In this document: piece by piece, positions 1-64,000 of the stretch
Position numbering within the stretch: position 1 is the first letter of the stretch
Layout: the number at the start of each line of letters is the position of its first letter
DNA from: Polyangiaceae bacterium
GTDB taxonomy: Bacteria; Myxococcota_A; Polyangia; Polyangiales; Polyangiaceae
Assembly (NCBI GenBank): GCA_016933275.1
Contig: JAFGBI010000225.1
Coordinates: forward strand, 1 to 64,000
Reading direction: 5' to 3'
DNA length: 64,000 bases
The notes under the pieces: generated by a model
The model's input: the letters and a program-made list of their open reading frames with translations, nothing else
What the model was told of the DNA's origin: nothing
Databases searched by the model: none
Program-made: the position numbers and the translations under genes

Positions 1-590
1 CCACAGGTGTGGTTCTCCCCTGCCGACAGCGCCACGAACTCCCCGCCCGGCGGCTGCGTTCGCCCGTTCGCCTCCGCGCCCCAGCAGGCCACCGTCCCGT
101 CCGTCCGCAGCCCGCAGTAGTGCGAGGCCCCCGCCGCCAGCCCCACGAACCCACCTGCCCCCGGCAGGTTCGCGTACTCCACGGCCTCGCCCCAACACGC
201 CACCGTCCCCTCCACCGACAGCGCGCAGGTGCTGTCCGCCGCCGCCGCCACCGCCACGTACTGCCCTGCCGGCGCAGCCTGACGATCGCCGCTGGTGTCA
301 CCCCAGCACTGCACCCCCTGCGTGTCCGCCCGCACCAGGCACGCATGGTACGCGCCCACGGCCACGTCCGTCGCCGCCACCACCGGCTCCGCCGTCGTCA
401 GACCGCCATAGGTGTACCCCCAGCAATCCACGTACCCCGCCGCGTCCCGCACGCACCCCGTCCGATACCTCAGCGCCAGCTGCTGGTACGACCCCGCCGC
501 CGGCACCCCGCTCACCAGCGAGCTGTAGTCACTACCCCAGCAGCTCACCGTTCCGTCCGCACCCAGCGCGCAGGTCGCTGCCTCCCCGGC
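1..590 (-). other. RCC1-like repeats at the visible C-terminal end of the giant protein
   Basis: At least four units of roughly 40-50 residues read G-x-Y-x-x-V-A-x-G-x-x-x-x-C-A/G-L-x-x-D-G-T-V-x-C-W-G. Examples are ATCALGADGTVSCWG, STCALSVEGTVACWG and HYCGLRTDGTVACWG. Each has a cysteine pair, as in bacterial exported RCC1-like repeats that form propellers. The last unit is cut by the window edge, so the propeller is incomplete here. Confidence 0.9.
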
Positions 591-3500
591 CGCCACCGTG
601 ACCACGCACCCACCGCCGTCGCAAGGACCCGTGATGGTCCGACAGGTGACGGTGACGTCGGTGACGTCCGCGAACGGCATGGTGCCGGTGCCGTTGTGCA
701 CCGTGCAGCTCCGGAGCGGCGGCTGCAGGGCCACGGTCACCGCGTAGGGCTGGCCCGGGAAACGCGGCCAGGGGAGGTCGAAGGCTCCGTTCGCGAACCC
801 GGCGCGCTGCCCGTCGAGGGCGAGCACCACCTGGTGGTCCGGGAACCCGTCGCCGTTGTCGTCCGGCGCCCCGAGGTCGTCGAGGCCGCTGACGACGCCA
901 CGGATGACGTAGGCGGTGGCGGGCAGGCAGGCCACCTCGATGCTGGTCACGTCGGTGCCCGGGAAGGTGCCGCTGCCGCCGTTGACCGTGCACACGAACT
1001 CCGGCGGCTGGCTCGTGACCTCCACCGTGTAGCTTTCGCCCGTACCGAACAGGGTCGAAAACTGGAAGGGAATGGCCTCGGAAGCGGTGGCAAGCTCGAG
1101 GGTCTCGGTCCCGTTCAACCTCAGCCCAATCGTGCCGGAGAGGCCGGTCACGGTGCCGCCGACTCGACCGAATCCCGTCTCGACCTCGCAGTCGGCGCCG
1201 CAGCCGTCGCCCGGAGCCGTGTTCCCGTCGTCGCAGGCCTCGACGTCGTCGCGGACGCCGTCGCCGCAGGCTTCCACCGCGAGGTGGATCGTGGCCGTCC
1301 GGGTGCCCAGGGTGACGGTCAGCTCCGCCATGCCGCCGCCCTCGACCAGGTAGAACCCGTCGCCCTCTGCGCTCGCCACCGTCTCGTCGCTGGTCGCGTA
1401 CGCGGTACCGAAGCGCTCTTCGGTCGCGTCGACCTCGAAGGTCCGTCCGGCGGCGGTGAGGGTGGCAGTGACCGTGAGCTCGATGATGGGCGGGGCCGCG
1501 GGCTCGTAGCGCGTCGTGAGCTCGGCGGGGGTCACGGCGAGGGCCGTGGTGTATGGTCCGAGGTCCGCCCCCGTGCCCGCGTTCGGATCGCTGGCGATGG
1601 CGATCTCGAGCCCGTCGCCGAGGCCGTCGTCGTCGCTGTCCGCGTCGAGCGGCGCGGTCCCGTGGATCAGCAGCTCGGCGCCGTCGAGGAGGCCGTCGCC
1701 GTCCGTGTCGGCATGGTCGAGGCGGGTGCCGGCCGCGAGCTCGGCGGCGATCCCGAGGCCGTCTTCGTCGTCGTCCTCCTCACCGTCCGCGATGCCGTCG
1801 CCGTCCGTGTCCGCGAGGGTCGGATCCAAGGCCAGCTCGACCTCCACTCCGTTCGCCAGGGCGTCGCCGTCATAGTCCGTGACCGCGTGGAGCGCGCGAG
1901 TGGTGATGGTGTTGGCCACGCGCAGCGGTGCCCCGGCGTACTGCCCCGCGAGCGCGAGCACGACGAGCTCCCCGTCCGCGAGCCCCGAGCTCGAGAAGGC
2001 CGGCGCGGTGAAGGTACCGCTGCCCCAGGCGAAGGGCACGGCGAGGCCGCCGACGGTCGCGGTCCCGGACGTGATGCCGTTCGGGTACACGCCGGAGCCC
2101 ACGGTGAGGGCCACGGTGGTGGCGTGCCCCTCGACCGCGTAGGCGCGGGCCTGCGCGGGGATGGCCACCTGCGGGCCGCAGACCTCCAGGGACTGATCGA
2201 GCACCTCGTCCTCGGCGGCCACGCCCGTGAGCCCGGAGCTCGCGGTGGACAGCGCATAGCAGCGGCCGAGCACGACCCCGCCCGTCGGGCTCCATTCCAC
2301 CCGGTCGTCCGCCACCACGAAGGCACCCGGGACCGCCGCGCTCTCGAAGCTGACCGCGAAGGGCTCGCCGCCGGCGGTGAGCGCCACGGGCTCGGTGTAG
2401 GTCGCGACCAGCGGCGGATGGACGTCGTCGTGGGCGGTCGCGAAGGCCACGGCCGAGATCGCGGGCGGGAGCTTCGCGAACGCGAGCGGCAGGACCGGCG
2501 AGGCATCGAAATCCGCCGGCGTCACGGCCACCGACGCGACCTCGACCGCGATCGACTCCACCACCGCGTCGGTGACCGGGAACGCCACCGCTCCCGACGG
2601 CAGCGCGAGGAAACGACGTTGCTGGCCATCGCTGGTCGCCGAGCCCGAGAGCCGTAGCTCGGCGGCGAACTGCGACACCGACCAGCCTGCCGAGCCTCGG
2701 GTGTGCGTCACCCGGTTGCCATGGGTGTCCACCACCTCGAGGCGCACGGTCGCGGTCTCGCCCACCTCGAGCCGGTCGGGCCAGCCGAGCGGCTCGCTCG
2801 TGCTCTCTACGATGGTCCATTCGATGGTCGCCGCGTGCGCGCCGCGCACCACCACGGGCACCGAGGTCACCGGCTGCGGCGTCGTGGTCGCTAGCCCGTC
2901 GTGGTCGTAGCGAGCCACCACTCCGGTCGTGGCGAGGGTGAGGACGGCCGGGTAGGTCCCCGCCTGGGTGCTCGGCGTGGCTTCGATGGCGAGGCTGCCC
3001 TCCGGCAGGCGAACCCGCGCCTGCTCGCCGACCGCGCAGTCGCAGCCAGGATCGATCACGGGCTCGACCGTAATGGCGGCGTCGAGCACGAAGTGGAACG
3101 TCGGATCGTCGACCCGGATCGTCAGCACCTCGTCCGAGCTGCCCGTAACGAGGTTGCCCGCCGAATCGAGAGCGGCCAGACCGAAGGTCACCGACTCGCC
3201 CGCGGCGATCGGCGGCAGGTGGGCGATGTCCACGTGGTGGAGCGTCCCCGCCCGCAGCACGAGCGGCCGGGTCGCGAGGATCGCGGGGAAGTCCACGAGC
3301 TTCGCCTCGAGCAGGTAGGTGCCCGCGGTCCTCGCGGTGGAGAAGGCGAGCGACGTGAACCCGCTCGCCGGCGTGGTGGTGCGACCCAGGCTGGCGTTGG
3401 TGACCCCGGGTCCGGTCACGATCCGCCAATCGACCCGTTGCGCCGGCACCGGTCGCCCGGCTGCGTCGAGGACCACCACCTGCATGGTCGCGGGGCTTCC

Positions 3501-6500
3501 CACGGCCGCCTCCGCCGGGTTGCCTCCCTCGAGTCCGGTGGCGTCGAACGCCACCAGGTTCGGCGTCTGGGTCAACGCGATGGTGCGGGTTGCGCTGGCT
3601 GAGGACTGGCCGAGCGCGTCGGTGAGCCGCACGAAGTAGCGGAAGGTCTCGACGCCGGCATCCGCCGCCGGCATGGTCAAGACCTGCTTGACGATGGCCG
3701 CCCCGGGGACCGTCGTGAGCTCCCGCGGCGTGGCCGTGCTGACGTCGACTAGCGCGATGGAGAGCCCCGCGGCCCCGCCGTCGTCGGCCGCCGCGAGGCT
3801 GCCCAGGGTCACGGTCACCGGCGCCCCGTAGAAGGCGCTGGTCGCCGCGGTCACCGAGACGACCCCGGCGTCCGGCGACAGGTCGGGGACCACGGTCACG
3901 GTGTCCGCGGAGCTCGCGGTCTGCCCGCTCGAGTCGGTGACCCGCACCGTGACCACCTCGGTCGTGGCCTCGGCGAGCCGGTCGCGCTGATCCACGATGG
4001 TGAACCCCTCGCTCGCCAAGGCGGCCGTGGGCTCGATCGCAGTCTCGTGGAGCTGGTCACCCCAGAACACCTCGACCAGGGACAGGCCCGCGTCGTCGTG
4101 GGCGTCCACGGTGATCGTGAAGGTGCCGAGCTCGCGCACCACGGTCGGCGCCGCCACCGCGTCGATCACGGGCGGGGTGTCGGCCTGCGCGGTCACCGTG
4201 AAGAGCGCCGGCGCGGCTAGCTCGTTGCCCGCGCGATCGCGCGCGGTCACCGAGTAATCGACGGTGACCCCCGCGGTGAGCCCCGTCTCCTCGTACCGGA
4301 GCGAACCGTTCGCGAGGAGCACCGCGACGGCTTGCCCGTTCCTCCAGAGCACGGCCTCGGCGACGCCGCTGCCGCTGTCGGTCACCTCGGCGATGATGGC
4401 GAAGGGAACGGAGGCGATCGGCTGCCCGGCGTAGCCACCCTCGAGCCGGAACCCCACGGGCGCGGGTGGATCCGGGTCCTCGTCGAGCGCGACCTCGACC
4501 AGGGCCGAGGTGGCCACGTGGCCGTGGACGTCGAGGACCCGGGCCATGAACCAGCGCTGCCCGGCGCCGCCCATGGTCGGGGTGAACACGTACTCGGGAC
4601 CATCGTGGCTACCGATGACCCGACAGGACGGCGCGCCGCCGGTCCCGCATTCGTAAAACTCCACCTGCTCGACCGGGAGCGCGCTGGTCACCTGCGCGCT
4701 GAGCCGCGTGGGCTCGCCGGTCCACCCTCCGCTCGCCGCGAGCGTCACGCCGAGCGTGGTGTTCTCGGGGATCTGGCCGCTCAGGGTCACGCGGCGCGGC
4801 AGGGAGGTCACCACCCCACCCCACACGGACTCCGCCTCCGCCGTCACGACAAAGGGCACGCCGCTCGGCAGGGAGCCGGGGATGCGCGGGGCAACGTCGA
4901 GCGGCGCCCCGTGCAGGGAGGCGATCGTCTGGTCCCCGATCCGGTACCGGATGGCGTTGATCCCGTTCGCGTCGACCGGTCGCGCCGCGAGCACGCCACC
5001 CACCGCCTGGATGTCGCCCGGCATGGGGCCGTAGAGGGCCGCCGAGATACCGAGCAGCGACCGTGGCAACGAGTAGAGCGCAGCGCCGTACTCGGCTTGG
5101 CCGACCAGCAGCCGATCCCCGTCGACCGCGAGGGCAGCGACCGGACGATCCGCTTCGAGCAGGAGCTCGGCCGTGGTCCAGGGACCGGACAGGGGCAGGC
5201 GATGGACCGCCGCGTCCACGCCGATCCAGAGGCTGCCGCTCCCGACCGCGAGCGCGGAGACGACGCCGGGCGCGAAGCTCACCTCGCTCGTCGCCCCCGA
5301 GCCGAGCTCGCGCCGAACGACCGCGCTCCCGGTCGCGCTGAAGAGGTGATCCCCGTCGCTCACCACGGTGCGGAGCGCCTCGGTGGCGTCCGTGAGAAGG
5401 GTGGTGATCCGGGCCCCGCCCGTCGCGGCGATGGGCAGCGCCGGCACCGCCACCTCGACCACGCTCCGATCGGCCAGGCTCGCGAGGAGGGTCTTGCCCG
5501 CGCTCGACAGACCCACGATATTGACGCCTGCGCTCACGGTGAGGGTCGAGGTCCCGGTGCCGTTCGCAGCGGCCAGGGTCAACCGATCGCCGAGCGACCC
5601 CGCCACGTAGTCGTCGTTGGCAGCGAGGTGGTCGAACGCCGTGCCCGAGAGCACGGGCTGGTACGAGCCACCGTACCAGGATCGGGCGAGCACCCGTTGT
5701 TGTTCGGGCTGCAGGAGGTAGAGCCGGCTCGCCGCGGCCACGGCCCGCGTCGCCGCCGTGTAGGGCGCCGGATATCCCTCGGTCTCCCATGCGCCAGCGC
5801 TCGGGCGCATGAGGAGGATCGCACCGTAGTCCTCACCCGCCGCCACCAGCTCCCCACGCGCGGCCGCGACGTCCCGAACCATGCCGAGCGACCCGGTCGC
5901 GTGGCGGAGCTCGACGGCACCCTCGGGACGCGTGAGCTCCAGCACGAGCCCCGAGTCGCCGCCGAGCCACAGCCGGCCCTGAGCGAGGATGGCCCGCCGC
6001 ATGTCGCCGGCGGGGATGGGCAGGCGCCCGATGACCTCCGGCCGGAAGGGGCTCGCGACGTCGATGACCGTCGCCTTCCCGCGCGGGTCGAGCGCCAGCA
6101 GCTCCCCCTGCAGGGGGATCAGCCGGTCGGCGGTGATCCCGAGCGCGAAGCGCTGCGGCGTCGCCTCGCCCTGCACGACCAGGAGCCCGCCGCTCTCCTC
6201 GACCAGGAACAAGAGGTCCTGCCACTGCGCGAGCGCCGTGAACGCGCCGGGGATGGACTTGATAGCGGAGAAGCTCGAGGACAGGAGGGACACTCCGGTG
6301 CTGGTCAGGACGGCGAACCCGCCCGACCGCGCCTTGACATCGCGCACGACGCCCGACAGCACGGGGTTCTGGACGACGGCAAGGGTGTTGCCGGAGAGCG
6401 TACAGCCGACGAGCACGCCGGCCCGCTCGAAGAGGAGGCGCTCACCCGAGACCACCAGCCGGGTGATCGCGCCCGTCATCGGCAGGTACCCGAGCCGGCG

Positions 6501-9500
6501 GAAGCCGTCCTCGGGCGCGAGCAGCTCGATCCCCGAATCGCGGAGCGACACGAGGAGGCGACCGTCGCTGAGCTCGAGCGCGTCGACCGTGCCCTCGGTC
6601 CGGTGTCGCGGGGTCGCCCCCGCGACCTCCGTCACGCCGTAGAGCTCGCGGCCGGCGGCGAACCAGGCCTCGCCGACGTCGGGGACGGCCACGGTGAACG
6701 GCCGCGTGATCCCCGCCGACGCGAGCCCGAGCGGCGGTAGCACCTCCATCTCGGCAGCGCTCGAGCGCAGGTTGCCCAGACCGTCTTCGAACGCGGCTTC
6801 GGCGCGCACCCTGCCCGTGGTGGCGGGAACGACGAAGCGGACCTCGGCCGTGCCCGACGCGAGCACGGTCCCGTCGTCGGCGCGCAGGGTGAGCGCCGAA
6901 GAGACCGCGCCCGGATCGGCGTTGGCGATGGCGACCGTGAGCTCGGAGCCGCTCATCGCCCGCGGCGGGAGCCCGTCGAGCAGCGGCGTGGCGAGGGCGT
7001 GCTGCGGCACGATCCGGAGCGAAGCGGTGGACTCGAGGTAGTGGTAGGCAGGACCGTAGTACGCACGGGCCACCAGCTCGTAGGCGTCCCACGCGTCCGC
7101 GAGCGGTGCGTCGAGGCCGAGCCGCGGCTGGAGGGCGTCGACCAGCCGTCGCTCGACGAGGTTCCCCTCCGCGTCGAGCAGACGGACCTCGGAGAAGGCG
7201 TACGCCTCCTGCCCGTGCACCGCCGGGGCCAGGAGCTCCACTGCGATGGAATCGCCCTCCACGAACTCGCCGTTGTGGGCGGGGGTCAGGATGCGAAGGG
7301 CGGTCCCCCCCGGATTGTCCACCAAGGCCAGCTCTTGCGCCGCGATGGGGACGCCGTCGAGCTCGACCGCGAGCGGTGCGGGCGCCGTGGCCGGCACCTC
7401 GAGCCACTGGAACGCGAGGGGCGAAGCGCCGAGCGGGAGCGCGTGCTCGGCGCCCAGGAAGGTCACGGAGCCGGCGGCGACCTGCGAGCCAGCCGACAGC
7501 GCGAGCCGCAGGGGCGCGAAGGCTCCGACCGTGAGACCCTCGGTCGGCGACGGGAAGAGCCCGCTCACGGCCGGGTCGGTCGCCGCCGCGGGCGTGAGCA
7601 GGTCTTCGGTCGTGGTGCCGCTGCGATCGGTCCGCACCACGCGCAGCGCTCCGGGACCGAGCGCCGCTCGCGGCACGAACCTGGCGCGCCCCGCCGCAGC
7701 GACCGGCTGGGCCGGGAGCAGCCGGCCTTCGCTGTCGAACACCGCCCAGGTTTCGCCACCGAGGGTCGCTCCCTCGGTCGTGGAGAGGATGACCCCGGCC
7801 GGAACCTCCGCGAGCTCGACGCCGGACACCGGAGCCACGGCCACCGCGCTGGTCGGTTGCCGCAGGATGGTTCCCTCGTGCTCGCCGTGGTCGGCGCCGC
7901 GCTCGAACAGGGCCCCTCCCACCAAGACGCGGGCATCGCTCGTTGCGATCTGTGCCGCGACCAGCTCCTCGCCACGGAAGGCAAGCCACCGCCCCGGCTC
8001 GGCCTCGGTGGCCTCCGTGAGCAGCCAGAGCAGCTCCCCGTCCAGCACGGCGTCCAGGACAAGCGCGCCGACCTCGATGGTGCCGTCGGCCACCAGCGAG
8101 CCGTCACCGCCCACCACGTAGCAGTCCACGGCACCGTCGCCGAACGTGACGAGCCGGCCGCCGTCGGCCACCAGCGCGGGCGCGGGCTCGATCGCGGCGT
8201 CGAGGACCGCTTCGAGCGCGAGGTGCGCGCTGCCGCCGACGCGGTACCCGTAGAGGCCGCCCGTCTCGGTCATGAGGTAGAGCCGATCCCCGTCCACCGC
8301 CGTGGCAACGATCCCGTCGCTCGGCGAGACCCCGACCACGGGCACCACCTCGTCGCCGACCAGGAGCACGGCATCGACCAGATCACCGTGGCGCAGGAAG
8401 ACGGTGTCTCCACTGGCGCCGACCAGCTCGCCCGCCACGGGCAGCTCCGCGCCGGCGCCGAGCGCGCCGTCGACCAGCGGCCAATGGCGGATGGCGCGCA
8501 TGCCGCCGGTCGTGACCTGCCCCAGCACCCCGAAGCCCGTGGCCACGAGCCGCGACAGGGTGCCGCGCGGGCCGGCTTCGATGGCGCCCGCGGCGGTCCG
8601 GAGCTCCCAGCCGCCACCGGCCAGGTTCACCGCGAAGACCACGCCGTCCCCGAGGCCTGGCACCACGACGAGCTCCCCCACCCGCCGATCGGGGCTGCCG
8701 GCGTCGAACCAGGTCGTCGCGGCACCGGACAGGTACGGGAGCTTGGTGACCCGGTGCTCGTTCGCAGCCTCGTTCCCGGAGCGGTCGCGCAGGGTGGCGA
8801 CGACGGCGACCTCCGCTCCCGAGGCCCCCAGGGTGAAGGGCCGGGCCGCCGCCCCGACCACGACCACCTGCCCGGCAGCGCCGGCCGGATCCTCGACCGC
8901 GGCGACCGAGGCGTTGGAGAAGTCGACCATCGCCGGCGGCGGGCGCGCGGCGACCCAGAGCTCCGTCCCGCCGAGGACGTGGGCGGGCGGCGTGACGTCG
9001 AGCACCATGTGCTCGGCGACCAGGTCGTCGTTCGCGACGGCGATGCGGCGGAGGGCCTCGACGCCGGACTCCGGCTCCGTCAGCCGCAGCACCACGATGA
9101 GATCGTGGTCCACGGCGGGCAGGTCGAGCTCGACCAGACGCCGCTCCGGATCGGTGGCCGTGCGCGAGAGGGCGATGGGAGCCGGATTGCCGGGCGCCGT
9201 GCGATCGCCCCCGAGGTAGAGATGGAGGTTCGCGAGCTCCGCGTTCGCGATCCGCACCTCGACCGGGATCCGCTCCCGCTCGCGGAAGGCGGTGCCGTCC
9301 GCCGGGGATAGGATCTCGACGATCGGTGGTGGTTCGTCCGGCGGATACGGGTAGAGCGTCACCGATGCGTCGGCGGCGTTTCCGGTCGTGTCCGTGGCGC
9401 GCACCACGACGGTGACGGGATCCTCGCTCGTCGCCACGAGCTCGAACCGAGTCGGATCGGGGAGCGGATCCGGGAGCCACCCGCCGTCTACCGCGACCCG

Positions 9501-12500
9501 CACCGCTTCGACGCCGTTGTCGTCCCGCGCCCGGATCGTCAGCTCCGCGACCTCGCCGAGCGGGATGCCGCTCCCGTCCGGCGGCGACACGATGGCGACC
9601 GTCGGCGGCGTCTCGTCCGCGGCCAGCGGGTACGCATCGTCGCGGGTGACTCGGCCGCCCACGCCATAGTGGAGCGTCGTGTGGACCGGGATGGTCGCGC
9701 TGCCGAGCTCGGCGATCCGCGGGTTTGCCACGTTCCGCACCCGGATCTCGCGCGCGTCGGTCCCCACGTCGGTGAGCGCATTGACCGCGTAGGCGACGCC
9801 GCCCACCTCGACCACCGCCGTGGTGGCCAGATCGCGGTCGCGGCCCGTGACGAGGATGGACACGTCGCAGGTGGACCCCTCTTCGACGGGCGCTGGCGTG
9901 GTGACCACGGGCGAGAGCACCAGCTCCGGATCGGTGACCGAAGTCGAGAAGGTCCCCTCGACGGCGCTCCCCGCCTCGTCGGTCGCCCGCGCCCGGAGCG
10001 CGAAGCCCTTGGCGTCGAGGGGGACGGAAACACTGAAGAGGGCCTCGTTCCGGCGCTCGAGAGTGTGGATCGTGCCGAAGCTCGACCCCCCGTCGAACAA
10101 GGTCCGGTACCCGTAGGTCAAGGCGGTGGTGAGGTTGTCCACCGCGGAGAGCCGGAACCCGTAGCTCCGGCCGCGGGTGAGCAGCATCGACGCCTCCACC
10201 GGTGCCCCGTCGCTCGCCCGCACCAGCGTGAGCGAACGCGGGGCGAGGGTGTCGGGGGTGCGAAGCTCGGAGACGAACGTCGGCTCCTCTGCCGGGTTGC
10301 CGGTAGGATCGGCGATCCCCGAGAGGGTCACCCGGTAGATCCGGTTCGGGAGCAGTGGATCCCCGGAGCGCGGGCGGACCTCGAGGCCGTCCGCCAGCAG
10401 AGCGAGCTCGAAGTCGCTGGTGACGTCCGCGATGGGCAGGCCGCGGTAGTCGCGCACGTCCATCGTCATCGCGAAGCCCTCGACCAGGACCGGCTCCGAG
10501 TACCAGAGGCGGAGGGTCCCCAACGGACCGAGCCTCGTGCTGTCGATGAGCCTCGGCACCGTGTCGTCGACGCAGCGCAGCCAGGTCGGCGCGACGGCCT
10601 CTTCGGTGGTGGCCGTCTTGACCACCACCACCTGGTAGAGCTCACCCGGCAGACAGGCGGGCGAAACGAAGGAGAACCCGCCGCCCGCCGTGGCCACGGC
10701 GATCCGATTCCCCGCGTTCGGGTTCAGGCCGGCGCGGACCAGGTGGACGTCGAAGAAGCCTTCGAAGCCACGACCGGTCACCGCCACCCTGTCGCCGCCC
10801 CCGTCGCTCATGGCATCGGCGCCCTCGGGGTGGTTGGTCGCGAGCCCCGTGAGCGAGAGCGGCTCGCCGACCGCGAGCGCGGCGATGAGCTCCACCAGCT
10901 TACCGGATTCGTCGATGAAGATCGAGTAGGTCCCAGCCGCGAGTCCGGCGGTCGTGAAGGTGAGCTCGGTCCCCTCGGCGTTCACCGAGAACTCGGTGAG
11001 GGCGATCGCGTCGAGCGATACGGCAGTGGCTCGATCGAGGTTCGATCCCTGGACGGTCACCTCCGTGGCGACTCCGGCCACCGCGAAGGAGGGGGTGCTG
11101 CGGTGTGCCTCGAGGGGTGCCACCCCGAAGAGATCCGCGGTGCTCGCGAACCAGGGCACATCGAGCTCGAGCGCGCCGCCGTCCACGGTGACGGCGGGCG
11201 GAACATAGGGCATGACCCGATAGGTCTCGCCACCCTGTGCGAAGACGTCGCTGGCCGGCGTGAACACCAGCTCTTGACCCACGAATCGGGTTTGCCCCTC
11301 GATGCTCGCTCCGTCACCGTCGGTGACCTCGAGGGGCACCTGCCGCCAGGCCTCGCTGCTCCCCCCGACCCGCAGGGCGACCGGATGATCGGCGCCGGCG
11401 AGCCGCTCGGGCGAAAGCGAGATCGGGTTGTTCAGCGGGAGGCGCAGATTCCGATAGCCCCCGCCGTCCGTCCACTCGAGCAGAGCGCCGGCGAAGGCGA
11501 GCTCACCGGTGACCGTGGCGTCGATCTCGGCGACCGGACGCGTCACCGCCGCCCCACTCGCGGTCGGCGTGGTGCCGAGATCGTACAGGGAGATCCGCCC
11601 CGCCTGGCCATAGAGCGCCACCGCGAGCAGATCGCCGCCGAGCGCCGCGTCGGTCACCTCGCCCGGGGCAAGGCGCCCGAGGTCGTCGAGCATGCCCTCG
11701 GTCTCTACCCGCCCCGTGGCGGCGAGGAGGATGCCGTCGCTGCCGACCACCACCAGGCGCTGGGGGGCGGCGTGGAGTCGCCTCGCTCCGGCGACGCCAT
11801 GCACCACCGGCGCCGCCAGCCAGGATTCGTCGGGTCGCGAGGTGTGGCGGACGTCGAGCTCGTCCTCCCACAGCAGGAAGAGGCGATCATCGTCGATCGC
11901 GAAATCGATCACCCCCGCCGAATCCTCGACCAGCGTCCAGTCGGAGGCCATGACCTGGCCGACCCGGACGCCGTCGTCCCCGCGGGAGAAGAAGACATCA
12001 TCGGCGAGGGCCAGCCCTTCGTGGGGAGTCCCGGTGGGATTGGGGATCCAGTTGACCAGTGCGGGCGCGTAGACGTTGCTCAGGTCGAGGACCGGCAGCT
12101 CCCAGTTCGGCCCCACCGCCAGCACCCCGAAGCGGTCGGACAACGCGACGGCGTTCACCGTATCGAACGTGGCGATGCTCGACACCAGCGACGGGATCTC
12201 CGCATCCCGGGTGGTGTACAGGGTGAACCGAGACCCGCCGGCCACCGCGAGCAGGTCGCCCGCTCGTGACCGCATCGGGGCCGGCTCGAGCCTGCCGGTT
12301 GGGGTGAACACGACGACCAGTCGTTCATCGACCACCGAGGCGCTGGCGTTCGCGAGCTCGACCCGTAGGGTGCCGATCGTCTCGTCCGGCACCGGGAAGG
12401 CCAGGGTTCGCCCATCGACCACGGTGACGTTGGAGACGACGTCGCCGTTCACGCGCACGACGGTGCCCGGGTTGAGCCCGGTCCCCCGCACCCCGACGAG

Positions 12501-15500
12501 CTCGCCGCCGTTGTACTCGAAGCGGTGGTCGGCTCCGTCGAGCCATCCCGTCCCCGGGTCGAAGCGACCGATGGCCTGGAGGGTCGGATCCGCGACGTAG
12601 GTGAAGAATGCGGGCTGGAAGGTAGAGAGCCGCCCGTTCGCCACCTGCACGCCCACGAGACGGTCGGCCTCGGGCGCGGCCTCGAGCGCGGGCAGGTTCA
12701 CGACCAGGCGGTCGGAGGAGGGGCTGGTCACCTCCGCCGGCGGCACCGGGATCCCGCCGATCACGACCTGGCTCGCGGCCGAGAAGCCCCGGCCATAGAG
12801 GGTGACGGTCGTGCCCCCGCGCCAGCTCCCATACCCGGGCGAGATGCCCAAGAGCTCGGGCCGCTCCCCCGCGACCGCGGTGAACCGGAAGACGTAGTCC
12901 TCGGTGAGCGTCTCCCCGTGCAGATCGGGCAGCGCGGCCGAGACCCTCACCACGTGCTCGCCGCCGTCCACGAAGGGCGTGAGCGGCGCGAAGCTCAGCC
13001 GAGACCCGGTGTTGTTCACGCGCGCCGACAGGTACCCCGGAACCGGGCTGCCGTTGCGCGTGACCTCTACCAGGGCATCGCCGAGCTCGGCGAGCGCCGC
13101 CGGATCGACGATGCGGTTGAACTGGAGCTCGACGGGCAGCGCGGCCGGGTGGGCCTCGCGCGGCAGCGGTACCTGCTCCACGATCAGAAGCTCGTCGGTG
13201 CGGATCGTGCTGACCGCCCCCGTCACCAGGCCCACCGCCGAGTCCTCGTCGAACGGGTTCTCCTGCCGCCCGAGCTCTCGGTCGTAGGTGCAACGCGTGC
13301 CGGCGAAGAGGAGGCGATCGAAGCCCAGGGCGTAGACACCACCGGTGAGCGCGAAGTAATTGCGGAGCCCGACCGTTCGATGTAGCTCGCCGTCGAGCCA
13401 GGAGGCGACGTCGAAGAGCTGGAGATCCCCATCTCCACCGGCAACGTAGAGGGTCTGGGCGTTGAGCAGGAGCTCGCCAGCACTGGGCGCGCCCTGGCCG
13501 CGAAGCGCCACCAGCCGCGCCTCGGCCGCCGGATAGCTCTCTCCGTCCTGACGCACGATGTAGGCGACCACCGAGGCGCTCGGGCCCGTGGAGACGAGGA
13601 GCAGCTCGTCCCGGACGAGGAGCGCGGCCGGGGCGACCGGGTTGCCAGCGAGATCCGTGGTGGTCACGCGATCCGTGACCTGGTAGCGCCCCCGCATCAG
13701 GTCCACCCGGACCACTCGAGAGGCCTCGGGGATGGCCGCCCAGAGCGAGGCGCCCTCCACGAGGAGCGCGGTGGGGACACCACCGAGCACCGCCTCGTCC
13801 ATCCGCGCGAGCTCGCGCAGCGAACGATCGTCGAGGATCTTGCAGACGCGGACCCCATCCGCGGCGGCGACGTAGACCACGCCGTCCCGCGCGGCGAGCC
13901 CGCTTGCCGTCACCGGGTCGCCGTTCGCACCGAGCAAGGTGTGTTCGGCGAGGACCAGCGGCTCGGTGGGCAGGGTGACGTCGAGGTGCAGCAGCCGCGA
14001 GCCGCCGATGAGGAAGAGGTCGTCGCCGTCGAGGGCGATCCCGTGAAACCCTTCGGGCGGGAGGGCGAGCTGCAGGTGGTAGGGGTAGGTCTCCCCGGCG
14101 AGCTCGCGCTCGATGACGACGGGGTGCACGGGATCGGCCGCGTCGAGCAGGACGAGCCGTCCGGTCGACGTCGAAGCGGAGCCGAGCGAGGTGCCGTCCA
14201 CGCTCACCAAGGGATAGCGTCCGCCGGTCACCGCGTAGATGAGCTGGTCGCGAACAACCATCGCCGCGACCGGGGAACGGCTGAGGTCGTCGTCACCGCT
14301 CAGAACGACGGAGCCGGTTTCCTGGTTCGTGTAGAAATAGGCCGCGGGCAAGGTGCTCGACTCGTCCGGGAAGAGCGCGCTCGTGAGGGAGACGTCCACG
14401 TGGCCGAAGCTGCCGGCGGGGGCCCGCACCTCGAGGTGACCACCGCTCAGCAGCCGGAGATCGCCGGCCGGGGTCGCCCCGAAGGTGACCCGAACCTGGG
14501 GATTGAAGCCGATGCCGTAGAGGCCCACGCGGTTGCCCCCCGGGGGCGGCCCCGTCGCGGGGTTGACATCGCTCAGCAGCATGCGCGGCTGCACGATCAC
14601 CGCCCCGACCACCAGCGTGGAGGCCGCGCCGCGGGTGACCTCGACCGAGACCGCCGCGGTGGAGAGCCCGAGCACGAGCGCCGGCATCCGGAAGCGCACC
14701 TCGTCGTCGGCAACGCTCTCGACCTCGGTGACGGCGCGACCCGCCACGGCGATGGCGAGCTCCTCCGCGGAGGTGCCGAAGCCGTACCCGCGCATGAGCG
14801 CGAGCTCGGTCCCGTCGGCGTGGAAATACGGGGCGGTGCCCGCGCCGTCCGCCAGGCGGACGACAGAGCGCACGTGCGGACGAACGCCGTCGATCACCTC
14901 GTAGGTGCCCGAAATCCCTTGCACGATGGGACGGCCATCGAGGTCGAGCAGCTCGGTGGTGACCGCGAGCTGGATGGCGCCGCGATAGGTGAGGTCTGGC
15001 GAGAGGGTCACGTCGAGGTACCCACCCGCGAGGGTGTTGATGCCGAGGAGGGTGTAGTCGTCGACACCGAGCGGGATCCCGCCCGCTCCGGTGAGCTCGA
15101 CCGCTGCTGCGAGCACCGCGTCGCTGGTGTTGAAGAGATCGCTGAGCTGGATCCGTACGGTCTGCCCCGGGGTAAGATCGGCACCGTGGGCGGGCTCGAC
15201 CCGGGTGATGGCGAGATCCGGCGTGGGATGGTGCACCAGGCCCTCCCGGCCCGCGAGGAAGACGGCGCCCTGGTGGGGCACGAGCTCGGCGGTCTCGCCG
15301 AAGGGGAGGGACTCCCAGTAGGTCGTGGCCCAGCCATCCGCGGAGGGCGTGAGGGCCAGCACCTCCGTGCCCGTGCTGACCAGGATCTGACCCTCTTCGA
15401 CCTTCATCGAGGCTTGGCTAGGATCAAAGAAGCCGGAGAACGTACCGCGCTCGATGGCCTGCCCGGCGTACTCGCCGCCGATCCTCGGATCGGGGAAGTG

Positions 15501-18500
15501 GACCAGGTAGAGCGCTCGGTCGCGGAACAGGAGGACGAAGAGGCCCGCCTCGGTCCAGTCGACATCCACGGGCATCCCGCGGAGCTCGTCACCGGCGAGG
15601 TTCAGGGTCGGGTAGCCGACGGGGGGATCGAGCTCGGGGTCCGCCACATCGAAGAACCGCACGAGGCCGGTGCCGGTAGAGCTTGCCACGGCGAGGGCGA
15701 GCACGGTCCGGTCGGGCGAGAGGGCGACGTCGGTGGCCAGGCTCGAGGACACGGGGAACCGTGCGATGACCAGCGGGTTCGCGAGATCGTGCGCGGCCAC
15801 CACGGCGAGGCCGTCGCTGCCGTTCGCGAGATAGACCAGATCGCCGAGGACGGCGAGCCCGGTGACCGGCTGCGTCATCGGGAGCTGCGAGAGCCGGAGC
15901 GGCCGATCCCAGATGCCGATGTCGTAGATCTCGAGGCCCCCCGTCATGAGGAAGCGGTTCGCGGCGGAGGCGGTGGCGCCGCTGCGGACCCCCACGTAGA
16001 GCGTGTCGCCGACCGTCTCCGCCGCGCCCGCGACCAGGGGCGGATAATTGGGCAGGTCGATGCCCCGCCCCTGGTCGAGGGTGTAGGAGAACCGCCCGAT
16101 CCAGACCTCTTTGCCGGCCATGTCGAGGTACACGTCGTAGGTGTCGCGCTCCGCCACCCCGGGCGTCACGAACTGGAACGTGGTCAGCGATCGCACGTCG
16201 TCGTGGAGGTTCGAGGTGTACACCCCCGGCGAGCTCTCCTCGGTCCGGATCTCGTCGGTGAGGGACCGCATCACCACCTGGGCCCCGGGAACGATCGCCG
16301 ACGCGCTGGCGGTGATGCTCACCGTGACCCCGCCCGACAAGGGGCCGGAATCGGGGGACAGACCGAAGGCGGTCAGCTCCGGATCGTCGCCCATGACGAG
16401 GGCACCCGCGATCGCGTCTTCGAGCTCCGCGTTGACCACGCGCAGCCCGTGAGCCCCCGCGTCGATGCCGAGGAGCTCCACCGCGCCGGCGGGGAGCTCG
16501 AGGGTCCCCTCGTCGAGGTAGTTCGGGGTGACCTCGAAGCCGTCCACGAGCACACGGGAGGTCGGCTGGAACCCGGTGCCGTGCAGGGTGATGGTGGCGT
16601 GATCTCCGAAGTGGAAGATGGCGTCGTCCACCGTGTCGACCCGCGGCCGCCGGGCGCCGACCGCCGCGCCCACGACGTGCCCCACGAAGCGGACCCACTG
16701 CTCCCCGCCCCGCAGGTTCCGCGCCGATTCGACCGCGACCGCGTACCTTACGCCCGGCTCCCGGGCAAACTCGATCGCGAAACGATCCGACGCCGTGCCG
16801 ACCACGTTGGTCGGGGTCACCGTCGCCTCCACCGCATCACCGGTGTCCAGGCGCTCGACGCTCACGAGGAACGAGTCCGCGATGACGAACTCGCTGAGTG
16901 CGAGGTCGTAGGCTTCGCTCTCCCCGATCATCCCGCCCTCGGGCACCGACCGGTCGACCACGAACGCGCCCGGCGTCTCGAAGACCAACATGGCCTGCGG
17001 GGAGGCCGCCACCAGCCGGCCGTTGAAGGAGTCGAGCGCCCGGACGGTCTCGTCGTTGCCGGCCGACACCACGCGCGGCGCGAGGGGCTCGGTGAGGTCG
17101 AGCACCACCATGCCCCCGCTATCGGCGGCCACGAAGAGCAGGTTGCCGAGGAGACGGAGGCGCGTCGCCCAGGCGGGTGGGGTCTGGAGCCGCTCGTCCA
17201 TCCGAACCAGGACCCGCTCCGCGGGCCGGTCGCGGTCCACGATCTCGACGCCGCCACCCGCCAGCGCGACCACCAGGTAGTGATCGTGGACGAGCAGGTC
17301 CGCCGGGCTCCCCGAGAGATCGAAGCTCTGCTCGAGCACGGGCTCGAAGAGGTTTATCCCGAGCACGGTGCTGCCACCGCCGCCCAGCTCCTTCATGGAG
17401 ATCGCGGGGAGCTGGCACGGCCGATCCGCACCCCACAGACGCCCTCGGCGGCCGCCACCCGCGTAGAGCCACTCACCCGCCGAATGCAGCGCGCCGGACC
17501 CGACGAGCGCGGTCGATGCCCCGCGAACCTCGCCGAGGTCCACCGGATCGCCGGGGACCAGGAAGCTCGCCTGGGCGATGGGCAGGTTCACCCCGAAGCC
17601 CGTGCGACACGACATGCAGGAAGACGGACCGTCCGGGGGACGGGGATCGCAAATCATACCCTCCCATTCCGCCTTCCCGGCGTAGACGTGCCGTCCCTGA
17701 AGGGCGACCGCGCCGGTCGGCTGGGTCGGGTCGTCCAGCACGGTGCCGAGCCACTGGAGGCCATTCTGGTCGTCGAGGTTGAGGCGCACGACTCCGCTCG
17801 GTCCGGCAGCCACGTACGCGACCTGGTGCTCCTCGTCCCCTTCCCGCTCGCGCCGGACCACCAGGCGAAGGGAGTCCACCCCATAGCTGCCCACCCCCTT
17901 CTCCGCCTCCATGAGCCCGGTGACCGTGGCGAGCTGGGCGATGCGCGCCTCGAGCTCGGCCGCCGGAGGCAGGACGCTGGTGCCGCCCACCAGGAGCGGA
18001 CGGGTCGGATCCTGGACGTCGAAGGCCGCGAGCGGGGAGTTGTCGGGGAACCCCCACTCGCCGACCCAGCGCTTGCTGCCCGGATCGTCTGGCGCCGTCG
18101 CCCAGTGATAGCCATCGAGGTAGCCCGTAGCAGCGAATGCCATCCCGCTCCGCCGATCCACCTCGAGGTCGAGGAGGTCATACGCCGCGGCTTGATATCC
18201 GAGCTGACGGAGTCCGTAGCCGAACCCGGCCTCGCCGGCGAGCACGGTGCGGTTGCCGTACTGGTCCTCGCCGGTGACCTGGTGCTGCCCCGGGTTGCCG
18301 CTCGGCGTAATCACCTCCAGGAGGCGGGTGGAATAGACGCGCATGCCCCGTACCGGGATCCCACCGACGCTCACGCGCAGGCCGTCGGCGACCGTGTTGC
18401 CCGGCTGGAACCCCTGACCCTGGAGGGTGACCGTGGTCCCGCCAAGCCGGGGACCCCAGGCCGGCGCCAAGGAGTCGAAGCGGATGGGGGCATCCACCAC

Positions 18501-21500
18501 GATCCCGCCTCGCAGCACGGCGGTCTCCCAGAGACCGTAGTGGTCGACCGACACCGTCAGATCGTACTGACCCGGTGTCACGAGCGGTGGCAGGACCACG
18601 GTGAGCAGGATCCCGCCGCCGTCCTCGGTGCCCGCGGTGACGCTCTGGACGTTGCCGATCACCGTCCCCACGGACACCCGCAGCCGGTTGCGATCGAGCG
18701 GGATCCCGGTGCCCGAGACGGTCAGGATCGCGGCCTCCCCCACGGCGACGCGACGGGGAACGACCGCGTCGAGCGCCGCGTCCGGGGAACGGACCCCGCG
18801 GTACGTCATCGGATACCGTTGATCCTGGCCGAGCACGTACAGCGGCGCGACCGCGTCCCCGAGCAGGGGCTTGACCGACGCCACCCCGGCCTGGGCGACC
18901 GCGGTGAGCGCGTCCCCCGCCGTCAGGCCATGCCCCGTCGCGAGCGTGACCAGGGCGTCGTTGTTCTCGATGGTCACGGCGGCCGGCAGGTGGTCCCCAG
19001 CGGCGTCCTCCACCCAGAACCGCTCGAGGTTCGGCGGCCAGAGGTCGATCGCGTGATTGAAGCGAAAACGAAGGACCAGGTCCCCGAGCGGGGTCGGCTC
19101 GAGGGTGCCGTCCTCCGGCTCTACCAAAAAGACCTTGAGCACGGGATCGGGGATGACCTGGACGCTGCTCCCCCGGGTTCCCGATCGGCCGCCGCCCACG
19201 GCGGAGTAGTCGCTCGCCGTCACCGCTTCGACCGGGGCGCTGGCCAGCGTCTCCATCCCGGGGCGCACCACCGGCGCCGCGGGCCGCGTCACGTCGACGA
19301 TGCCGATCCCCGCTTCCCCGCGGGCGACGTACGCGAGGTTGCCGTTGACGTCCACGTCGCGGATCTCACCGATCCCATCGACCCGCCCCACGACTCGAGG
19401 CGTCGCGGGGTCGGCGATGTCCACGATGACGAGGCCCGCGCGCCCCGCGGCGAGATACGCGTAGTCCCCCACGACGACGACCCGACTCGCGGGCACGTCC
19501 ACGGAACCGAGGAGCCGGGTCCCGTGCCGGGGCCCGTTGGTGACGAGGTAGAGAGCCCCCGTCGAGGGATCCTCCTCACCGACCAGGGAGTTATTCGGGA
19601 TGTCGTAGCCGCCGGAGGCGACCGCGTAGACCGCGTCGGCGCCCGCGGGCTGAGGTACCGGGTCGACGTCGAGCGCCTGGTGGCCGTGGGGCAGGGCGAA
19701 GGACCCGACGAGGTAGGTCTTGGTCTGCAGGAATACGTCCGCGAACCCGAGGCCGCCCGTGCCGAGCGCGATCGTCGCGAGCCCGTTCTCGGCGTCGATA
19801 CCCCGCGCGAGGTCGGTGAAAAGCGGCAACGATCCGATCACCTGCCCCCGGCTCGGATCGAGCGCATCGAAGCTCACGATGAACAGCGTCGCCGAGCCGC
19901 TGATGGGGGGGGCCACCGCCGTGACCATCACCCGGTCCACCCCCCGCTCGAAATACGGCTCGATCCCGAGCGCGTAGTAGCCGCCAGGCAGCCCGACCTG
20001 GGCGACGATCCGATCGTCGCGCCCGTCGCCGTCCCCGTCGATCCGCTGCCGGAGCTCGTCGAGGTTGAGCGGGTTGGCGCTGCGGGCGGTGTAGGTGGAG
20101 GGGTCGATGTCGTAGACCACGACCCCTCCCGATCCGGCCGCGGCGAGAAGGTAGGTGCCGGTCGGGTCGATGGCAAGGTCGTAGATCCTCGGGACTTTGC
20201 CGTCCTCGATCACGGACTGCACGGGCTGCTGGTACGAGAATGCGTCCGCGAGCAGACCCTCCTGACCGTTCGCCAGGCGCACCCGCACGTCCACGGTGCC
20301 GAGCAGGCCCCGCGGAGCGAGCACGCGCAACCGCTCGGCGTCTAGCACGGCGACATCGACCGGATCGGCCGGGAGGTCACCGAACCAGATCGCCGGCGTC
20401 TCCCCGGGAGGGAAGCCGCGTCCCTCGATGATGACCTCGGTGCCGCCGTTGATGGAGCCCTGCTCGGGCGCCAGGCCCGTGAGCGCGAGCGGGACCGTGT
20501 AGCGGACGGCACCGAGCAGGGTGTCGGTGGCCCCGCTGCCGTTGACGACGGTGAGCGCGGCCGGTCCTTCGAGCCCGGACGCCACCCCGAGCACGAAGCG
20601 GCTGACGTCGTCGGGTTCGGTCGTCCGCGAGACCACGGCCGCGGCCCCGCCGCCCACGAGGAAGCTCGGGGCCGCGTCCACGTGGGCGACGAGCGCGGTG
20701 ATCTCACCGCCGGTGGCCGGCACGGCGCCATTGACGACGCCCAGGATCTCGGGGGCCAGGCCCACGCCCTCGCCGGTGGTGAACCGGAGAACGTGATCGA
20801 GCAGGCCTTGCGTGCGCCGGCTGCCGAGCTCCTCGGAGAGCTCGACCCGGTGCACCGTGTTCGGGGCCAGCGGCGCATCGGGGACGAGCACGAGCTCCCG
20901 CGGGTCCTCGCCGAGCTCGAGGTGGTAACCGAGCGCCGTCCCTTGCTCGGTGCCGTCCTCGACCGCGAGACGGACGTATTCGGCCACCAGCGAGAGCTCC
21001 TCGGGATCGAAGGGCAAGGTGAACCGCAGCCGCACGGCCGCCCCGGTGGAGACGCCGCGCGCGCCCGCGGTGGGCTCGCTCCGCACGAGCTCGGTCGTCA
21101 GCGAGTGGATGAGCGAGAGCGCGGTGCTGGTGGCGGCGACGACGATGCCGTCGTCCGTGAGCTCCGCTCCCACTGCCTTGTCGAGGGGGTCAGACGTGGC
21201 CGGAACCACGACGGCATCGAGCAGCGATATCGATTCGGGACGGCTGGCGTCATAGAGCGGGATCATGGCGCTGTCGGAGCCGCGTCCGATCACGCCCGTG
21301 AGGCTTGTCTTGGCGAAGGGCTTGTGGCGGACCAGGCCGAGCAGGGAGTTTCCCTGCACCTCGGCGTCGAGCGAAAACCCCAGGGTGGCGAACCGCCCGA
21401 GCTCGCGGAGGTGCTCCGCATCGAAGAGGGCATGCTCGATGGCATGGTTCCCCGACCAGGCGAAAAAGGAGCCATCCGCGGCCATCGCCCCCGCACCGGG

Positions 21501-24500
21501 GATGGCCTCCACCGCCACCTGCGGGGTGGTGGGCTTCGAGACATCGAAGACGAAATGATGATCCTTGCCGAAGACGTGGAGCATCGTCCCGGCGATCTCC
21601 ACGCGGACCGGCCGCAGAGCGAGGAGCTGCCCGTTCACGACCCCCGCCTTCAGATAGCGAAACACCACCGGTTGCGCGGGCCGGGAGACGTCGACCAGGG
21701 CCAGACCGTCGTCGATGCTGCCAGCGACCAAGAGATTGCCCGAGACCGCCATCGTCTCCGGCGCGGCGCGCATGAGCAGCGGCAGGCCGTAGAGGATGTC
21801 GCGATCCTTGCCGTCCGGCAGCTCCGTCGGGTCACCGAAGGCGCGCGTCTCTCGTTCGTAGACGAGCAGGTAGCGCTGGTCGCGGTGGGGAGTCTTGAAC
21901 GGATAGCTCGCGCCGAACGCGGACACGTAGACGTGTCCCTCGCCGAGCGTCATGGTGACGGGCCGGAGATCCGCAGGGAGATCGTAGTACCCGAGGCCAT
22001 GCATCGGGGCCGCGTTCGCCAGCGACTCGGGGTCATAGCGCACCAGGCTCAGCCAGCCGCGGAGCGCGTGCTCCTCGACGTCACTCGAGCTCTGTATGTG
22101 CTTCCCCGCGGGGAATTCGTTCCACCCGAGGACGTAGACCAGCCCGAGCTCCGCGTCGGTCGCGAAATCGGTGATCGCCCCAACGGGGAACCGCAGGGGG
22201 TCGAGCATCCCTCCCCCCATCGATGGCGGCGTGACCACGAGCTGGCGATCGAGGGCGAGCTTGCCGTAGAAGAGGCCGCGCGGCAGGTAATGGCGCGCAC
22301 CGGTGACGGGGTCCTGGAGATCCACGTCGACGAAGCCGCGGAACGCCTCGCCGAAGTCCGGAACCCGCCAGGTCAGGCGCTCGGAGCTATAAAGGCGGAT
22401 CCGGTCGTGGTCGACCTGGTGCTCGACCACCCTCGCCGGGTCCCCCTCGGGCCAGGCCCGGATCCGGAGGCCATCGTGAAACCCGTAGCCTACGACCTCG
22501 ACCCGATCGTCGGCCCCGGTCTGGGCCACCCGCACCACGGGCGGGTCGATGAACGAGATGAAGAGGTCATCGACGTAGGTGAACCCGCCGAGGAGCTCGT
22601 CGGAGAGCCCGTCCTCACGCACGACCACGACGCCCGCAGGCCCAGCATAGTTCGGGGCCGTGGTGGCGTGAATGCGATCCAAACCGTCACCGGGGCTCTC
22701 GGGCGACGAGGCGGGGAGCACGGACTCGACGACCAGACGTTGCCCGCCGACGTAGAGCGCCGGGTTCGCGCCGAGGGCTCGCCCGAGCACCGAGATCTCG
22801 GTGCCCCCGTCGATGCCCCCGGTGGACGGCACGACCGAGACGAGGTCGGGAGCGTCCTCGGCGCTGCTCGGCGCGGTATAGAAGCCGAAGACATAATCGC
22901 TCGGCAGCGCGATGCCCGCGCGCGGCGTGAGGCCAGCCGCGACGGTGACGAAGTACTCGGTGTCCGGCTCGAGCTCCACGTCCGCGCGCCGCGCGAGCTC
23001 GATGAACCGATACGGGGTGTCGCCCTCGCCCTCGCCGAATCCCACCTCGAAGAGCTCGTCGGTGACGTCGGGCCCCACCAGGGGATCGAGCTCGGTGACC
23101 CGGACGAAGTCGGCGAGCGCGGCGTCCACGGGGAGGAGCCGTGAGAGCTCGAGCGCGATCGAGGCGATCCGCGTCGACACCTGGTCCTCGTTCATCCCGG
23201 GGTCGTGGCGGATCACGGAGAGCGTGGGGAGCTCTACCTTCTCGAGCCCCTCGAGCCCAGCCGCCACCACAAGCTCCCCCCGCGCCAGGGTGAGCCCGCG
23301 CGCAGCATAGTCGGCGTCGGTCGCGTCCCGGTGGGTGACGACCGGCACGGTCGCGTCCGTCCCCGGACGGTCGAGAGCCTCGAGATCCACGATCTCGACC
23401 ACGGACTGGGCGGGCCGGTCCTCTTGGTCGGAGTAGTGAACGGTCGCGTAGGCCTTCCCGCCCGAGACGTGCACATCGTAGACGCCATCGCTCACGAAGT
23501 CCGGGCGCGCCGGCCGCAGCACCACCGAACGAACGAGCTTCGGCGCGAAGACGTCGCGGAGATCGACGACATCGACCTGGGTGACGAAGCCGTCGCCGGA
23601 CATGTTCGTGACGTAGGCCCGGTCGCCCTCGACGAACACGCGGTTCGCGATCCCCAGGGTGTCCAGGCGGGCGATGATGGGCAGCGCCGGATCGACGAGA
23701 TCCGCGAGCACCAGCCCCTCGTGCCCCGCAGCGATGACCGCCACGGACTCGTGGACCACCACGTCGCGGGCGAAGCCGTTCGGCTTGATATACCCCACAT
23801 GGTACGGCGCGGTGAGATCACCAATGTCGACCACCTGCACGCCGCCGTTCCCGTTCGCGACCAGAACGAGGTTGTCCTTGCGCGCCACGCCGAGCACGTC
23901 CGGGTAAGGCATGTCCACCCGCCCCGTGAGCGCGAACGGGATGCCGAACGTCTCGACCGAGTTGGTCACGGTGAAGATGAGCAGCTCGCCGGAGCCGTTC
24001 TCGAGGTGGAGTCCGCCGGATGCCGGATCGTTGCCGATCTCCTGCTGGAGCTCGAGGACGAATTTCTCTTCTTCTCCATCACGTTGTACGAGCTGGCCGG
24101 CCTTGGCCGCCAGGACGAAGCTCGCGTCCGCGAAGAGCTCCGTGATGGTGCCGCGGAAGACGTGGGTCGCGCCGGTCGTGAGCTCCGAGTAGACGAACGC
24201 GTTGCCCACCTCGTCGCGCAGGGACACCAAGGACTCGTCGGCGATGAACAGCGCGGTCGCCGCTTCCCGATCCTCCGGCGGCGGGTTCCCGAGCCCCATC
24301 TCGACCCCCATCGGATCGAGTGTGGACCAGGCCCCGAGCACGGCCCCCGTCTGCTCTGGACCCCGGAACTGCTCGATCGCGGATTGGTGTACGGACCTCG
24401 CGAGGTTCGTGCAGCGCGAGTCGTCCGCCCTCGGCGGGCACGGCGCGAACCGCAAGCGCTCCTGCACCGGCAGCCCCACCTCGTAATAGGTCGTGGTCGA

Positions 24501-27500
24501 TGCCTGGTGGTTCGGCGTGGTCACCAGGGTTTCGATGCGGACGCGCTCGTTGCGCCCACCCGCTCGGGTCGCGATCGCGGCGTCGATGAGCTCGGCTCCG
24601 TAGACGTGATAGTGGTTCGCAGGGTCGCTCTCGGCGGGCAGGTACGCGAGCTCGAGCTCGCGCTCCCCGAGTCGCACCCAGCCATCGAGCCCGATGGGTA
24701 GGCAACCGGCGACGCCGTTGAACTCGGTCTCGCAGGCCGTGTCGCAGAACCCGGACCGGCAGGCCCCCTCCCTACAGTCGCCGTCCGCGGTGCAGGCACG
24801 CGGGGCCGGGAGGTACTCGCGCACTACCTCGAGCGTCACGTGGCGATCCTCGGCGACGCCGATATCGGATACCCCAATCCTGAGGTGGACCGGCTCCGCT
24901 TGCGTGAGGATATCGCGATCGGCGGGCGAGAGGACGTCGACCTCGGGGGCCACCGTGTCGCGCACCTGGCCGACCGCGACGTCCTCGGTCCGCGCCGACT
25001 GCCCCCGGACGTCGTACGCCACGGCGTGGAAGACGACCGCACCGCTGCCCGCAGGCGGCGTGAAGGTGGCCCGGTAGACGTGCTCCTGCGCGGCGGAGCC
25101 GGTGATCTCTGACCAGGAGTCGTACGCCGTGAACAACGGCAGCCCGCCGGCATAGAACACCACGCGGTCGATCCCGCTCGGTCCGAGATCGTCCCTGGCC
25201 TCGACGAAGATCTCGATGGCCTGGCCCTCGATCACGACCGACGCATCATTGGCCGGCTTGGTGATGATCGCGGTCGGCGGCTGGTCGGCGATGATCTGCA
25301 GGGTGCGCGATGCCGACTGCTCCGAGCGGTTCCCGTCGAGATCCAGGGCGTCGGCGCGGAAGCTCAGCGTCTCGCCGATCCGCCCCATCGGCACCTCGAG
25401 GTAGTACGTGTAGGGGGCGGCAACGTCCGAGGCGACGAAGCGATGGGTGTCGGTGGCAGCGCTTGGTCCGACCGCCTGGAAGAGCCGCACCTCCTGCACC
25501 CCGACCTCGCGATCGGTGGCGAGCACGTTCACCGCGATCTCACGCCCCTCGGTCACCGTGGTCACGCCCGCGCCGAGGCTCATGCCCCGAGCATCGAGGA
25601 GCTGGATCTGCGTGACCTGCGGCGGTTCGTTGGCTACGAGCGCTACGGGCCGGTGCTCGACCGACTGGTTGCCGGCGCCGTCGCGAGCCAGGAAGGTGAG
25701 CCGCATCGCCACCGGGTCGGAGCCGGCAACGGCCACGTACTCCGTCCGCTTCTTCAGAGGGAGGCCACCCGCGTACGGCCCCTTCACCATGGTCAGCGCG
25801 TCGACCTGCTCGGTGGCGGCGAAGGCGCCATCCTGGTTCGCGTCCGCGAAGAGGCGCACCTCGACGTTCTCGACCGCGACGTTGTCGGACACATCGGCCG
25901 CGAACCGCAGCTCGCGCTGCTCGGCCACGGTGGCGCCCACGGCCGGTGGTGTGGTCACCCGGATCACCGGGGCCTCGGTGTCCTTGGTGACGTGGACGAC
26001 GGTGGGCTTCGTGGTGGTGGCGGTCCGCGCCTCCCCCTGGTAGCGGACCTCGGTGGCCGTGGCCGTGAGGACCAGGTCCTGCCCGGCCATCCCGTACGGA
26101 ACGGGCACCAGGTACTCGAACGGGAAGGTCGGGTCGGTGAAGGCCCGATCCCCGGTCGGGAGCCCCGCCGCCACGAGCACGACCCGTTCCACCCCGACGT
26201 CGTCCGTCGCGTTGACCTGGACCAGGAGCGGCCGCCCCTCGACGACGTCGGCACCGTCCGTGGGGAGCCCGATGGCCACCGCGGGCGGCCCATCGGGAAT
26301 GATCTCGACGACCGCTTCTTCGATGGCACGGTGCTGATCGGGATCCGCGATCCTCGCGCCATAGGTGTCGATCGCTTCGACGTGGAGGAGCAGGGTGTTC
26401 TCGCTCGGATCGTCCGGGTCGAGGGCGGGGATGGTGATCTGGAACTGGTAGGGCGGCTGTCTGAGGAGGGTATCGTAGAGCGTGGGGTAGCCGGCGCCGC
26501 GGGTGACCGTCAGGCGCAGCGAGTCGATGCCCACGTCGTCCGCGGCGTGGACGTTGACGACGACATGGTCGTTCTCCACGACCCGTCCACCCGCCGGCGG
26601 GAACACGATGTCGACGACGGGCCGCTCGTCGGCCCGAACCGGGTACTTCACGTCCTTCTGCCTGAAATTCCCGCTCGCGTCGCGAGCCACCAGCCGCACC
26701 CACACGTCGTAGAGCTCGTCGCCGGTGGGCAAGAGCCCCGGGAAGCCCGCGGCGATCTCGGCGATGGTGTCCACGTGGACGAGCTGCCGGTACTCCGGGG
26801 TATCGATGTTCGACATCGAGCTCGGGATCGCGTCCTCGGCCGGGATCCCGGCGATCGTGCGCAGCGGGGTGCCGAAGCCCGTCTGCCGATAGGCGCCGTC
26901 CGGCGTGCGCACCCCGTAGCCGGTATGAAGCTCGAGCGTCTCGACCTTCACGTTGTCGAAGGCCCTGAAGGCGAGCGTGAAATCGGAGCCATCGGGAGGA
27001 CCGAAGCCAACCGCGGGGGAGGTGATCGCCACCTCGGGGTTGGTCGAATCGGGGACCGCCTGGAACACGACCACGTGCCGGCTCACGACCCCGTCGGAGT
27101 CGCGGACCAGGGCGGTGATGGTGACGGGTTCGTTGGCGGTCAGGACGCCGCTCGGGACGCTCATCTGCGACCAGGCCTGGATCGCGTTCGGGCTGCCGCG
27201 GCTCCCGTAGCGGCTCGCTGGCTCCGTGCCGTATCGGCCGGCGATGGCGTCGTACATCGACGCGAACGCGGCTTCCAGCACGGCCTCGCCGCCGAGCTTG
27301 GCGAAGTCCGCCGGCTCTCGTGACAGCTGGTGCAACGGCACATCATTCAGGTAAAGCTGGATCGCGTCGTCGGGCAGCGGCCGATCGTCGGTGGCGACCA
27401 AGCCGACCCCCAAGTGGAACGCCCCGGCGACGATCTCCTGGTCGGGGGCCGGCACGGTGATCCGCACCTCTGGCGCCATGTTCTCCAGGGGATGGACGAT

Positions 27501-30500
27501 GACGCTGCGCGCCGTTTCGTTGCCGTAGGTGTCGCGCACCACGAGCTCGAACTGCCGAGCGCTCGACGCCACGAAGGTGTGGGCGAAGGTCGCCGCCGCG
27601 CTGTCCTGGGGATCCACCGGGCAGGTGGTGCCGAAGGCTCTGACGAACAACGGCGCGGCCCCGGTGCGCGCGCCCACGGCGTCGAGCGGCCAGACCTCGA
27701 ACGCGGCGAGCTCGGCATCGTCGTGCAGCGTCGCGTCGATCGAGAAGGCATCCCCGATGCGCACCCAGAACTCCCCCAGGTTGAGGCGCTCCGGGCTGGT
27801 GAACGCCAGGTCCTCGGTGACGAACCGGGTCAGGTCGAGCTCGGGATCCTCGTTGGCCACGACGGGGAGAGAGACCTCCGCCGAGGCGACCACACCGCTC
27901 GGATCCCGGGCCACGACCTGGAGATCGAGCCGCCCCCCGGGCACCTCGCGCGGGACCTCGTAGACGAGCGTATGGCCATCGTGCCCGTACTGGGCGCCCA
28001 CGGTCCGGACCGACTCCCCGTTGGCAACGAGCGTGAGCGACTCGAGGCCATCCGTGTCATCGGTCGTCGTGACGCGCAGCTCGAGCCGCTGCAGCGGGAC
28101 CACCACCGTGCCGCTGGTGGGGCTGTCGATGGTCAACGTGGGCGGGATCGCATCGGCCAGCAGGGTGCGGGCCGATGCCGCCGTGAGGGGGACCGGCTCC
28201 CGGCCGAGGGAGGCGCGATCGATGCCGTGAGCGAGGATATCGATACGATCCACGCCGCTCAGCGGCCAAATGGCATGTCGGGTGCCGAGGCTCCTCGCGC
28301 GGTCGGTCGCCACCGCCACGGGGTCCGCGACGAGCAACGCGGTCCGCTGGGGCGCCATCTCGTCCCGCACCACCATGGAGGCGGAGTACCGCCCTCCCGG
28401 TGCGCTGCGCCGGCGTCCCTCGACCAGGTACTCCTTCACGCGGGCAAGGTTGGCGACGTCGAACCGCACGCGCTCGACGAAGGGCTTCGTCGCGCCCCCG
28501 TCGGCCCCTTGGACCTCGATCTCCACCTCGGATGCCGCCGTCCCAATCCCGACGAGCAGCTCCATCCCCACCCCCTCCGCGGCGCTCACCACCGATTCGA
28601 CCGGGGGCTCGACGCAGACGTCCGTGCTCCACCGGCGAACGCGATAGGTGACCGCCGCTCCGCCCTCGGCGTCGAAGCGCAGATGGCCGAGCACCGATTC
28701 CGGCTGCGGCCAAACCAGGAGAGCGCCCCCCTGCGCCTCCAGGAACACCTCGCCGTCGAGGGAGAGCCGCCCGCCGCGACCATCGCCCTCCGGGTACTCT
28801 AGCGCGACGTAGGGCGTGTCGGGATCGCCGCCGTTCCCCTCCATGACGAGCCCCCGCGGGGCGCGCTCCCGGCTGCGCCCGATCCCGGAGAGCGACGAGT
28901 ACACGCCGAAGAGGCGGACCCCTTCGCTGCCGTAGTGGTCGTCTTCCGCCACCAGCGTCTGGAAAGCGATGCCGCCCTTCGTGATCCGCTCATCGGGGAA
29001 CAGATCCAACACCGTGATGATCGGCGCGTCATCGGGCTCGATGGCGAAGACCTCGGTCCTCCGGGACGTGTTGCCATGTTGGTCGCTCGCCACCACGATG
29101 AACGTCACGTGGTTCTGCTGCGGGAGCCCCTGGTCCCAGCGTGGAGCCACCGCGAGGGCAGAGATATCCGCCCAAGTCCGCGCTGGCAACGTGGACCCCG
29201 CGAGCGGCGCCGTCGTCTCGTCGCCCAGGTAGATGGCGTAGGACGCCAGGCCCGTGTTGTCCGAGAGGTGCGCCTCGAGCACGACCTCCTGTTCCGACAC
29301 GAGGGCCCCCGTGGGCGCCGTGATCTCGATCTGCGGTCCCTCGCCGTCCCCGATGACCTCGATCGCGACCGGATCCGTGGCGGCGCTGTTGTACCCGGAA
29401 TCGGTCGCCACCAGCACCAGCTCGAAGGATTCGCCCACCCGCTGCCAGAGCTCGGGAGGCAGAGCGACCCGCCCGCGCAGCGCACTATAGAAGCGGGTGC
29501 CGACGACGGCGACGCCGAGGCCGTGCGGGTTCGGCACCGAGATCGACTCCAGACGATCCTCGCGCGCCAGGCTCGTCCAGTCGAGCGGCACCTGCACGCC
29601 CGCGCTGTCCACCAGCATGGGCGTCAAGGTCTCGACGTAGACGTCGTCGTCCGCTTCGACCGCCACCTCGAAGGGCACCTCCGGCATGACGCCGAACGCT
29701 GCGGCGGGCTGGTTCAGGACCACGTTCGGCGGCTCGATATCGTCCTGGATGTCGAGGTCGAGGAGGGCTTCGCTGACGAGCCCGGCGTCGTCCAGAGCCC
29801 GCACACCGATGCGCTCGGGGCTCTCCGTCCCCTCCGCGCGATGCGGGACCCGCATGGCCGCCGAGAGATAGCCGCCGGCGACGGCAGCGAGATCCTCGCC
29901 GGACACCATCTGCTGGAACAGGGTGCTGGTCCCGCGTTCGACGAAGAACGTGACCGAGGCGAGGGCGCGATCGTCCGACGCCCCCGCGACCATGGTGAAC
30001 GGCTCGCCCTCGACCAACCGCGAGCCCTCTGCCGGACTCCGGATCCACACCGTCGGCGGATCATCGTCCACCAGGCCATACGTCGACGTGACCGATGACT
30101 CGTTGCCGAGGGCGTCGCGAGCCATCGCCGCGACGGCGAGCTCCTCCCCGGTCGCGGGCAGGTGGTAGGAGAAGGTGCCGGTGGCGACCTGCCCGCTCAC
30201 GTCACTGCCGTGGAGCAGCGTGCCCCCGACCCGGAACTCCACCCTGGCGAGCCCCGAGTCGTCGAACGCGCGCCACTCGAACTGCGCGGTCTCCCCGTGC
30301 CGTAGGTTCGAGCCGGGCGGCGGGGTGTGCACCGTGATCCCCGGTGCGATGGAGTCGGGCACGAGCGGGATCTCGCGCACGAACGGCCCCTCGCCGTCGG
30401 AGCGTTGGTCACGGCGATCGATGGCCAGAAGCTCCACCCGGACCACGTGCGCGGTGTTGCTCAGCGCAAGCTCGCCGAGGTCGAGATCGAACGGCACCTG

Positions 30501-33500
30501 GACATTGCGGGGCGAACCCTCGACCGGCCGCGCCATCGTCCGCACCGGCTCGGCCGCGTCATCCACGAAGAACGTCGCGCTGAGCTCGGCCAGACCGGAG
30601 TCGTCCTTCGCGACCGCCGCCAAGCGCAAGGTATCGCGGATCCGATACTCCTCCCGCTCGAGCAGCGCCCCGGTGATCGTCGGCGGCTGATCGGGGACGA
30701 CGGCGACGACGATCCGAGCGGTCGACTCGTTCCCTGCGCTGTCCACCGCCCGAACCCAGATCGGATAATGATCGCGCTCGACGGCCGGCGCGTGTGAGAA
30801 CGCCGGCACCCGGACGAGACGGAGGGCCTGGTAAGCGTGGAGCCCCCCCGGGATCGCCTGGGGCGCGAACTGGGCGCCGCGAAGGATGTCCTCGGGGCGA
30901 CCGGTGAGGACCAGTCGTTCGGTCTCGATCGCCACGCCTCCGAGCTCCAGACTCGCTACGCCAACGTCGTCATAGCCGGCAGCCTTGACCACGATCTCCG
31001 TGTCCTCGACCACCAGCGCCAAGTCGGAGCCCCCTTCGGTGGCGGTGACCGCGGGAGACACGATGTTCACCACGGGAGGCTGCTGATCCTGCCCCAGGGT
31101 GAGCGACACGGGAGCGCTCTGGCTGCTCGTCCCCGCGGAGTCGAACGCCACCGCCCACACCACCATGGTCTGCGCGGGGCCGGTGATGGGCAGTGTGTCG
31201 TAGAGATAGGCGTACGGCGCGGTCGCGTCGGCACCCACCAACCGACCATCGACGTAGAACTCGACGCGCCCTACCCCAACGTCGTCCGCCGCGTTGGCCC
31301 GCAGCTCGAGCGTCTGGCCCGCCACCTGATGGGCGCCCTCCACCGGTGCGGTCAGCGCCACCTGCGGCGGCCGGTCGCCACGCACGCCCACCCGCACCTG
31401 GCTCGACTGCCCGATCTCCTGGTGCCGGTCGGTGGCCCTCACCATCACGGTGAGGGACGTGCCGAGCGCTTCGTTCGCCACCGGGTAGGCAAACGTGTGG
31501 GTCGCGCGCTGCTCGGCGTAGGCGTCGGCAAAGCCCAGGTTCGGTTCCTGGAAGACGAAGGTCTGGACGGACGCCCCGTTGATGAGAAGGTCGAGCGTGG
31601 TCCCGGCAGCGAGCGTGTCGTCCGCCACGTCGACCGTCACGGACAGCGACTGCCCGGCGGTGACCGACGCCTGGTCGAGCGGAGCGGTCATGGTCACGCT
31701 CGGGGGCTGGTTGGCGATCACCCGATAGAGCCGCGGCTCCGTCGACTGCTCGAGCCCGCTCCCGTGCAAGACCGCGTAGACGGCGCGGGTCGTCTCGGAC
31801 AGGGTGATCGATGGGGTCTGACCGTCGAGGCGCCAGCGCTCGAAGGAGCCCTGGGGATCGAGCTCGACGACCGGGTAGCTTGCGGTCCCGAGGAGGCGCC
31901 CGTCCACGAAGAACTCGACATAGGACACAGCCCTGCTGGCATCGGTCGCGCTGAAGGGAAGGCTCACCTGGTAGCGGATCGGCGACTGTTCCACGTAGCG
32001 CTGCATGGCGTGAGGCATGTCGAGCACCACCTGGGACAGGGTCCTGGTGCGCTCCGCGACCACGCGGACCTCTCGCGATGCGGAGACCGTGGTGTGCCCG
32101 GCGCTGTCCCGGGCCTCGGCACGGAGCTCGAGCACGTCGCCGAGGCTCTCGGCCGACGTCTGCATCGTCACCTCGTAGGGAGCCGCCTCCCGCCTGCCGA
32201 TCTCGACATCGTCGGCTAGGAAGCGGACCGCGGCGATCGCGACGTCATCGGTCACCGAGGCGCCGATCCGGAGCAGCTCGCCGGCGATCACCTGTGAGTC
32301 CGCCGCGAGGTCGATCTCGGGCGGAGCGTCGCGGGCGACGACCGGGATGACCGTCGCGATCTCGGGGTGCGCGGTCAGGCGGACGGTGACCGCCTGCGGC
32401 GTTGCGTCCGGAATGATGGCCCGCGCGAGTAGGCCCTGCTTGGCCTGGTGCTCGAGGGTGCCGGCCGCGCTCGGATCCAACGCCACATCGAACGTGAATC
32501 GTTGGCCTATCTCCATCTCCGAACCGTCGTCGAACAGCGCCCGGAACGGCGGCATGGGTCGCCATGCGTTCAGGCGATCCAAGACCAGTCGACCCGCTTC
32601 GTCGAGGCCCTCGGATCGGAGTCCCACGAGAGTCCGTGAGGGATCGATCGTCACCGGGACCTCCAGGGGATCGAGGCCCGGGTAGCTGACGCGAATGCGG
32701 ACGTCCTCCGTGGTGGGGATCGCGAGCGGGTAGACGACGCCCCCCGGCGAGACGGCGATGAGGCTCGGGTGGGTCGACTCGTAGGTGACGCCGCTGCCGA
32801 CGCCGGGCAGCGGCGTCACCCCGCGGAACTGAAAGCGGACCGACGGCACCAGCGTCTCGGTCTCGAGGACGCTGGTGAAGACGATTCGATCGGGGCGAAC
32901 ACCGAGCTCCGACACCGCCTCCACCACGTCGTCCCCGGTGAAGGCGATCTTCGAGATCGCCGTCTCGTTGCCGGAGGCATCCACCGCCGCCGCGTCGATC
33001 AGCACGAGGCCGTCGTGCGCCACCTGCTCGGCCGAGAGCGGGGACGGGACCGGGACCCGGAGAGAATACGCCGTTTGTCCCTCCGTCCGCGGATGGACAC
33101 GCGAGACGCCCTCGGTGATGGCGAAGGCGTGGCGACTCGCTTCCTCGACGACGCCGGCCGCCGCGCGAAGATCGGAGGCACGCACACCGACGGCCGAGTA
33201 GGTGACGTAGGCGAGGTCGGTGTCGTCGCCCGCACTCACCACGATCTCGAGGTATTGCGCGGCCCCATCGCTGCCAGAGCCAGACAACAACCCCACCTGC
33301 TCGACGGCGATCTGCGGCGGCGTGCGTTCGGTCCGGAAGACCTCCTGGTGACGCTGGATCGTCCCGTCGAGCCCCTTGAGCTCCACCTCGGGGTCGAGTC
33401 GGCCGCTGTCACTGCGCTCGAAGTCCACCTCACAGCTCAGCGGCGCCGGCCCTACGCGCGCTTCGCTCGGCGCTACCACGCGCACCCCGCTGCCGAGCGG

Positions 33501-33737
33501 CAGCACGATTTCCGCCAGGTTGGAGCAGTCCCCGATCGCTACCGTATAGGCAATGGCGCTCGAGCTTCCGGTCAACGCCCCGCGAGCGCGGATATCGACG
33601 GCCACTGGGTTGGTCGGCGCGCCCGGAGGCGTCACCTGGGCCACCACCAATCGCAGCAGGAAACCCGAGGCGAGGAGCAGCGCCACCACGAAGGCGAACC
33701 ACCGCGTGGCGCCAAAGCGCGAGGGTTTAGCGGTCAT
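1..33737 (-). CDS. Giant multidomain surface/secreted protein, partial (C-terminus beyond left edge)
   Basis: A single frame stays open from the ATG at 33737 to the left edge, at least 11,245 codons with no in-frame stop. Translations sampled at about 33.7, 32.7, 24.8, 23.8, 22.8, 20.4, 19.4, 18.4, 17.1, 14.5, 12.8, 1.7, 1.2 and 0.2 kb give sensible domain sequence, and where I checked the register it is the same one, so I see no frameshift. The N-terminus is basic, then hydrophobic. Next come about twenty Ig-like domains, a six-Cys insert, LVIVD/propeller-like modules mixed with IPT/TIG domains, further Ig-like modules, thrombospondin-3 repeats, a DUF4215 motif and RCC1-like repeats. No catalytic motif was recognised. 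All modules are of extracellular or binding type, so adhesion or surface display is inferred. An in-frame GTG at 33752 is an alternative start; neither start has a clear ribosome-binding site. Nothing is known of the missing C-terminus. Confidence 0.9.
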   Translation of the reverse strand, partial: MTAKPSRFGATRWFAFVVALLLASGFLLRLVVAQVTPPGAPTNPVAVDIRARGALTGSSSAIAYTVAIGDCSNLAEIVLPLGSGVRVVAPSEARVGPAPLSCEVDFERSDSGRLDPEVELKGLDGTIQRHQEVFRTERTPPQIAVEQVGLLSGSGSDGAAQYLEIVVSAGDDTDLAYVTYSAVGVRASDLRAAAGVVEEASRHAFAITEGVSRVHPRTEGQTAYSLRVPVPSPLSAEQVAHDGLVLIDAAAVDASGNETAISKIAFTGDDVVEAVSELGVRPDRIVFTSVLETETLVPSVRFQFRGVTPLPGVGSGVTYESTHPSLIAVSPGGVVYPLAIPTTEDVRIRVSYPGLDPLEVPVTIDPSRTLVGLRSEGLDEAGRLVLDRLNAWRPMPPFRALFDDGSEMEIGQRFTFDVALDPSAAGTLEHQAKQGLLARAIIPDATPQAVTVRLTAHPEIATVIPVVARDAPPEIDLAADSQVIAGELLRIGASVTDDVAIAAVRFLADDVEIGRREAAPYEVTMQTSAESLGDVLELRAEARDSAGHTTVSASREVRVVAERTRTLSQVVLDMPHAMQRYVEQSPIRYQVSLPFSATDASRAVSYVEFFVDGRLLGTASYPVVELDPQGSFERWRLDGQTPSITLSETTRAVYAVLHGSGLEQSTEPRLYRVIANQPPSVTMTAPLDQASVTAGQSLSVTVDVADDTLAAGTTLDLLINGASVQTFVFQEPNLGFADAYAEQRATHTFAYPVANEALGTSLTVMVRATDRHQEIGQSSQVRVGVRGDRPPQVALTAPVEGAHQVAGQTLELRANAADDVGVGRVEFYVDGRLVGADATAPYAYLYDTLPITGPAQTMVVWAVAFDSAGTSSQSAPVSLTLGQDQQPPVVNIVSPAVTATEGGSDLALVVEDTEIVVKAAGYDDVGVASLELGGVAIETERLVLTGRPEDILRGAQFAPQAIPGGLHAYQALRLVRVPAFSHAPAVERDHYPIWVRAVDSAGNESTARIVVAVVPDQPPTITGALLEREEYRIRDTLRLAAVAKDDSGLAELSATFFVDDAAEPVRTMARPVEGSPRNVQVPFDLDLGELALSNTAHVVRVELLAIDRRDQRSDGEGPFVREIPLVPDSIAPGITVHTPPPGSNLRHGETAQFEWRAFDDSGLARVEFRVGGTLLHGSDVSGQVATGTFSYHLPATGEELAVAAMARDALGNESSVTSTYGLVDDDPPTVWIRSPAEGSRLVEGEPFTMVAGASDDRALASVTFFVERGTSTLFQQMVSGEDLAAVAGGYLSAAMRVPHRAEGTESPERIGVRALDDAGLVSEALLDLDIQDDIEPPNVVLNQPAAAFGVMPEVPFEVAVEADDDVYVETLTPMLVDSAGVQVPLDWTSLAREDRLESISVPNPHGLGVAVVGTRFYSALRGRVALPPELWQRVGESFELVLVATDSGYNSAATDPVAIEVIGDGEGPQIEITAPTGALVSEQEVVLEAHLSDNTGLASYAIYLGDETTAPLAGSTLPARTWADISALAVAPRWDQGLPQQNHVTFIVVASDQHGNTSRRTEVFAIEPDDAPIITVLDLFPDERITKGGIAFQTLVAEDDHYGSEGVRLFGVYSSLSGIGRSRERAPRGLVMEGNGGDPDTPYVALEYPEGDGRGGRLSLDGEVFLEAQGGALLVWPQPESVLGHLRFDAEGGAAVTYRVRRWSTDVCVEPPVESVVSAAEGVGMELLVGIGTAASEVEIEVQGADGGATKPFVERVRFDVANLARVKEYLVEGRRRSAPGGRYSASMVVRDEMAPQRTALLVADPVAVATDRARSLGTRHAIWPLSGVDRIDILAHGIDRASLGREPVPLTAASARTLLADAIPPTLTIDSPTSGTVVVPLQRLELRVTTTDDTDGLESLTLVANGESVRTVGAQYGHDGHTLVYEVPREVPGGRLDLQVVARDPSGVVASAEVSLPVVANEDPELDLTRFVTEDLAFTSPERLNLGEFWVRIGDAFSIDATLHDDAELAAFEVWPLDAVGARTGAAPLFVRAFGTTCPVDPQDSAAATFAHTFVASSARQFELVVRDTYGNETARSVIVHPLENMAPEVRITVPAPDQEIVAGAFHLGVGLVATDDRPLPDDAIQLYLNDVPLHQLSREPADFAKLGGEAVLEAAFASMYDAIAGRYGTEPASRYGSRGSPNAIQAWSQMSVPSGVLTANEPVTITALVRDSDGVVSRHVVVFQAVPDSTNPEVAITSPAVGFGPPDGSDFTLAFRAFDNVKVETLELHTGYGVRTPDGAYRQTGFGTPLRTIAGIPAEDAIPSSMSNIDTPEYRQLVHVDTIAEIAAGFPGLLPTGDELYDVWVRLVARDASGNFRQKDVKYPVRADERPVVDIVFPPAGGRVVENDHVVVNVHAADDVGIDSLRLTVTRGAGYPTLYDTLLRQPPYQFQITIPALDPDDPSENTLLLHVEAIDTYGARIADPDQHRAIEEAVVEIIPDGPPAVAIGLPTDGADVVEGRPLLVQVNATDDVGVERVVLVAAGLPTGDRAFTDPTFPFEYLVPVPYGMAGQDLVLTATATEVRYQGEARTATTTKPTVVHVTKDTEAPVIRVTTPPAVGATVAEQRELRFAADVSDNVAVENVEVRLFADANQDGAFAATEQVDALTMVKGPYAGGLPLKKRTEYVAVAGSDPVAMRLTFLARDGAGNQSVEHRPVALVANEPPQVTQIQLLDARGMSLGAGVTTVTEGREIAVNVLATDREVGVQEVRLFQAVGPSAATDTHRFVASDVAAPYTYYLEVPMGRIGETLSFRADALDLDGNRSEQSASRTLQIIADQPPTAIITKPANDASVVIEGQAIEIFVEARDDLGPSGIDRVVFYAGGLPLFTAYDSWSEITGSAAQEHVYRATFTPPAGSGAVVFHAVAYDVRGQSARTEDVAVGQVRDTVAPEVDVLSPADRDILTQAEPVHLRIGVSDIGVAEDRHVTLEVVREYLPAPRACTADGDCREGACRSGFCDTACETEFNGVAGCLPIGLDGWVRLGERELELAYLPAESDPANHYHVYGAELIDAAIATRAGGRNERVRIETLVTTPNHQASTTTYYEVGLPVQERLRFAPCPPRADDSRCTNLARSVHQSAIEQFRGPEQTGAVLGAWSTLDPMGVEMGLGNPPPEDREAATALFIADESLVSLRDEVGNAFVYSELTTGATHVFRGTITELFADASFVLAAKAGQLVQRDGEEEKFVLELQQEIGNDPASGGLHLENGSGELLIFTVTNSVETFGIPFALTGRVDMPYPDVLGVARKDNLVLVANGNGGVQVVDIGDLTAPYHVGYIKPNGFARDVVVHESVAVIAAGHEGLVLADLVDPALPIIARLDTLGIANRVFVEGDRAYVTNMSGDGFVTQVDVVDLRDVFAPKLVRSVVLRPARPDFVSDGVYDVHVSGGKAYATVHYSDQEDRPAQSVVEIVDLEALDRPGTDATVPVVTHRDATDADYAARGLTLARGELVVAAGLEGLEKVELPTLSVIRHDPGMNEDQVSTRIASIALELSRLLPVDAALADFVRVTELDPLVGPDVTDELFEVGFGEGEGDTPYRFIELARRADVELEPDTEYFVTVAAGLTPRAGIALPSDYVFGFYTAPSSAEDAPDLVSVVPSTGGIDGGTEISVLGRALGANPALYVGGQRLVVESVLPASSPESPGDGLDRIHATTAPNYAGPAGVVVVREDGLSDELLGGFTYVDDLFISFIDPPVVRVAQTGADDRVEVVGYGFHDGLRIRAWPEGDPARVVEHQVDHDRIRLYSSERLTWRVPDFGEAFRGFVDVDLQDPVTGARHYLPRGLFYGKLALDRQLVVTPPSMGGGMLDPLRFPVGAITDFATDAELGLVYVLGWNEFPAGKHIQSSSDVEEHALRGWLSLVRYDPESLANAAPMHGLGYYDLPADLRPVTMTLGEGHVYVSAFGASYPFKTPHRDQRYLLVYERETRAFGDPTELPDGKDRDILYGLPLLMRAAPETMAVSGNLLVAGSIDDGLALVDVSRPAQPVVFRYLKAGVVNGQLLALRPVRVEIAGTMLHVFGKDHHFVFDVSKPTTPQVAVEAIPGAGAMAADGSFFAWSGNHAIEHALFDAEHLRELGRFATLGFSLDAEVQGNSLLGLVRHKPFAKTSLTGVIGRGSDSAMIPLYDASRPESISLLDAVVVPATSDPLDKAVGAELTDDGIVVAATSTALSLIHSLTTELVRSEPTAGARGVSTGAAVRLRFTLPFDPEELSLVAEYVRLAVEDGTEQGTALGYHLELGEDPRELVLVPDAPLAPNTVHRVELSEELGSRRTQGLLDHVLRFTTGEGVGLAPEILGVVNGAVPATGGEITALVAHVDAAPSFLVGGGAAAVVSRTTEPDDVSRFVLGVASGLEGPAALTVVNGSGATDTLLGAVRYTVPLALTGLAPEQGSINGGTEVIIEGRGFPPGETPAIWFGDLPADPVDVAVLDAERLRVLAPRGLLGTVDVRVRLANGQEGLLADAFSYQQPVQSVIEDGKVPRIYDLAIDPTGTYLLAAAGSGGVVVYDIDPSTYTARSANPLNLDELRQRIDGDGDGRDDRIVAQVGLPGGYYALGIEPYFERGVDRVMVTAVAPPISGSATLFIVSFDALDPSRGQVIGSLPLFTDLARGIDAENGLATIALGTGGLGFADVFLQTKTYLVGSFALPHGHQALDVDPVPQPAGADAVYAVASGGYDIPNNSLVGEEDPSTGALYLVTNGPRHGTRLLGSVDVPASRVVVVGDYAYLAAGRAGLVIVDIADPATPRVVGRVDGIGEIRDVDVNGNLAYVARGEAGIGIVDVTRPAAPVVRPGMETLASAPVEAVTASDYSAVGGGRSGTRGSSVQVIPDPVLKVFLVEPEDGTLEPTPLGDLVLRFRFNHAIDLWPPNLERFWVEDAAGDHLPAAVTIENNDALVTLATGHGLTAGDALTAVAQAGVASVKPLLGDAVAPLYVLGQDQRYPMTYRGVRSPDAALDAVVPRRVAVGEAAILTVSGTGIPLDRNRLRVSVGTVIGNVQSVTAGTEDGGGILLTVVLPPLVTPGQYDLTVSVDHYGLWETAVLRGGIVVDAPIRFDSLAPAWGPRLGGTTVTLQGQGFQPGNTVADGLRVSVGGIPVRGMRVYSTRLLEVITPSGNPGQHQVTGEDQYGNRTVLAGEAGFGYGLRQLGYQAAAYDLLDLEVDRRSGMAFAATGYLDGYHWATAPDDPGSKRWVGEWGFPDNSPLAAFDVQDPTRPLLVGGTSVLPPAAELEARIAQLATVTGLMEAEKGVGSYGVDSLRLVVRREREGDEEHQVAYVAAGPSGVVRLNLDDQNGLQWLGTVLDDPTQPTGAVALQGRHVYAGKAEWEGMICDPRPPDGPSSCMSCRTGFGVNLPIAQASFLVPGDPVDLGEVRGASTALVGSGALHSAGEWLYAGGGRRGRLWGADRPCQLPAISMKELGGGGSTVLGINLFEPVLEQSFDLSGSPADLLVHDHYLVVALAGGGVEIVDRDRPAERVLVRMDERLQTPPAWATRLRLLGNLLFVAADSGGMVVLDLTEPLAPRVVSAGNDETVRALDSFNGRLVAASPQAMLVFETPGAFVVDRSVPEGGMIGESEAYDLALSEFVIADSFLVSVERLDTGDAVEATVTPTNVVGTASDRFAIEFAREPGVRYAVAVESARNLRGGEQWVRFVGHVVGAAVGARRPRVDTVDDAIFHFGDHATITLHGTGFQPTSRVLVDGFEVTPNYLDEGTLELPAGAVELLGIDAGAHGLRVVNAELEDAIAGALVMGDDPELTAFGLSPDSGPLSGGVTVSITASASAIVPGAQVVMRSLTDEIRTEESSPGVYTSNLHDDVRSLTTFQFVTPGVAERDTYDVYLDMAGKEVWIGRFSYTLDQGRGIDLPNYPPLVAGAAETVGDTLYVGVRSGATASAANRFLMTGGLEIYDIGIWDRPLRLSQLPMTQPVTGLAVLGDLVYLANGSDGLAVVAAHDLANPLVIARFPVSSSLATDVALSPDRTVLALAVASSTGTGLVRFFDVADPELDPPVGYPTLNLAGDELRGMPVDVDWTEAGLFVLLFRDRALYLVHFPDPRIGGEYAGQAIERGTFSGFFDPSQASMKVEEGQILVSTGTEVLALTPSADGWATTYWESLPFGETAELVPHQGAVFLAGREGLVHHPTPDLAITRVEPAHGADLTPGQTVRIQLSDLFNTSDAVLAAAVELTGAGGIPLGVDDYTLLGINTLAGGYLDVTLSPDLTYRGAIQLAVTTELLDLDGRPIVQGISGTYEVIDGVRPHVRSVVRLADGAGTAPYFHADGTELALMRGYGFGTSAEELAIAVAGRAVTEVESVADDEVRFRMPALVLGLSTAAVSVEVTRGAASTLVVGAVIVQPRMLLSDVNPATGPPPGGNRVGLYGIGFNPQVRVTFGATPAGDLRLLSGGHLEVRAPAGSFGHVDVSLTSALFPDESSTLPAAYFYTNQETGSVVLSGDDDLSRSPVAAMVVRDQLIYAVTGGRYPLVSVDGTSLGSASTSTGRLVLLDAADPVHPVVIERELAGETYPYHLQLALPPEGFHGIALDGDDLFLIGGSRLLHLDVTLPTEPLVLAEHTLLGANGDPVTASGLAARDGVVYVAAADGVRVCKILDDRSLRELARMDEAVLGGVPTALLVEGASLWAAIPEASRVVRVDLMRGRYQVTDRVTTTDLAGNPVAPAALLVRDELLLVSTGPSASVVAYIVRQDGESYPAAEARLVALRGQGAPSAGELLLNAQTLYVAGGDGDLQLFDVASWLDGELHRTVGLRNYFALTGGVYALGFDRLLFAGTRCTYDRELGRQENPFDEDSAVGLVTGAVSTIRTDELLIVEQVPLPREAHPAALPVELQFNRIVDPAALAELGDALVEVTRNGSPVPGYLSARVNNTGSRLSFAPLTPFVDGGEHVVRVSAALPDLHGETLTEDYVFRFTAVAGERPELLGISPGYGSWRGGTTVTLYGRGFSAASQVVIGGIPVPPAEVTSPSSDRLVVNLPALEAAPEADRLVGVQVANGRLSTFQPAFFTYVADPTLQAIGRFDPGTGWLDGADHRFEYNGGELVGVRGTGLNPGTVVRVNGDVVSNVTVVDGRTLAFPVPDETIGTLRVELANASASVVDERLVVVFTPTGRLEPAPMRSRAGDLLAVAGGSRFTLYTTRDAEIPSLVSSIATFDTVNAVALSDRFGVLAVGPNWELPVLDLSNVYAPALVNWIPNPTGTPHEGLALADDVFFSRGDDGVRVGQVMASDWTLVEDSAGVIDFAIDDDRLFLLWEDELDVRHTSRPDESWLAAPVVHGVAGARRLHAAPQRLVVVGSDGILLAATGRVETEGMLDDLGRLAPGEVTDAALGGDLLAVALYGQAGRISLYDLGTTPTASGAAVTRPVAEIDATVTGELAFAGALLEWTDGGGYRNLRLPLNNPISLSPERLAGADHPVALRVGGSSEAWRQVPLEVTDGDGASIEGQTRFVGQELVFTPASDVFAQGGETYRVMPYVPPAVTVDGGALELDVPWFASTADLFGVAPLEAHRSTPSFAVAGVATEVTVQGSNLDRATAVSLDAIALTEFSVNAEGTELTFTTAGLAAGTYSIFIDESGKLVELIAALAVGEPLSLTGLATNHPEGADAMSDGGGDRVAVTGRGFEGFFDVHLVRAGLNPNAGNRIAVATAGGGFSFVSPACLPGELYQVVVVKTATTEEAVAPTWLRCVDDTVPRLIDSTRLGPLGTLRLWYSEPVLVEGFAMTMDVRDYRGLPIADVTSDFELALLADGLEVRPRSGDPLLPNRIYRVTLSGIADPTGNPAEEPTFVSELRTPDTLAPRSLTLVRASDGAPVEASMLLTRGRSYGFRLSAVDNLTTALTYGYRTLFDGGSSFGTIHTLERRNEALFSVSVPLDAKGFALRARATDEAGSAVEGTFSTSVTDPELVLSPVVTTPAPVEEGSTCDVSILVTGRDRDLATTAVVEVGGVAYAVNALTDVGTDAREIRVRNVANPRIAELGSATIPVHTTLHYGVGGRVTRDDAYPLAADETPPTVAIVSPPDGSGIPLGEVAELTIRARDDNGVEAVRVAVDGGWLPDPLPDPTRFELVATSEDPVTVVVRATDTTGNAADASVTLYPYPPDEPPPIVEILSPADGTAFRERERIPVEVRIANAELANLHLYLGGDRTAPGNPAPIALSRTATDPERRLVELDLPAVDHDLIVVLRLTEPESGVEALRRIAVANDDLVAEHMVLDVTPPAHVLGGTELWVAARPPPAMVDFSNASVAAVEDPAGAAGQVVVVGAAARPFTLGASGAEVAVVATLRDRSGNEAANEHRVTKLPYLSGAATTWFDAGSPDRRVGELVVVPGLGDGVVFAVNLAGGGWELRTAAGAIEAGPRGTLSRLVATGFGVLGQVTTGGMRAIRHWPLVDGALGAGAELPVAGELVGASGDTVFLRHGDLVDAVLLVGDEVVPVVGVSPSDGIVATAVDGDRLYLMTETGGLYGYRVGGSAHLALEAVLDAAIEPAPALVADGGRLVTFGDGAVDCYVVGGDGSLVADGTIEVGALVLDAVLDGELLWLLTEATEAEPGRWLAFRGEELVAAQIATSDARVLVGGALFERGADHGEHEGTILRQPTSAVAVAPVSGVELAEVPAGVILSTTEGATLGGETWAVFDSEGRLLPAQPVAAAGRARFVPRAALGPGALRVVRTDRSGTTTEDLLTPAAATDPAVSGLFPSPTEGLTVGAFAPLRLALSAGSQVAAGSVTFLGAEHALPLGASPLAFQWLEVPATAPAPLAVELDGVPIAAQELALVDNPGGTALRILTPAHNGEFVEGDSIAVELLAPAVHGQEAYAFSEVRLLDAEGNLVERRLVDALQPRLGLDAPLADAWDAYELVARAYYGPAYHYLESTASLRIVPQHALATPLLDGLPPRAMSGSELTVAIANADPGAVSSALTLRADDGTVLASGTAEVRFVVPATTGRVRAEAAFEDGLGNLRSSAAEMEVLPPLGLASAGITRPFTVAVPDVGEAWFAAGRELYGVTEVAGATPRHRTEGTVDALELSDGRLLVSLRDSGIELLAPEDGFRRLGYLPMTGAITRLVVSGERLLFERAGVLVGCTLSGNTLAVVQNPVLSGVVRDVKARSGGFAVLTSTGVSLLSSSFSAIKSIPGAFTALAQWQDLLFLVEESGGLLVVQGEATPQRFALGITADRLIPLQGELLALDPRGKATVIDVASPFRPEVIGRLPIPAGDMRRAILAQGRLWLGGDSGLVLELTRPEGAVELRHATGSLGMVRDVAAARGELVAAGEDYGAILLMRPSAGAWETEGYPAPYTAATRAVAAASRLYLLQPEQQRVLARSWYGGSYQPVLSGTAFDHLAANDDYVAGSLGDRLTLAAANGTGTSTLTVSAGVNIVGLSSAGKTLLASLADRSVVEVAVPALPIAATGGARITTLLTDATEALRTVVSDGDHLFSATGSAVVRRELGSGATSEVSFAPGVVSALAVGSGSLWIGVDAAVHRLPLSGPWTTAELLLEADRPVAALAVDGDRLLVGQAEYGAALYSLPRSLLGISAALYGPMPGDIQAVGGVLAARPVDANGINAIRYRIGDQTIASLHGAPLDVAPRIPGSLPSGVPFVVTAEAESVWGGVVTSLPRRVTLSGQIPENTTLGVTLAASGGWTGEPTRLSAQVTSALPVEQVEFYECGTGGAPSCRVIGSHDGPEYVFTPTMGGAGQRWFMARVLDVHGHVATSALVEVALDEDPDPPAPVGFRLEGGYAGQPIASVPFAIIAEVTDSGSGVAEAVLWRNGQAVAVLLANGSLRYEETGLTAGVTVDYSVTARDRAGNELAAPALFTVTAQADTPPVIDAVAAPTVVRELGTFTITVDAHDDAGLSLVEVFWGDQLHETAIEPTAALASEGFTIVDQRDRLAEATTEVVTVRVTDSSGQTASSADTVTVVPDLSPDAGVVSVTAATSAFYGAPVTVTLGSLAAADDGGAAGLSIALVDVSTATPRELTTVPGAAIVKQVLTMPAADAGVETFRYFVRLTDALGQSSASATRTIALTQTPNLVAFDATGLEGGNPAEAAVGSPATMQVVVLDAAGRPVPAQRVDWRIVTGPGVTNASLGRTTTPASGFTSLAFSTARTAGTYLLEAKLVDFPAILATRPLVLRAGTLHHVDIAHLPPIAAGESVTFGLAALDSAGNLVTGSSDEVLTIRVDDPTFHFVLDAAITVEPVIDPGCDCAVGEQARVRLPEGSLAIEATPSTQAGTYPAVLTLATTGVVARYDHDGLATTTPQPVTSVPVVVRGAHAATIEWTIVESTSEPLGWPDRLEVGETATVRLEVVDTHGNRVTHTRGSAGWSVSQFAAELRLSGSATSDGQQRRFLALPSGAVAFPVTDAVVESIAVEVASVAVTPADFDASPVLPLAFAKLPPAISAVAFATAHDDVHPPLVATYTEPVALTAGGEPFAVSFESAAVPGAFVVADDRVEWSPTGGVVLGRCYALSTASSGLTGVAAEDEVLDQSLEVCGPQVAIPAQARAYAVEGHATTVALTVGSGVYPNGITSGTATVGGLAVPFAWGSGTFTAPAFSSSGLADGELVVLALAGQYAGAPLRVANTITTRALHAVTDYDGDALANGVEVELALDPTLADTDGDGIADGEEDDDEDGLGIAAELAAGTRLDHADTDGDGLLDGAELLIHGTAPLDADSDDDGLGDGLEIAIASDPNAGTGADLGPYTTALAVTPAELTTRYEPAAPPIIELTVTATLTAAGRTFEVDATEERFGTAYATSDETVASAEGDGFYLVEGGGMAELTVTLGTRTATIHLAVEACGDGVRDDVEACDDGNTAPGDGCGADCEVETGFGRVGGTVTGLSGTIGLRLNGTETLELATASEAIPFQFSTLFGTGESYTVEVTSQPPEFVCTVNGGSGTFPGTDVTSIEVACLPATAYVIRGVVSGLDDLGAPDDNGDGFPDHQVVLALDGQRAGFANGAFDLPWPRFPGQPYAVTVALQPPLRSCTVHNGTGTMPFADVTDVTVTCRTITGPCDGGGCVVTVAAGEAATCALGADGTVSCWGSDYSSLVSGVPAAGSYQQLALRYRTGCVRDAAGYVDCWGYTYGGLTTAEPVVAATDVAVGAYHACLVRADTQGVQCWGDTSGDRQAAPAGQYVAVAAAADSTCALSVEGTVACWGEAVEYANLPGAGGFVGLAAGASHYCGLRTDGTVACWGAEANGRTQPPGGEFVALSAGENHTC
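1185..1276 (-). other. DUF4215 (Myxococcus Cys-rich repeat) in the giant protein
   Basis: The sequence CGDGVRDDVEACDDGNTAPG, followed by D-G-C-G-A-D-C, fits the DUF4215 consensus C-G-D-G-x5-E-x-C-D-D-G-N-x3-G-D-G-C-x3-C. This motif is abundant in myxobacterial surface proteins and supports the taxonomic call. Confidence 0.9.
1590..1876 (-). other. Thrombospondin type 3-like calcium repeats in the giant protein
   Basis: Acidic repeats of the form D-x-D-x-D-G-x-x-D-G-x-E occur in series: DYDGDALANGVEVELALDPT, then ADTDGDGIADGEEDDDEDGL, HADTDGDGLLDGAELL and DADSDDDGLGDGLEI. These match thrombospondin type 3 repeats, which bind calcium outside the cell. They sit at about residues 10,620-10,716. 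Confidence 0.9.
12779..12863 (-). other. IPT/TIG domain 5 of the giant protein
   Basis: ELLGISPGYGSWRGGTTVTL, then Y-G-R-G-F-S, is a clear IPT/TIG start near residue 6,960 of the giant protein. Confidence 0.8.
14503..14586 (-). other. IPT/TIG domain 4 of the giant protein
   Basis: LLSDVNPATGPPPGGNRVGL, then Y-G-I-G-F-N-P, matches the IPT/TIG start, with GGN in place of GGT. Confidence 0.75.
18395..18486 (-). other. IPT/TIG domain 3 of the giant protein
   Basis: IRFDSLAPAWGPRLGGTTVT, then L-Q-G-Q-G-F-Q-P-G-N, matches the IPT/TIG consensus. Propeller-like segments flank it. Confidence 0.85.
20401..20490 (-). other. IPT/TIG domain 2 of the giant protein
   Basis: LTGLAPEQGSINGGTEVIIE, then G-R-G-F-P-P-G, is a textbook IPT/TIG start. 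It precedes a propeller-like stretch near 20.2 kb. Confidence 0.85.
21030..21110 (-). other. Big_5-like Ig domain start in the giant protein
   Basis: The sequence TTELVRSEPTAGARGVSTGA, then A-V-R-L-R-F-T-L-P-F-D, matches the opening strands of Big_5 (SbsA-type) Ig-like domains: S-x-P-x-x-G-A-x-x-V-x-x-x-x-x-I-x-V-x-F. Similar starts occur near 19.1 kb (VEPEDGTLEPTPLGDLVLRF) and 15.2 kb. Confidence 0.65.
22741..22850 (-). other. IPT/TIG domain 1 of the giant protein
   Basis: The segment PDLVSVVPSTGGIDGGTEIS, followed by V-L-G-R-A-L and a Y-V-G-G turn, is the classic start of an IPT/TIG Ig-like fold (V-x-P-x-x-G-x-x-x-G-G-T-x-I-x-I-x-G-x-x-F). Confidence 0.8.
24712..24794 (-). other. Six-cysteine insert in the giant protein
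   Basis: About 30 residues hold six cysteines in the pattern C-x5-C-x4-C-x4-C-x3-C-x9-C, starting ACTADGDCREGAC. This resembles the short Cys-rich units common in myxobacterial exported proteins and probably forms disulphides outside the cytoplasm. It sits where the Ig-like array gives way to the propeller/IPT part. Confidence 0.7.
24860..32300 (-). other. Array of about 20 Ig-like domains in the giant protein
   Basis: A module of roughly 100-115 residues recurs. Its signature is a P-P-x-V-x-I/L strand, then V-x-A-x-D-D-V/S/N-G-V/L-x-x-V near the middle and a late A-x-D-x-x-G-N strand. The D-D core recurs near 32.2, 31.6, 31.3, 31.0, 30.6, 30.3, 30.0, 29.7, 29.3, 28.1, 27.7, 26.6, 26.2, 25.9, 25.5 and 25.2 kb. 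The pattern matches bacterial Ig-like domains of large adhesins. Before the array, near 32.7-32.8 kb, is a Big_2-like segment (STHPSLIAVSPGGVVYP). Confidence 0.75.
33639..33737 (-). other. N-terminal signal peptide or membrane anchor of the giant protein
   Basis: Residues 1-12 are basic (Lys4, Arg7, Arg12). Residues 13-28 are strongly hydrophobic (WFAFVVALLLASGFLL), followed by Arg29 and V-V-A33 before Q34. A-x-A-like cleavage after Ala33 is possible. Otherwise the segment is an uncleaved anchor. Either way it sends the rest of the protein across the inner membrane. Confidence 0.75.
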
Positions 33738-33841
33738 GGAAGATGCTCGCACCCGAGCTCTCGGAGAACCGGGACAATACACGTGACGCGGGCCCGTGTC
33801 TTGCTCATTGTGTCAACGGAGAGCGCGGGTTCCGTTGGCGG

Positions 33842-33891
33842 CGACACCCGCCTTCGTCCACACCGTCGACACCCGCCTTCATCCACACCGA
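33842..33891. repeat. 25-bp tandem duplication
   Basis: Two adjacent 25-bp units beginning CGACACCCGCCTTC differ at two positions (unit positions 15 and 25). They lie about 105 bp upstream of the giant gene start, which could make them a duplicated operator, but no known site was recognised. Confidence 0.85.
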
Positions 33892-34352
33892 CCGTCGATC
33901 TCGACGTCGCTACGAAACCAGGTCCTGCGCGGAGAATCGGCGCAAACCTGGAAAAACGCCAAACGGCCGTAACGTAGCGTCAAGCTTGCCGACCGCTGGA
34001 CTTCTCGCGTCACCTCGTATTTTCAAGAATGAATCTTCTGCTCGACGATGCGACCGGAAGGAACGGTGTGGGGCGCCATCACGCCAAGCCCGGTTAGGGC
34101 GAGCGGCGCCTGTCCGACCCCAGCTGCCCAGACTGCATGTTCATTCGCGAGGTGGCATCACCGTCGAACAGGAATGCGACGGGGAGATCGAGCCGCGCCG
34201 GGGAGGGACGCGGCGGGAGCCCGAGCATCCCGCCAGCCGGAACCCTCTCGGTATTGCGCTGGCCGAGGCTCCTGACATCTTGGGAGCGCGGTCGGCCCAC
34301 GAGCGAGCGCTGGCGCTCGATGGCCAAGGGGAGGTCGCGCGGCCCAAGCCGG

Positions 34353-34517
34353 CGGAGCCGGAACCAGACAGGCCAGGCCGTCAGCGCGCCAGCGGTCAGC
34401 GGTCAGCGGTCAGGTAGAACGTGGAGACCCTGATCGCTGACGCCTGATTGCTGATGGCCACGAGGACATTGAAAAATTTTCTGCCAGATCCGGTCAAGAT
34501 CACACCGCCAAGGGACT
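34353..34517. repeat. Dispersed intergenic repeat, copy A
   Basis: From 34409 to 34517, 109 bp match copy B (57001-57109) with only four substitutions. A looser match extends left to about 34353, where copy A has an expanded AGCGGTC heptamer. Both copies are intergenic and in the same orientation. Read on the minus strand both encode the same ~36-residue string, beginning SLGGVILTGSGRKFFNVLVA and ending in a stop. The resemblance ends at the repeat edges. I do not recognise the element. Confidence 0.9.
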
Positions 34518-34650
34518 CACCTCGCGCTGCGCGAACGCGCAGCCCCCTCACGGATTGCGGGGGACCCACCAATGGCCACGCCCTTGCCCTGACCACCCGA
34601 CACCGTGGGGAGCGCCCCCGAATCCGGGGCGATCCTGGCAAGGGCGCGGT

Positions 34651-34669
34651 GCGCATTGCACCCCCGGGC
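34651..34669 (+). promoter_or_regulatory. Shared upstream motif of TPR genes, copy A
   Basis: GCGCATTGCACCCCCGGGC matches the sequence before the 3,378-aa TPR gene (44708-44726) at 17 of 19 positions, at nearly the same distance from the start codon (22 versus 23 nt). A weak -35/-10 pair, TTGCAC at 34656-34661 and TAGGTT at 34679-34684 with 17-bp spacing, overlaps it. That pair would place transcription start almost on the ATG, implying a near-leaderless mRNA. Confidence 0.45.
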
Positions 34670-34691
34670 CGACTCCAATAGGTTACCGCGC

Positions 34692-36146
34692 ATGGCGGAC
34701 CAGGGAGAATGGGTGCTGATCCAACTGGACGAGAAGCTCGCAAAGCGTTCCGGAATGCCCCCGCAGGTACCCGTGCCCAAGGCCGAGTTCGAGGCGCTGG
34801 GGGATCGCGGGCTGACGCAGCAGGAGGTTCGGAAGAACGTCCAGGCGTTCGCCACGGCCGCGGCGGCCACCCTCCGCAGCAAGGACCCGAATCTCGCGAA
34901 GCGCTTCGACGCCTACCTCGCCAAGCAGACGTTCTGGCAGAAGGCCGAGGGAGCGCTGGCCCAGCAAGACATGCCGACCGCGATCCGCCTGCTCCGAACC
35001 ATCACCCAGGTCGACGCGGACGACTACGCCGCCCGCCAGAGCCTCGCCACCGCGCTGCTCGCGGCGCAAGAGACCGAGGAGGCGATGAAGCTCTTCGCCG
35101 CGATGGGAGACGTCTGGTCGGGAGTCCCCGACTACCATGTCACTTTCGGTCAGGCGTGTCTGGCTGCCGAGCGTCGCGATGACGCGCTCGAACAATTCGT
35201 GCTCGCCCTCGAAGCGCAACCGGATTTCCGCCCGGCAATGGACGCCCTGGTCGCGCTCGGCGTCCTGGTGCGGATCTACGAGGATCCCCGGGATGCGGGG
35301 TCTCTGGTCTACGTGCGGCAGGACTCGCTCATCTCGTACCTCGAGAGCCAGTGGGACGAGACCCCGCTCTCGGTGGACGAGTATCTGCTCCGCGCCGCCG
35401 ACCACGAGAACGAAGGCCGATTCGCGGCCATGCTCGCCGCCGCGGAGCGCGCGCTGCGGGCCGCCCCCGAGAACCCGACCTCCCAGCTTACCAGCGTCCG
35501 TGCGCTCCGCCTCCTCGGGGAGCTCGGCCGCGCCACCGAGACCGCCCGCGGCTTCATCGAGCAGTCGCCGACCAGTGCGGCGCTCGAGGCCGAGCTCGCG
35601 AAATGCCTGCTCGCCACCAACGACCAGGCTGGGGCCGAGGCGGCCATCGATCGCGCGCTCGCCGTCGACCCCGGGGAGCTCACCGCCCTCGGGATGCGTT
35701 TCCCCTCTGCACCCGACACCGATCTCGAGCAGATCCAGCAGACGCTGCCTGCGCTCGAGCAGTACGTCGCCGAACACGAGCAGTCAGCGGGTGCCTGGCG
35801 AGCCCTCGCCCGCGCGCGTTCGCGAGCCAACGCCGAGGATGCCAGTCTCGAGGCGTACCTTGAGGCCCTCGAGCTCGCCCCGCAAGACGACGACCTCCGT
35901 GGCGAATACTGGACCGCGCTCGTGCGCTGGGGTCGGTTCGACGCGGTGCTCGAACAGGCGGGCAAGCAAGAGGGCCTGCCCCGTCGCGACTGGAAGCTCC
36001 GCTGGGCCGAAGCCGAGGCGCTGCTCGGCCGCAGCCGGGGGATGGAAGCGCGGGCCGCCTTCATGAGCATCAACGCGGACGCCACCCTGCATATCGCCGT
36101 CAGGGCACGCGCCAAGCGAGCCCTGGAGGGGATCCAGAGCGTCTAG
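34692..36146 (+). CDS. TPR-repeat protein, 484 aa
   Basis: A cytoplasmic TPR protein: no signal peptide or membrane segment is visible. The first ~75 residues (MADQGEWVLIQLDEK...) are not TPR. The rest is paired helices with the TPR spacing, for example AIRLLRTITQVDADDYAARQ, DALEQFVLALEAQPDFRPAM and EAAIDRALAVDPGELTALGM. TPRs bind protein partners, so a scaffold role is inferred; no enzyme domain is seen. The ATG at 34692 is preferred because the repeat-free N-terminus is soluble and an upstream motif is shared with another TPR gene. The gene is convergent with the PEGA-like membrane protein gene, 75 bp away, and divergent from the giant gene. Its partner is unknown. Confidence 0.85.
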   Translation: MADQGEWVLIQLDEKLAKRSGMPPQVPVPKAEFEALGDRGLTQQEVRKNVQAFATAAAATLRSKDPNLAKRFDAYLAKQTFWQKAEGALAQQDMPTAIRLLRTITQVDADDYAARQSLATALLAAQETEEAMKLFAAMGDVWSGVPDYHVTFGQACLAAERRDDALEQFVLALEAQPDFRPAMDALVALGVLVRIYEDPRDAGSLVYVRQDSLISYLESQWDETPLSVDEYLLRAADHENEGRFAAMLAAAERALRAAPENPTSQLTSVRALRLLGELGRATETARGFIEQSPTSAALEAELAKCLLATNDQAGAEAAIDRALAVDPGELTALGMRFPSAPDTDLEQIQQTLPALEQYVAEHEQSAGAWRALARARSRANAEDASLEAYLEALELAPQDDDLRGEYWTALVRWGRFDAVLEQAGKQEGLPRRDWKLRWAEAEALLGRSRGMEARAAFMSINADATLHIAVRARAKRALEGIQSV

Positions 36147-36178
36147 ATCCCACGGCGGAACCCAGGGGCAGAGGCCGC

Positions 36179-36214
36179 GAGGCGCCTCGCAATGCCTCGG
36201 GCCCGGCAACGGGC
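36179..36214. terminator. Hairpins between convergent genes
   Basis: A perfect GAGGCGCCTC palindrome (36179-36188) is followed by the stem GCCCG / CGGGC closed by a GCAA (GNRA-type) tetraloop at 36201-36214. They lie in the 75-bp gap between converging genes and could stop transcription both ways. There is no U-tract, so this is not a classical intrinsic terminator. Confidence 0.35.
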
Positions 36215-36221
36215 GCGGGCG

Positions 36222-37415
36222 CTACTCGCAGGGATTGATGAAGGTGCCGCAGGGCTCCGGACGACCGGTGACGCGACGCTTCAGGGTGACGGACTGCTCG
36301 ATCTTCCCTGTCTCCGGCACCTTGATCGCCACGCGCAGGGCGGAGTACTGAGGCTCGTAGAAGACGCAGTCGTGCTTGCCGGGCTCGAGCCGAATGCCGC
36401 CCCGCGCGAACGTCACCTTCTCCCGATCGCAAGAGATGGCGTCGAGGGTCGCGCAGGCGGGAGAGCAGGTCAGCATCACGTTCGGCTCGACCTCTTCCTC
36501 GGTGGCGGCTGGAGCGTCCGCTACCGCGGAGCCGGCCGCGGACGGCACCTCGCCCGCGTTGGTGCCGGTCTCGGTGGTGGCCGTTTCGGCGGTGGCCGTC
36601 TCGGTAGTGGCCGCGGCAACTGCTGGATCGGTCGGGGCGGGAGGCTGCGTTTCGGTGGGGGTCGTCTCGGTGGTGGCCACCGTGCCGTCAGCGTCCGATG
36701 ATGTGGCTTGGGCGGCGTACCGGGAGTAGGCGAAGACACCGATCGCCCCCAGGACGACGAGGCCCAGGAAGAAGACGACTCCTCCGACCAGGACGTAGAT
36801 GAGCGCCGAGGACTTCTTCTTCGGCACCTCCTGCACCATCGGTGGGGCCGACGCCATCGGTTGAGGAGGGACCGACGGCACAGGCTGAGGCTGAACCGGC
36901 GCCGCGTACGGCGGCGCCATGACGACCGGGGGCGGATGGGTGGACGGCGGCGGGTACGAGGCCACGTCTCCTGGCTGCCGCGCCGCCGCCTGCGCCGCTT
37001 CGGCCGCCCGCTTCTGCTGGATGGCGGCCGCGACCCTCGCCTGCACCTCCGCCATGTTCTCCGGCGAGAGCTGCATCGTCCCCTGCACGCCCATCGGCGG
37101 CGCGGTAGGGGCCGCCTGCGCAGCGGCCGCGGCCTGCTTCTGTTGGATGGCGGCCGCGATCCTCGCCTGCACCTCCGCCATGTTCTCGGACGAGAGTTGC
37201 ATCGTCCCCTGCACGCCGATGATCGGAGCCCCCGTGATCGGGGCCTGCGCCGGGTCGTTCGTGGGAGCAGGGGCCTGGTTGGGGAACGACGATGGCGTCC
37301 CCGCGATCATCGTCCCCACGGGGATCGGCCGATCCGATGGTGCGGGAGCGGACGCGGGCACGGGTGACGGGCCGACGAGCATCGTCCCCTGAAACTTCCG
37401 GTCCTCGCCGCTCAT
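36222..37415 (-). CDS. Single-pass membrane protein with GTM repeats and Cys-containing PEGA-like domain, 397 aa
   Basis: Residues 1-200 are proline/alanine-rich and probably disordered and cytoplasmic. Within them G-T-M recurs four times (QGTMLVG, VGTMIAG, VQGTMQLS twice), the last two inside a 42-residue tandem repeat with a helix like NMAEVQARIAAAIQQK. Three lysines (about 199-201) precede one transmembrane helix (about 205-230). A Thr/Pro/Glu-rich spacer then leads to a C-terminal domain, CSPACATLDAISCDREKV...GKHDC. Its C-x3-C...C-D...G-K/Q-H-x-C pattern recurs in the 62356-63621 protein and resembles a PEGA domain, outside the cytoplasm. The ATG overlaps the upstream lipoprotein stop (ATGA), so the two are co-translated. 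The role is unknown; linking cytoplasm to envelope is inferred. Confidence 0.8.
   Translation of the reverse strand: MSGEDRKFQGTMLVGPSPVPASAPAPSDRPIPVGTMIAGTPSSFPNQAPAPTNDPAQAPITGAPIIGVQGTMQLSSENMAEVQARIAAAIQQKQAAAAAQAAPTAPPMGVQGTMQLSPENMAEVQARVAAAIQQKRAAEAAQAAARQPGDVASYPPPSTHPPPVVMAPPYAAPVQPQPVPSVPPQPMASAPPMVQEVPKKKSSALIYVLVGGVVFFLGLVVLGAIGVFAYSRYAAQATSSDADGTVATTETTPTETQPPAPTDPAVAAATTETATAETATTETGTNAGEVPSAAGSAVADAPAATEEEVEPNVMLTCSPACATLDAISCDREKVTFARGGIRLEPGKHDCVFYEPQYSALRVAIKVPETGKIEQSVTLKRRVTGRPEPCGTFINPCE
37011..37221 (-). repeat. 126-bp in-frame tandem repeat
   Basis: Two copies of a segment of about 85 bp recur with a 126-bp period and roughly 90% identity. They encode VQGTMQLSxENMAEVQARxA plus an A-A-I-Q-Q-K-x-A-A helix. 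The repeat is part of the cytoplasmic tail of the PEGA-like membrane protein. Confidence 0.9.
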
Positions 37416-38113
37416 TTTGCCTCGCCCTCGGCCGGCGCCGCACCACGCGCGCGGATCGACGTCATGCACGCCTTGATCGGGACGGCGAGCGTGGTCGGCG
37501 CCGAGCGGAAGAGGAATCCCACCCCGACGACCGCCGACGCCTCTCCTCCCATTTGGGTCACGGAGAGCAGGAGCGCCCCTGGCTGTCCGCCCATCATGGG
37601 ATCCTCTTTCTGAGCCGTCGTACCCCGTTTGAGTTTCTCGATCTGCCAGGCGTGCACCTCGAGCGAGTTGGCAGGCCAGGTGACCTGGGGCTTGCCGAGG
37701 TCCACCAGCTGGTCCACCACTCCCGTCACCGAAAGCTCGGCGAGAATGGCGTAGAAGAGGCTGCGGATGGCCTCCTTGGAGGAGTTCGCCGCCGCGCCGA
37801 AGACCAGCGTCGCCCCACCATCTGCGGACACGGCCTGTACGCGCTGGTCGGTTCGTGCATAGGTCCAGCCCTCGGGCACGGTGATCGTAGCCGTGGTAGC
37901 CACGTCGAGCGATTGATCCTTCGCGGCCAGACACTTGTCACCGAAACTAAGGCATTTTGGCGCAGTTTGTGCGGTGGGAGTGGGTGCCGGCGGAGGTGGC
38001 GCGGGCGGCGGAGTGGTGGCCGACGGAGGCGGTGGGGTGGCCGGAGGCGGCGCCTTGCCACCGCAGGCAACCACTAACAATGCCAGCATCGTCCTCAGAG
38101 CAACTCGTTTCAT
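37412..38113 (-). CDS. Predicted lipoprotein with proline-rich linker, 233 aa
   Basis: The start MKRVALRTMLALLVVACGGK is a lipoprotein signal with lipobox V-V-A-C; the cysteine at residue 17 would be lipidated. An in-frame ATG at 38137 would add eight residues. I prefer 38113 because the signal peptide is then of standard length and GGGGAA lies about 7 nt before it. A Pro/Ala/Thr linker of about 30 residues is followed by a globular domain (ITVPEGWTYARTDQ...) that I cannot assign; its pattern recalls small myxobacterial proteins that test 'E-G-W' stress-response-like folds. The gene overlaps the PEGA-like membrane protein gene by 4 nt (ATGA), so the two probably act together at the envelope. 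Whether it sits in the inner or outer membrane is not clear from sequence. Confidence 0.8.
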   Translation of the reverse strand: MKRVALRTMLALLVVACGGKAPPPATPPPPSATTPPPAPPPPAPTPTAQTAPKCLSFGDKCLAAKDQSLDVATTATITVPEGWTYARTDQRVQAVSADGGATLVFGAAANSSKEAIRSLFYAILAELSVTGVVDQLVDLGKPQVTWPANSLEVHAWQIEKLKRGTTAQKEDPMMGGQPGALLLSVTQMGGEASAVVGVGFLFRSAPTTLAVPIKACMTSIRARGAAPAEGEAK

Positions 38114-38290
38114 ACGGGCGTTCCCCGTCCGGACCATCCGTCACCTTAGTCCGCTGTGCAAGGCCCTTCGGGCTGCCCCCCGGGGCCGAGGGGGCTCTCC
38201 TCCCAACCTACGCCGACCGAGGCGCGATCCTGCCGCCCCTCCCATCGGTCCACCATGTCGGCCAGCGCGCCGGACCCGGGGGGGGCCGGC
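38114..38290. other. Short intergenic region (177 bp)
   Basis: The gap lies between the IPT-protein stop and the lipoprotein start, both on the minus strand. No promoter could be assigned with confidence. AAGGTGA just before 38137 and GGGGAA before 38113 are the possible ribosome-binding sites. Confidence 0.5.
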
Positions 38291-40411
38291 TCAGCGGCTA
38301 CGCGGATCGTAGAGAAACGCGCGCTTGGCGGTCGCCACCTGGCCGTCGGGATTGCGCACGGCAACGTCCACCATGTGCCCCGCCTTGCCCTTTGGCGTAA
38401 GGACGACGAGGGTGCGCGCGTCCCCGCCGCGCGAAGGCTTGGCGGGTTGTCCGTCCACCAGGACCACCGTTCCCTCCACGAACCCGGTGCCCGAGACGTC
38501 GATCTCGGTGCCGCCGTCCACGGCGCCGCGATTGGGGGCTACCGAGCCAATCGTGGGTGCCTCGGCGCGATGGTACTGGAAGGCCTTGAGCTGCTCGCAC
38601 CGCGACCCGTCGGGGGCCGTGACCACGATATCCACCATTCCCGGGCGACCGCCTGGCGTGATGACCTCGAGCTCGGTTGGCCCCTTCACCACGACCTGGG
38701 CCGCCCGCATTCCCCCCAGACTCACCTGGGTCCCCGCCGCGAAGTGGCGTCCCTCGATAGTCAGGCGAGTCCCTCCCGTGGCCTTGCCCTCCCGCGGGTA
38801 GACATCGGTGATGCGTGGAACGGGGCCAGCCTCGAAGGTGAACCCATCCGCGAGCGTGAAGGCCTGCCCGTCGGGGTTGCTGACCTCCACCGGCACTCGA
38901 CCGGGCGAGGCATACCTCGGCGCGTGGGCGATGAGCTGGCTAGCGGACACGAGCTCGCAGCGAGCCTGGGCGGTCCCGAATCGGACGGTGCACCCGGAGG
39001 CGAATTCGCTCCCCGTGATGGTGACCGGGTAGCCGCCGCCGAGCGTTCCTACCGCGGGGTCGAGCGCGACCACCGTGGGGGCGCGCAGCGCCACGTAGAA
39101 GAAGGCCTGAGCGAATGAATGCGACTGTCCGTCCGAGTTCAAAACCTCTACGATCGCCGCACCCCCATGCGGCACGGGTGGCGCGGAGGCCGTCAGCTCG
39201 CGGTCGGAGACCCGCTTGGCGAACACCCGGTGACCGGCCACGACCACCTCACAGGGCTCGCTGAAATGGTCCCCTTCGATCCGAATGGGACCCCCAACGA
39301 GTGGGACGGTCGAGGGACTGACCCTCGCTACCACGGGTGCGGGCCCGGCATCGTACCGAAACCCCTTCGCGAGCTCTCCCGATGATCCATCGGGGTTCTC
39401 CACTCGGAGGCGCTGTGGTCCTGCGGCCACCGCCCTCGGAGTCAGCGCGCGGAGCTCCTCGGAGCTGACGTGAGCCGAGAGCAGTGGGGACGGATCCTCG
39501 CCGAGGTACACCGCGGCGCCACGCGCGAAGCGGCGCCCTCGGATCTGGATCTCGGTCCCGCCCGCGAGGGGTCCCCGCGCAGGTTCCACGCCGCTCACTT
39601 CAGGTTCACCCTCGAACCTGAACCCGAGGCTCGTCACCGCGCTCGAGCCATCCGCGTTGGTGACGGTCACGTCGTATTCGCCAGCAGGATGAGAGACCGT
39701 TTCGAGCTCGAGGCGGCTGGACGAGAGCCAGCGGACCAGAGGGAAGGAGCCGCCGATCCGCACCTCGCAACCCGCGCGCAGGCCGCTACCGAGGAGGAAC
39801 ACCGTGGTTCCGCCCGCTGGGGGTGCCGATCCGGGGACCAGTCGCTCGACGGTCGGATCCGGATCGTAGCGGAAGCCGTTGACCCAGAGGGCCTCTTCCC
39901 CGGTCGGGCGATCGACGCGAAGGTCCGCAAACTCCGCTTCTGCGAAGGGCGGCACCGTGATGCGAAGCTCCTGATCGCTCACGAGCGCGCTCGCCACCGG
40001 CAAGCCACCGAACGACACTCGGCAATCCGGACCGAAGCAGGAGCCCCGAATGACCAGCTCGGTTCCGCCCCGTCGGGGACCCGAAGTCGGCTCGAGGCTG
40101 GCAATGCCGAGCGTCGGAGCCGGAGCGGACGCTGGTTCTTCGCCACCCGCCCCCTCCTGATCCGCGACCCGGTCAGCGACATGGTCCGACTCCACCATGG
40201 GTGGGGGCGCCAGCCCGCCCGCGTCACCCGTCGCGTCACCCGTCGCGTCTTCGGTGGGCTCGGGATCGCCCGCCGCCGTCGGGGCCTGGTCGGGCAGACC
40301 TGCGGGCTCAGGGGGCGAGGCAGCGCCTTCATGGTGATCGGTCGATGGCTCGGGTGCCATGGCGACCGGTGCTCCCTCGTGGCTCGGCTTCGGTTCGTCG
40401 TGATGCGACAT
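38291..40411 (-). CDS. Seven-domain IPT/TIG repeat protein without signal peptide, 706 aa
   Basis: After about 100 acidic, proline-rich residues (MSHHDEPKPSHEG...) come seven tandem IPT/TIG domains of about 85 residues. Each begins like LEPTSGPRRGGTELVIRGSC and ends in G-F-x-Y/F-D. The seven cores read RRGGTE, PAGGTT, LAGGTE, LVGGPI, LGGGYP, ATGGTR and VDGGTE. IPT/TIG domains are Ig-like folds typical of surface or secreted proteins. No signal peptide or membrane segment is visible, which is odd. It could stay in the cytoplasm, use a non-Sec route, or start upstream of what I can see. A GTG directly before the ATG is an alternative start. The gene is divergent from nrfHA and about 177 bp upstream of the lipoprotein gene. 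Confidence 0.9.
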   Translation of the reverse strand: MSHHDEPKPSHEGAPVAMAPEPSTDHHEGAASPPEPAGLPDQAPTAAGDPEPTEDATGDATGDAGGLAPPPMVESDHVADRVADQEGAGGEEPASAPAPTLGIASLEPTSGPRRGGTELVIRGSCFGPDCRVSFGGLPVASALVSDQELRITVPPFAEAEFADLRVDRPTGEEALWVNGFRYDPDPTVERLVPGSAPPAGGTTVFLLGSGLRAGCEVRIGGSFPLVRWLSSSRLELETVSHPAGEYDVTVTNADGSSAVTSLGFRFEGEPEVSGVEPARGPLAGGTEIQIRGRRFARGAAVYLGEDPSPLLSAHVSSEELRALTPRAVAAGPQRLRVENPDGSSGELAKGFRYDAGPAPVVARVSPSTVPLVGGPIRIEGDHFSEPCEVVVAGHRVFAKRVSDRELTASAPPVPHGGAAIVEVLNSDGQSHSFAQAFFYVALRAPTVVALDPAVGTLGGGYPVTITGSEFASGCTVRFGTAQARCELVSASQLIAHAPRYASPGRVPVEVSNPDGQAFTLADGFTFEAGPVPRITDVYPREGKATGGTRLTIEGRHFAAGTQVSLGGMRAAQVVVKGPTELEVITPGGRPGMVDIVVTAPDGSRCEQLKAFQYHRAEAPTIGSVAPNRGAVDGGTEIDVSGTGFVEGTVVLVDGQPAKPSRGGDARTLVVLTPKGKAGHMVDVAVRNPDGQVATAKRAFLYDPRSR

Positions 40412-40419
40412 CACGCGGG

Positions 40420-40448
40420 ATTTGATGGCTGCCCCGACGGAGAGTCAA
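40420..40448 (-). promoter_or_regulatory. Candidate promoter of the IPT protein gene
   Basis: On the minus strand TTGACT (40443-40448) and TCAAAT (40420-40425) are separated by exactly 17 bp, matching sigma-70 at 5/6 and 4/6 positions. Transcription would start about 7 nt further on, at the GTG/ATG start, so the mRNA would be leaderless. No Shine-Dalgarno is visible, which agrees. Confidence 0.5.
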
Positions 40449-40498
40449 CCGTCCGGTGGTCGCCAAATCCAGAGCCGGGCAGCGTCGGCTCTCGCCGA

Positions 40499-40512
40499 TT
40501 GACCTAGATCAA
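40499..40512 (+). promoter_or_regulatory. FNR/CRP-family binding site upstream of nrfHA
   Basis: TTGACCTAGATCAA matches the FNR consensus TTGAT-N4-ATCAA at 9 of 10 specified bases. It is centred about 80 bp before the nrfH start codon. The sequence supports control by an oxygen- or nitric oxide-sensing FNR/Dnr-type regulator. At a class II position the transcript would begin near 40547. No regulator gene is in the window. Confidence 0.75.
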
Positions 40513-40585
40513 GGAATCGGCAACCCTGACGCGGTCATCTCATTGGGGAGGTAGGGAGGACGCCGGCCTTCCGGAGAGACTGGCC

Positions 40586-41194
40586 ATGTCCACCGAGCCC
40601 GCCACCAAGCCCAGGGTCACGCCGTCCCCGCCAGGAGTGAGCGGGCCCCCGGGGCCGAGGCGGTTCGGAAGGCTGGTCTGGCTGCTGGTGGCGGTCACCG
40701 GAATGGGAGCCGGGATCGGCGCCTTCACCTTCCGCTACGCCGAGGGATTCTCCTACCTCGGATCCGAGCCAGAGATCTGCGTCAACTGCCACATCATGCA
40801 GCCGGAGTACGATGGCTGGCAGAAGGCGAGCCACCATACGGTGGCACGCTGTGTCGACTGCCACCTCCCCGACGCCTTCGTCCCGAAGTACCTCGCCAAG
40901 GCAGAGAACGGCTTCCGACACGGCCAGAAGTTCACCACGGGCGACTTCGAGGAACCGATCACGGTCAAGGCACGGGGGCGCGAGATCCTCCAAGCCAACT
41001 GCGTGCGGTGCCACGCCGATCTGGTCGCCGAGCTCGCCCAGGGCTCTCCGGAAGGGCCAGCCCAGGCCGATTGCGTCCATTGCCACCCTGCCGTCGGGCA
41101 CGGCGAGAAGGCGGGGCTCGGGGGACCTCGTCGTGCAAGCTCGTGGGAACCCCTGGGTCCCAGAAGCGCAGGAGCGCGAACGAACCATGACTGA
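40586..41194 (+). CDS. nrfH: NrfH, tetraheme quinol dehydrogenase subunit of nitrite reductase
   Basis: This NapC/NirT-family membrane cytochrome passes electrons from menaquinol to NrfA on the periplasmic side. It is 202 aa, slightly longer than typical, owing to a proline-rich N-terminus. One membrane helix (about 29-48, [18 protein letters not shown]) anchors it. Four heme motifs are present: CVNCH (65-69), CVDCH (89-93), CVRCH (139-143) and CVHCH (163-167). The first is followed by I-M (CxxCHxM), the NrfH hallmark in which Met ligates heme 1. GGAGAG lies 7 nt before the ATG. The gene overlaps nrfA by 8 nt, so the subunits are translationally coupled. An FNR-like box lies upstream. Confidence 0.96.
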
Positions 41195-42785
41195 AGCAGC
41201 GAAGGGTGCCTGGTGGAGGGGTCGCGCGGCCCTGGTTGCGGCAACCGCGGTCGTCGCCCTGGTGGCAGCGGGGGTGACGGCGCTCCTGATGGACATCATG
41301 GAAAAGAAGGTCGAGCGCCGCCATGCTTTCGTCCGGGTGGTCGACGTCGGTGAGGACGACACCGATCCCGCCAAGTGGCAGCCCAACTTCCCTGCTCAGT
41401 ACGACGGCTATCGGCGCACGGCGCTGAAGACCCGCACCCGGTTCGGGGGGCACGCGGGGAGCGAGACCCTGCCCGAGGAGAAGATCGAGCGGCACCCGTG
41501 GTTGAAGCGCATGTTCCTCGGCTACGCATTCTCGATCGACTATCGGGATCGGCGCGGCCATGCACACATGCTCGCCGATCAGGAGGCCACCCAGCGGCTG
41601 ACGAAGCCGCAGTCGGGCTCCTGCCTGCACTGCCACGCCTCGATCATGCCGCTCTACCGGGACCTCGGCGGTGGCGACGCCATGAAGGGCTTCGAGGCGT
41701 CCTTCGCCATCCCCTACCAAGAGCTGAACGCCAAACTCCACCAACTCGGCCACGCCCACTCCGTGAGCTGCGTGGACTGCCACGACCCGAAGACGATGGC
41801 GCTCCGCGTGACTCGGCCGGGCTTCGTCAGGGGGATCCAGGCGCTCGCCGCCTCCGAGGCGCCGGTGCCAGCGCTGCCGTCCATCGAGATCTGGCGAGCG
41901 GGCAAGCGCCAGCGGCCGTTCGACCCCAACCAGGACGCGTCACGGAACGAGATGCGGTCGTTCGTGTGCGGGCAGTGCCATGTCGAGTACTACTGCGGGA
42001 GCAAGATGCAGCTGACGTTCCCCTGGGGGAGAGGGCTCCGCGCCGAGGACCTCGAGTCCTTCTGGAACGAGCAGAAGTTCCCCGATGGGTCCGCCTTCGC
42101 CGACTACCGGCATGCCGAGACCGGAGCGTCGATCCTCAAGGCTCAGCACCCGGAGTTCGAGCTCTGGAACCAGGGCATCCACTCGCGGAGCGGGGTGGCC
42201 TGCGCAGATTGCCACATGCCGTACATGCGGGAAGGGGCCACCAAGGTCAGCGATCACTGGGTACGGAGTCCGCTGTTGAACGTGAATCGCGCCTGCCAGA
42301 CCTGCCACCGTGTCGACGAACAGGAGCTATTGCTTCGCGTCGATGCGATCCAGGAGCGAAACTACCTCCTGCTCGAGCGGAGCGGCGCCGCCATCGCGGC
42401 CCTGATCCAGGCCGTGGTGGATGCGAAGGCGCGCGGCGCGACCCCCGCGCAGATCACCCCGGCGCTGGAGCTCCAGCGCAAGGCGCAGTGGCGCATCGAC
42501 TTCATCGCGGCCGAAAACAGCATGGGGTTCCACGCGCCCCAGGAGGCGGCACGCATCCTCGGGGAGGCCATCGACTACGCGCGTCAGGGTGAGCTCGCGC
42601 TCCATACCGGCGCGCCGCCCGCCCTCGCGCCGGCCCCTCCCGATGCTAGCGTGGGGACCGACGCCGGCCTCACCGACGCCACCGACGCGACGGGAGACGC
42701 CGTGCGGTCTGCGAAGCCAGGTGGATCCGCGGCAGCGCCGGCTGGATCCGCCGGAGCGCCGGCCCCCAGCACCGCAGCCCGGTAA
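41187..42785 (+). CDS. nrfA: NrfA, pentaheme cytochrome c nitrite reductase (ammonia-forming)
   Basis: NrfA reduces nitrite to ammonium with six electrons in the periplasm (DNRA). The protein is 532 aa with an N-terminal hydrophobic helix (about 16-36). Five heme motifs are seen: CLHCH (146-150), CVDCH (195-199), CGQCH (261-265), CADCH (339-343) and CQTCH (370-374). Active-site and calcium residues are in place: Arg123 in RGH, Glu267-Tyr268 after heme 3, and the K318-A-Q-H321 motif. The first, catalytic heme has CxxCH where many NrfA proteins have CxxCK; CxxCH forms are known in the family. About 60 residues at the C-terminus (Ala/Pro/Gly/Asp-rich) are an unusual tail. It overlaps nrfH by 8 nt. 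Confidence 0.96.
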
Positions 42786-42800
42786 CCTCCGCGGCGGGCG

Positions 42801-42830
42801 GTCCCTCCGTTTCGCTCCCGCGGAAGGGAC
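42801..42830 (+). terminator. Hairpin after nrfA
   Basis: GTCCCTCCG (42801-42809) pairs with CGGAAGGGAC (42821-42830) with one bulged A and an 11-nt loop, starting 16 nt after the nrfA stop. It is well placed to end the nrfHA transcript. There is no U-run, so termination efficiency is uncertain. Confidence 0.45.
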
Positions 42831-42879
42831 GCGGGGTCGGACGCCCCTCGTTCCAGCCGCTGCTGCGTGGGCGCCAGCG

Positions 42880-43156
42880 TTCTCGTTGACCATCAGCGAT
42901 CAACGCACGAATCTGACGGCGCCCGTGCGCGGATGGCTCCGCATGCGCTGACGCGTGCCGGACAGGACGCTGCGAGACGCTCTGCTCCGCATCGAGCCCG
43001 ATCATACCCGCCACGCCCTGCGCTCGTTGGTGCGAGCCGCGCAGCGCCGCCAGGCGTTCACGGCCGAGGAATTGCCCATCGGCGTGGTGTCCTTCGACGG
43101 CAAGCACATCAGCATCCCGAGCGCTGACGACCGGTACGCCCAGCGGCAGACGGCGG
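42880..43156 (+). pseudogene. Transposase remnant (DDE type, ISAs1/H-repeat-like)
   Basis: One frame reads ISDQRTNLTAPVRGWLRMR, a TGA stop (42949-42951), then RVPDRTLRDALLRIEPDHTR, LPIGVVSFDGKHISIP and DDRYAQRQTA. R-V-P-D-T-L-x-D, V-x-x-D-G-K and Y-A-Q-R-Q-T resemble the N-terminal and first DDE part of ISAs1/H-repeat-type transposases found in myxobacteria. The remaining catalytic region is absent, an internal stop is present and no terminal inverted repeats were found, so it is dead. It ends about 30 bp before the next reading frame and may have replaced that gene's original 5' end. Confidence 0.55.
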
Positions 43157-43186
43157 GCAAAGCGAACCACGTAGGCCACCGCGCAA

Positions 43187-44476
43187 GTGGCCCCTGGCAA
43201 CCACTGGCAGCACTGCTTGCCAGGGCAGCCGCCTGCCCGCTGCCGGACGCCGATCTCCGAAACCGGTTCCGCTCCCGCTCCTGGCCCCCAAATCCCCGGC
43301 TCGCCCAGCGTGCCGCCGATCGAGGGTGGATCTGCACCCAATCCACTTGCACCCTTCCCCCGTCTTCGTGACAATGCCGTCGCCTTGGGCGACGCCTTCA
43401 CGCTCGGTCGTTTCGCCGCCGTTTCCGCGCGACTCGAGGCGGGGCAGCCGCGTGACGCAGTTCTCGCTGCCATGGGATTGAGCGAGGCGGACTGGCTCGC
43501 CGGGCAGCGAGCCTGGCTCGAAAGGCTCGCCACCCAGGTGCGGGCCAATCGATTCCAGCTCCTCACCCAATTCCTCGAGCTCCTGGAGGAAGAACGCTTT
43601 GGGCTCGGGACTCAGGTGATGGGTGGGCTCGACCGTCTGGCGCCCCCACCCATGGTGGTGGCGCAGCCGGATGGGACGGTCACGACGAGCCCCGTGGAAC
43701 CAGGGCCGGTCGGTTGGGCCCCGGCTCCAGGACCCTTGGCGCCCGAGGTCCCGCTGCCCGCGCCACCCACCGCTGCCAATCCCTCCGTCGAGCCGCCGCT
43801 CGCGTTCTTCCTATCTCCGTCCGCTGCAAGGGCCGCGTCACTCACCCCGACCTCGGTGTCCCCGCCAGCTCCCGGGTCGCCCGCTGCCCCGGCGCCCGCC
43901 GCCCCGGCGCCCGCCGCACCAGCGCCCGCAGCCTTCTTCACCTCGGCGTTCAGGGCCGTGCAGCAATCGCCGGAGGGGATTTCGCCCGTGGCCTACTCCC
44001 CTCCGCCAGCTCAGGTGGTCGCTTCCCCTCCTTCTCCCTGGCCCGCGCCGCCGGCGCCACCCGCAGGCTGGTCCGGCGCCATCGCGACCGGCCCGGTGTC
44101 ACCCCACCCCAGCGGGGCTCCGCAGGGAAGCTCGGATTCGGCGGCAGCCGGTCACGTCCCCGGGGCACCTCCCGCCGCCACGCCCCCTGGCTTCTTCGCC
44201 GCGGCCGGTGCGGCCGGCGCGCCTTCGGCAACGGCCGCCCCCGGCTCACCCAGCTCGGCTCCGCCCCCGGTTCGCTTGAGCCTCGAGCAGTACGCACACC
44301 TTACCATCGAGCTCGAGCGTGGAGGGAACACGCAAGCGGTCCTCACTCGTTATCACCTGACGCCGATCGGAAGGTACGCCGAGGATCTCGGGTGGCAGCA
44401 GAGGTTCGCGGCCGAACCAACCCTGCACGCCCAGTTCATGCGCCTCGTCGCGGCCTATCGCACCTCGCCGCGCTAG
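43187..44476 (+). CDS. Two-domain linker protein (unrecognised ~60-aa domain, twice), 429 aa
   Basis: No known family is recognised. A helical domain lies at about residues 70-140 (FAAVSARLEAGQPRDAVLAA, then M-G-L-S-E-A-D-W...W-L-E-R). A second is at the C-terminus, about 365-429 (LSLEQYAHLTIELERGGNTQ, then A-V-L-T-R-Y-H-L...W-Q-Q-R-F). They flank about 220 residues of Pro/Ala-rich, probably disordered linker. The 57474-58451 protein has the same layout, and both lie next to long TPR genes, so partnership with the TPR protein is inferred. No signal peptide is seen. GTG 43187 is the first usable start; a GTG near 43310 is an alternative. The adjacent transposase remnant makes the true 5' end doubtful. 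Confidence 0.7.
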   Translation: MAPGNHWQHCLPGQPPARCRTPISETGSAPAPGPQIPGSPSVPPIEGGSAPNPLAPFPRLRDNAVALGDAFTLGRFAAVSARLEAGQPRDAVLAAMGLSEADWLAGQRAWLERLATQVRANRFQLLTQFLELLEEERFGLGTQVMGGLDRLAPPPMVVAQPDGTVTTSPVEPGPVGWAPAPGPLAPEVPLPAPPTAANPSVEPPLAFFLSPSAARAASLTPTSVSPPAPGSPAAPAPAAPAPAAPAPAAFFTSAFRAVQQSPEGISPVAYSPPPAQVVASPPSPWPAPPAPPAGWSGAIATGPVSPHPSGAPQGSSDSAAAGHVPGAPPAATPPGFFAAAGAAGAPSATAAPGSPSSAPPPVRLSLEQYAHLTIELERGGNTQAVLTRYHLTPIGRYAEDLGWQQRFAAEPTLHAQFMRLVAAYRTSPR

Positions 44477-44749
44477 TCCGCGCTCGCGTCCGGAGCGCTC
44501 GATGGTGACCGACTCCTCCCCGACCCTGCCGAGCGTGGTCGGCTGCCTCGAAGACACCCACCAGGTGAGCCCGGCCGCGTCGCACGCGGATCCGTCGTGG
44601 TCCGGACGTGCCCGGTCGGTCCCCTCGCCAGCGGCCACCAGGCTGGACCGTAGCTGCACGCCGAAGGCCGTTCCTGTAGCGGGTAGGATGCGCTAGACCG
44701 ACGCCTGGCGCATTGCGCTCCCGGGCGGCGAGGGCGGCGGTTCACGACT
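44477..44749. other. Intergenic region before the long TPR gene (273 bp)
   Basis: No gene is seen. TAGGAT at 44685-44690 resembles a -10 element but has no good -35. The GCGCATTGC... motif follows it. The gap suggests the TPR gene has its own promoter although it runs in the same direction as the preceding gene. Confidence 0.5.
44708..44726 (+). promoter_or_regulatory. Shared upstream motif of TPR genes, copy B
   Basis: GCGCATTGCGCTCCCGGGC differs at two of 19 positions from the motif before the 484-aa TPR gene and ends 23 nt before the start codon. A shorter related motif, CTGCGCCCCAGGGC, precedes the 1,252-aa TPR gene. It may be an operator or promoter element. The function is unknown. Confidence 0.45.
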
Positions 44750-47700
44750 ATGGCGCAAAGCCTCGAAGAGATGGTCGATACGCTCCAGGCGGCCCTCGCC
44801 GTCAATCCGCGGGACGCCTGGAAGCGACTCCGCCTCGGCAAGCTCTTCGCCCGGCTCGGCCGTGAGGAGGCGGCGTTCGAGACGCTCCGGAGGGCGTTGC
44901 GCGACGACCCGAAGCTCGCTGAAGCCCACGTCGCGCTGGCGACCCTGCACGATGCCCGCGGCGAGGCGGCGGACCGCGAGCGAGAGCTGACGGATGCGCT
45001 GGCGGTGGATCCCGGCCACGTCGAGGCGACCTACGAGCTAGCTCGGCTCCGCGCTGGTCAAGCACGCCACGAGGAGGCCCTCGCCCTGCTCGCCCGGCCC
45101 GCCTGGCCTCCGCCGTGGCTGCCTCGCTCGCTGCGCGCACGAGCCGCGAGCGAGGGAAAGCTCGGGCGCTGGGACCGGGCGCTCGAGCTGCTGGAGCAGG
45201 CACGCCAGGTCGAGCCCGAGAACGTCGACCTCCGAGAGGAGCTCGGGCTTGCCTATTTCGCCAGTGAGCGGTGGCCACAAGCCGCCGCGGATCTCGGTCC
45301 CGTCGTCGCGACCGATCCGACTCGGATCGCAGCCCAACGCGGCCTCGTGCGCGCCCAGCTCGCGCTCGGCGAGGGGGCGGCGGCCCTGGCGGGCGCCGAG
45401 CGCCTGCTCGCTCGGCTGCCCGAAGATGTCGATGCGCGCGCCGACCGGGCGTCGGCGCTGGTGATGCTGGGCCGCGGGGCGGAAGCGCTCCCGCTCTTCA
45501 AGGAGGAGACCGTCGACCCACGCCTCGTCGGGCCGCTCTGCCGCTCGCTCATCGCGGTCGGGCGCGGCGCGGACGCGCTCCAGCGAGCGCGAGCGCTCGC
45601 CAAGGCGCACCCCGGCGAGGCGTCGGTTCAGGCGCTCCTCGGCGAGGTGCTGGCCACGGTCGGCCACGACGGCGAGGCGGTGGTCCCCCTGCGGCAAGCG
45701 CTCAGGCTCGGCGGCTCGGTCAGCGAGGCCGGGGTCGTCCTGGCCCAGGTGTACGAGCGGCTCGGACAGCCTCGCGACGCCCTCGAGCTCTTGGAGGCCG
45801 CCTGTGCCGAACGCCCGGCGGTGGCGCCACTGCTCGTGTCGCGCGGCCGCGCAGAGCTCGCTGCCGGGTTGCTCGAGAAGGCAGCAGCAACCTTTGCCGA
45901 GGCTGGGCGACTCGACGAAACCTCGGTGCCGGCACGGGTCGGACGCGCGCAGGCCTTGGTCGCTCTCGGCCGGCCGGGGGACGCCATCGCGGCCTACCGT
46001 GAGGTCCTCGATCTCGATGCCGGACGCGGCGAGGACTGGCTCGAACGAGGGCGCCTGGAGCTCGCCGAGCAGCGGTTGGAGGACGCGGCGAGCTCGCTCG
46101 GCAACGCGGACAGGCTCCTGCCCGAGTCGGCGGACGCGGCTGCGCAGCTGGGCGCCGCCCTGTTTGGCCTCCACCGTCTGGGCCCCGCCATCCAGGCGTT
46201 CTCTCGAGCGGTCGCGCTGCGGCCGAACGACGCCGCCTCATGGCTCGCCCTCGGTCGAGCCTACGCCGAGGTCTTCCGCAGCCCGGAGGCGATCGGCGCG
46301 CTCGAGCGGGCCACGCAGCTCGACTCGGAATCGGGTACCGCGTTCCTGCTGCTCGGGCGGGAGCGGGCCGCCATCAAGCGCGACGACCTGGCGGTGCCGG
46401 CGCTCGAGGTCGCGACGCAGCTCCTCCCCGGCGATCCCGCGCCCATCGCGGAGCTCGGGCTCGCGCTGTCCCGCCTCCGCCGCTGGTCCGATGCAGTACC
46501 GGTGCTCCGCAGTGCGGTCCAGCGCGGCGCCAAGACCACCCCCGTCCTCGCCGCCCTCGCCCAGGGCTGCCTCGGACTCGGCAGTCCCTCCGAAGCCGCA
46601 GAGTGGTACACGAAGCTTGCCTCGGCCGAGCCGGAGGTGGCGGAGCACCACGTCGGGCGGGCGGCAGCGTGGCTCGCGCTCGACCGTCGCGCGGAGGCCG
46701 AAGCGGCGCTGGTCCAGGCCGTCCGCCTCGATCCCGGCCACTCCGGGGCCCAGCAGCAGCTCGGCCGCCTCGAATGGGAACGGGGCGAACGCGGCTCGGC
46801 GCTCCTCCGCCTCCAGCGGGCGGCCGAGGGGTTCATCGACGACGACGATGCCTGGTGCGAGTTTGGACAGGCAGCACTGGCGATGGGGGCCGCCCGCGAC
46901 GCCGAACGCGCGTTCCGACGCCGGCTCGAGCTGGTGCCGGGCGACTTCGACGGGCTCTCCGGGCTCGCGCGCGCATTCGAGGCGCTCGAGCGGTGGCCCG
47001 AGGCGATCGAGCATTTTCGGCGCTGCCTGGCCCTTCGCTCCGAAGCGGTCGAGGATCGGCGACGGCTCGGGCTGTTGCTCGCGCGACTGCAGCGGGACGA
47101 GGAGGCCATCCGCGAGCTCGTGCCGGCGCTCGCCGGGGTCGACGACCCGGCGTTGCTCGAGGTGCTGGCAGACTCTCACCTCCGCCTTCACGAGGACGAG
47201 GCAGCGACCGTCGTGCTCGAACGCGCGCTCGGCGACGGGGCGGGGCCACCTGCGCTCCATGCCAAGGCCGGGCTCGCCTACGACCGCCTCGGCCGTGAGA
47301 AGCGTGCCCGCAAGCACCTCGAGCTCGCGATCCAGGACGAGAAGGATCCAGCGGTCATCGAGGCGCTGGGGCATCTGTACGTAGTGGAGGCGCGTCGACG
47401 AGCCGGCACCGAAGACGACGCGGAGGCGGTCGGGGACTATGAGCGTGCCATGCCGCTCCGTCCGCTGGACGTCGAGCTGCGCTGGGAGCTCGGCGGGGCG
47501 CTCCGTCGACTCGACCGCCGCGCGCGCGCGGTGGAGGTGCTGCGCGAGGGAGCGCGCCTGGCGGCGCGGGACGCCCGATTCCCGCTGGCGCTCGGCGAGC
47601 TGTCGTTCGAGGAAGGACAGCACGACGCCGCGCTCGGCTCCTTCGAGCTGGCGCTCTCGCTCGACCCCTCTTGCTTCGAGGCGCAGCGCGGGCGAGCCCG

Positions 47701-50700
47701 AACCCTGGTGGCGCTCGGCAGAGCGAGCGACGCCACGGCCGAGCTGCGCCGCGCCGTGGCGGCACGTCCGGACGCCACGGAGGAATGTGCCGTGTTGGGC
47801 GAGCTCCTGATCGAGCTGGGCAAGCCCGAGGAGGCGCTCCCCGTGCTGACCGAGCTCGTGGCTCGGTGCCCGCTGTCGGCGCGCGCCCTCGGCCTCCTCG
47901 GGACCGCCCAGCAGCAACTCCTGCGGCACCCGGTGGCGGTGACGTCGTTCCGGCGCGCGCTCGAGGTAGATCCGAGCCAGACCGATACGGCGCAGCAGCT
48001 CGCGACCAGCCTGGTCGCGCTCGAGCGCTGGGGAGAGGCGCTCCCCGTCCTGGAGCGGCTCGAGGGGGCCGACCCGAGCTGGCGTGACGAGCTATGCGGA
48101 CTCACCCTGGCGGGTCTCGGGCGCGACGCGGACGCGGTGCCGTATCTCGAGCGGACCGTGCAGCGCCGCACGGACCCGGTCCTGCTGCGAGCGCTCGCCC
48201 GCAGCGCCCTGCGCGCGGGGGAGCCGGGACAGGCCGCGCAAGCGGCACACCGTTTGCTCGAAGAGCTCCCGCAGGACCTCGACGCGCTCCGGACGCTGGC
48301 GGCGGCCGAGGCGGCGCGCCAGGATCGCGACGCCGAGGCACGCGCCTGGCAGCGCCTGCTCGCGATCGCGCCCGGGGATCCCGAGGCCCGACACGGCCTG
48401 GCCGCCGTGATGCGGCAGGAGGCGGAGCGAGCAGCGGCGGCCAACCCCGGGCTCGCGGTGGACCGTTTTCGCGAGATCGCGGCGCTGCGGGCCGAGGATC
48501 CGGTCGCCCACCGGGAGCTCGGCGAAGCTCTGGATCGCATGGGCGACGCGCAAGGGGCGCTGGCCGCCGTGCGCCACGGGCTCTCCGCCGCGCACCCTGA
48601 CGCCCCACTCGCGACGCTGGCGGGCACCTTGTTGCTCCGCGCGAACGAGCTCGAGGAGGCTCGCGCCATGTTCGATCTGGCGCTGCGCTGCAACCCTCGA
48701 CACGTGCCCGCACTGGCAGCGATGGCCGACGTCTTGGTCCGCCTTGACGACGCGAGCGGAGCCGTGGAGGCGCTGGCCGATCTGGTGGACGTGGACGAGA
48801 ACGCCATCGACGCCTGGCGGCGCCTTGCCGAGCTCCAGAATCAGCTCGGACGACACGGAGCCTCCGCGGATGCGTACGAGCGGGTGGCGGCGCTCGGCTC
48901 GTTGGGCCTGGACGAGCAGGTGACCTGGGGGCTGGCCCGCCGCGAAGCCGGGCAGCTCGAGGGAGCTTGTGAGCTGCTCTCGGCCGTCGTCAACGAATTG
49001 CCGGACCAGATCGAGCTTGCCCTGGCCCTCGCCGACGTGCAGCGGAGGCTCGGGCGGCGAGCGGAGGAGCTCGCTACCCTCGAGGGCGCCGCGAACCACG
49101 CCCCCGACGATCTCGTGGTCGCCGCGGAGCTCGCGCGCGCACAGGCGGCGTGTGAAAAATGGGAGGCCGCCTGCACCACCTACGAACGAGCACGCGGGTC
49201 GAACCCGACCGAACCCTGGCTCCGTGAGTGGCTCGCCGCAGCCGAGCAGGCCAACCACGTTCCCTCGCAGATCCGGGCGCTGACCGAGCTCACTGCGCTC
49301 CAGCCGGACGACGCGGAGGCCTGGTACCAGCTCGGGCGGGCGGAATGGAGCTCGGGCCGCGCGGAGGCGGCGCTGCCCGCGTTCGAGCGGGCGCGCTCGC
49401 TCGCCCCACGCAACCGCTCGATCGCGCGGGACCTCGCGACCATGGCGATCGAGCTCGCGAGCAGCGCCGACGCGCCGAACGTCTCGTGGCTCGTCTTGGC
49501 CACCGAGCACGGCGAGGACGAGCCGGATCTGCTGGTCATCGCAGCGAGGCTCTGGCGACGGGCCGGGGAGCTCACCGCCAGCCGCGACGCGGCCCGTACC
49601 GCCGTGGAGGGGGCTCCGAACGACGTGGAGGCCCTGGTGCTCCTGGCCGAGCTCGAAGAGCAGCTCGGGGATCTCGAACCGGCCGCCCGCACCTTCGAAC
49701 AGGCATTGCGGGTCAAGGTCGATGCGATCGACGCGCTCCGCGGCCTCGCCCGAGTTGAGCTCGCGCTGGGTGACGCGCGCGCCACGAAGACCGCCGAGCG
49801 CCTGATCGCCCTGACCCCCGACGACGAGCTCGGGCGGTCGCTCGCGGCGGAGGCCGCCGAGGCCGCCGGGGCGCCCGAGCGGGCGGTGGAGCACTGGCAG
49901 TGGCTGTTGACCAACGCTCCGTCGCGAGACGACGCCCGCCCGCGGCTCGCGCGCCTCCTGGGCGAACTCGGCAGACACCGGGATCGGATCGAGCTCCTGA
50001 CCGGAGTGAGGGACGACGACGCCCTCGCGCTCATGCTAGCCATGTCCTGGCTCGCGGTGGGGGAGCCGGGGCGAGCAGCAGGCGTGGCTCCGACGACGGG
50101 CAGCGGGGACCTCGCGGGCGCAGCGTGGGCGGTCAAGGCCCGCGCCCTCGTCGCCGTCGGCACCGAATCCGACGCGGCAGCCGCGTTCGAGCAGTCCTTC
50201 GTCAACGGCAATCGGAGCGTGGTAGAAGAGTGGCACGAGCTCGTCGTCCGCCTGGGCCGCCACCTGCCTTGGCGCGATGCCGCCGACCTGCTCGCGCGAA
50301 CCGTCGAGCACGCGCCAGCGGCCAGCTTGCTGACCCTCCTCGCGGAACGGGAGCTCGAGGGTGGGCGTGCCCAGCCCGGTCTCGCCGCGGCGCAGCGCGC
50401 CCTGACGCTCGGCGCGGGCGCCGAGGCGTGGCGCCTCGTCGGTACGGCCTACGAGAGGGTGGGTGACGAGCGCGCCGCAGCCGAGGCCTTCGCCAAGGCG
50501 GCCGGCGCGGATCCGACGGACCGCACGGCGGTGCTCGGGGTCGCCCGCATGGAACGGGCCGGCGGTCGACACGCGGAGGCGATCGCGGCGCTCAAGCGAC
50601 GGGTCGTCGAGGACCCCCATGACACCGAGGCCCTGGCGTTGCTCGCCGACTCCTACGACGCGACCGGCGAGATCGCGGACGCGGTCCGCGCGTGGCAGCA

Positions 50701-53700
50701 GCTGCTCGGTGCCGGCAAGCTCGCCCCCGAGGCCTGCGCCCGGCTCGGGCATCGCTGTCTCGAGCTCGGGCGCGCCGAAGCCGCCGCCGAAGCGTTCGAG
50801 GAGGCCCTCGATGCTGCTCCCGACGAGGCGGAGCTCCTGACCGCGCTCGGTGACGCACGGCTGCGCATGAACGACCCCGAGGCGGCGACACCACCCCTCG
50901 AGAAGGCGATCCGACTGGGGGCGGCGACGCCGCCAACCCGGGCCCTCCTGGCCCGCGCCCATCTCGGGTGCAGAAGGTACGTGGACGCCATCGCGGCGCT
51001 CGCGAAGACCCCGATCGAGGACGACGCGACGCTTCGGGTCCTGCTCGAGGCGGCGACCCAGGCCCAGGACGACGCCGAATGCGTGCGGGCCCTCGAGGGG
51101 CTGATCGCGGTGGCCCCGAGCCCATCGTGGTTCCTGGCGCTCGCGGACGTGTTCGAACGAGGGGGACGGCGGCGCGACGCCATCAACCGCTTGCGCGCGG
51201 CAGAGCGCACGCCGGACCTCGAGCAACGACTGGTGTCGCTCTGCCTCGACGAGGGCGACGCGGCCCTCTCGCGCGGCGAACCGGAGCTCACGCGGTTGCT
51301 GCTCGAGGAGGTGGCGTCGTTGTGGCTCGAACCCGTCGCGGCGCTCCGCGCCGCCCGCCTCGCCCGCACCATCGGGCACCCGTCGCTCGTGTTCCGGGTC
51401 GGGGAGCGCGCGCTGGTGGAGGGAGCGCCGCCGGAGGTGGTCCACGACGCGCGGTTGCTGCTCGGGGCCGTCGAGCTGGCCTCGGGTGGCAAAGACCGGG
51501 CACTCTCGCACTACCGCGCCGCGATCGAGGCGCGCTTCGACTCCGTGGAAGCGCTCCTCGGAGCCGCCGCCTGCGCCTTCGAGCTGGGTGATTTGACTGG
51601 TGGGGCTCCGTCGCTGGTTCGCGCGCTGCGCCTCGAACCCACCCGCGTGCAGGGACGCACCCTGGCGTGGGAATGGGCTCGCCGCGTACCGACGGCCGAG
51701 CTCGTGCCCGCGCTGGCGCTCCTGGTCGAAGCCAACCCCGACGACACCATGGCGCACCGCGAACTCGGCCACCTGCTAGCGGCCGGTGGACAGGCGGGCG
51801 AAGCCGTGGAGCACCTCCGCGAGGCGATGCGGCTCGGTACCGATCCTGACACGCTGGCGCTCCTAGCGAGGCTCTCGATGGAGGTCGGGGACGACGAGAC
51901 GGCGCGAGCCGCCGCCGACGAAGCGTTGACCGTCGCGCCCAGCCACCGGGCAGCGCGGACATGGCGCGCCGTGGCCTCGTTGCCCATCGCCGCGGCGACG
52001 GAGCTTCCGACGATGCTCGCGGACCTGCGACCCGACCTCATGACCTCGGCCGAGCGCGCGCGGGTCGCCCTCGCCCTCGCGCGGCGCGCGAGCGAGCTCG
52101 AGGCCGCGGGGGATCCGGGGAGCGCCGCCCTCGTCTACGGCAAGATCGAGGTCATCGATCCACAGCAGGGTCGGCAACAAGCGCTGCAAGGGGCGCGCGC
52201 CGCGCTGGCCGCCGGGGATCTCGGGCTGGCGGCGCAGCGCGCCGAGTCGGCGACGCGCGCGCGTGCCGACGACGTCGAGGCCCATGTCCTGCTCGGGGAG
52301 ATCCGCGAGCGTGCCGGAGCGGACGCCGAGGCGCTCGCTGCGTACGGAGCGGCGCTCGGGATCGACCGGGGACACCCCGCGGCCCTGCGCGGGTACGGCC
52401 TCACCGCCGCGCGGCTCGGTCGCCACGAGGACGCCCTGCGGACCCTGCAGGCCGGGATCCCGCGGCAGCCCGGCCCCGATCCCGAGATGGTGGCCACCCT
52501 CGGGGGCAGCGCGGAGGCGCTCGGACGACGGGCAGAGGCGGTGGACAGCCTGCGGCAGCTCGCTGCCCTCCGACCGCTGACCATCGGGGAAGAACGGCGG
52601 CTCGGCTCGCTCCTGCTCGCGTCGAGCGATCCAGCTGAGGCGGTCCGCCATTTGGAGGCTGCCGCGACCGCCAAGCCCGAGCCGGCCATCCTCGACGAGC
52701 TCGCCAAGGCCTATGAGCGGTCGGGGAACCTGGCAGGTGCGATCTCGGAGCTCCAGCGCCTCGCGGAGCTCGCGCCCGACCACCCAGGCTTGCAGGCGCG
52801 CCTCGGGCAGCTGCTGGTATCGTCCGGAGACCATCGCGGCGCACTGCGGTCGCTCGAGATGGCGCTCAACGCCGAGGGAGAGCGGGTCGAGCTGCTCGAG
52901 GCCGCGTACGAGGCGAGCCGCCTAGCTCAGGATCGTTCCGGGGTTCTGCGCTACGGCGCGCGCCTGGCGAAGGTGGCGCCCCGGCCCGAGGTGCTGCTAT
53001 CGCTCGGAAACGCTCGGCTCGCGGCAGGTGACGTCGAGGGGGCGCTGGTCGTCCTGTCCCAGGCGGTGGAGCAGGGCACGGTCGAAGCTCGCGACGTGCT
53101 CGCGAACGCGCTGGGCGAGCGCGCCGCGCAATACGCCAGCACCGGGGATGGAACCGCGGCGGCCGTGTGCCTCCGCCAGGCGCTCGAGCTCAATCCCGAG
53201 CATGTGGAGCACCGCTATCGCCTGGGTCTGCTCGAGCTCGAGGCTGGCGATCTGCTGCGAGCCCGGGAGGATCTGGCCCGGGCCGCGCGCGCCCCAGACG
53301 CTTCCGCCGCCTGCCTCGGGGCCACCCTCCGAGCAGCAGAGCGGATGAAAGACGCCAAGCTTGCCATCCTGGCGGGGGAGCGCCTGATCGCCCAGACCCC
53401 GACCGCCCCCACCGCCCGCAGCCTGGCCGGCGCCTGTGAGGCCGAAGGCAAGACCGCCGAGGCCATTCGCTACTACGAGTGCGCCGTCGCCTGCGAACCG
53501 AGGGACGTCATCGCGCTGTTGGCGATGGCGCGCCTCCACGCCCGGGCGGGCGACCACGCGGCAACGCTCACCGTGATCGGGAAGGCGGTCCAGATCGAGC
53601 CTGGCAATTACATCGCCAACGCGCTGCGAGCGGACGCGCTCACGCGACTCGGCCGACACCAGGACGCCATCCCGGTGCTGGAGTGGATGCTGAGCCAGCA

Positions 53701-54886
53701 TGCGAGCGTCGAGACGCTGCGGCAACTCGCGTACAGCCACGCTTCGCTCGGGCAGGTCAAGGAAGCGGTGGGGGTGCTCGAGCGCGCGGCCCAGCACGCG
53801 CCCCAGGACACGCAGCTCCTCGTACAGCTTGGCGCGGCCCGGCTGTCCGCCGGCGATCCCGCGGGCGCGATGGTTGCGTATGAACGCGTGCTGACGCTCG
53901 AGCCCTCGGCGGAGAACGCAGCGGCGTTCGTGGGCGTGGCGCTGCAGGTCGGCGCCGACTCGCTCCGCGCGGGGCAGGCGGCAGGCGCGGTGCGGTGGCT
54001 CCTTCGCGCGAGGGCCATCGCGCCCGACCGCCTGGACGTACAGCTTGCCGTCGTCCGAGTCGCGCTCGCCACTCAGAATCCGACGCTCGCCATCGACGCG
54101 GGTCGGCGGGTCGCCAGCATGAACGATCGAGCTCTCGAGACTCCGCTGATCCTCGAGCTGGGGCGTGCCGCGGAAACGACCGGCGACCTCGGGGAAGCGC
54201 GGAGGTATTACCTCTTGGCCCTGGGCAGGGAACCGCGCAACCCGGCCGCGCTGTTCGCGGTCGGTTGCCTGGACCTCCGGGAGGGCGCCCCCGCCCGGGC
54301 GGCCGAAGCCCTGACTCGCTGTCGAAACGAGAACCCGGACCACCCGCGCGTCGCCACCATGCTGGCGTTGGCGTGGCTGGCGAACGGCGCTGGAGCCCAG
54401 GCCGCGGACCTGTTATCCGCAGAGATACAGCGGTCGCCGCGAGATGGGGAGGCCCACGAAACGTTGGGGCTAGCCCTCGCTCGGATGCGGCACTACAGGG
54501 AAGCGGCTGGCGCCTGCGCCACCGCCGCGGCGCTCGGCCGCAGCAATGCCACGCTCTACGCAACCTGGGGTGAATGCGCTCTGAACTTCGGCGATATGAA
54601 GCTCGCGGGGAATGCCCTGAAGCGAGCCTTGGAGCTCGACCCCAACGACCCAGGGGCGATCGTGCGGAACGCAAGCGTCGTCTTTGCGGAGGGCCGGCGC
54701 GAGGAGGCCATCGCCGAGGTCCGCCGAGCGATTGGCATCGCGCCCCGCGAACCGCGATCGCGGCTCGAACTCGCCAGCATGTACATCAAGATGAACCGGG
54801 CCGATCTAGCCCGACCGGAATACGAGGCGCTTCGTCAACTCGATCCGGAGATGGCCGCGCGGCTCTCTCGCTTCTTTCCCGGATGA
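44750..54886 (+). CDS. Giant TPR-solenoid protein, 3,378 aa
   Basis: Almost the entire protein is tetratricopeptide repeats. The unit of about 34 residues, A-x-x-x-L-G-x-x-x-x-x-L-G-R-x-x-E-A-x-x-x-x-x-x-A-x-x-L-x-P, recurs from residue ~10 to the C-terminus (LYATWGECALNFGDMKLAGN...). The length allows roughly 90-100 units. No signal peptide, membrane helix, kinase or other enzyme domain is seen. The N-terminus (MAQSLEEMVDTLQAALAVNP) resembles that of the 1,252-aa TPR protein, which suggests common origin. TPRs form right-handed superhelices that bind proteins, so this is probably a very long cytoplasmic scaffold. The two-domain linker gene lies upstream and mltD 59 bp downstream on the same strand. 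Its cargo is unknown. Confidence 0.95.
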   Translation: MAQSLEEMVDTLQAALAVNPRDAWKRLRLGKLFARLGREEAAFETLRRALRDDPKLAEAHVALATLHDARGEAADRERELTDALAVDPGHVEATYELARLRAGQARHEEALALLARPAWPPPWLPRSLRARAASEGKLGRWDRALELLEQARQVEPENVDLREELGLAYFASERWPQAAADLGPVVATDPTRIAAQRGLVRAQLALGEGAAALAGAERLLARLPEDVDARADRASALVMLGRGAEALPLFKEETVDPRLVGPLCRSLIAVGRGADALQRARALAKAHPGEASVQALLGEVLATVGHDGEAVVPLRQALRLGGSVSEAGVVLAQVYERLGQPRDALELLEAACAERPAVAPLLVSRGRAELAAGLLEKAAATFAEAGRLDETSVPARVGRAQALVALGRPGDAIAAYREVLDLDAGRGEDWLERGRLELAEQRLEDAASSLGNADRLLPESADAAAQLGAALFGLHRLGPAIQAFSRAVALRPNDAASWLALGRAYAEVFRSPEAIGALERATQLDSESGTAFLLLGRERAAIKRDDLAVPALEVATQLLPGDPAPIAELGLALSRLRRWSDAVPVLRSAVQRGAKTTPVLAALAQGCLGLGSPSEAAEWYTKLASAEPEVAEHHVGRAAAWLALDRRAEAEAALVQAVRLDPGHSGAQQQLGRLEWERGERGSALLRLQRAAEGFIDDDDAWCEFGQAALAMGAARDAERAFRRRLELVPGDFDGLSGLARAFEALERWPEAIEHFRRCLALRSEAVEDRRRLGLLLARLQRDEEAIRELVPALAGVDDPALLEVLADSHLRLHEDEAATVVLERALGDGAGPPALHAKAGLAYDRLGREKRARKHLELAIQDEKDPAVIEALGHLYVVEARRRAGTEDDAEAVGDYERAMPLRPLDVELRWELGGALRRLDRRARAVEVLREGARLAARDARFPLALGELSFEEGQHDAALGSFELALSLDPSCFEAQRGRARTLVALGRASDATAELRRAVAARPDATEECAVLGELLIELGKPEEALPVLTELVARCPLSARALGLLGTAQQQLLRHPVAVTSFRRALEVDPSQTDTAQQLATSLVALERWGEALPVLERLEGADPSWRDELCGLTLAGLGRDADAVPYLERTVQRRTDPVLLRALARSALRAGEPGQAAQAAHRLLEELPQDLDALRTLAAAEAARQDRDAEARAWQRLLAIAPGDPEARHGLAAVMRQEAERAAAANPGLAVDRFREIAALRAEDPVAHRELGEALDRMGDAQGALAAVRHGLSAAHPDAPLATLAGTLLLRANELEEARAMFDLALRCNPRHVPALAAMADVLVRLDDASGAVEALADLVDVDENAIDAWRRLAELQNQLGRHGASADAYERVAALGSLGLDEQVTWGLARREAGQLEGACELLSAVVNELPDQIELALALADVQRRLGRRAEELATLEGAANHAPDDLVVAAELARAQAACEKWEAACTTYERARGSNPTEPWLREWLAAAEQANHVPSQIRALTELTALQPDDAEAWYQLGRAEWSSGRAEAALPAFERARSLAPRNRSIARDLATMAIELASSADAPNVSWLVLATEHGEDEPDLLVIAARLWRRAGELTASRDAARTAVEGAPNDVEALVLLAELEEQLGDLEPAARTFEQALRVKVDAIDALRGLARVELALGDARATKTAERLIALTPDDELGRSLAAEAAEAAGAPERAVEHWQWLLTNAPSRDDARPRLARLLGELGRHRDRIELLTGVRDDDALALMLAMSWLAVGEPGRAAGVAPTTGSGDLAGAAWAVKARALVAVGTESDAAAAFEQSFVNGNRSVVEEWHELVVRLGRHLPWRDAADLLARTVEHAPAASLLTLLAERELEGGRAQPGLAAAQRALTLGAGAEAWRLVGTAYERVGDERAAAEAFAKAAGADPTDRTAVLGVARMERAGGRHAEAIAALKRRVVEDPHDTEALALLADSYDATGEIADAVRAWQQLLGAGKLAPEACARLGHRCLELGRAEAAAEAFEEALDAAPDEAELLTALGDARLRMNDPEAATPPLEKAIRLGAATPPTRALLARAHLGCRRYVDAIAALAKTPIEDDATLRVLLEAATQAQDDAECVRALEGLIAVAPSPSWFLALADVFERGGRRRDAINRLRAAERTPDLEQRLVSLCLDEGDAALSRGEPELTRLLLEEVASLWLEPVAALRAARLARTIGHPSLVFRVGERALVEGAPPEVVHDARLLLGAVELASGGKDRALSHYRAAIEARFDSVEALLGAAACAFELGDLTGGAPSLVRALRLEPTRVQGRTLAWEWARRVPTAELVPALALLVEANPDDTMAHRELGHLLAAGGQAGEAVEHLREAMRLGTDPDTLALLARLSMEVGDDETARAAADEALTVAPSHRAARTWRAVASLPIAAATELPTMLADLRPDLMTSAERARVALALARRASELEAAGDPGSAALVYGKIEVIDPQQGRQQALQGARAALAAGDLGLAAQRAESATRARADDVEAHVLLGEIRERAGADAEALAAYGAALGIDRGHPAALRGYGLTAARLGRHEDALRTLQAGIPRQPGPDPEMVATLGGSAEALGRRAEAVDSLRQLAALRPLTIGEERRLGSLLLASSDPAEAVRHLEAAATAKPEPAILDELAKAYERSGNLAGAISELQRLAELAPDHPGLQARLGQLLVSSGDHRGALRSLEMALNAEGERVELLEAAYEASRLAQDRSGVLRYGARLAKVAPRPEVLLSLGNARLAAGDVEGALVVLSQAVEQGTVEARDVLANALGERAAQYASTGDGTAAAVCLRQALELNPEHVEHRYRLGLLELEAGDLLRAREDLARAARAPDASAACLGATLRAAERMKDAKLAILAGERLIAQTPTAPTARSLAGACEAEGKTAEAIRYYECAVACEPRDVIALLAMARLHARAGDHAATLTVIGKAVQIEPGNYIANALRADALTRLGRHQDAIPVLEWMLSQHASVETLRQLAYSHASLGQVKEAVGVLERAAQHAPQDTQLLVQLGAARLSAGDPAGAMVAYERVLTLEPSAENAAAFVGVALQVGADSLRAGQAAGAVRWLLRARAIAPDRLDVQLAVVRVALATQNPTLAIDAGRRVASMNDRALETPLILELGRAAETTGDLGEARRYYLLALGREPRNPAALFAVGCLDLREGAPARAAEALTRCRNENPDHPRVATMLALAWLANGAGAQAADLLSAEIQRSPRDGEAHETLGLALARMRHYREAAGACATAAALGRSNATLYATWGECALNFGDMKLAGNALKRALELDPNDPGAIVRNASVVFAEGRREEAIAEVRRAIGIAPREPRSRLELASMYIKMNRADLARPEYEALRQLDPEMAARLSRFFPG

Positions 54887-54945
54887 GTCCCGCTGGATTC
54901 TGGCGGAGAAACCAACTCGCGTCCGTTCCTTGTCCAGGTGTGTAG

Positions 54946-56829
54946 ATGTATGCAAAAGTGGCCCCTCAGATGGTACCGCGAGTCCTGAGCCGGTTGCTCG
55001 TGTATCCGATCGTCCTCTTCTGCGGGATGGCGGTGGGGTCGACCTTCGGCCCGACACCCAGTGCCACGCCGCCGACGGGGCGGTTCCCGCAGCGCGATGG
55101 TCAGCCACCCGCGCACCCGGACGGGCGTTTGGGCGCCGAATCGGTGGAGCTTCGCGCCTTGCGGGCGGCGGAACGCCACCTGTTCCCCGAGCTCCACGGC
55201 TTCGACCCCGATGCGTCCCTCGCGGATCGATGGGACCACGGCGAAGCGATCGGCGACGTCGACGACGGGAACCGCCGTCGATCGTCCGACTCCTCCCGGC
55301 GAACGGGGAATTTCCTCGCTGATCTCGCCAAGCCCGACCTGCCCGTCCAGCGCCACCCGCGGGTCGCCAAGTACATCAAGTACTTCTCCGAGAACGCGGA
55401 GGGGCGAAAGCTTCTCACGTCGTGGCTGAAACGGAGTGGGTACTACCAGGAGATCGTCGAGGATGCCCTCCGAGCGGAGGAGCTGCCGATCGACCTCCGG
55501 GCGGTGGTCTTCATCGAGAGCGGCTGCTGGCCCACCGCGCGCTCGACCGCCGGCGCCCTCGGTCTCTGGCAGTTCATGCCCCGCACCGCGCGCGCCTATG
55601 GGCTGGTGGTCGATGGCAACGTGGACGAGCGCCGCAGCATCTGGCGCTCGACCGAAGCGGCAACCCTGCACCTGCGCGACCTCCACGACCGGTTCCGGTC
55701 GTGGGATCTGGCGCTCGCGGCCTATAACTACGGTCACGAGAACGTCGAGCGTCGAATGGGGGAGCTTGCCGCGAACAACTACTGGGAGCTCGCTGACATC
55801 GACGGCGGCCTGCCGCGGGAGACGGCCCTCTACGTCCCCAAGGTCCTCGCGGTGGCGGTGATCCTGCGGAACCTCGAGCACTTCGGCTTCGACGACGTCG
55901 AGCTCGCGGAGCCGCTGCGCGCCACGGCCATCCAGGTCCCGCCCGGGATCAGACTGTCCCTGATCGCGCGGGCAGCAGGGACCAGCACGCGAACGGTCCG
56001 GGAGATGAACCCGGAGTTCCGGGAGGACATGATTCCCGACCGCGGTGGTCCATCGGTGGTGCGAATCCCGACGGAGGGGCTGGCGCGCGCGCGGACGATG
56101 CTGCCGAGGCTGGTGCAGAACGATAGCGATTCCGCCCTGGATCTCTCGGCCTCCTACGATTTCGACTGGGGCCGCGATGAGTTCGGCACCGACGGAGGGA
56201 TGACGGCGCTCGAGCGGCTGAGCCGGACCAGGTCGCCCAAGGCGAGGAAGCGGCAGGCCCCGCTGGAGCTCCTCAACTCGGCCCCGCTGTCACCCGCCTC
56301 GCGAGCCGCGGCGGAGGGTCTCGAGCCCGATGACGGGGACGCCGAGACGAGTGACGCGCCCTCTGAGACGGATCTCGTCGAGGCGGCCAGATCTGGTCGC
56401 GTCACGCGACCGCGTCGCTCCCGCCAACAAGGGGCCGAAGTGCCGCGTGCGCTACCGCGTTCTCGGGTCGTGCACCGGGTGGAGGCCGGGGAGACCGTTT
56501 GGGATCTGGCGCAGATGTACGGCGTCAGCTCGGGGCACATCGTCCGCGAGAACAACCTGTCCAATCCGGACCTGATCACGCCAGGGCGTACCCTGGTGAT
56601 GCACGTGCCCACGGTGAACACCAAGAAGCCGGCCGAGGACAGCGCTCCGGCGGCGGCCTCCGCAGCCGAACCCGTTCCGGCTCCCAGCACCGGCGCCCCG
56701 CCACCAACGCCCGCGAGCGAAACGCCCAAGGCGGCCGCGAGCGAGGCGCCGACGAGCGAACCGTCAATGACGCCAGCGCCCACCCGACCATCCTCGAAGT
56801 CCACTCGCCGCCGCCAACGGCGGCGGTGA
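54946..56829 (+). CDS. mltD: MltD-type lytic transglycosylase with LysM domain, 627 aa
   Basis: It cleaves peptidoglycan glycan strands to 1,6-anhydromuramyl products in the periplasm. Hydrophobic residues 13-31 (VLSRLLVYPIVLFCGMAVG) are a signal peptide or anchor; the ATG at 54970 is an alternative start. The SLT/GH23 domain spans about 165-300. It includes the catalytic Glu191 in VVFIESG, AGALGLWQFMPRTA, and LALAAYNYG with the later substrate-groove residues. A LysM-like segment follows (about 325-375, ending with VVRIP), then a long low-complexity region, then a clear LysM at about 507-553 (VEAGETVWDLAQMYGVSSGH). The tail is Pro/Ala-rich and ends in arginines. The gene starts 59 bp after the giant TPR gene, so co-transcription is likely. 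Confidence 0.92.
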   Translation: MYAKVAPQMVPRVLSRLLVYPIVLFCGMAVGSTFGPTPSATPPTGRFPQRDGQPPAHPDGRLGAESVELRALRAAERHLFPELHGFDPDASLADRWDHGEAIGDVDDGNRRRSSDSSRRTGNFLADLAKPDLPVQRHPRVAKYIKYFSENAEGRKLLTSWLKRSGYYQEIVEDALRAEELPIDLRAVVFIESGCWPTARSTAGALGLWQFMPRTARAYGLVVDGNVDERRSIWRSTEAATLHLRDLHDRFRSWDLALAAYNYGHENVERRMGELAANNYWELADIDGGLPRETALYVPKVLAVAVILRNLEHFGFDDVELAEPLRATAIQVPPGIRLSLIARAAGTSTRTVREMNPEFREDMIPDRGGPSVVRIPTEGLARARTMLPRLVQNDSDSALDLSASYDFDWGRDEFGTDGGMTALERLSRTRSPKARKRQAPLELLNSAPLSPASRAAAEGLEPDDGDAETSDAPSETDLVEAARSGRVTRPRRSRQQGAEVPRALPRSRVVHRVEAGETVWDLAQMYGVSSGHIVRENNLSNPDLITPGRTLVMHVPTVNTKKPAEDSAPAAASAAEPVPAPSTGAPPPTPASETPKAAASEAPTSEPSMTPAPTRPSSKSTRRRQRRR

Positions 56830-56920
56830 TCGCACCGCCGCAACCCCACCGCCGGTAGGTCGTGTGCCTTCACGCCCCAGCCGCCCCGACTGAAAGCCGC
56901 TTCGCTGGCTGGAGCAGCGA

Positions 56921-56954
56921 TCAGGTTGATTGCTGCGTCGAATCAACAACCTGA
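56921..56954. terminator. Imperfect hairpin downstream of mltD
   Basis: CAGGTTGATT and AATCAACAACCTG (one three-base bulge) surround a 9-nt loop about 90 bp after the mltD stop. It could mark transcript end or belong to the neighbouring repeat. There is no U-tract. Confidence 0.3.
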
Positions 56955-56963
56955 CCCGGCACA

Positions 56964-57109
56964 GCCGGAGCCAAACAGGCCGGGCCATCAGCGGTCAGGC
57001 GTCAGGTAGAACGTGGAGACCCTGATCGCTGACGCCTGATTGCTGGTGGCCACGAGAACATTGAAGAATTTTCTACCAGATCCGGTCAAGATCACACCGC
57101 CAAGGGACT
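56964..57109. repeat. Dispersed intergenic repeat, copy B
   Basis: The 109-bp core at 57001-57109 differs from copy A (34409-34517) at four positions, in the same orientation and about 22.6 kb away. The left flank is shorter than in copy A because the heptamer expansion is missing. It lies between mltD and a hairpin cluster. Confidence 0.9.
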
Positions 57110-57110
57110 G

Positions 57111-57350
57111 GAGCACCGAACCGGCAGCAGACCTCTCCAGAGGCAGCGCTGGAAACGCGTCCTCGCCTCGCACCGACGCGTTTCCAACGCTGCCGTTGCT
57201 GTCAGCAACCTGATCGGTGCTCGGGGCGCGACGAGCACCCCACGCCGCCACCCACGTTGCCAAGACAACGCGGGACCCGTGGCGACGCGAGTCCCGGGAG
57301 CGGAGGTTTGACCCCCACGCTCTCCCCAACGCGCCCAGGCCCGCGTTGGG
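57111..57350. ncRNA. Candidate structured RNA or recombination element (hairpin cluster)
   Basis: The 9-bp arms GAGCACCGA (57111-57119) and TCGGTGCTC (57214-57222) enclose three hairpins: CCTC/GAGG (57132-57143); a 19-bp stem with one mismatch, GGCAGCGCTGGAAACGCGT (57142-57160) with 57176-57194; and TTGCT/AGCAA (57196-57208). The result is cloverleaf-like. Further stems follow: CGTTG/CAACG (57255-57270), CGGGAC/GTCCCG (57271-57296) and CCAACGCG/CGCGTTGG (57326-57349). It is not a tRNA: no T-psi-C loop or anticodon context fits. It could be a small RNA, an attachment site or a folded repeat element. Confidence 0.45.
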
Positions 57351-57473
57351 TCCCGGAGCGCCGGACCCCGCCAGCGGAGCAGATCTCGGTCGGTCGTTTC
57401 TGGCTCAGGACTCCGTGAACGGATCGGGGAGGACAGTCACGCCGGCCTCGCCCCACGCGCGGGGCAACGCCGC
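57351..57473. other. Short non-coding stretch downstream of the two-domain linker gene
   Basis: This is the 3' flank of the minus-strand gene that ends at 57474. No gene or clear site is visible apart from the preceding hairpins, which could also act in its termination. Confidence 0.4.
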
Positions 57474-58451
57474 TCAGGCACGCGGCCGATAGTACTCCAC
57501 CAGCGCCAGGTATCGGTGGCGTAGGTGCGGCGCGACCTCGAAACGCTGCTGCCACCGCGCGTCCTCTTGCTGGTAGGAGGGGAGATCGAAGCCGTGGCGG
57601 GCCAGGATCTCGAGGACCTGGACGGGCTTGGCGGTGAGCTCGACGTCGATCGAGGCGAGCTGTTCGAGCAGCAGCGGGCGCCACCCCAGAGCGGCGCTGG
57701 GGGCGGCGGCCGCTTGAGGCAGCGTCTGCTGGTCGTAGTACGCCCCGGACGCCGACAGATCGGGCGCTTGAGCCGCCACCGGAACCAGGCCCGCGTTCTG
57801 CTGGGCAGCAAAGACCCCGGACGCCGACAGATCGGGCGCCTGAGCCGCCGCCGAGGCCATGCCCGCGATCTGCTGGCCACCGTAGCCCCCGAGCGCCGAC
57901 TGGTTCGGTGGCTGAACGGCGGAAGCCACCCCCGTTGGCTGTTGGGTGACGTAGCCCCCGGACGCCGCATGGCCGGGTGGCGCCGCAGCGAGCCCGGCGC
58001 TGGGCTGTGGATAGGGCGAGGCCTCTGGCGGCGGGGTCTGCGCCCGAAGCACGGGGGTCACTGGCGCCGGATCGTTGACGGTGGGCGGCGGGGGCTCGTG
58101 AACGTCTGCGTGCAGGACCGGGGTGACCGGAGCCGCAGATGCCTGCTCATCCGCAGCATCCCAGGGAGTGCTTGGGTCGGGCGCCGCCGGAGACACGCCG
58201 CCGCTCGGCAGATCCGCCGTCGGCGGCGCGGTGCCCGCCAGGGCCAGCAACCGTTCATGGGCGGCCTGCAACGCCGCCTCGACCTGCCGGCGGACGTTCG
58301 GATCCCGCTCCGCCCAGGTCTGCCACCGCTCGTGCTCCGTTTCCCACTCTTCGAGGGTCACTCCGGCGCCGGCGATGGCGGTTTCGACGGGCACTCCGCA
58401 TTGAATTCGGAGCCACAGGTCTGCGTACTGGTCGATGGAAGGGGTGGTCAT
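57474..58451 (-). CDS. Two-domain linker protein (unrecognised ~60-aa domain, twice), 325 aa
   Basis: The N-terminal domain (about 8-68, IDQYADLWLRIQCGVPVETA...W-E-T-E-H-E-R-W-Q-T-W) and C-terminal domain (about 265-325, RPLLLEQLASIDVELTAKPV...R-W-Q-Q-R-F-E-V...Y-L-A-L-V-E-Y-Y-R) resemble each other and both domains of the 43187-44476 protein. Between them is an Ala/Pro/Gln linker with a 24-residue repeat (GxYxxQQxAG...AQAPDLSAS). No signal peptide, membrane segment or catalytic motif is seen. The gene starts 9 nt after the stop of the 1,252-aa TPR gene, so the two are one operon and probably partners. I do not recognise the domain family. Confidence 0.8.
   Translation of the reverse strand: MTTPSIDQYADLWLRIQCGVPVETAIAGAGVTLEEWETEHERWQTWAERDPNVRRQVEAALQAAHERLLALAGTAPPTADLPSGGVSPAAPDPSTPWDAADEQASAAPVTPVLHADVHEPPPPTVNDPAPVTPVLRAQTPPPEASPYPQPSAGLAAAPPGHAASGGYVTQQPTGVASAVQPPNQSALGGYGGQQIAGMASAAAQAPDLSASGVFAAQQNAGLVPVAAQAPDLSASGAYYDQQTLPQAAAAPSAALGWRPLLLEQLASIDVELTAKPVQVLEILARHGFDLPSYQQEDARWQQRFEVAPHLRHRYLALVEYYRPRA
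57716..57985 (-). repeat. 72-bp in-frame repeats in the linker
   Basis: About four degenerate 72-bp units encode the 24-residue linker repeat. The sequence CCCCGGACGCCGACAGATCG recurs exactly 72 bp apart at 57743 and 57815. Such repeats vary in copy number easily, which fits a spacer. Confidence 0.8.
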
Positions 58452-58460
58452 CTCCGGCTC

Positions 58461-61400
58461 TCACACGAGCTTCTGGTCGAGTTGGGCAGCACGAGCGGGA
58501 TCGAAGGCGGCGAGCGTGTCTCGTTGCTGACGAGCGGCAGCTGGATAGCCCGCCGCATGCAGGCAGAGGGCGAGGTGGAACGTCCACTCCGGCTCCCGCG
58601 GCGCCAGGCGCTGCGCGTGCTGTAGCGGCGTGAGCGCGTCCAGGGGCTTGCCTGCCGCAAAGAGCGCCACTCCCAGGCGCCCGTGCGCCGAGGCATCGTT
58701 CGGCCGCAGCTGGCTCACCTTTCGGTAGGCCTCGACGGCCTCGTCGTGCCTGAGCATCTGCTCGAGCAGGCGCGCCATGTTGGCGTAGATGTCCGGATCC
58801 TCCAACCCGAGCCGCGTGGCATGGTGGTAAGCTGCCGCCGCCTCTTCGTAGCGACCCGCCTTGGCGTACCCGAAACCCAGCGCGCCGCGCAGCGCGGGGT
58901 TCTGGAGGTCGCAGGAAACCGCTTCTTCGAGAGCCGAAACCCCCTCCGACAATTGCCCGGCTCTCAGGAGCGTGATCCCCATCGAGCCGTACGCCGGCCC
59001 GTATCGGGGCTCGAGCGCGAGCGCCCGGTGGTAAGCGTCGACCGCTCGGTCCACGCGAGCGAGGGACCCCAACACGCCGCCGAGCTCGCACCAGAGCGCA
59101 GGGCTTTCGCCCACGGAGAGCGCGGCCTCATACGCCGAGACGGCAGCGTTTCCGTCGCCCTGTTGAACGAGCACGCGCGCGAGCGCCACCTGGGCCTCGG
59201 CGCTGTCGGGTTTGGCCGCGCACGCCTCCCGCAAGGCCGTAGCCGCGTCGTGAAGGCGGTTGAGCGCCACGAACGCGCGCCCGAGCGCCACCCGCGCGTC
59301 GTAGTCGCCGGGATGGGCGCGGAGCGCGAGCTGGAGCGGACCCAGTCCTTCCCCGTACAGGCCCGCGCCGACGCACGCCAGCCCGAGCGCGCGCTGGACT
59401 CCGGGGTGCCCGGGCGCGGCGCTCGCCGCCCTGCGGGCGGCGCTCACGGCCTCGCTCCAGCGTTCCTGGTGACCGAGGGCCCTCGTCACGGCGATGGCGA
59501 GCTCCACGTCGCTAGGTTCCGCAGCGAGCGCCTCCGCGTAGCGCTCGGTCGCGCGGTCGTGTTGGCCGAGCTCCTCGTGGATCGCGCCGAGCTCGCGCGC
59601 GACGCCGGGGAGGCCGCGGTCCATGTTCAAGGCAGCGCCGAGCTCGTCCGCTGCCGGTCCGAGGTGCCCAGCCCGTCGTCGAGCTCGCCCGAGCTCGACG
59701 CACACCTGCGGATCCGCCGGGGTGGCGACGCGCAGCGCTTCGAGTACGCGGATCTGCTCGTCGATCCGTCCGAGACGTTCATAGACCTCGCGCAGCCCTC
59801 GCAGCAGGGCTGGGTCCACCGGCGACGCGTGCGTCGCCGCCTCCAGCACCGGCACCGCAGCCTCGAGCTGGCCCGCCCCCAGCCGAGCCATCCCGAGGGG
59901 CCCCAAGAGATCCGAGCGTGACGGCTCGGCCGCAACGGCGCGCCCGAGGGCGTCGGCGGCCTCCGCGTGCTGGCCGAGCGCGAGCAAGGCCTTCCCCAGA
60001 AGCCCGAGCCCCTCCCCGTGCCCATCCGCGAGACGGAGGAGCTGACGCGCAGCCAGGCTTGCCTCGCGTGGAGCACCGGCGCGAAAGTAGCAGCGGGCAG
60101 CCCAGAGCCAGGCATCGACACGCTCGGGCTGGCGAGTCGTGGCTTCGCGGAAGGCGGCCGCCGCTTCGGGCACGCGACCGCACGCCTCGAGCGCGACCCC
60201 TAGCTGGAAGTGGAGTTCGCCGTCATCCGGACGCCCCGCCTTGGCGGCCTCGAGCTGGGGCAATGCGTCGGCGAATCGTCCGAGGGAGTTCAAGAGCGCG
60301 CCCAGCTCGGCGCGGAGCTCGGCGTCGACGGGGTGCGCCTCCATCGCGCGAGTCAGCGTCTGCGCCGCCTCTCCGGCCCGGCCAGCGCCCGACAAGGCAC
60401 GACCGAGCGCGATCTGGACCTCGGTCGCGTCCGGGCTCACCCATTGTGCCTGCTCCAGCACACCCACCGCTTCGTCCCATCGACGGAGATCGGTGAGCAG
60501 CTTCCCGAGCGCGAGCAGGAGGCGCGTGTCCTGGGGCTTGCGGCGCAGCGCGTCGCGCAGCATCTCGAGCGCCCCGTCCGCGCGGTTCGTCTGCGCCAGG
60601 GCCAACCCCAGGGCGGCGAGCACCTCGGCGTCGTCGGGCGTTCGGGTGATGACCTGCTCGAGCTCGCGGATGGCGCCCTCGACCTGGCCGCGGCGCAGGC
60701 GCGCCAGACCCACCCAGCGGGAAAGGTCGGGGTTGGGTTGAGGAGAGGTCACGCGCTCCGCCCGGGTGATGAGCTCGGTGTCACGGTTGAGTGCATACAG
60801 GCTCGCGGCCAGCGCGACGTGGAGGTCGATCCGGGCCGCATCGCGCAGGACGGCATCGTCGAGCACCTCCACGGCCTCGACGTGTCGCCCGAAGCTCTGC
60901 AGGGCGCGACCAAGCACGAGACTGGCGTCGGTGAAACCGGGACGAAGGACGAGCGCGCGCCGCAAGGGGTCGAGCGCCGAATTCGCGTCCCCGCTCTCCG
61001 CGAGCAGCCGACCGATCGCGAATTGCGCCTCGACGTGGGTCGGGCGCACGACGGCGGTGCGGCGGTACGCCTCCAGGGCGGCCGCGCCGTCCCCGCGTCG
61101 TTCTCGGTTGCGCGCGAGCTCGAAGAGGATGTCGGCGTCGTCGGGCGCCAGGGCCAGCGCTCGTTCGAGCGCGGCGATGGCGTCATCGGGACGGTTCAAG
61201 TGCTCGTAGGTGACGGCCAGGTGGGCGAAGGCCACCCCGAGGGTGGCCTCGATGGCCACGGCACGTTCGAGGGGACGCAGCGCGTCCAGGTATTGAGCGA
61301 GCTCGTTGTGGGCGGTGCCGAGGCCGGCGAGCGACCGCGCATCCTCCGAATTGATCGCGAGGGCGCGTTCGAAACTCGGCACCGCCGCCGCCGCGCGGCC

Positions 61401-62219
61401 GAGGGCGAGGTAGACCTCGCCGAGCTGTCGCAGCAGCGGCGCATCGTCCGGGCCCAAGGCACAGGCGCGCTCCAGCGCCGTGGCCGCCTCCTCCACGTAG
61501 CCGAGACCCTGCGCCAAGCCGCCCTGGGCGAGCCAGGCGGGGCGGTTGTCCGGTGTGAGCGACGTGAGCTGGCGATAGGCGGCGAGCCCCGGCTCGAGCT
61601 CCCCCAGGGCAACGTGCGCGGCGGCAAGCAGCGTCCACGCCTCGGGCTCCGATGGCACCTTCTCCACGAACCGCACGAGAAGGTCGCGTGCTCGTTGCGA
61701 ATTGTCGACCAAGCTGTATTCCCGAGCGAGCTCCAGCAGGAGGCCGATGTCCGCATCCGTGAGCGACAGCACGCGTTCGAGCGCTTCCGCCGCCTGGCGG
61801 TGCTGCCCGGCCATCGCGCGCGCCCGTCCGAGTTGCCGCCACATCGCCGGATCGTGCGGCTCGAGCGCGGCCGCGATCGAGAAGGCAGTCGCGGCATCCG
61901 CGTGCCGACCGAGGCGCGCGCAGACCTCGGCGCGCGCGAGGTGCGCGGCGAGTGAGGCGGGGTCGAGGCGCGCCGCCGCGGCGAAGGCCTCTGCCGCTGG
62001 CTCGAGGGAGCCGAGCACCAGGTGCGATCGACCCAGCTCGAAATGGGCCTCGGCGTGATCGGGTTTGAGTTGGACGGTCTTGGCGAAGGCGCGCGCTGCT
62101 TCTTCGTGGCGTTCGAGCTTCTGCAGCGTTTGTCCGAACTTGAACTGGTTCCACGGATCGTTTGGCTTCACCAAGAGCCGCGTCCGCAATAGCTCCAGCG
62201 TTTCTTCGTGTTCAGCCAT
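58461..62219 (-). CDS. Long TPR-repeat protein, 1,252 aa
   Basis: TPR units fill nearly the whole protein, about 35 by length. Examples are PWNQFKFGQTLQKLERHEEA, AAEAFAAAARLDPASLAAHL and AVEAYRKVSQLRPNDASAHG. No signal peptide, membrane helix or enzyme domain is visible, so it is a cytoplasmic scaffold by inference. Its N-terminus (MAEHEETLELLRTRLLVKPN) aligns in style with that of the 3,378-aa protein, suggesting paralogy with different repeat number. It is followed after 9 nt by the two-domain linker gene and is divergent, over 136 bp, from a PEGA-like membrane protein gene. A C-rich motif (62252-62267) like that before the other TPR genes lies upstream. Confidence 0.95.
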   Translation of the reverse strand: MAEHEETLELLRTRLLVKPNDPWNQFKFGQTLQKLERHEEAARAFAKTVQLKPDHAEAHFELGRSHLVLGSLEPAAEAFAAAARLDPASLAAHLARAEVCARLGRHADAATAFSIAAALEPHDPAMWRQLGRARAMAGQHRQAAEALERVLSLTDADIGLLLELAREYSLVDNSQRARDLLVRFVEKVPSEPEAWTLLAAAHVALGELEPGLAAYRQLTSLTPDNRPAWLAQGGLAQGLGYVEEAATALERACALGPDDAPLLRQLGEVYLALGRAAAAVPSFERALAINSEDARSLAGLGTAHNELAQYLDALRPLERAVAIEATLGVAFAHLAVTYEHLNRPDDAIAALERALALAPDDADILFELARNRERRGDGAAALEAYRRTAVVRPTHVEAQFAIGRLLAESGDANSALDPLRRALVLRPGFTDASLVLGRALQSFGRHVEAVEVLDDAVLRDAARIDLHVALAASLYALNRDTELITRAERVTSPQPNPDLSRWVGLARLRRGQVEGAIRELEQVITRTPDDAEVLAALGLALAQTNRADGALEMLRDALRRKPQDTRLLLALGKLLTDLRRWDEAVGVLEQAQWVSPDATEVQIALGRALSGAGRAGEAAQTLTRAMEAHPVDAELRAELGALLNSLGRFADALPQLEAAKAGRPDDGELHFQLGVALEACGRVPEAAAAFREATTRQPERVDAWLWAARCYFRAGAPREASLAARQLLRLADGHGEGLGLLGKALLALGQHAEAADALGRAVAAEPSRSDLLGPLGMARLGAGQLEAAVPVLEAATHASPVDPALLRGLREVYERLGRIDEQIRVLEALRVATPADPQVCVELGRARRRAGHLGPAADELGAALNMDRGLPGVARELGAIHEELGQHDRATERYAEALAAEPSDVELAIAVTRALGHQERWSEAVSAARRAASAAPGHPGVQRALGLACVGAGLYGEGLGPLQLALRAHPGDYDARVALGRAFVALNRLHDAATALREACAAKPDSAEAQVALARVLVQQGDGNAAVSAYEAALSVGESPALWCELGGVLGSLARVDRAVDAYHRALALEPRYGPAYGSMGITLLRAGQLSEGVSALEEAVSCDLQNPALRGALGFGYAKAGRYEEAAAAYHHATRLGLEDPDIYANMARLLEQMLRHDEAVEAYRKVSQLRPNDASAHGRLGVALFAAGKPLDALTPLQHAQRLAPREPEWTFHLALCLHAAGYPAAARQQRDTLAAFDPARAAQLDQKLV

Positions 62220-62355
62220 GGCCCACGGTCCGATACTCTACCGGATAGCTCGGGCCCTGGGGCGCAGAGTTCTCCTTCCGGAACCAGCTTCCCAAGCGGG
62301 GTGGACTCATGGGAACCTCGCCCTCGAGGATCCGCTGAACAGCGGAAGAGGAGCG
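62220..62355. promoter_or_regulatory. Divergent promoter region with third TPR-upstream motif
   Basis: The 136 bp between two divergent genes must hold both promoters. On the minus strand CTGCGCCCCAGGGCCC (62252-62267) resembles the motif before the other two TPR genes but ends 32 nt from the start. On the plus strand GGAAGAGGAG just before 62356 is a good ribosome-binding site. No confident -35/-10 pair was found. Confidence 0.4.
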
Positions 62356-63621
62356 ATGGCAGGTCCACCGAAGCCGATGACGGTCGCACTCGATGGTGCA
62401 GCGCTGGAACAAGCTCGTGAGGCGCTGAGGCGAGCCGCCGCTGGCGAACGCCCACCTCAGCCGCCAATGGCGCCTGGCTCGCCGGTCCCGTCCCCACAGG
62501 CGCCCCCGATGATGCCCGCAGCATCGGCCGTGCCATACGCACCGCCTCCGATGGTCGCGCCACCTGGATTGCAGCCCCCGGCAGGGCCACCCATTGGACC
62601 CCCGGGCGGAGCCCCGCCAGGCCAATACGGTCAGCCCGGCATGGTCATGCCCGCTCCAGCGGCAGGAGCTGGGACTGCGGTCCCGCCGCATGGGTCGTCC
62701 GCGATGACGTTCCCCGCCGTCGCCACCCCTCCGGGGACCCTGGCGGGCCAGGCACCATCCCCGGCAATGGCTCCGGGGGCACCGGCCGGACCGTATGGGG
62801 TGGCGGTCGCTCAACCCCAACCGGTGATGCAGCAGCCACCCATGCCAATGGCCGGCCCTGGTCCAGCCCCGAACCTGCCGTATGGCAATCCGAACTACGG
62901 CCCTCCCGGGATGGTGCCTCCAGGAACAGCCCCACCGCAGGCAGGCAGGCCGAACGTTCATCCGGCTGCTGGTCCGATGCAACCGGGAGCGGCGAACGCC
63001 CCAGGCGCGAGATTGGCCAACGGCAGTGCACCGGCCTATTTCGCCGCGATGGTGGGCGCGGCCAGCCCGACTCCGGCCGCGGCAATGGGACCCCAACCCC
63101 CGCCCTTCATCCAACCTCCCATGATGGGCCCGGCACCGGGGGCGCCGATCGCGCCGGCGATGGCCGAGGCCCCCCCCCCTGCAGTGCCCGTCGTGCCCCA
63201 ACGGATCGTGAAGAAGGGCGCGCTGCGCTCCGGCAGCGAGCGTGGCCGTCGGGTGTGGCTGCTCGCTCTGCTAGGGGCGGGGCTGGTGCTGTGTCTGGTG
63301 GTCTTGGTGGGACTGATCTCGCTCTGGAACGCCACCAGGCATCCGAACACGGCAGCGACCCCCGCCTCTGCGAGTGGTGAGGAGGCGGGGGCCCGGAAGC
63401 AGAGCGGCCCACGGATGTGGGTCCCGTTCGCCTGCAAGCCCGAGTGCACCCAGATCGTCTGCGATGGGAAGCCCGTGGACCTCAGCGGAGCCATGCTCAC
63501 GGTCGGTCAGCACACCTGTGTGGCGAGCAACCCAGGGAAGAAGCCCGTCGCGAAGATCTTCGCCGTCACCGCGAACCGCGCCACCGTCGAACAGGTGTTC
63601 TGGCTCGACGAACCGCACTGA
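62356..63621 (+). CDS. Single-pass membrane protein with Cys-containing PEGA-like domain, 421 aa
   Basis: After a short helix (ALDGAALEQAREALRRAAAG) there are about 270 residues of Pro/Gly/Ala/Met-rich, probably disordered cytoplasmic sequence. A basic stretch (RSGSERGRR) precedes one membrane helix at about 300-322 (VWLLALLGAGLVLCLVVLVG). Outside the cytoplasm is a small domain, CKPECTQIVCDGKPV...VGQHTC, with the same C-x3-C...C-D...G-K/Q-H-x-C pattern as the 36222-37415 protein; it is PEGA-like. The start at 62356 has GGAAGAGGAG before it; a longer upstream frame lacks such a site and would run through the divergent promoter. It neighbours the TPR/linker operon. An adaptor across the inner membrane is inferred. 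Confidence 0.85.
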   Translation: MAGPPKPMTVALDGAALEQAREALRRAAAGERPPQPPMAPGSPVPSPQAPPMMPAASAVPYAPPPMVAPPGLQPPAGPPIGPPGGAPPGQYGQPGMVMPAPAAGAGTAVPPHGSSAMTFPAVATPPGTLAGQAPSPAMAPGAPAGPYGVAVAQPQPVMQQPPMPMAGPGPAPNLPYGNPNYGPPGMVPPGTAPPQAGRPNVHPAAGPMQPGAANAPGARLANGSAPAYFAAMVGAASPTPAAAMGPQPPPFIQPPMMGPAPGAPIAPAMAEAPPPAVPVVPQRIVKKGALRSGSERGRRVWLLALLGAGLVLCLVVLVGLISLWNATRHPNTAATPASASGEEAGARKQSGPRMWVPFACKPECTQIVCDGKPVDLSGAMLTVGQHTCVASNPGKKPVAKIFAVTANRATVEQVFWLDEPH

Positions 63622-63629
63622 GTGCGCCG

Positions 63630-64000
63630 CTATCCCAGGCGGGCAGCGAATCCAACCGCGTCGAGACGCACCTGCGCGAATCGATGCGGGCGAACGGTGA
63701 CGTGAAGCTTCCCGTCCGCCACTCTGGCCTCGATCTCCGGCGCGGGCCGCCCCGCCCCGGGGAAGAGGCGACTCAGCAAGGCTCGGGCGAGCTGCGCAGC
63801 GACGTCCGGCGGGGTCCCGGCAGGAACGGCATCGGCGAGCTGCTCCACGGCGTGAGCGACTCTCGCCACGAACAACTGATCGGGCAGACCGAGCTCCGGC
63901 GCCGCGTCGCCGCCCTGCGCGACGGTAGGCCCGCGATAGAGCATGGGTGCGTGAGCCAGGATGGCCGTGTCGCGATTGAGCGGTCCACCGAGCAGCGCAA
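63630..64000 (-). CDS. C-terminal fragment, weakly like type VI sheath protein TssC
   Basis: The frame is open to the right edge, so the N-terminus is missing; 122 codons are visible and the ATG at 63944 is probably internal. It reads LPDQLFVARVAHAVEQLADA, then a helix-rich segment, then KLHVTVRPHRFAQVRLDAVG and a stop. L-F-x-A-R-x-A-H-x-x-x-x-L, followed near the C-terminus by V-x-V/L-R-P-H, recalls the end of TssC/ImpC sheath proteins of type VI secretion. The usual W-L-x-x-Y and P-G-x-Y motifs are not evident, so this could be a divergent member or unrelated. It is convergent with the preceding gene, with 8 bp between them. Confidence 0.4.
   Translation of the reverse strand, partial: ALLGGPLNRDTAILAHAPMLYRGPTVAQGGDAAPELGLPDQLFVARVAHAVEQLADAVPAGTPPDVAAQLARALLSRLFPGAGRPAPEIEARVADGKLHVTVRPHRFAQVRLDAVGFAARLG

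What the first reader, a model, noticed from the sequence alone, without database searches (positions are those of the whole stretch)
43187..58451. Undescribed ~60-aa domain occurring twice in each of two linker proteins beside long TPR genes
Four segments share L-x-x-Y-A-x-L-x-x-E-L-x-x-G...V-L...G-L-T...W-Q-x-R-F-x-x-x-P-x-L...L-x-x-x-Y-R. Each protein has one at each end of a disordered linker, a bivalent tether layout. Both genes are next to a TPR scaffold gene, one separated from it by only 9 nt.
Basis: partly seen in the sequence, partly recalled or inferred. Interest (0 to 1): 0.78.

Follow-up and report, generated by a model that had tools for sequence, protein, structure and literature searches.

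The report
Tether proteins of a bacterial toxin-injector
Two proteins made of the same small, so far unnamed helical module at each end of a floppy linker sit beside this myxobacterium's only set of type VI secretion (toxin-injector) genes, and in its relatives the module recurs next to, or fused to, the parts that load the injector's poisoned tip, so it is probably an overlooked loading or tethering part of that weapon.

Summary
Proteins A (43187-44476 +) and B (57474-58451 -) each carry two copies of a ~62-aa domain around a disordered Pro/Ala-rich linker. AlphaFold gives four helices at pLDDT 96; no Pfam or NCBIfam model reaches A or B.

Just past the window, the same contig holds the genome's only TssM and a nearly complete type VI secretion (T6SS) core. 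The lytic transglycosylase between A and B belongs to a family that sits inside T6SS clusters of most relatives examined.

In Polyangiales the domain occurs in up to 33 copies per genome. It lies next to vgrG and DUF4150 (PAAR-like) genes (10 of 13 genes within 12 kb in one closed genome; 0.75 expected). It is fused to DUF2169, the known PAAR chaperone (TvpA), in at least 17 proteins. N-end and C-end copies form separate subfamilies. Linkers of relatives, but not of A or B, carry a repeated T-x11-LPF motif (115 LPF versus 5.5 expected).

Best reading: a Myxococcota accessory family of Tvp-like VgrG-PAAR spike assembly. The association is shown; the mechanism is inferred. Large TPR neighbours are not a general feature of the domain.

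The parts
43187..44476 (+). protein A: N-domain, Pro/Ala-rich linker, C-domain (start codon uncertain)
43397..43600 (+). domain copy A_N (N-end subfamily, 5-aa insert between helices 3 and 4)
   Evidence: tree groups it with N copies of L075, L067 and L064 (99/87)
44276..44464 (+). domain copy A_C (C-end subfamily)
   Evidence: (AlphaFold pLDDT 96.3)
44750..54886 (+). TPR1, 3378-aa TPR protein, 273 nt downstream of A
54946..56829 (+). SLT-LysM lytic transglycosylase (MltD-like); relatives lie inside T6SS core clusters
57474..58451 (-). protein B: N-domain, disordered linker, C-domain
57483..57674 (-). domain copy B_C (C-end subfamily)
57675..58253 (-). disordered linker of B, pLDDT about 50
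58254..58442 (-). domain copy B_N (divergent)
58461..62219 (-). TPR2, 1252-aa TPR protein, stop 9 nt before start of B
63630..64000 (-). C-terminal part of a TssB/TssC-like fusion protein; gene continues past the window to about C353:65537. First gene of the T6SS core cluster (C353:63630 to about 88400)

Best explanation
[quoted passage not shown] The ~62-aa domain is a four-helix protein-interaction module. In this protein class two different versions sit at the ends of a disordered tether, so the protein can hold two partners. Shown: the fold prediction, the two subfamilies, and linkage or fusion to VgrG, DUF4150 and DUF2169 in relatives. Inferred: during spike assembly one end binds the VgrG-PAAR/DUF2169 (Tvp-like) pre-complex and the other holds it to a second component such as the baseplate or, in this genome, the TPR proteins, releasing it before firing. 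In relatives the repeated T-x11-LPF linker motifs would be extra docking sites.
For: T6SS core (TssH,K,L,M,A,C,F,E, Hcp, TagH, TagF, TssBC-like) starts at window 63630 on the same contig, and it is the only TssM of the genome. The window's SLT-LysM protein has relatives in or beside 15 of about 22 T6SS clusters, mostly next to TssH/TagH. Domain genes lie near VgrG or DUF4150: 10/13 within 12 kb in G032 (0.75 expected), 6/12 in G019 (0.49 expected). DUF2169 fused in 17 of 24 scanned large members. vgrG is the next gene downstream, same strand, within 300 bp for 12 domain genes, plus 2 overlapping ORF calls. TvpD-like genes overlap domain genes and a HEAT-repeat protein is adjacent or fused. DUF2169 is a PAAR chaperone in Tvp complexes (PMC13373197). 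At least 4 copies: 14/31 TssM+ genomes versus 1/28 TssM- (p=2e-4); copies track VgrG number, rho 0.50. N and C copies form separate groups. Linker motif 115 versus 5.5 expected.
Against: Several T6SS-positive relatives lack the domain (G020, G041, G045, G051, G055), so it is not essential. Fifteen TssM-negative genomes carry one to four copies, so part of the family works elsewhere. No VgrG or DUF4150 gene was found on the window's contig, and A and B lack the LPF motif. No interaction was modelled or measured. The domain is small and helical, and its fold gives no functional clue.
Confidence: 0.6

Rival explanations
1. T6SS-linked tether to the TPR scaffolds: A and B cross-link TPR1 and TPR2, which form a scaffold at the apparatus, rather than handling the VgrG-PAAR spike.
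For: A and B are each next to a TPR gene, B 9 nt from TPR2. A 1733-aa TPR relative lies beside the T6SS core of G010.
Against: Most domain genes in relatives have no large TPR neighbour (10 of 88 loci, mostly weak), while spike genes recur.
Confidence: 0.2
2. The domain is a general helical interaction or regulatory module of Myxococcota; its T6SS neighbours reflect expansion in mobile effector islands rather than a role in secretion.
For: Single copies occur in genomes without TssM and in other classes of the phylum; three members match DUF6620.
Against: Repeated fusion to DUF2169 and genes overlapping TvpD-like genes are hard to explain by hitch-hiking; A and B sit at the core cluster, not an effector island.
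Confidence: 0.12
3. DNA-binding helix-turn-helix proteins that regulate the T6SS genes.
For: The weak fold matches are mostly HTH regulators (MntR, SarZ, Tc3; Z up to 4.0).
Against: Z that low is common for small helical models; domains are mostly acidic (median pI 5.6, net charge -2); fusion to DUF2169 points to protein binding.
Confidence: 0.04

Closest known systems
Tvp accessory proteins of T6SS (TvpA = DUF2169, TvpC = DUF6484/DUF3540, TvpD, TvpB), PMC13373197
   Same: Same genomic company (VgrG, DUF4150, DUF2169, a TvpD-like gene); the domain is fused to DUF2169 in at least 17 proteins; likely the same stage, spike assembly.
   Different: A and B have no DUF2169, pentapeptide-repeat, OB or beta-prism part. 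The tether layout and LPF-motif linkers are not described for Tvp systems in the parts of that paper read here.
Pfam DUF6620 (PF20325)
   Same: Its C-terminal part (positions 271-417 of 450) matches members of this domain family (two copies in L027).
   Different: Matches 3 of 59 relatives (G008, G025, G029); none in the window's genome; A and B do not match.
T6SS adaptors/chaperones in general (Tap/DUF4123, Eag/DUF1795)
   Same: Small cytosolic accessory proteins encoded next to vgrG and effectors (general knowledge; Eag and DUF2169 roles as cited in PMC13373197).
   Different: No Pfam match of A or B to any of them; different architecture.

Membership tests
Tvp accessory complex (TvpA/DUF2169) | DUF2169 domain in the protein | tested here: not met
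   A and B have no Pfam match at E<=1. Other members of the domain family do carry it.
Tvp accessory complex (TvpA/DUF2169) | Encoded with VgrG and a DUF4150/PAAR protein | tested here: inconclusive
   Met for many relatives. For A and B the T6SS core is adjacent, but no VgrG or DUF4150 gene was found on that contig.
Tvp accessory complex (TvpA/DUF2169) | Required for VgrG-PAAR spike assembly | not testable with these tools
   Needs genetics or biochemistry.
T6SS-associated gene set | Located at the T6SS core cluster | tested here: met
   C353: B and TPR2 lie 1.4-6 kb from the TssBC-like gene and TssM is at 73955-77509; the window's SLT-LysM family is conserved in T6SS clusters.
DUF6620 (PF20325) | Profile match above gathering score | tested here: not met
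   A and B: no match at E<=1; own genome: none.
TPR-partner family (reader) | Domain co-occurs with long TPR genes | tested here: not met
   10 of 88 loci with any TPR-like ORF, three over 1000 aa within 1 kb.
HTH DNA-binding proteins | HTH fold | tested here: inconclusive
   Foldseek E>=1; VIA Z<=4.0 to MntR/SarZ.

The most novel reading that the evidence does not exclude
A lineage-expanded class of T6SS spike-loading tethers. Each protein has two different end modules joined by a disordered linker that in relatives carries up to eleven copies of a T-x11-LPF docking motif, and works with DUF2169-, HEAT- and TPR-proteins. This would let one myxobacterium arm its T6SS with tens of VgrG/PAAR combinations.
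Probability: 0.35. Interest if true: 0.75.

Novelty: new variant of a known kind. Interest (0 to 1): 0.55.

Why it matters
T6SS spike loading is an active question, and adaptor families are being defined mainly in Pseudomonadota. An expanded, unnamed adaptor-like module in Myxococcota, fused to the PAAR chaperone DUF2169 and carrying a repeated linker motif, gives a direct handle on how predatory bacteria with 20-30 VgrGs choose and mount tips. It also gives a profile for annotating many proteins without a Pfam match.

Tried and rejected
Relatives of full-length B: none in genome contigs, since only the end domains are conserved. A multi-sequence profile was too diverse for that tool; one member gave only itself, a Byssovorax MAG. 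PDB sequences: nothing significant. PDB and viral fold searches: no match at E<=0.001. First Pfam batch hit shadow ORFs on the wrong strand and was discarded. A transposase remnant upstream of A was suspected by eye; Pfam found nothing. Co-occurrence with long TPR genes tested and not general.

Full report
OBSERVATION. The two ORFs, their four repeated segments and their TPR neighbours are as described. Pairwise shuffling gives z = 12.6 for A_C/B_C, 4.0-5.7 for four other pairs and no signal for A_N/B_C. A profile of the four copies finds further copies in the own genome (C114, E 7.6e-6 and 2.2e-5) and 32 of 59 relatives at E<=0.1. A 28-row profile finds 37 of 59 at E<=1e-3, with up to 33 copies in one genome, and 63 of 379 genomes of the phylum at E<=1e-6. 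One relative carrying it is a Byssovorax MAG, so the lineage is Polyangiaceae, Myxococcota.

FOLD. AlphaFold with the 28-row alignment gives four helices, pLDDT 96.3, pTM 0.84. Full-length B shows two such ends (most blocks above 90) around residues 73-260 at pLDDT about 50. No PDB or viral structure matches at E<=0.001; the weak hits are mostly HTH regulators, which is not informative. No PDB sequence matches. A and B match no Pfam family at E<=1, and in NCBIfam only a chance hit far below its cut-off.

ARCHITECTURES. In relatives three layouts recur: (i) N-domain, linker, C-domain, like A and B; (ii) a tandem pair alone, about 150 aa; (iii) a tandem pair at the C end of larger proteins. Of 24 large members, 17 carry DUF2169. 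A tree of 120 copies separates the positional classes (13 changes of label versus 58.6 in shuffles). A_C and B_C fall in the C-end group (97/89) and A_N with N-ends of proteins at a T6SS core (L075), upstream of three vgrG genes (L067) and in L064 (99/87). B_N is long-branched and unplaced. So the two ends are different modules, not interchangeable copies.

CONTEXT IN THE WINDOW'S GENOME. The contig continues past the window with a TssBC-like fusion (63630 to about 65537), TagH, TssH, TssK, TssL, TssM, TagF, TssA and TssC, then TssF, TssE and Hcp. TssB and TssG were not separately identified. It holds the genome's only TssM. The SLT-LysM protein between TPR1 and B has relatives in or beside the T6SS cluster in 15 of about 22 cases, mostly next to TssH/TagH, so the A-TPR1-SLT-B-TPR2 block looks like part of the T6SS neighbourhood. 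The three VgrGs on C114 lie in a locus with another domain protein, a DUF2169 protein and an Rhs protein.

CONTEXT IN RELATIVES. In closed genome G032, 10 of 13 domain genes lie within 12 kb of a VgrG or DUF4150 gene (mean 0.75 in 20,000 random draws, none as high). In G019 it is 6 of 12 (mean 0.49). VgrG lists were truncated by the tool, so the observed counts are lower bounds and the random mean is slightly low as well. For 12 domain genes vgrG is the next gene downstream on the same strand within 300 bp, with 2 further overlapping ORF calls. A TvpD-like gene overlaps or abuts several domain genes. A roughly 700-aa protein with weak HEAT matches is adjacent to the tandem form in many loci and part of the same ORF in L105 and L134. 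At genome level, 4 or more copies occur in 14 of 31 TssM-positive and 1 of 28 TssM-negative genomes (p = 2e-4), while having at least one copy does not separate them (p = 0.19). So a T6SS-linked expansion sits on top of a wider, partly T6SS-independent family. DUF6620 overlaps that wider family in three genomes, one of them TssM-positive.

LINKER MOTIF. Linkers of relatives hold 115 LPF tripeptides versus 5.5 expected, with a threonine preferred 12-14 residues upstream (80 of 125 position counts). The motif with upstream T is about 50-fold denser than in other genes of the same loci. A and B have none. The binding partner is unknown.

TPR. Large TPR neighbours are not a general companion: 10 of 88 loci, mostly weak. 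A 1733-aa TPR protein sits by the T6SS core of G010 (451 bits to TPR2); the gene before it resembles DUF1795 by eye only. So TPR1 and TPR2 may be T6SS-linked in some lineages.

MECHANISM. Tvp work shows that DUF2169 proteins chaperone DUF4150/PAAR tips and help mount them on VgrG (PMC13373197). Fusion and linkage place this domain at the same stage. The two-ended layout suggests it holds the tip complex to something else; the identity of the second partner and release before firing are inference.

Noticed in passing
window 3-33812 (-): One open frame of 11,270 aa (GC3 0.90) that runs off the low end of the window, with RCC1-like repeats near the end read; the + strand ORFs there are shadows.
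   Followed up: no
window 38291-40414 (-): Protein with seven IPT/TIG repeats matching NCBIfam 'choice-of-anchor Z' repeats.
   Followed up: no
window 40586-42785 (+): nrfH followed by a multihaem cytochrome reading like NrfA: ammonia-forming nitrite reductase (NrfA by eye).
   Followed up: partly
window 42955-43371 (+): Open frame reading by eye like a transposase fragment just upstream of A; no Pfam match.
   Followed up: partly
G000:C353:63630-65537 (-): A second, diverged TssB-TssC-like fusion beside a normal TssC; relatives are found in many Polyangiales T6SS clusters.
   Followed up: partly
L067, L072, L076, L123: Three consecutive, different vgrG genes in one operon-like array, the last about 940 aa, suggesting a heterotrimeric VgrG spike.
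   Followed up: no
L123:579-2771 and relatives in other loci: Roughly 700-aa protein with weak HEAT matches, adjacent or fused to the tandem domain in T6SS loci.
   Followed up: partly
L154:2724-3183 (+), G010:C29: By eye a DUF1795 (Eag-like) chaperone gene directly before a 1733-aa TPR gene beside the T6SS core.
   Followed up: no

Follow-up and report, generated by a model that had tools for sequence, protein, structure and literature searches.

Several described systems resemble parts of the locus that we report here. TPR repeats follow a consensus pattern over 34 residues (W4-L7-G8-Y11-A20-F24-A27-P32) and fold as helical hairpins, and TPR superhelices have a pitch of ~7 nm. In O-GlcNAc transferase (OGT), the TPR solenoid is fused to an enzyme. 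T6SSs have accessory proteins, such as TagJ/HsiE1 and TssA, that act beside the tss core. Designed TPRs have eight repeats per superhelical turn (PMC7885266). The window that we analyzed, a stretch of 64,000 nucleotides from a contig of a Polyangiaceae bacterium, encodes a far larger TPR protein (positions 44750 to 54886, forward strand), which we call P. We propose that P is a cytoplasmic, end-capped TPR superhelix of ~98 repeats that serves as an accessory scaffold of the neighboring T6SS, a reading to which we assign a probability of roughly 45%.

The reading frame of P opens at an ATG, closes at a stop codon, and encodes 3,378 aa. A long open frame alone is weak proof of a gene here because the GC content of the window is 74%, and a 2,134-aa frame antisense to a larger one in the same window is also open. 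Codon usage supported coding (log-odds = 930), with a score that is tilted toward P because P was among the few genes used for training. The repeat content is stronger evidence that P is genuine. Using a 34-position profile trained on P, we counted 81 clear repeats, compared to one to three in shuffled versions of the protein (n = 5). The start-to-start spacing of these repeats (n = 80) was exactly 34 residues in 54 cases, 35 to 40 in eight, 50 in two, and 63 to 74 in sixteen. Since each of the sixteen longest spacings fits one degenerate repeat, the total comes to ~98. Pfam, which is independent of our own profile, identified TPR_16 (E = 7.6e-104). A spurious GC-rich frame was ruled out as the source of P by the repeat content together with the codon score.

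We found nothing in P other than TPR-type sequence. Among the best 25 of the 26 Pfam families that matched at E ≤ 0.01, those above the cut-offs were all TPR or TPR-type, including ANAPC3, NatA_aux_su, ChAPs, and TT21, while FAT, Clathrin, Alkyl_sulf_dimr, and DUF4810 fell below the cut-offs; none of these 25 was an enzymatic domain or a family of another type above its cut-off. Pfam also gave no match to PAAR, Rhs, a toxin domain, or any T6SS-specific model. By hydropathy, P has neither a signal peptide nor a membrane helix (19-residue maximum, 1.45; N terminus, 0.44), and it is probably located in the cytoplasm.

Structure prediction was largely in keeping with an unbroken solenoid. From a five-row input alignment of TPR stretches taken from the window itself, AF2 models were obtained for two 1,100-residue parts (residues 1 to 1100 and 2027 to 3126), about two-thirds of the chain. 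The first part had a mean pLDDT of 87.7 and 65 helices, with no stretch of three or more residues below 50. The second had a mean pLDDT of 80.8 and fell below 50 at residues 2136 to 2139 and 2412 to 2426. The predicted solenoid is thus almost unbroken in the modeled parts, although residues 2412 to 2426 (positions 51983 to 52027, forward strand) form a weak point that lies in a 40-residue gap between clear repeats and is likely one hinge. Because pTM was low (0.39 and 0.35, respectively), the hairpins are reliable while the long-range path is not. With its tandem 34-residue repeats, recognized by Pfam and by our profile and modeled as helical hairpins, P belongs among the TPR solenoids. The preliminary description of this DNA had portrayed P as a nearly pure, continuous TPR solenoid without an enzymatic or targeting domain, and the repeat count, Pfam, and AF2 bear this out, apart from the likely hinge. 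Of the two results that it named as refuting, Pfam revealed no other domain and the modeled parts no separate short blocks, save for that weak point. Its estimate of about twelve superhelical turns also holds arithmetically at eight repeats per turn (98/8).

The two ends of P are not ordinary repeats. We built profiles from the first 90 or the last 75 residues of related proteins, leaving the tested protein out of each profile. The terminus was the best-scoring place for the N-terminal profile in all six members tested and for the C-terminal profile in all seven. For P, the N-terminal profile scored 61.2 bits at residue 2 versus 25.8 at the next best place, and the C-terminal profile scored 39.4 bits at residues 3307 to 3375 versus 19.4. 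P therefore carries a family-specific N-terminal cap that includes its first repeats (residues 1 to 90; positions 44750 to 45019, forward strand) and a family-specific C-terminal cap (last 75 residues and stop codon; positions 54659 to 54886, forward strand). Across 108 genomes of the same bacterial family, the N-terminal profile identified at least 14 places at E ≤ 5.0e-27, in nine genomes and eight genera, well separated from ordinary TPRs (next place, 5.9e-17). The open frames at these places span 862 to 3,399 codons. The count of 14, which leaves out one gene with its N terminus cut off (G063:C75), is a lower bound, given that scoring covered the best 49 candidates in each genome and that the contigs are fragmented.

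Other searches reached the same family. Residues 1 to 700 of P, searched in 98 same-family genomes with the best 11 candidates per genome scored, recovered at least two relatives at E ≤ 1e-25, namely G003:C225 (3,183 aa) and G063:C414 (1,258 aa). A scan of T6SS loci gave a further member, G010:C29 (1,731 aa), and searching 12 genomes with a TPR profile brought in G010:C70 (2,898 aa) along with G063:C75 and G063:C874, two genes truncated where their contigs end; a scan of contigs with P as query yielded no relative. By eye, the last residues of G063:C874 (L185, 1159-6318) are un-TPR-like and differ from the usual C-terminal cap, so that this member perhaps has another kind of C-terminal region. 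A sister of P lies in the window itself. This protein, Q (positions 58461 to 62219, reverse strand), has 1,252 aa and 33 clear repeats (~36 in total), and it was assigned by repeat profile, alignment, and cap profile; it shares 28% identity with P over 1,139 columns. Complete members that we read (n = 6) range from 1,252 to 3,378 aa. With its at least 14 members, the family is a natural series of one design in different lengths, which should be useful for testing selection on solenoid length.

P is surrounded by genes with links to the T6SS, a setting that, like the family caps, the preliminary description had missed. A lytic transglycosylase gene with SLT and LysM domains (positions 54946 to 56829, forward strand), identified by Pfam and locus comparison, begins 59 bp after P. 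Its counterpart adjoins the ClpV gene in 21 of the 39 T6SS locus sets scanned and has both ClpV and FHA no more than two genes away in 19. To the left of P, a 484-aa small TPR protein (positions 34692 to 36146, forward strand) aligns with TPR proteins inside the T6SS clusters of three other genomes (G028, G095, and G072) at 46%, 41%, and 42% identity over 466 to 473 columns. With this gene on one side and the SLT gene on the other, P falls inside a T6SS-linked stretch. Farther right, positions 62356 to 63621 (forward strand, start set by eye) encode a Pro-rich protein that is strongly hydrophobic in one stretch (19-residue hydropathy, 2.98); Pfam gave no match to positions 62239 to 63618. Beyond it, the window takes in the last part of a gene for a VipA-VipB(N) fusion (Pfam; positions 63630 to 64000, reverse strand), which runs to position 65537 of the contig. 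On the same contig to the right of P, Pfam identified, besides this fusion, FHA, ClpV, TssJ, TssK, TssL, TagF, TssA, TssB, TssC, TssM, TssF, a gp25-type TssE-like protein, and Hcp; TssG was assigned by position and the gene order of relatives only. P is thus encoded beside a tss cluster.

Other features of the region deserve mention in their own right. The VipA-VipB fusion lacks the VipB C-terminal sheath domain, and normal TssB and TssC are also present. Genes that best match the fusion were found in 16 of the 39 T6SS locus sets, and its product might initiate or cap the sheath or act as a decoy. A gene for cytochrome c552 (an NrfA-like nitrite reductase by Pfam; positions 40812 to 42785) sits between T6SS-linked genes, and the stretch around P also holds a TIG-domain gene and others with no known T6SS link. 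Finally, a single reading frame at positions 3 to 33782 (reverse strand) stays open for at least 11,245 codons and runs off the start of the contig; the giant protein it encodes is more than three times as large as P. Big_7, TIG, and other Ig-like domains occur in the part scanned (positions 20001 to 33782), and RCC1-like text was noted by eye at its visible end.

Despite this neighborhood, P could be a general-purpose, giant cytoplasmic scaffold of this bacterial family, with a placement beside the T6SS that is incidental or lineage specific. We consider this the main rival to an accessory T6SS role, and a real if doubtful possibility. The 14 family genes occupy 13 loci, since P and Q share one. 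A core tss gene lies no more than 20 kb away at four of these loci: G000:C353 (P and Q), G010:C29, G102:C123, and G063:C414, where the family member is beside TssM. That number is well above chance, with a binomial probability for four or more of 3e-5 or 1e-4 if, as we assumed, 1.5% or 2% of the genome is that near. At G028:C19, TssC is 35 kb away on the same contig. On the other side, nine of the 14 members are outside the four linked loci or beyond judgment. No T6SS gene or linker gene was found in the 50 kb read around G003:C225, and no T6SS gene was found in the 18 kb read around G010:C70 or in the part read around G063:C75, which rules out that every giant TPR gene is a T6SS gene. The remaining loci were judged on ~1.5 kb of upstream sequence or on short contigs, and their genomes carry TssC on other contigs, as is the case for G030:C396 (~1.5 kb upstream covered). 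By eye, the G030 gene adjoins a PilB/GspE-like ATPase gene, and G102:C203 adjoins transporter-like genes.

The nearest relatives of P on the tree are G003:C225 and G030:C396 (support, 89/92), which are among the unlinked or unjudged members, as a general scaffold would have it. T6SS linkage was not clustered on a tree of 12 members (three changes; 213 of 500 shuffles were as low), another point against a T6SS role. When approached from the T6SS side, open frames with at least 30 repeats were found in three of the 39 locus sets, two of which (G000 and G063) were first found by their TPRs; frames with at least 10 repeats were absent from 20 random regions. Giant TPR genes are therefore not a general feature of T6SS loci, and the association of the family with T6SSs, as judged from gene neighborhoods, is real but partial. 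What speaks against an incidental placement in the case of P, besides the excess of linked loci, is that it is flanked on both sides by T6SS-linked genes and has a linker gene of the VgrG-associated type just upstream.

That linker (positions 43385 to 44476, forward strand, start codon uncertain) has two modules of ~62 aa that look helical, with a Pro/Ala-rich stretch between them, giving it the outline of a dumbbell. Its open frame begins at position 43187, where the first part falls in a dispersed DNA repeat, and we rejected the first ~58 residues as part of the linker, as they are mostly repeat. The repeat itself spans ~160 bp (positions 43170 to 43329). In comparisons with nine other loci, two matched over ~160 bp at 93 to 94% and one over 109 bp at 94%, and, once translated, the repeat had another 21 matches in the genome at the protein level. 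Module comparison revealed the same two-module plan in a 325-aa protein encoded next to Q (positions 57474 to 58451, reverse strand). The module occurs at E ≤ 1e-3 in 27 of 60 genomes of the bacterial family, often at least twice per frame. We fetched regions around 20 of more than 150 such places, mostly the top-ranked ones, including one region only 3.3 kb long. VgrG genes were found in 11 of the 20, compared to none of 20 random regions, and one more region has other tss genes. The count was the same (11/20 versus 0/20) when queries came from outside the counted regions. The linkers are thus largely VgrG-island proteins. In G095, the tss cluster contains a linker gene and the small TPR gene as neighbors, with VipA-VipB one gene further.

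The preliminary description had pointed to an adjacent linker protein. That protein is real, and its family is often found beside VgrG genes. No linker gene turned up near G063:C414, G010:C70, or G003:C225, nor around G010:C29 as far as that locus was scanned, so that the pairing of a linker with a giant TPR protein is seen in this genome only. The linker family had no match in Pfam, NCBIfam, or PADLOC. As for a solved relative of the module, we rejected the only candidates, which were designed Pizza proteins (repeated short matches) and one weak match (E = 0.34).

If P is an accessory scaffold, it would form an acidic single superhelix (net charge, -106) whose 98/8 turns, at a pitch of ~7 nm, would make an arm ~80 to 90 nm long. 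T6SS parts or loaded VgrG-effector assemblies may be collected or kept in order on this arm, probably in contact with P through the dumbbell linker encoded just upstream. The repeats of P are identical to each other at a mean of only 7.1 of 34 residues, and comparison of the DNA with itself gave just two pairs of 31-nt matches (77%). These low identities and the absence of long DNA repeats argue that the repeats are old and rule out a recent or assembly-made expansion.

Among close relatives, each repeat is held in place. Q and G063:C414 come from different genera, and each belongs to a T6SS locus. Their alignment spans 1,251 columns at 34.5% identity and has six gaps, none of 20 residues or more, and a score of 1660 versus 647 to 1277 after rotation by whole repeats. 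By this alignment, the length of Q has been kept repeat for repeat across two genera, with none gained or lost. The first 580 residues of G003 and G030 also align without gaps. The alignment of P with G003 covers 3,097 columns (30.7% identity; 60 gaps) and scores 1952 versus 1240 to 1749 when rotated; P is longer by 195 residues, or ~6 repeats. More distant pairs do not look clearly colinear. Q scored 851 against G010:C29 (545 to 695 when rotated), with eleven long gaps and lengths that differ by 479 residues, and G010:C70 scored 2064 against G003 (1762 to 1888 when rotated). Over five ortholog pairs, identity was 66.7% at core positions, 41.3% at groove positions (which we take to be positions 2, 5, 9, 12, 13, 33, and 34 of the repeat), and 50.2% at the rest. 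The classical ligand groove is thus the least conserved and fastest-changing surface, the opposite of what a conserved binding site for one ligand would show, and this argues against one fixed ligand repeated along P.

Exact conservation of length in Q is the reason that we retain, as the boldest reading, the idea that P and Q are molecular rulers whose repeat number determines a distance within the T6SS or envelope. We regard this as unlikely, even with colinear pairs such as Q and G063:C414 or the start of G003 and G030 in its favor. Members differ in length by hundreds of residues, as P and Q do from G003 and G010:C29, respectively. Furthermore, ~80 to 90 nm is far shorter than a cell-spanning T6SS sheath, and any old solenoid whose partners are fixed would also be expected to keep its repeats in order. 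The suggestion in the preliminary description that P may act as a ruler or multivalent scaffold stays a conjecture: the Q orthologs favor a constraint on length, while the variable groove weighs against a simple scaffold for many copies of one ligand. In some T6SSs of this myxobacterial family, a capped TPR filament of fixed length, with each repeat preserved over long evolutionary time, might serve as an internal measuring or docking arm, although we hold the odds of this to be low. It is just as speculative that such a filament would space or queue loaded VgrG-effector tips through the dumbbell linkers. To our knowledge, an arm of this kind is known from no other contractile injection system.

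Two further explanations fare worse than that of an accessory scaffold. It is very improbable that P is secreted, sits on the cell surface, or serves as an effector that the T6SS delivers. Near G010:C29 there are a VgrG gene and genes that look effector-like by eye, and G001:C583 likewise has one neighbor that looks effector-like by eye, but P has no signal peptide, transmembrane segment, PAAR, Rhs, or toxin domain, its C terminus is a conserved cap rather than a variable domain, and it is probably too large for the T6SS tube. That P is PrsT, MamA, or PilW, the names that automatic annotation would give it because it exceeds the NCBIfam cut-offs (TIGR02917, 649 versus 312; MamA, 534 versus 200; PilW, 249 versus 154), can be dismissed almost outright, since the names are mutually exclusive, each is earned by summed repeats, Q passes all three as well, and P has 3,378 aa versus profiles of 899, 204, and 234 positions. 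PrsT (TIGR02917), which has a lipoprotein-type or exported N terminus, and PilW are contradicted by the missing signal and the lack of a hydrophobic N terminus, and MamA, at ~200 aa with few repeats, by size. Beyond these generic TPR matches, PADLOC and NCBIfam returned nothing for P and Q, and such names should serve as a warning to users of automatic annotation.

Our literature search found nothing on giant TPR proteins in myxobacterial T6SSs or on a capped family of this kind, and the closest comparisons are with solved structures. The best PDB sequence matches of P are designed consensus TPR superhelices (PDB 2fo7/2hyz, 8bu0, and 9qhb), which have the same 34-residue repeat in unbroken register. 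However, their repeats are nearly identical and their chains reach up to 564 residues, whereas P is natural, with ~98 diverged repeats and special caps. The superhelical TPR domain of OGT (PDB 1w3b and 7yea) is matched by P in both sequence and fold, but it is a shorter solenoid, and P lacks the enzyme. With Foldseek, residues 1 to 1100 of P matched chains of the SKI, IFT-A, and Paf1 complexes and of OGT. The best of these, subunits of SKI and IFT-A (PDB 4buj and 8fgw), have chains of ~1,300 to 1,370 residues and, as a candidate scaffold might, form parts of large assemblies; they are eukaryotic, and their TM-scores against P are only 0.2 to 0.3 at 12 to 16% identity. TagJ/HsiE1, TssA, and similar accessory proteins of the T6SS are much smaller than P, which matches none of the T6SS-specific Pfam models. 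Compared to the TPR chains among the structure-search matches, P is far longer, and it combines this length with caps, a conserved order of repeats, and no other domain. The TPR fold is thus well known, while a natural, capped chain of ~98 repeats in a T6SS setting appears to be new, and that setting gives the giant chain a testable job.
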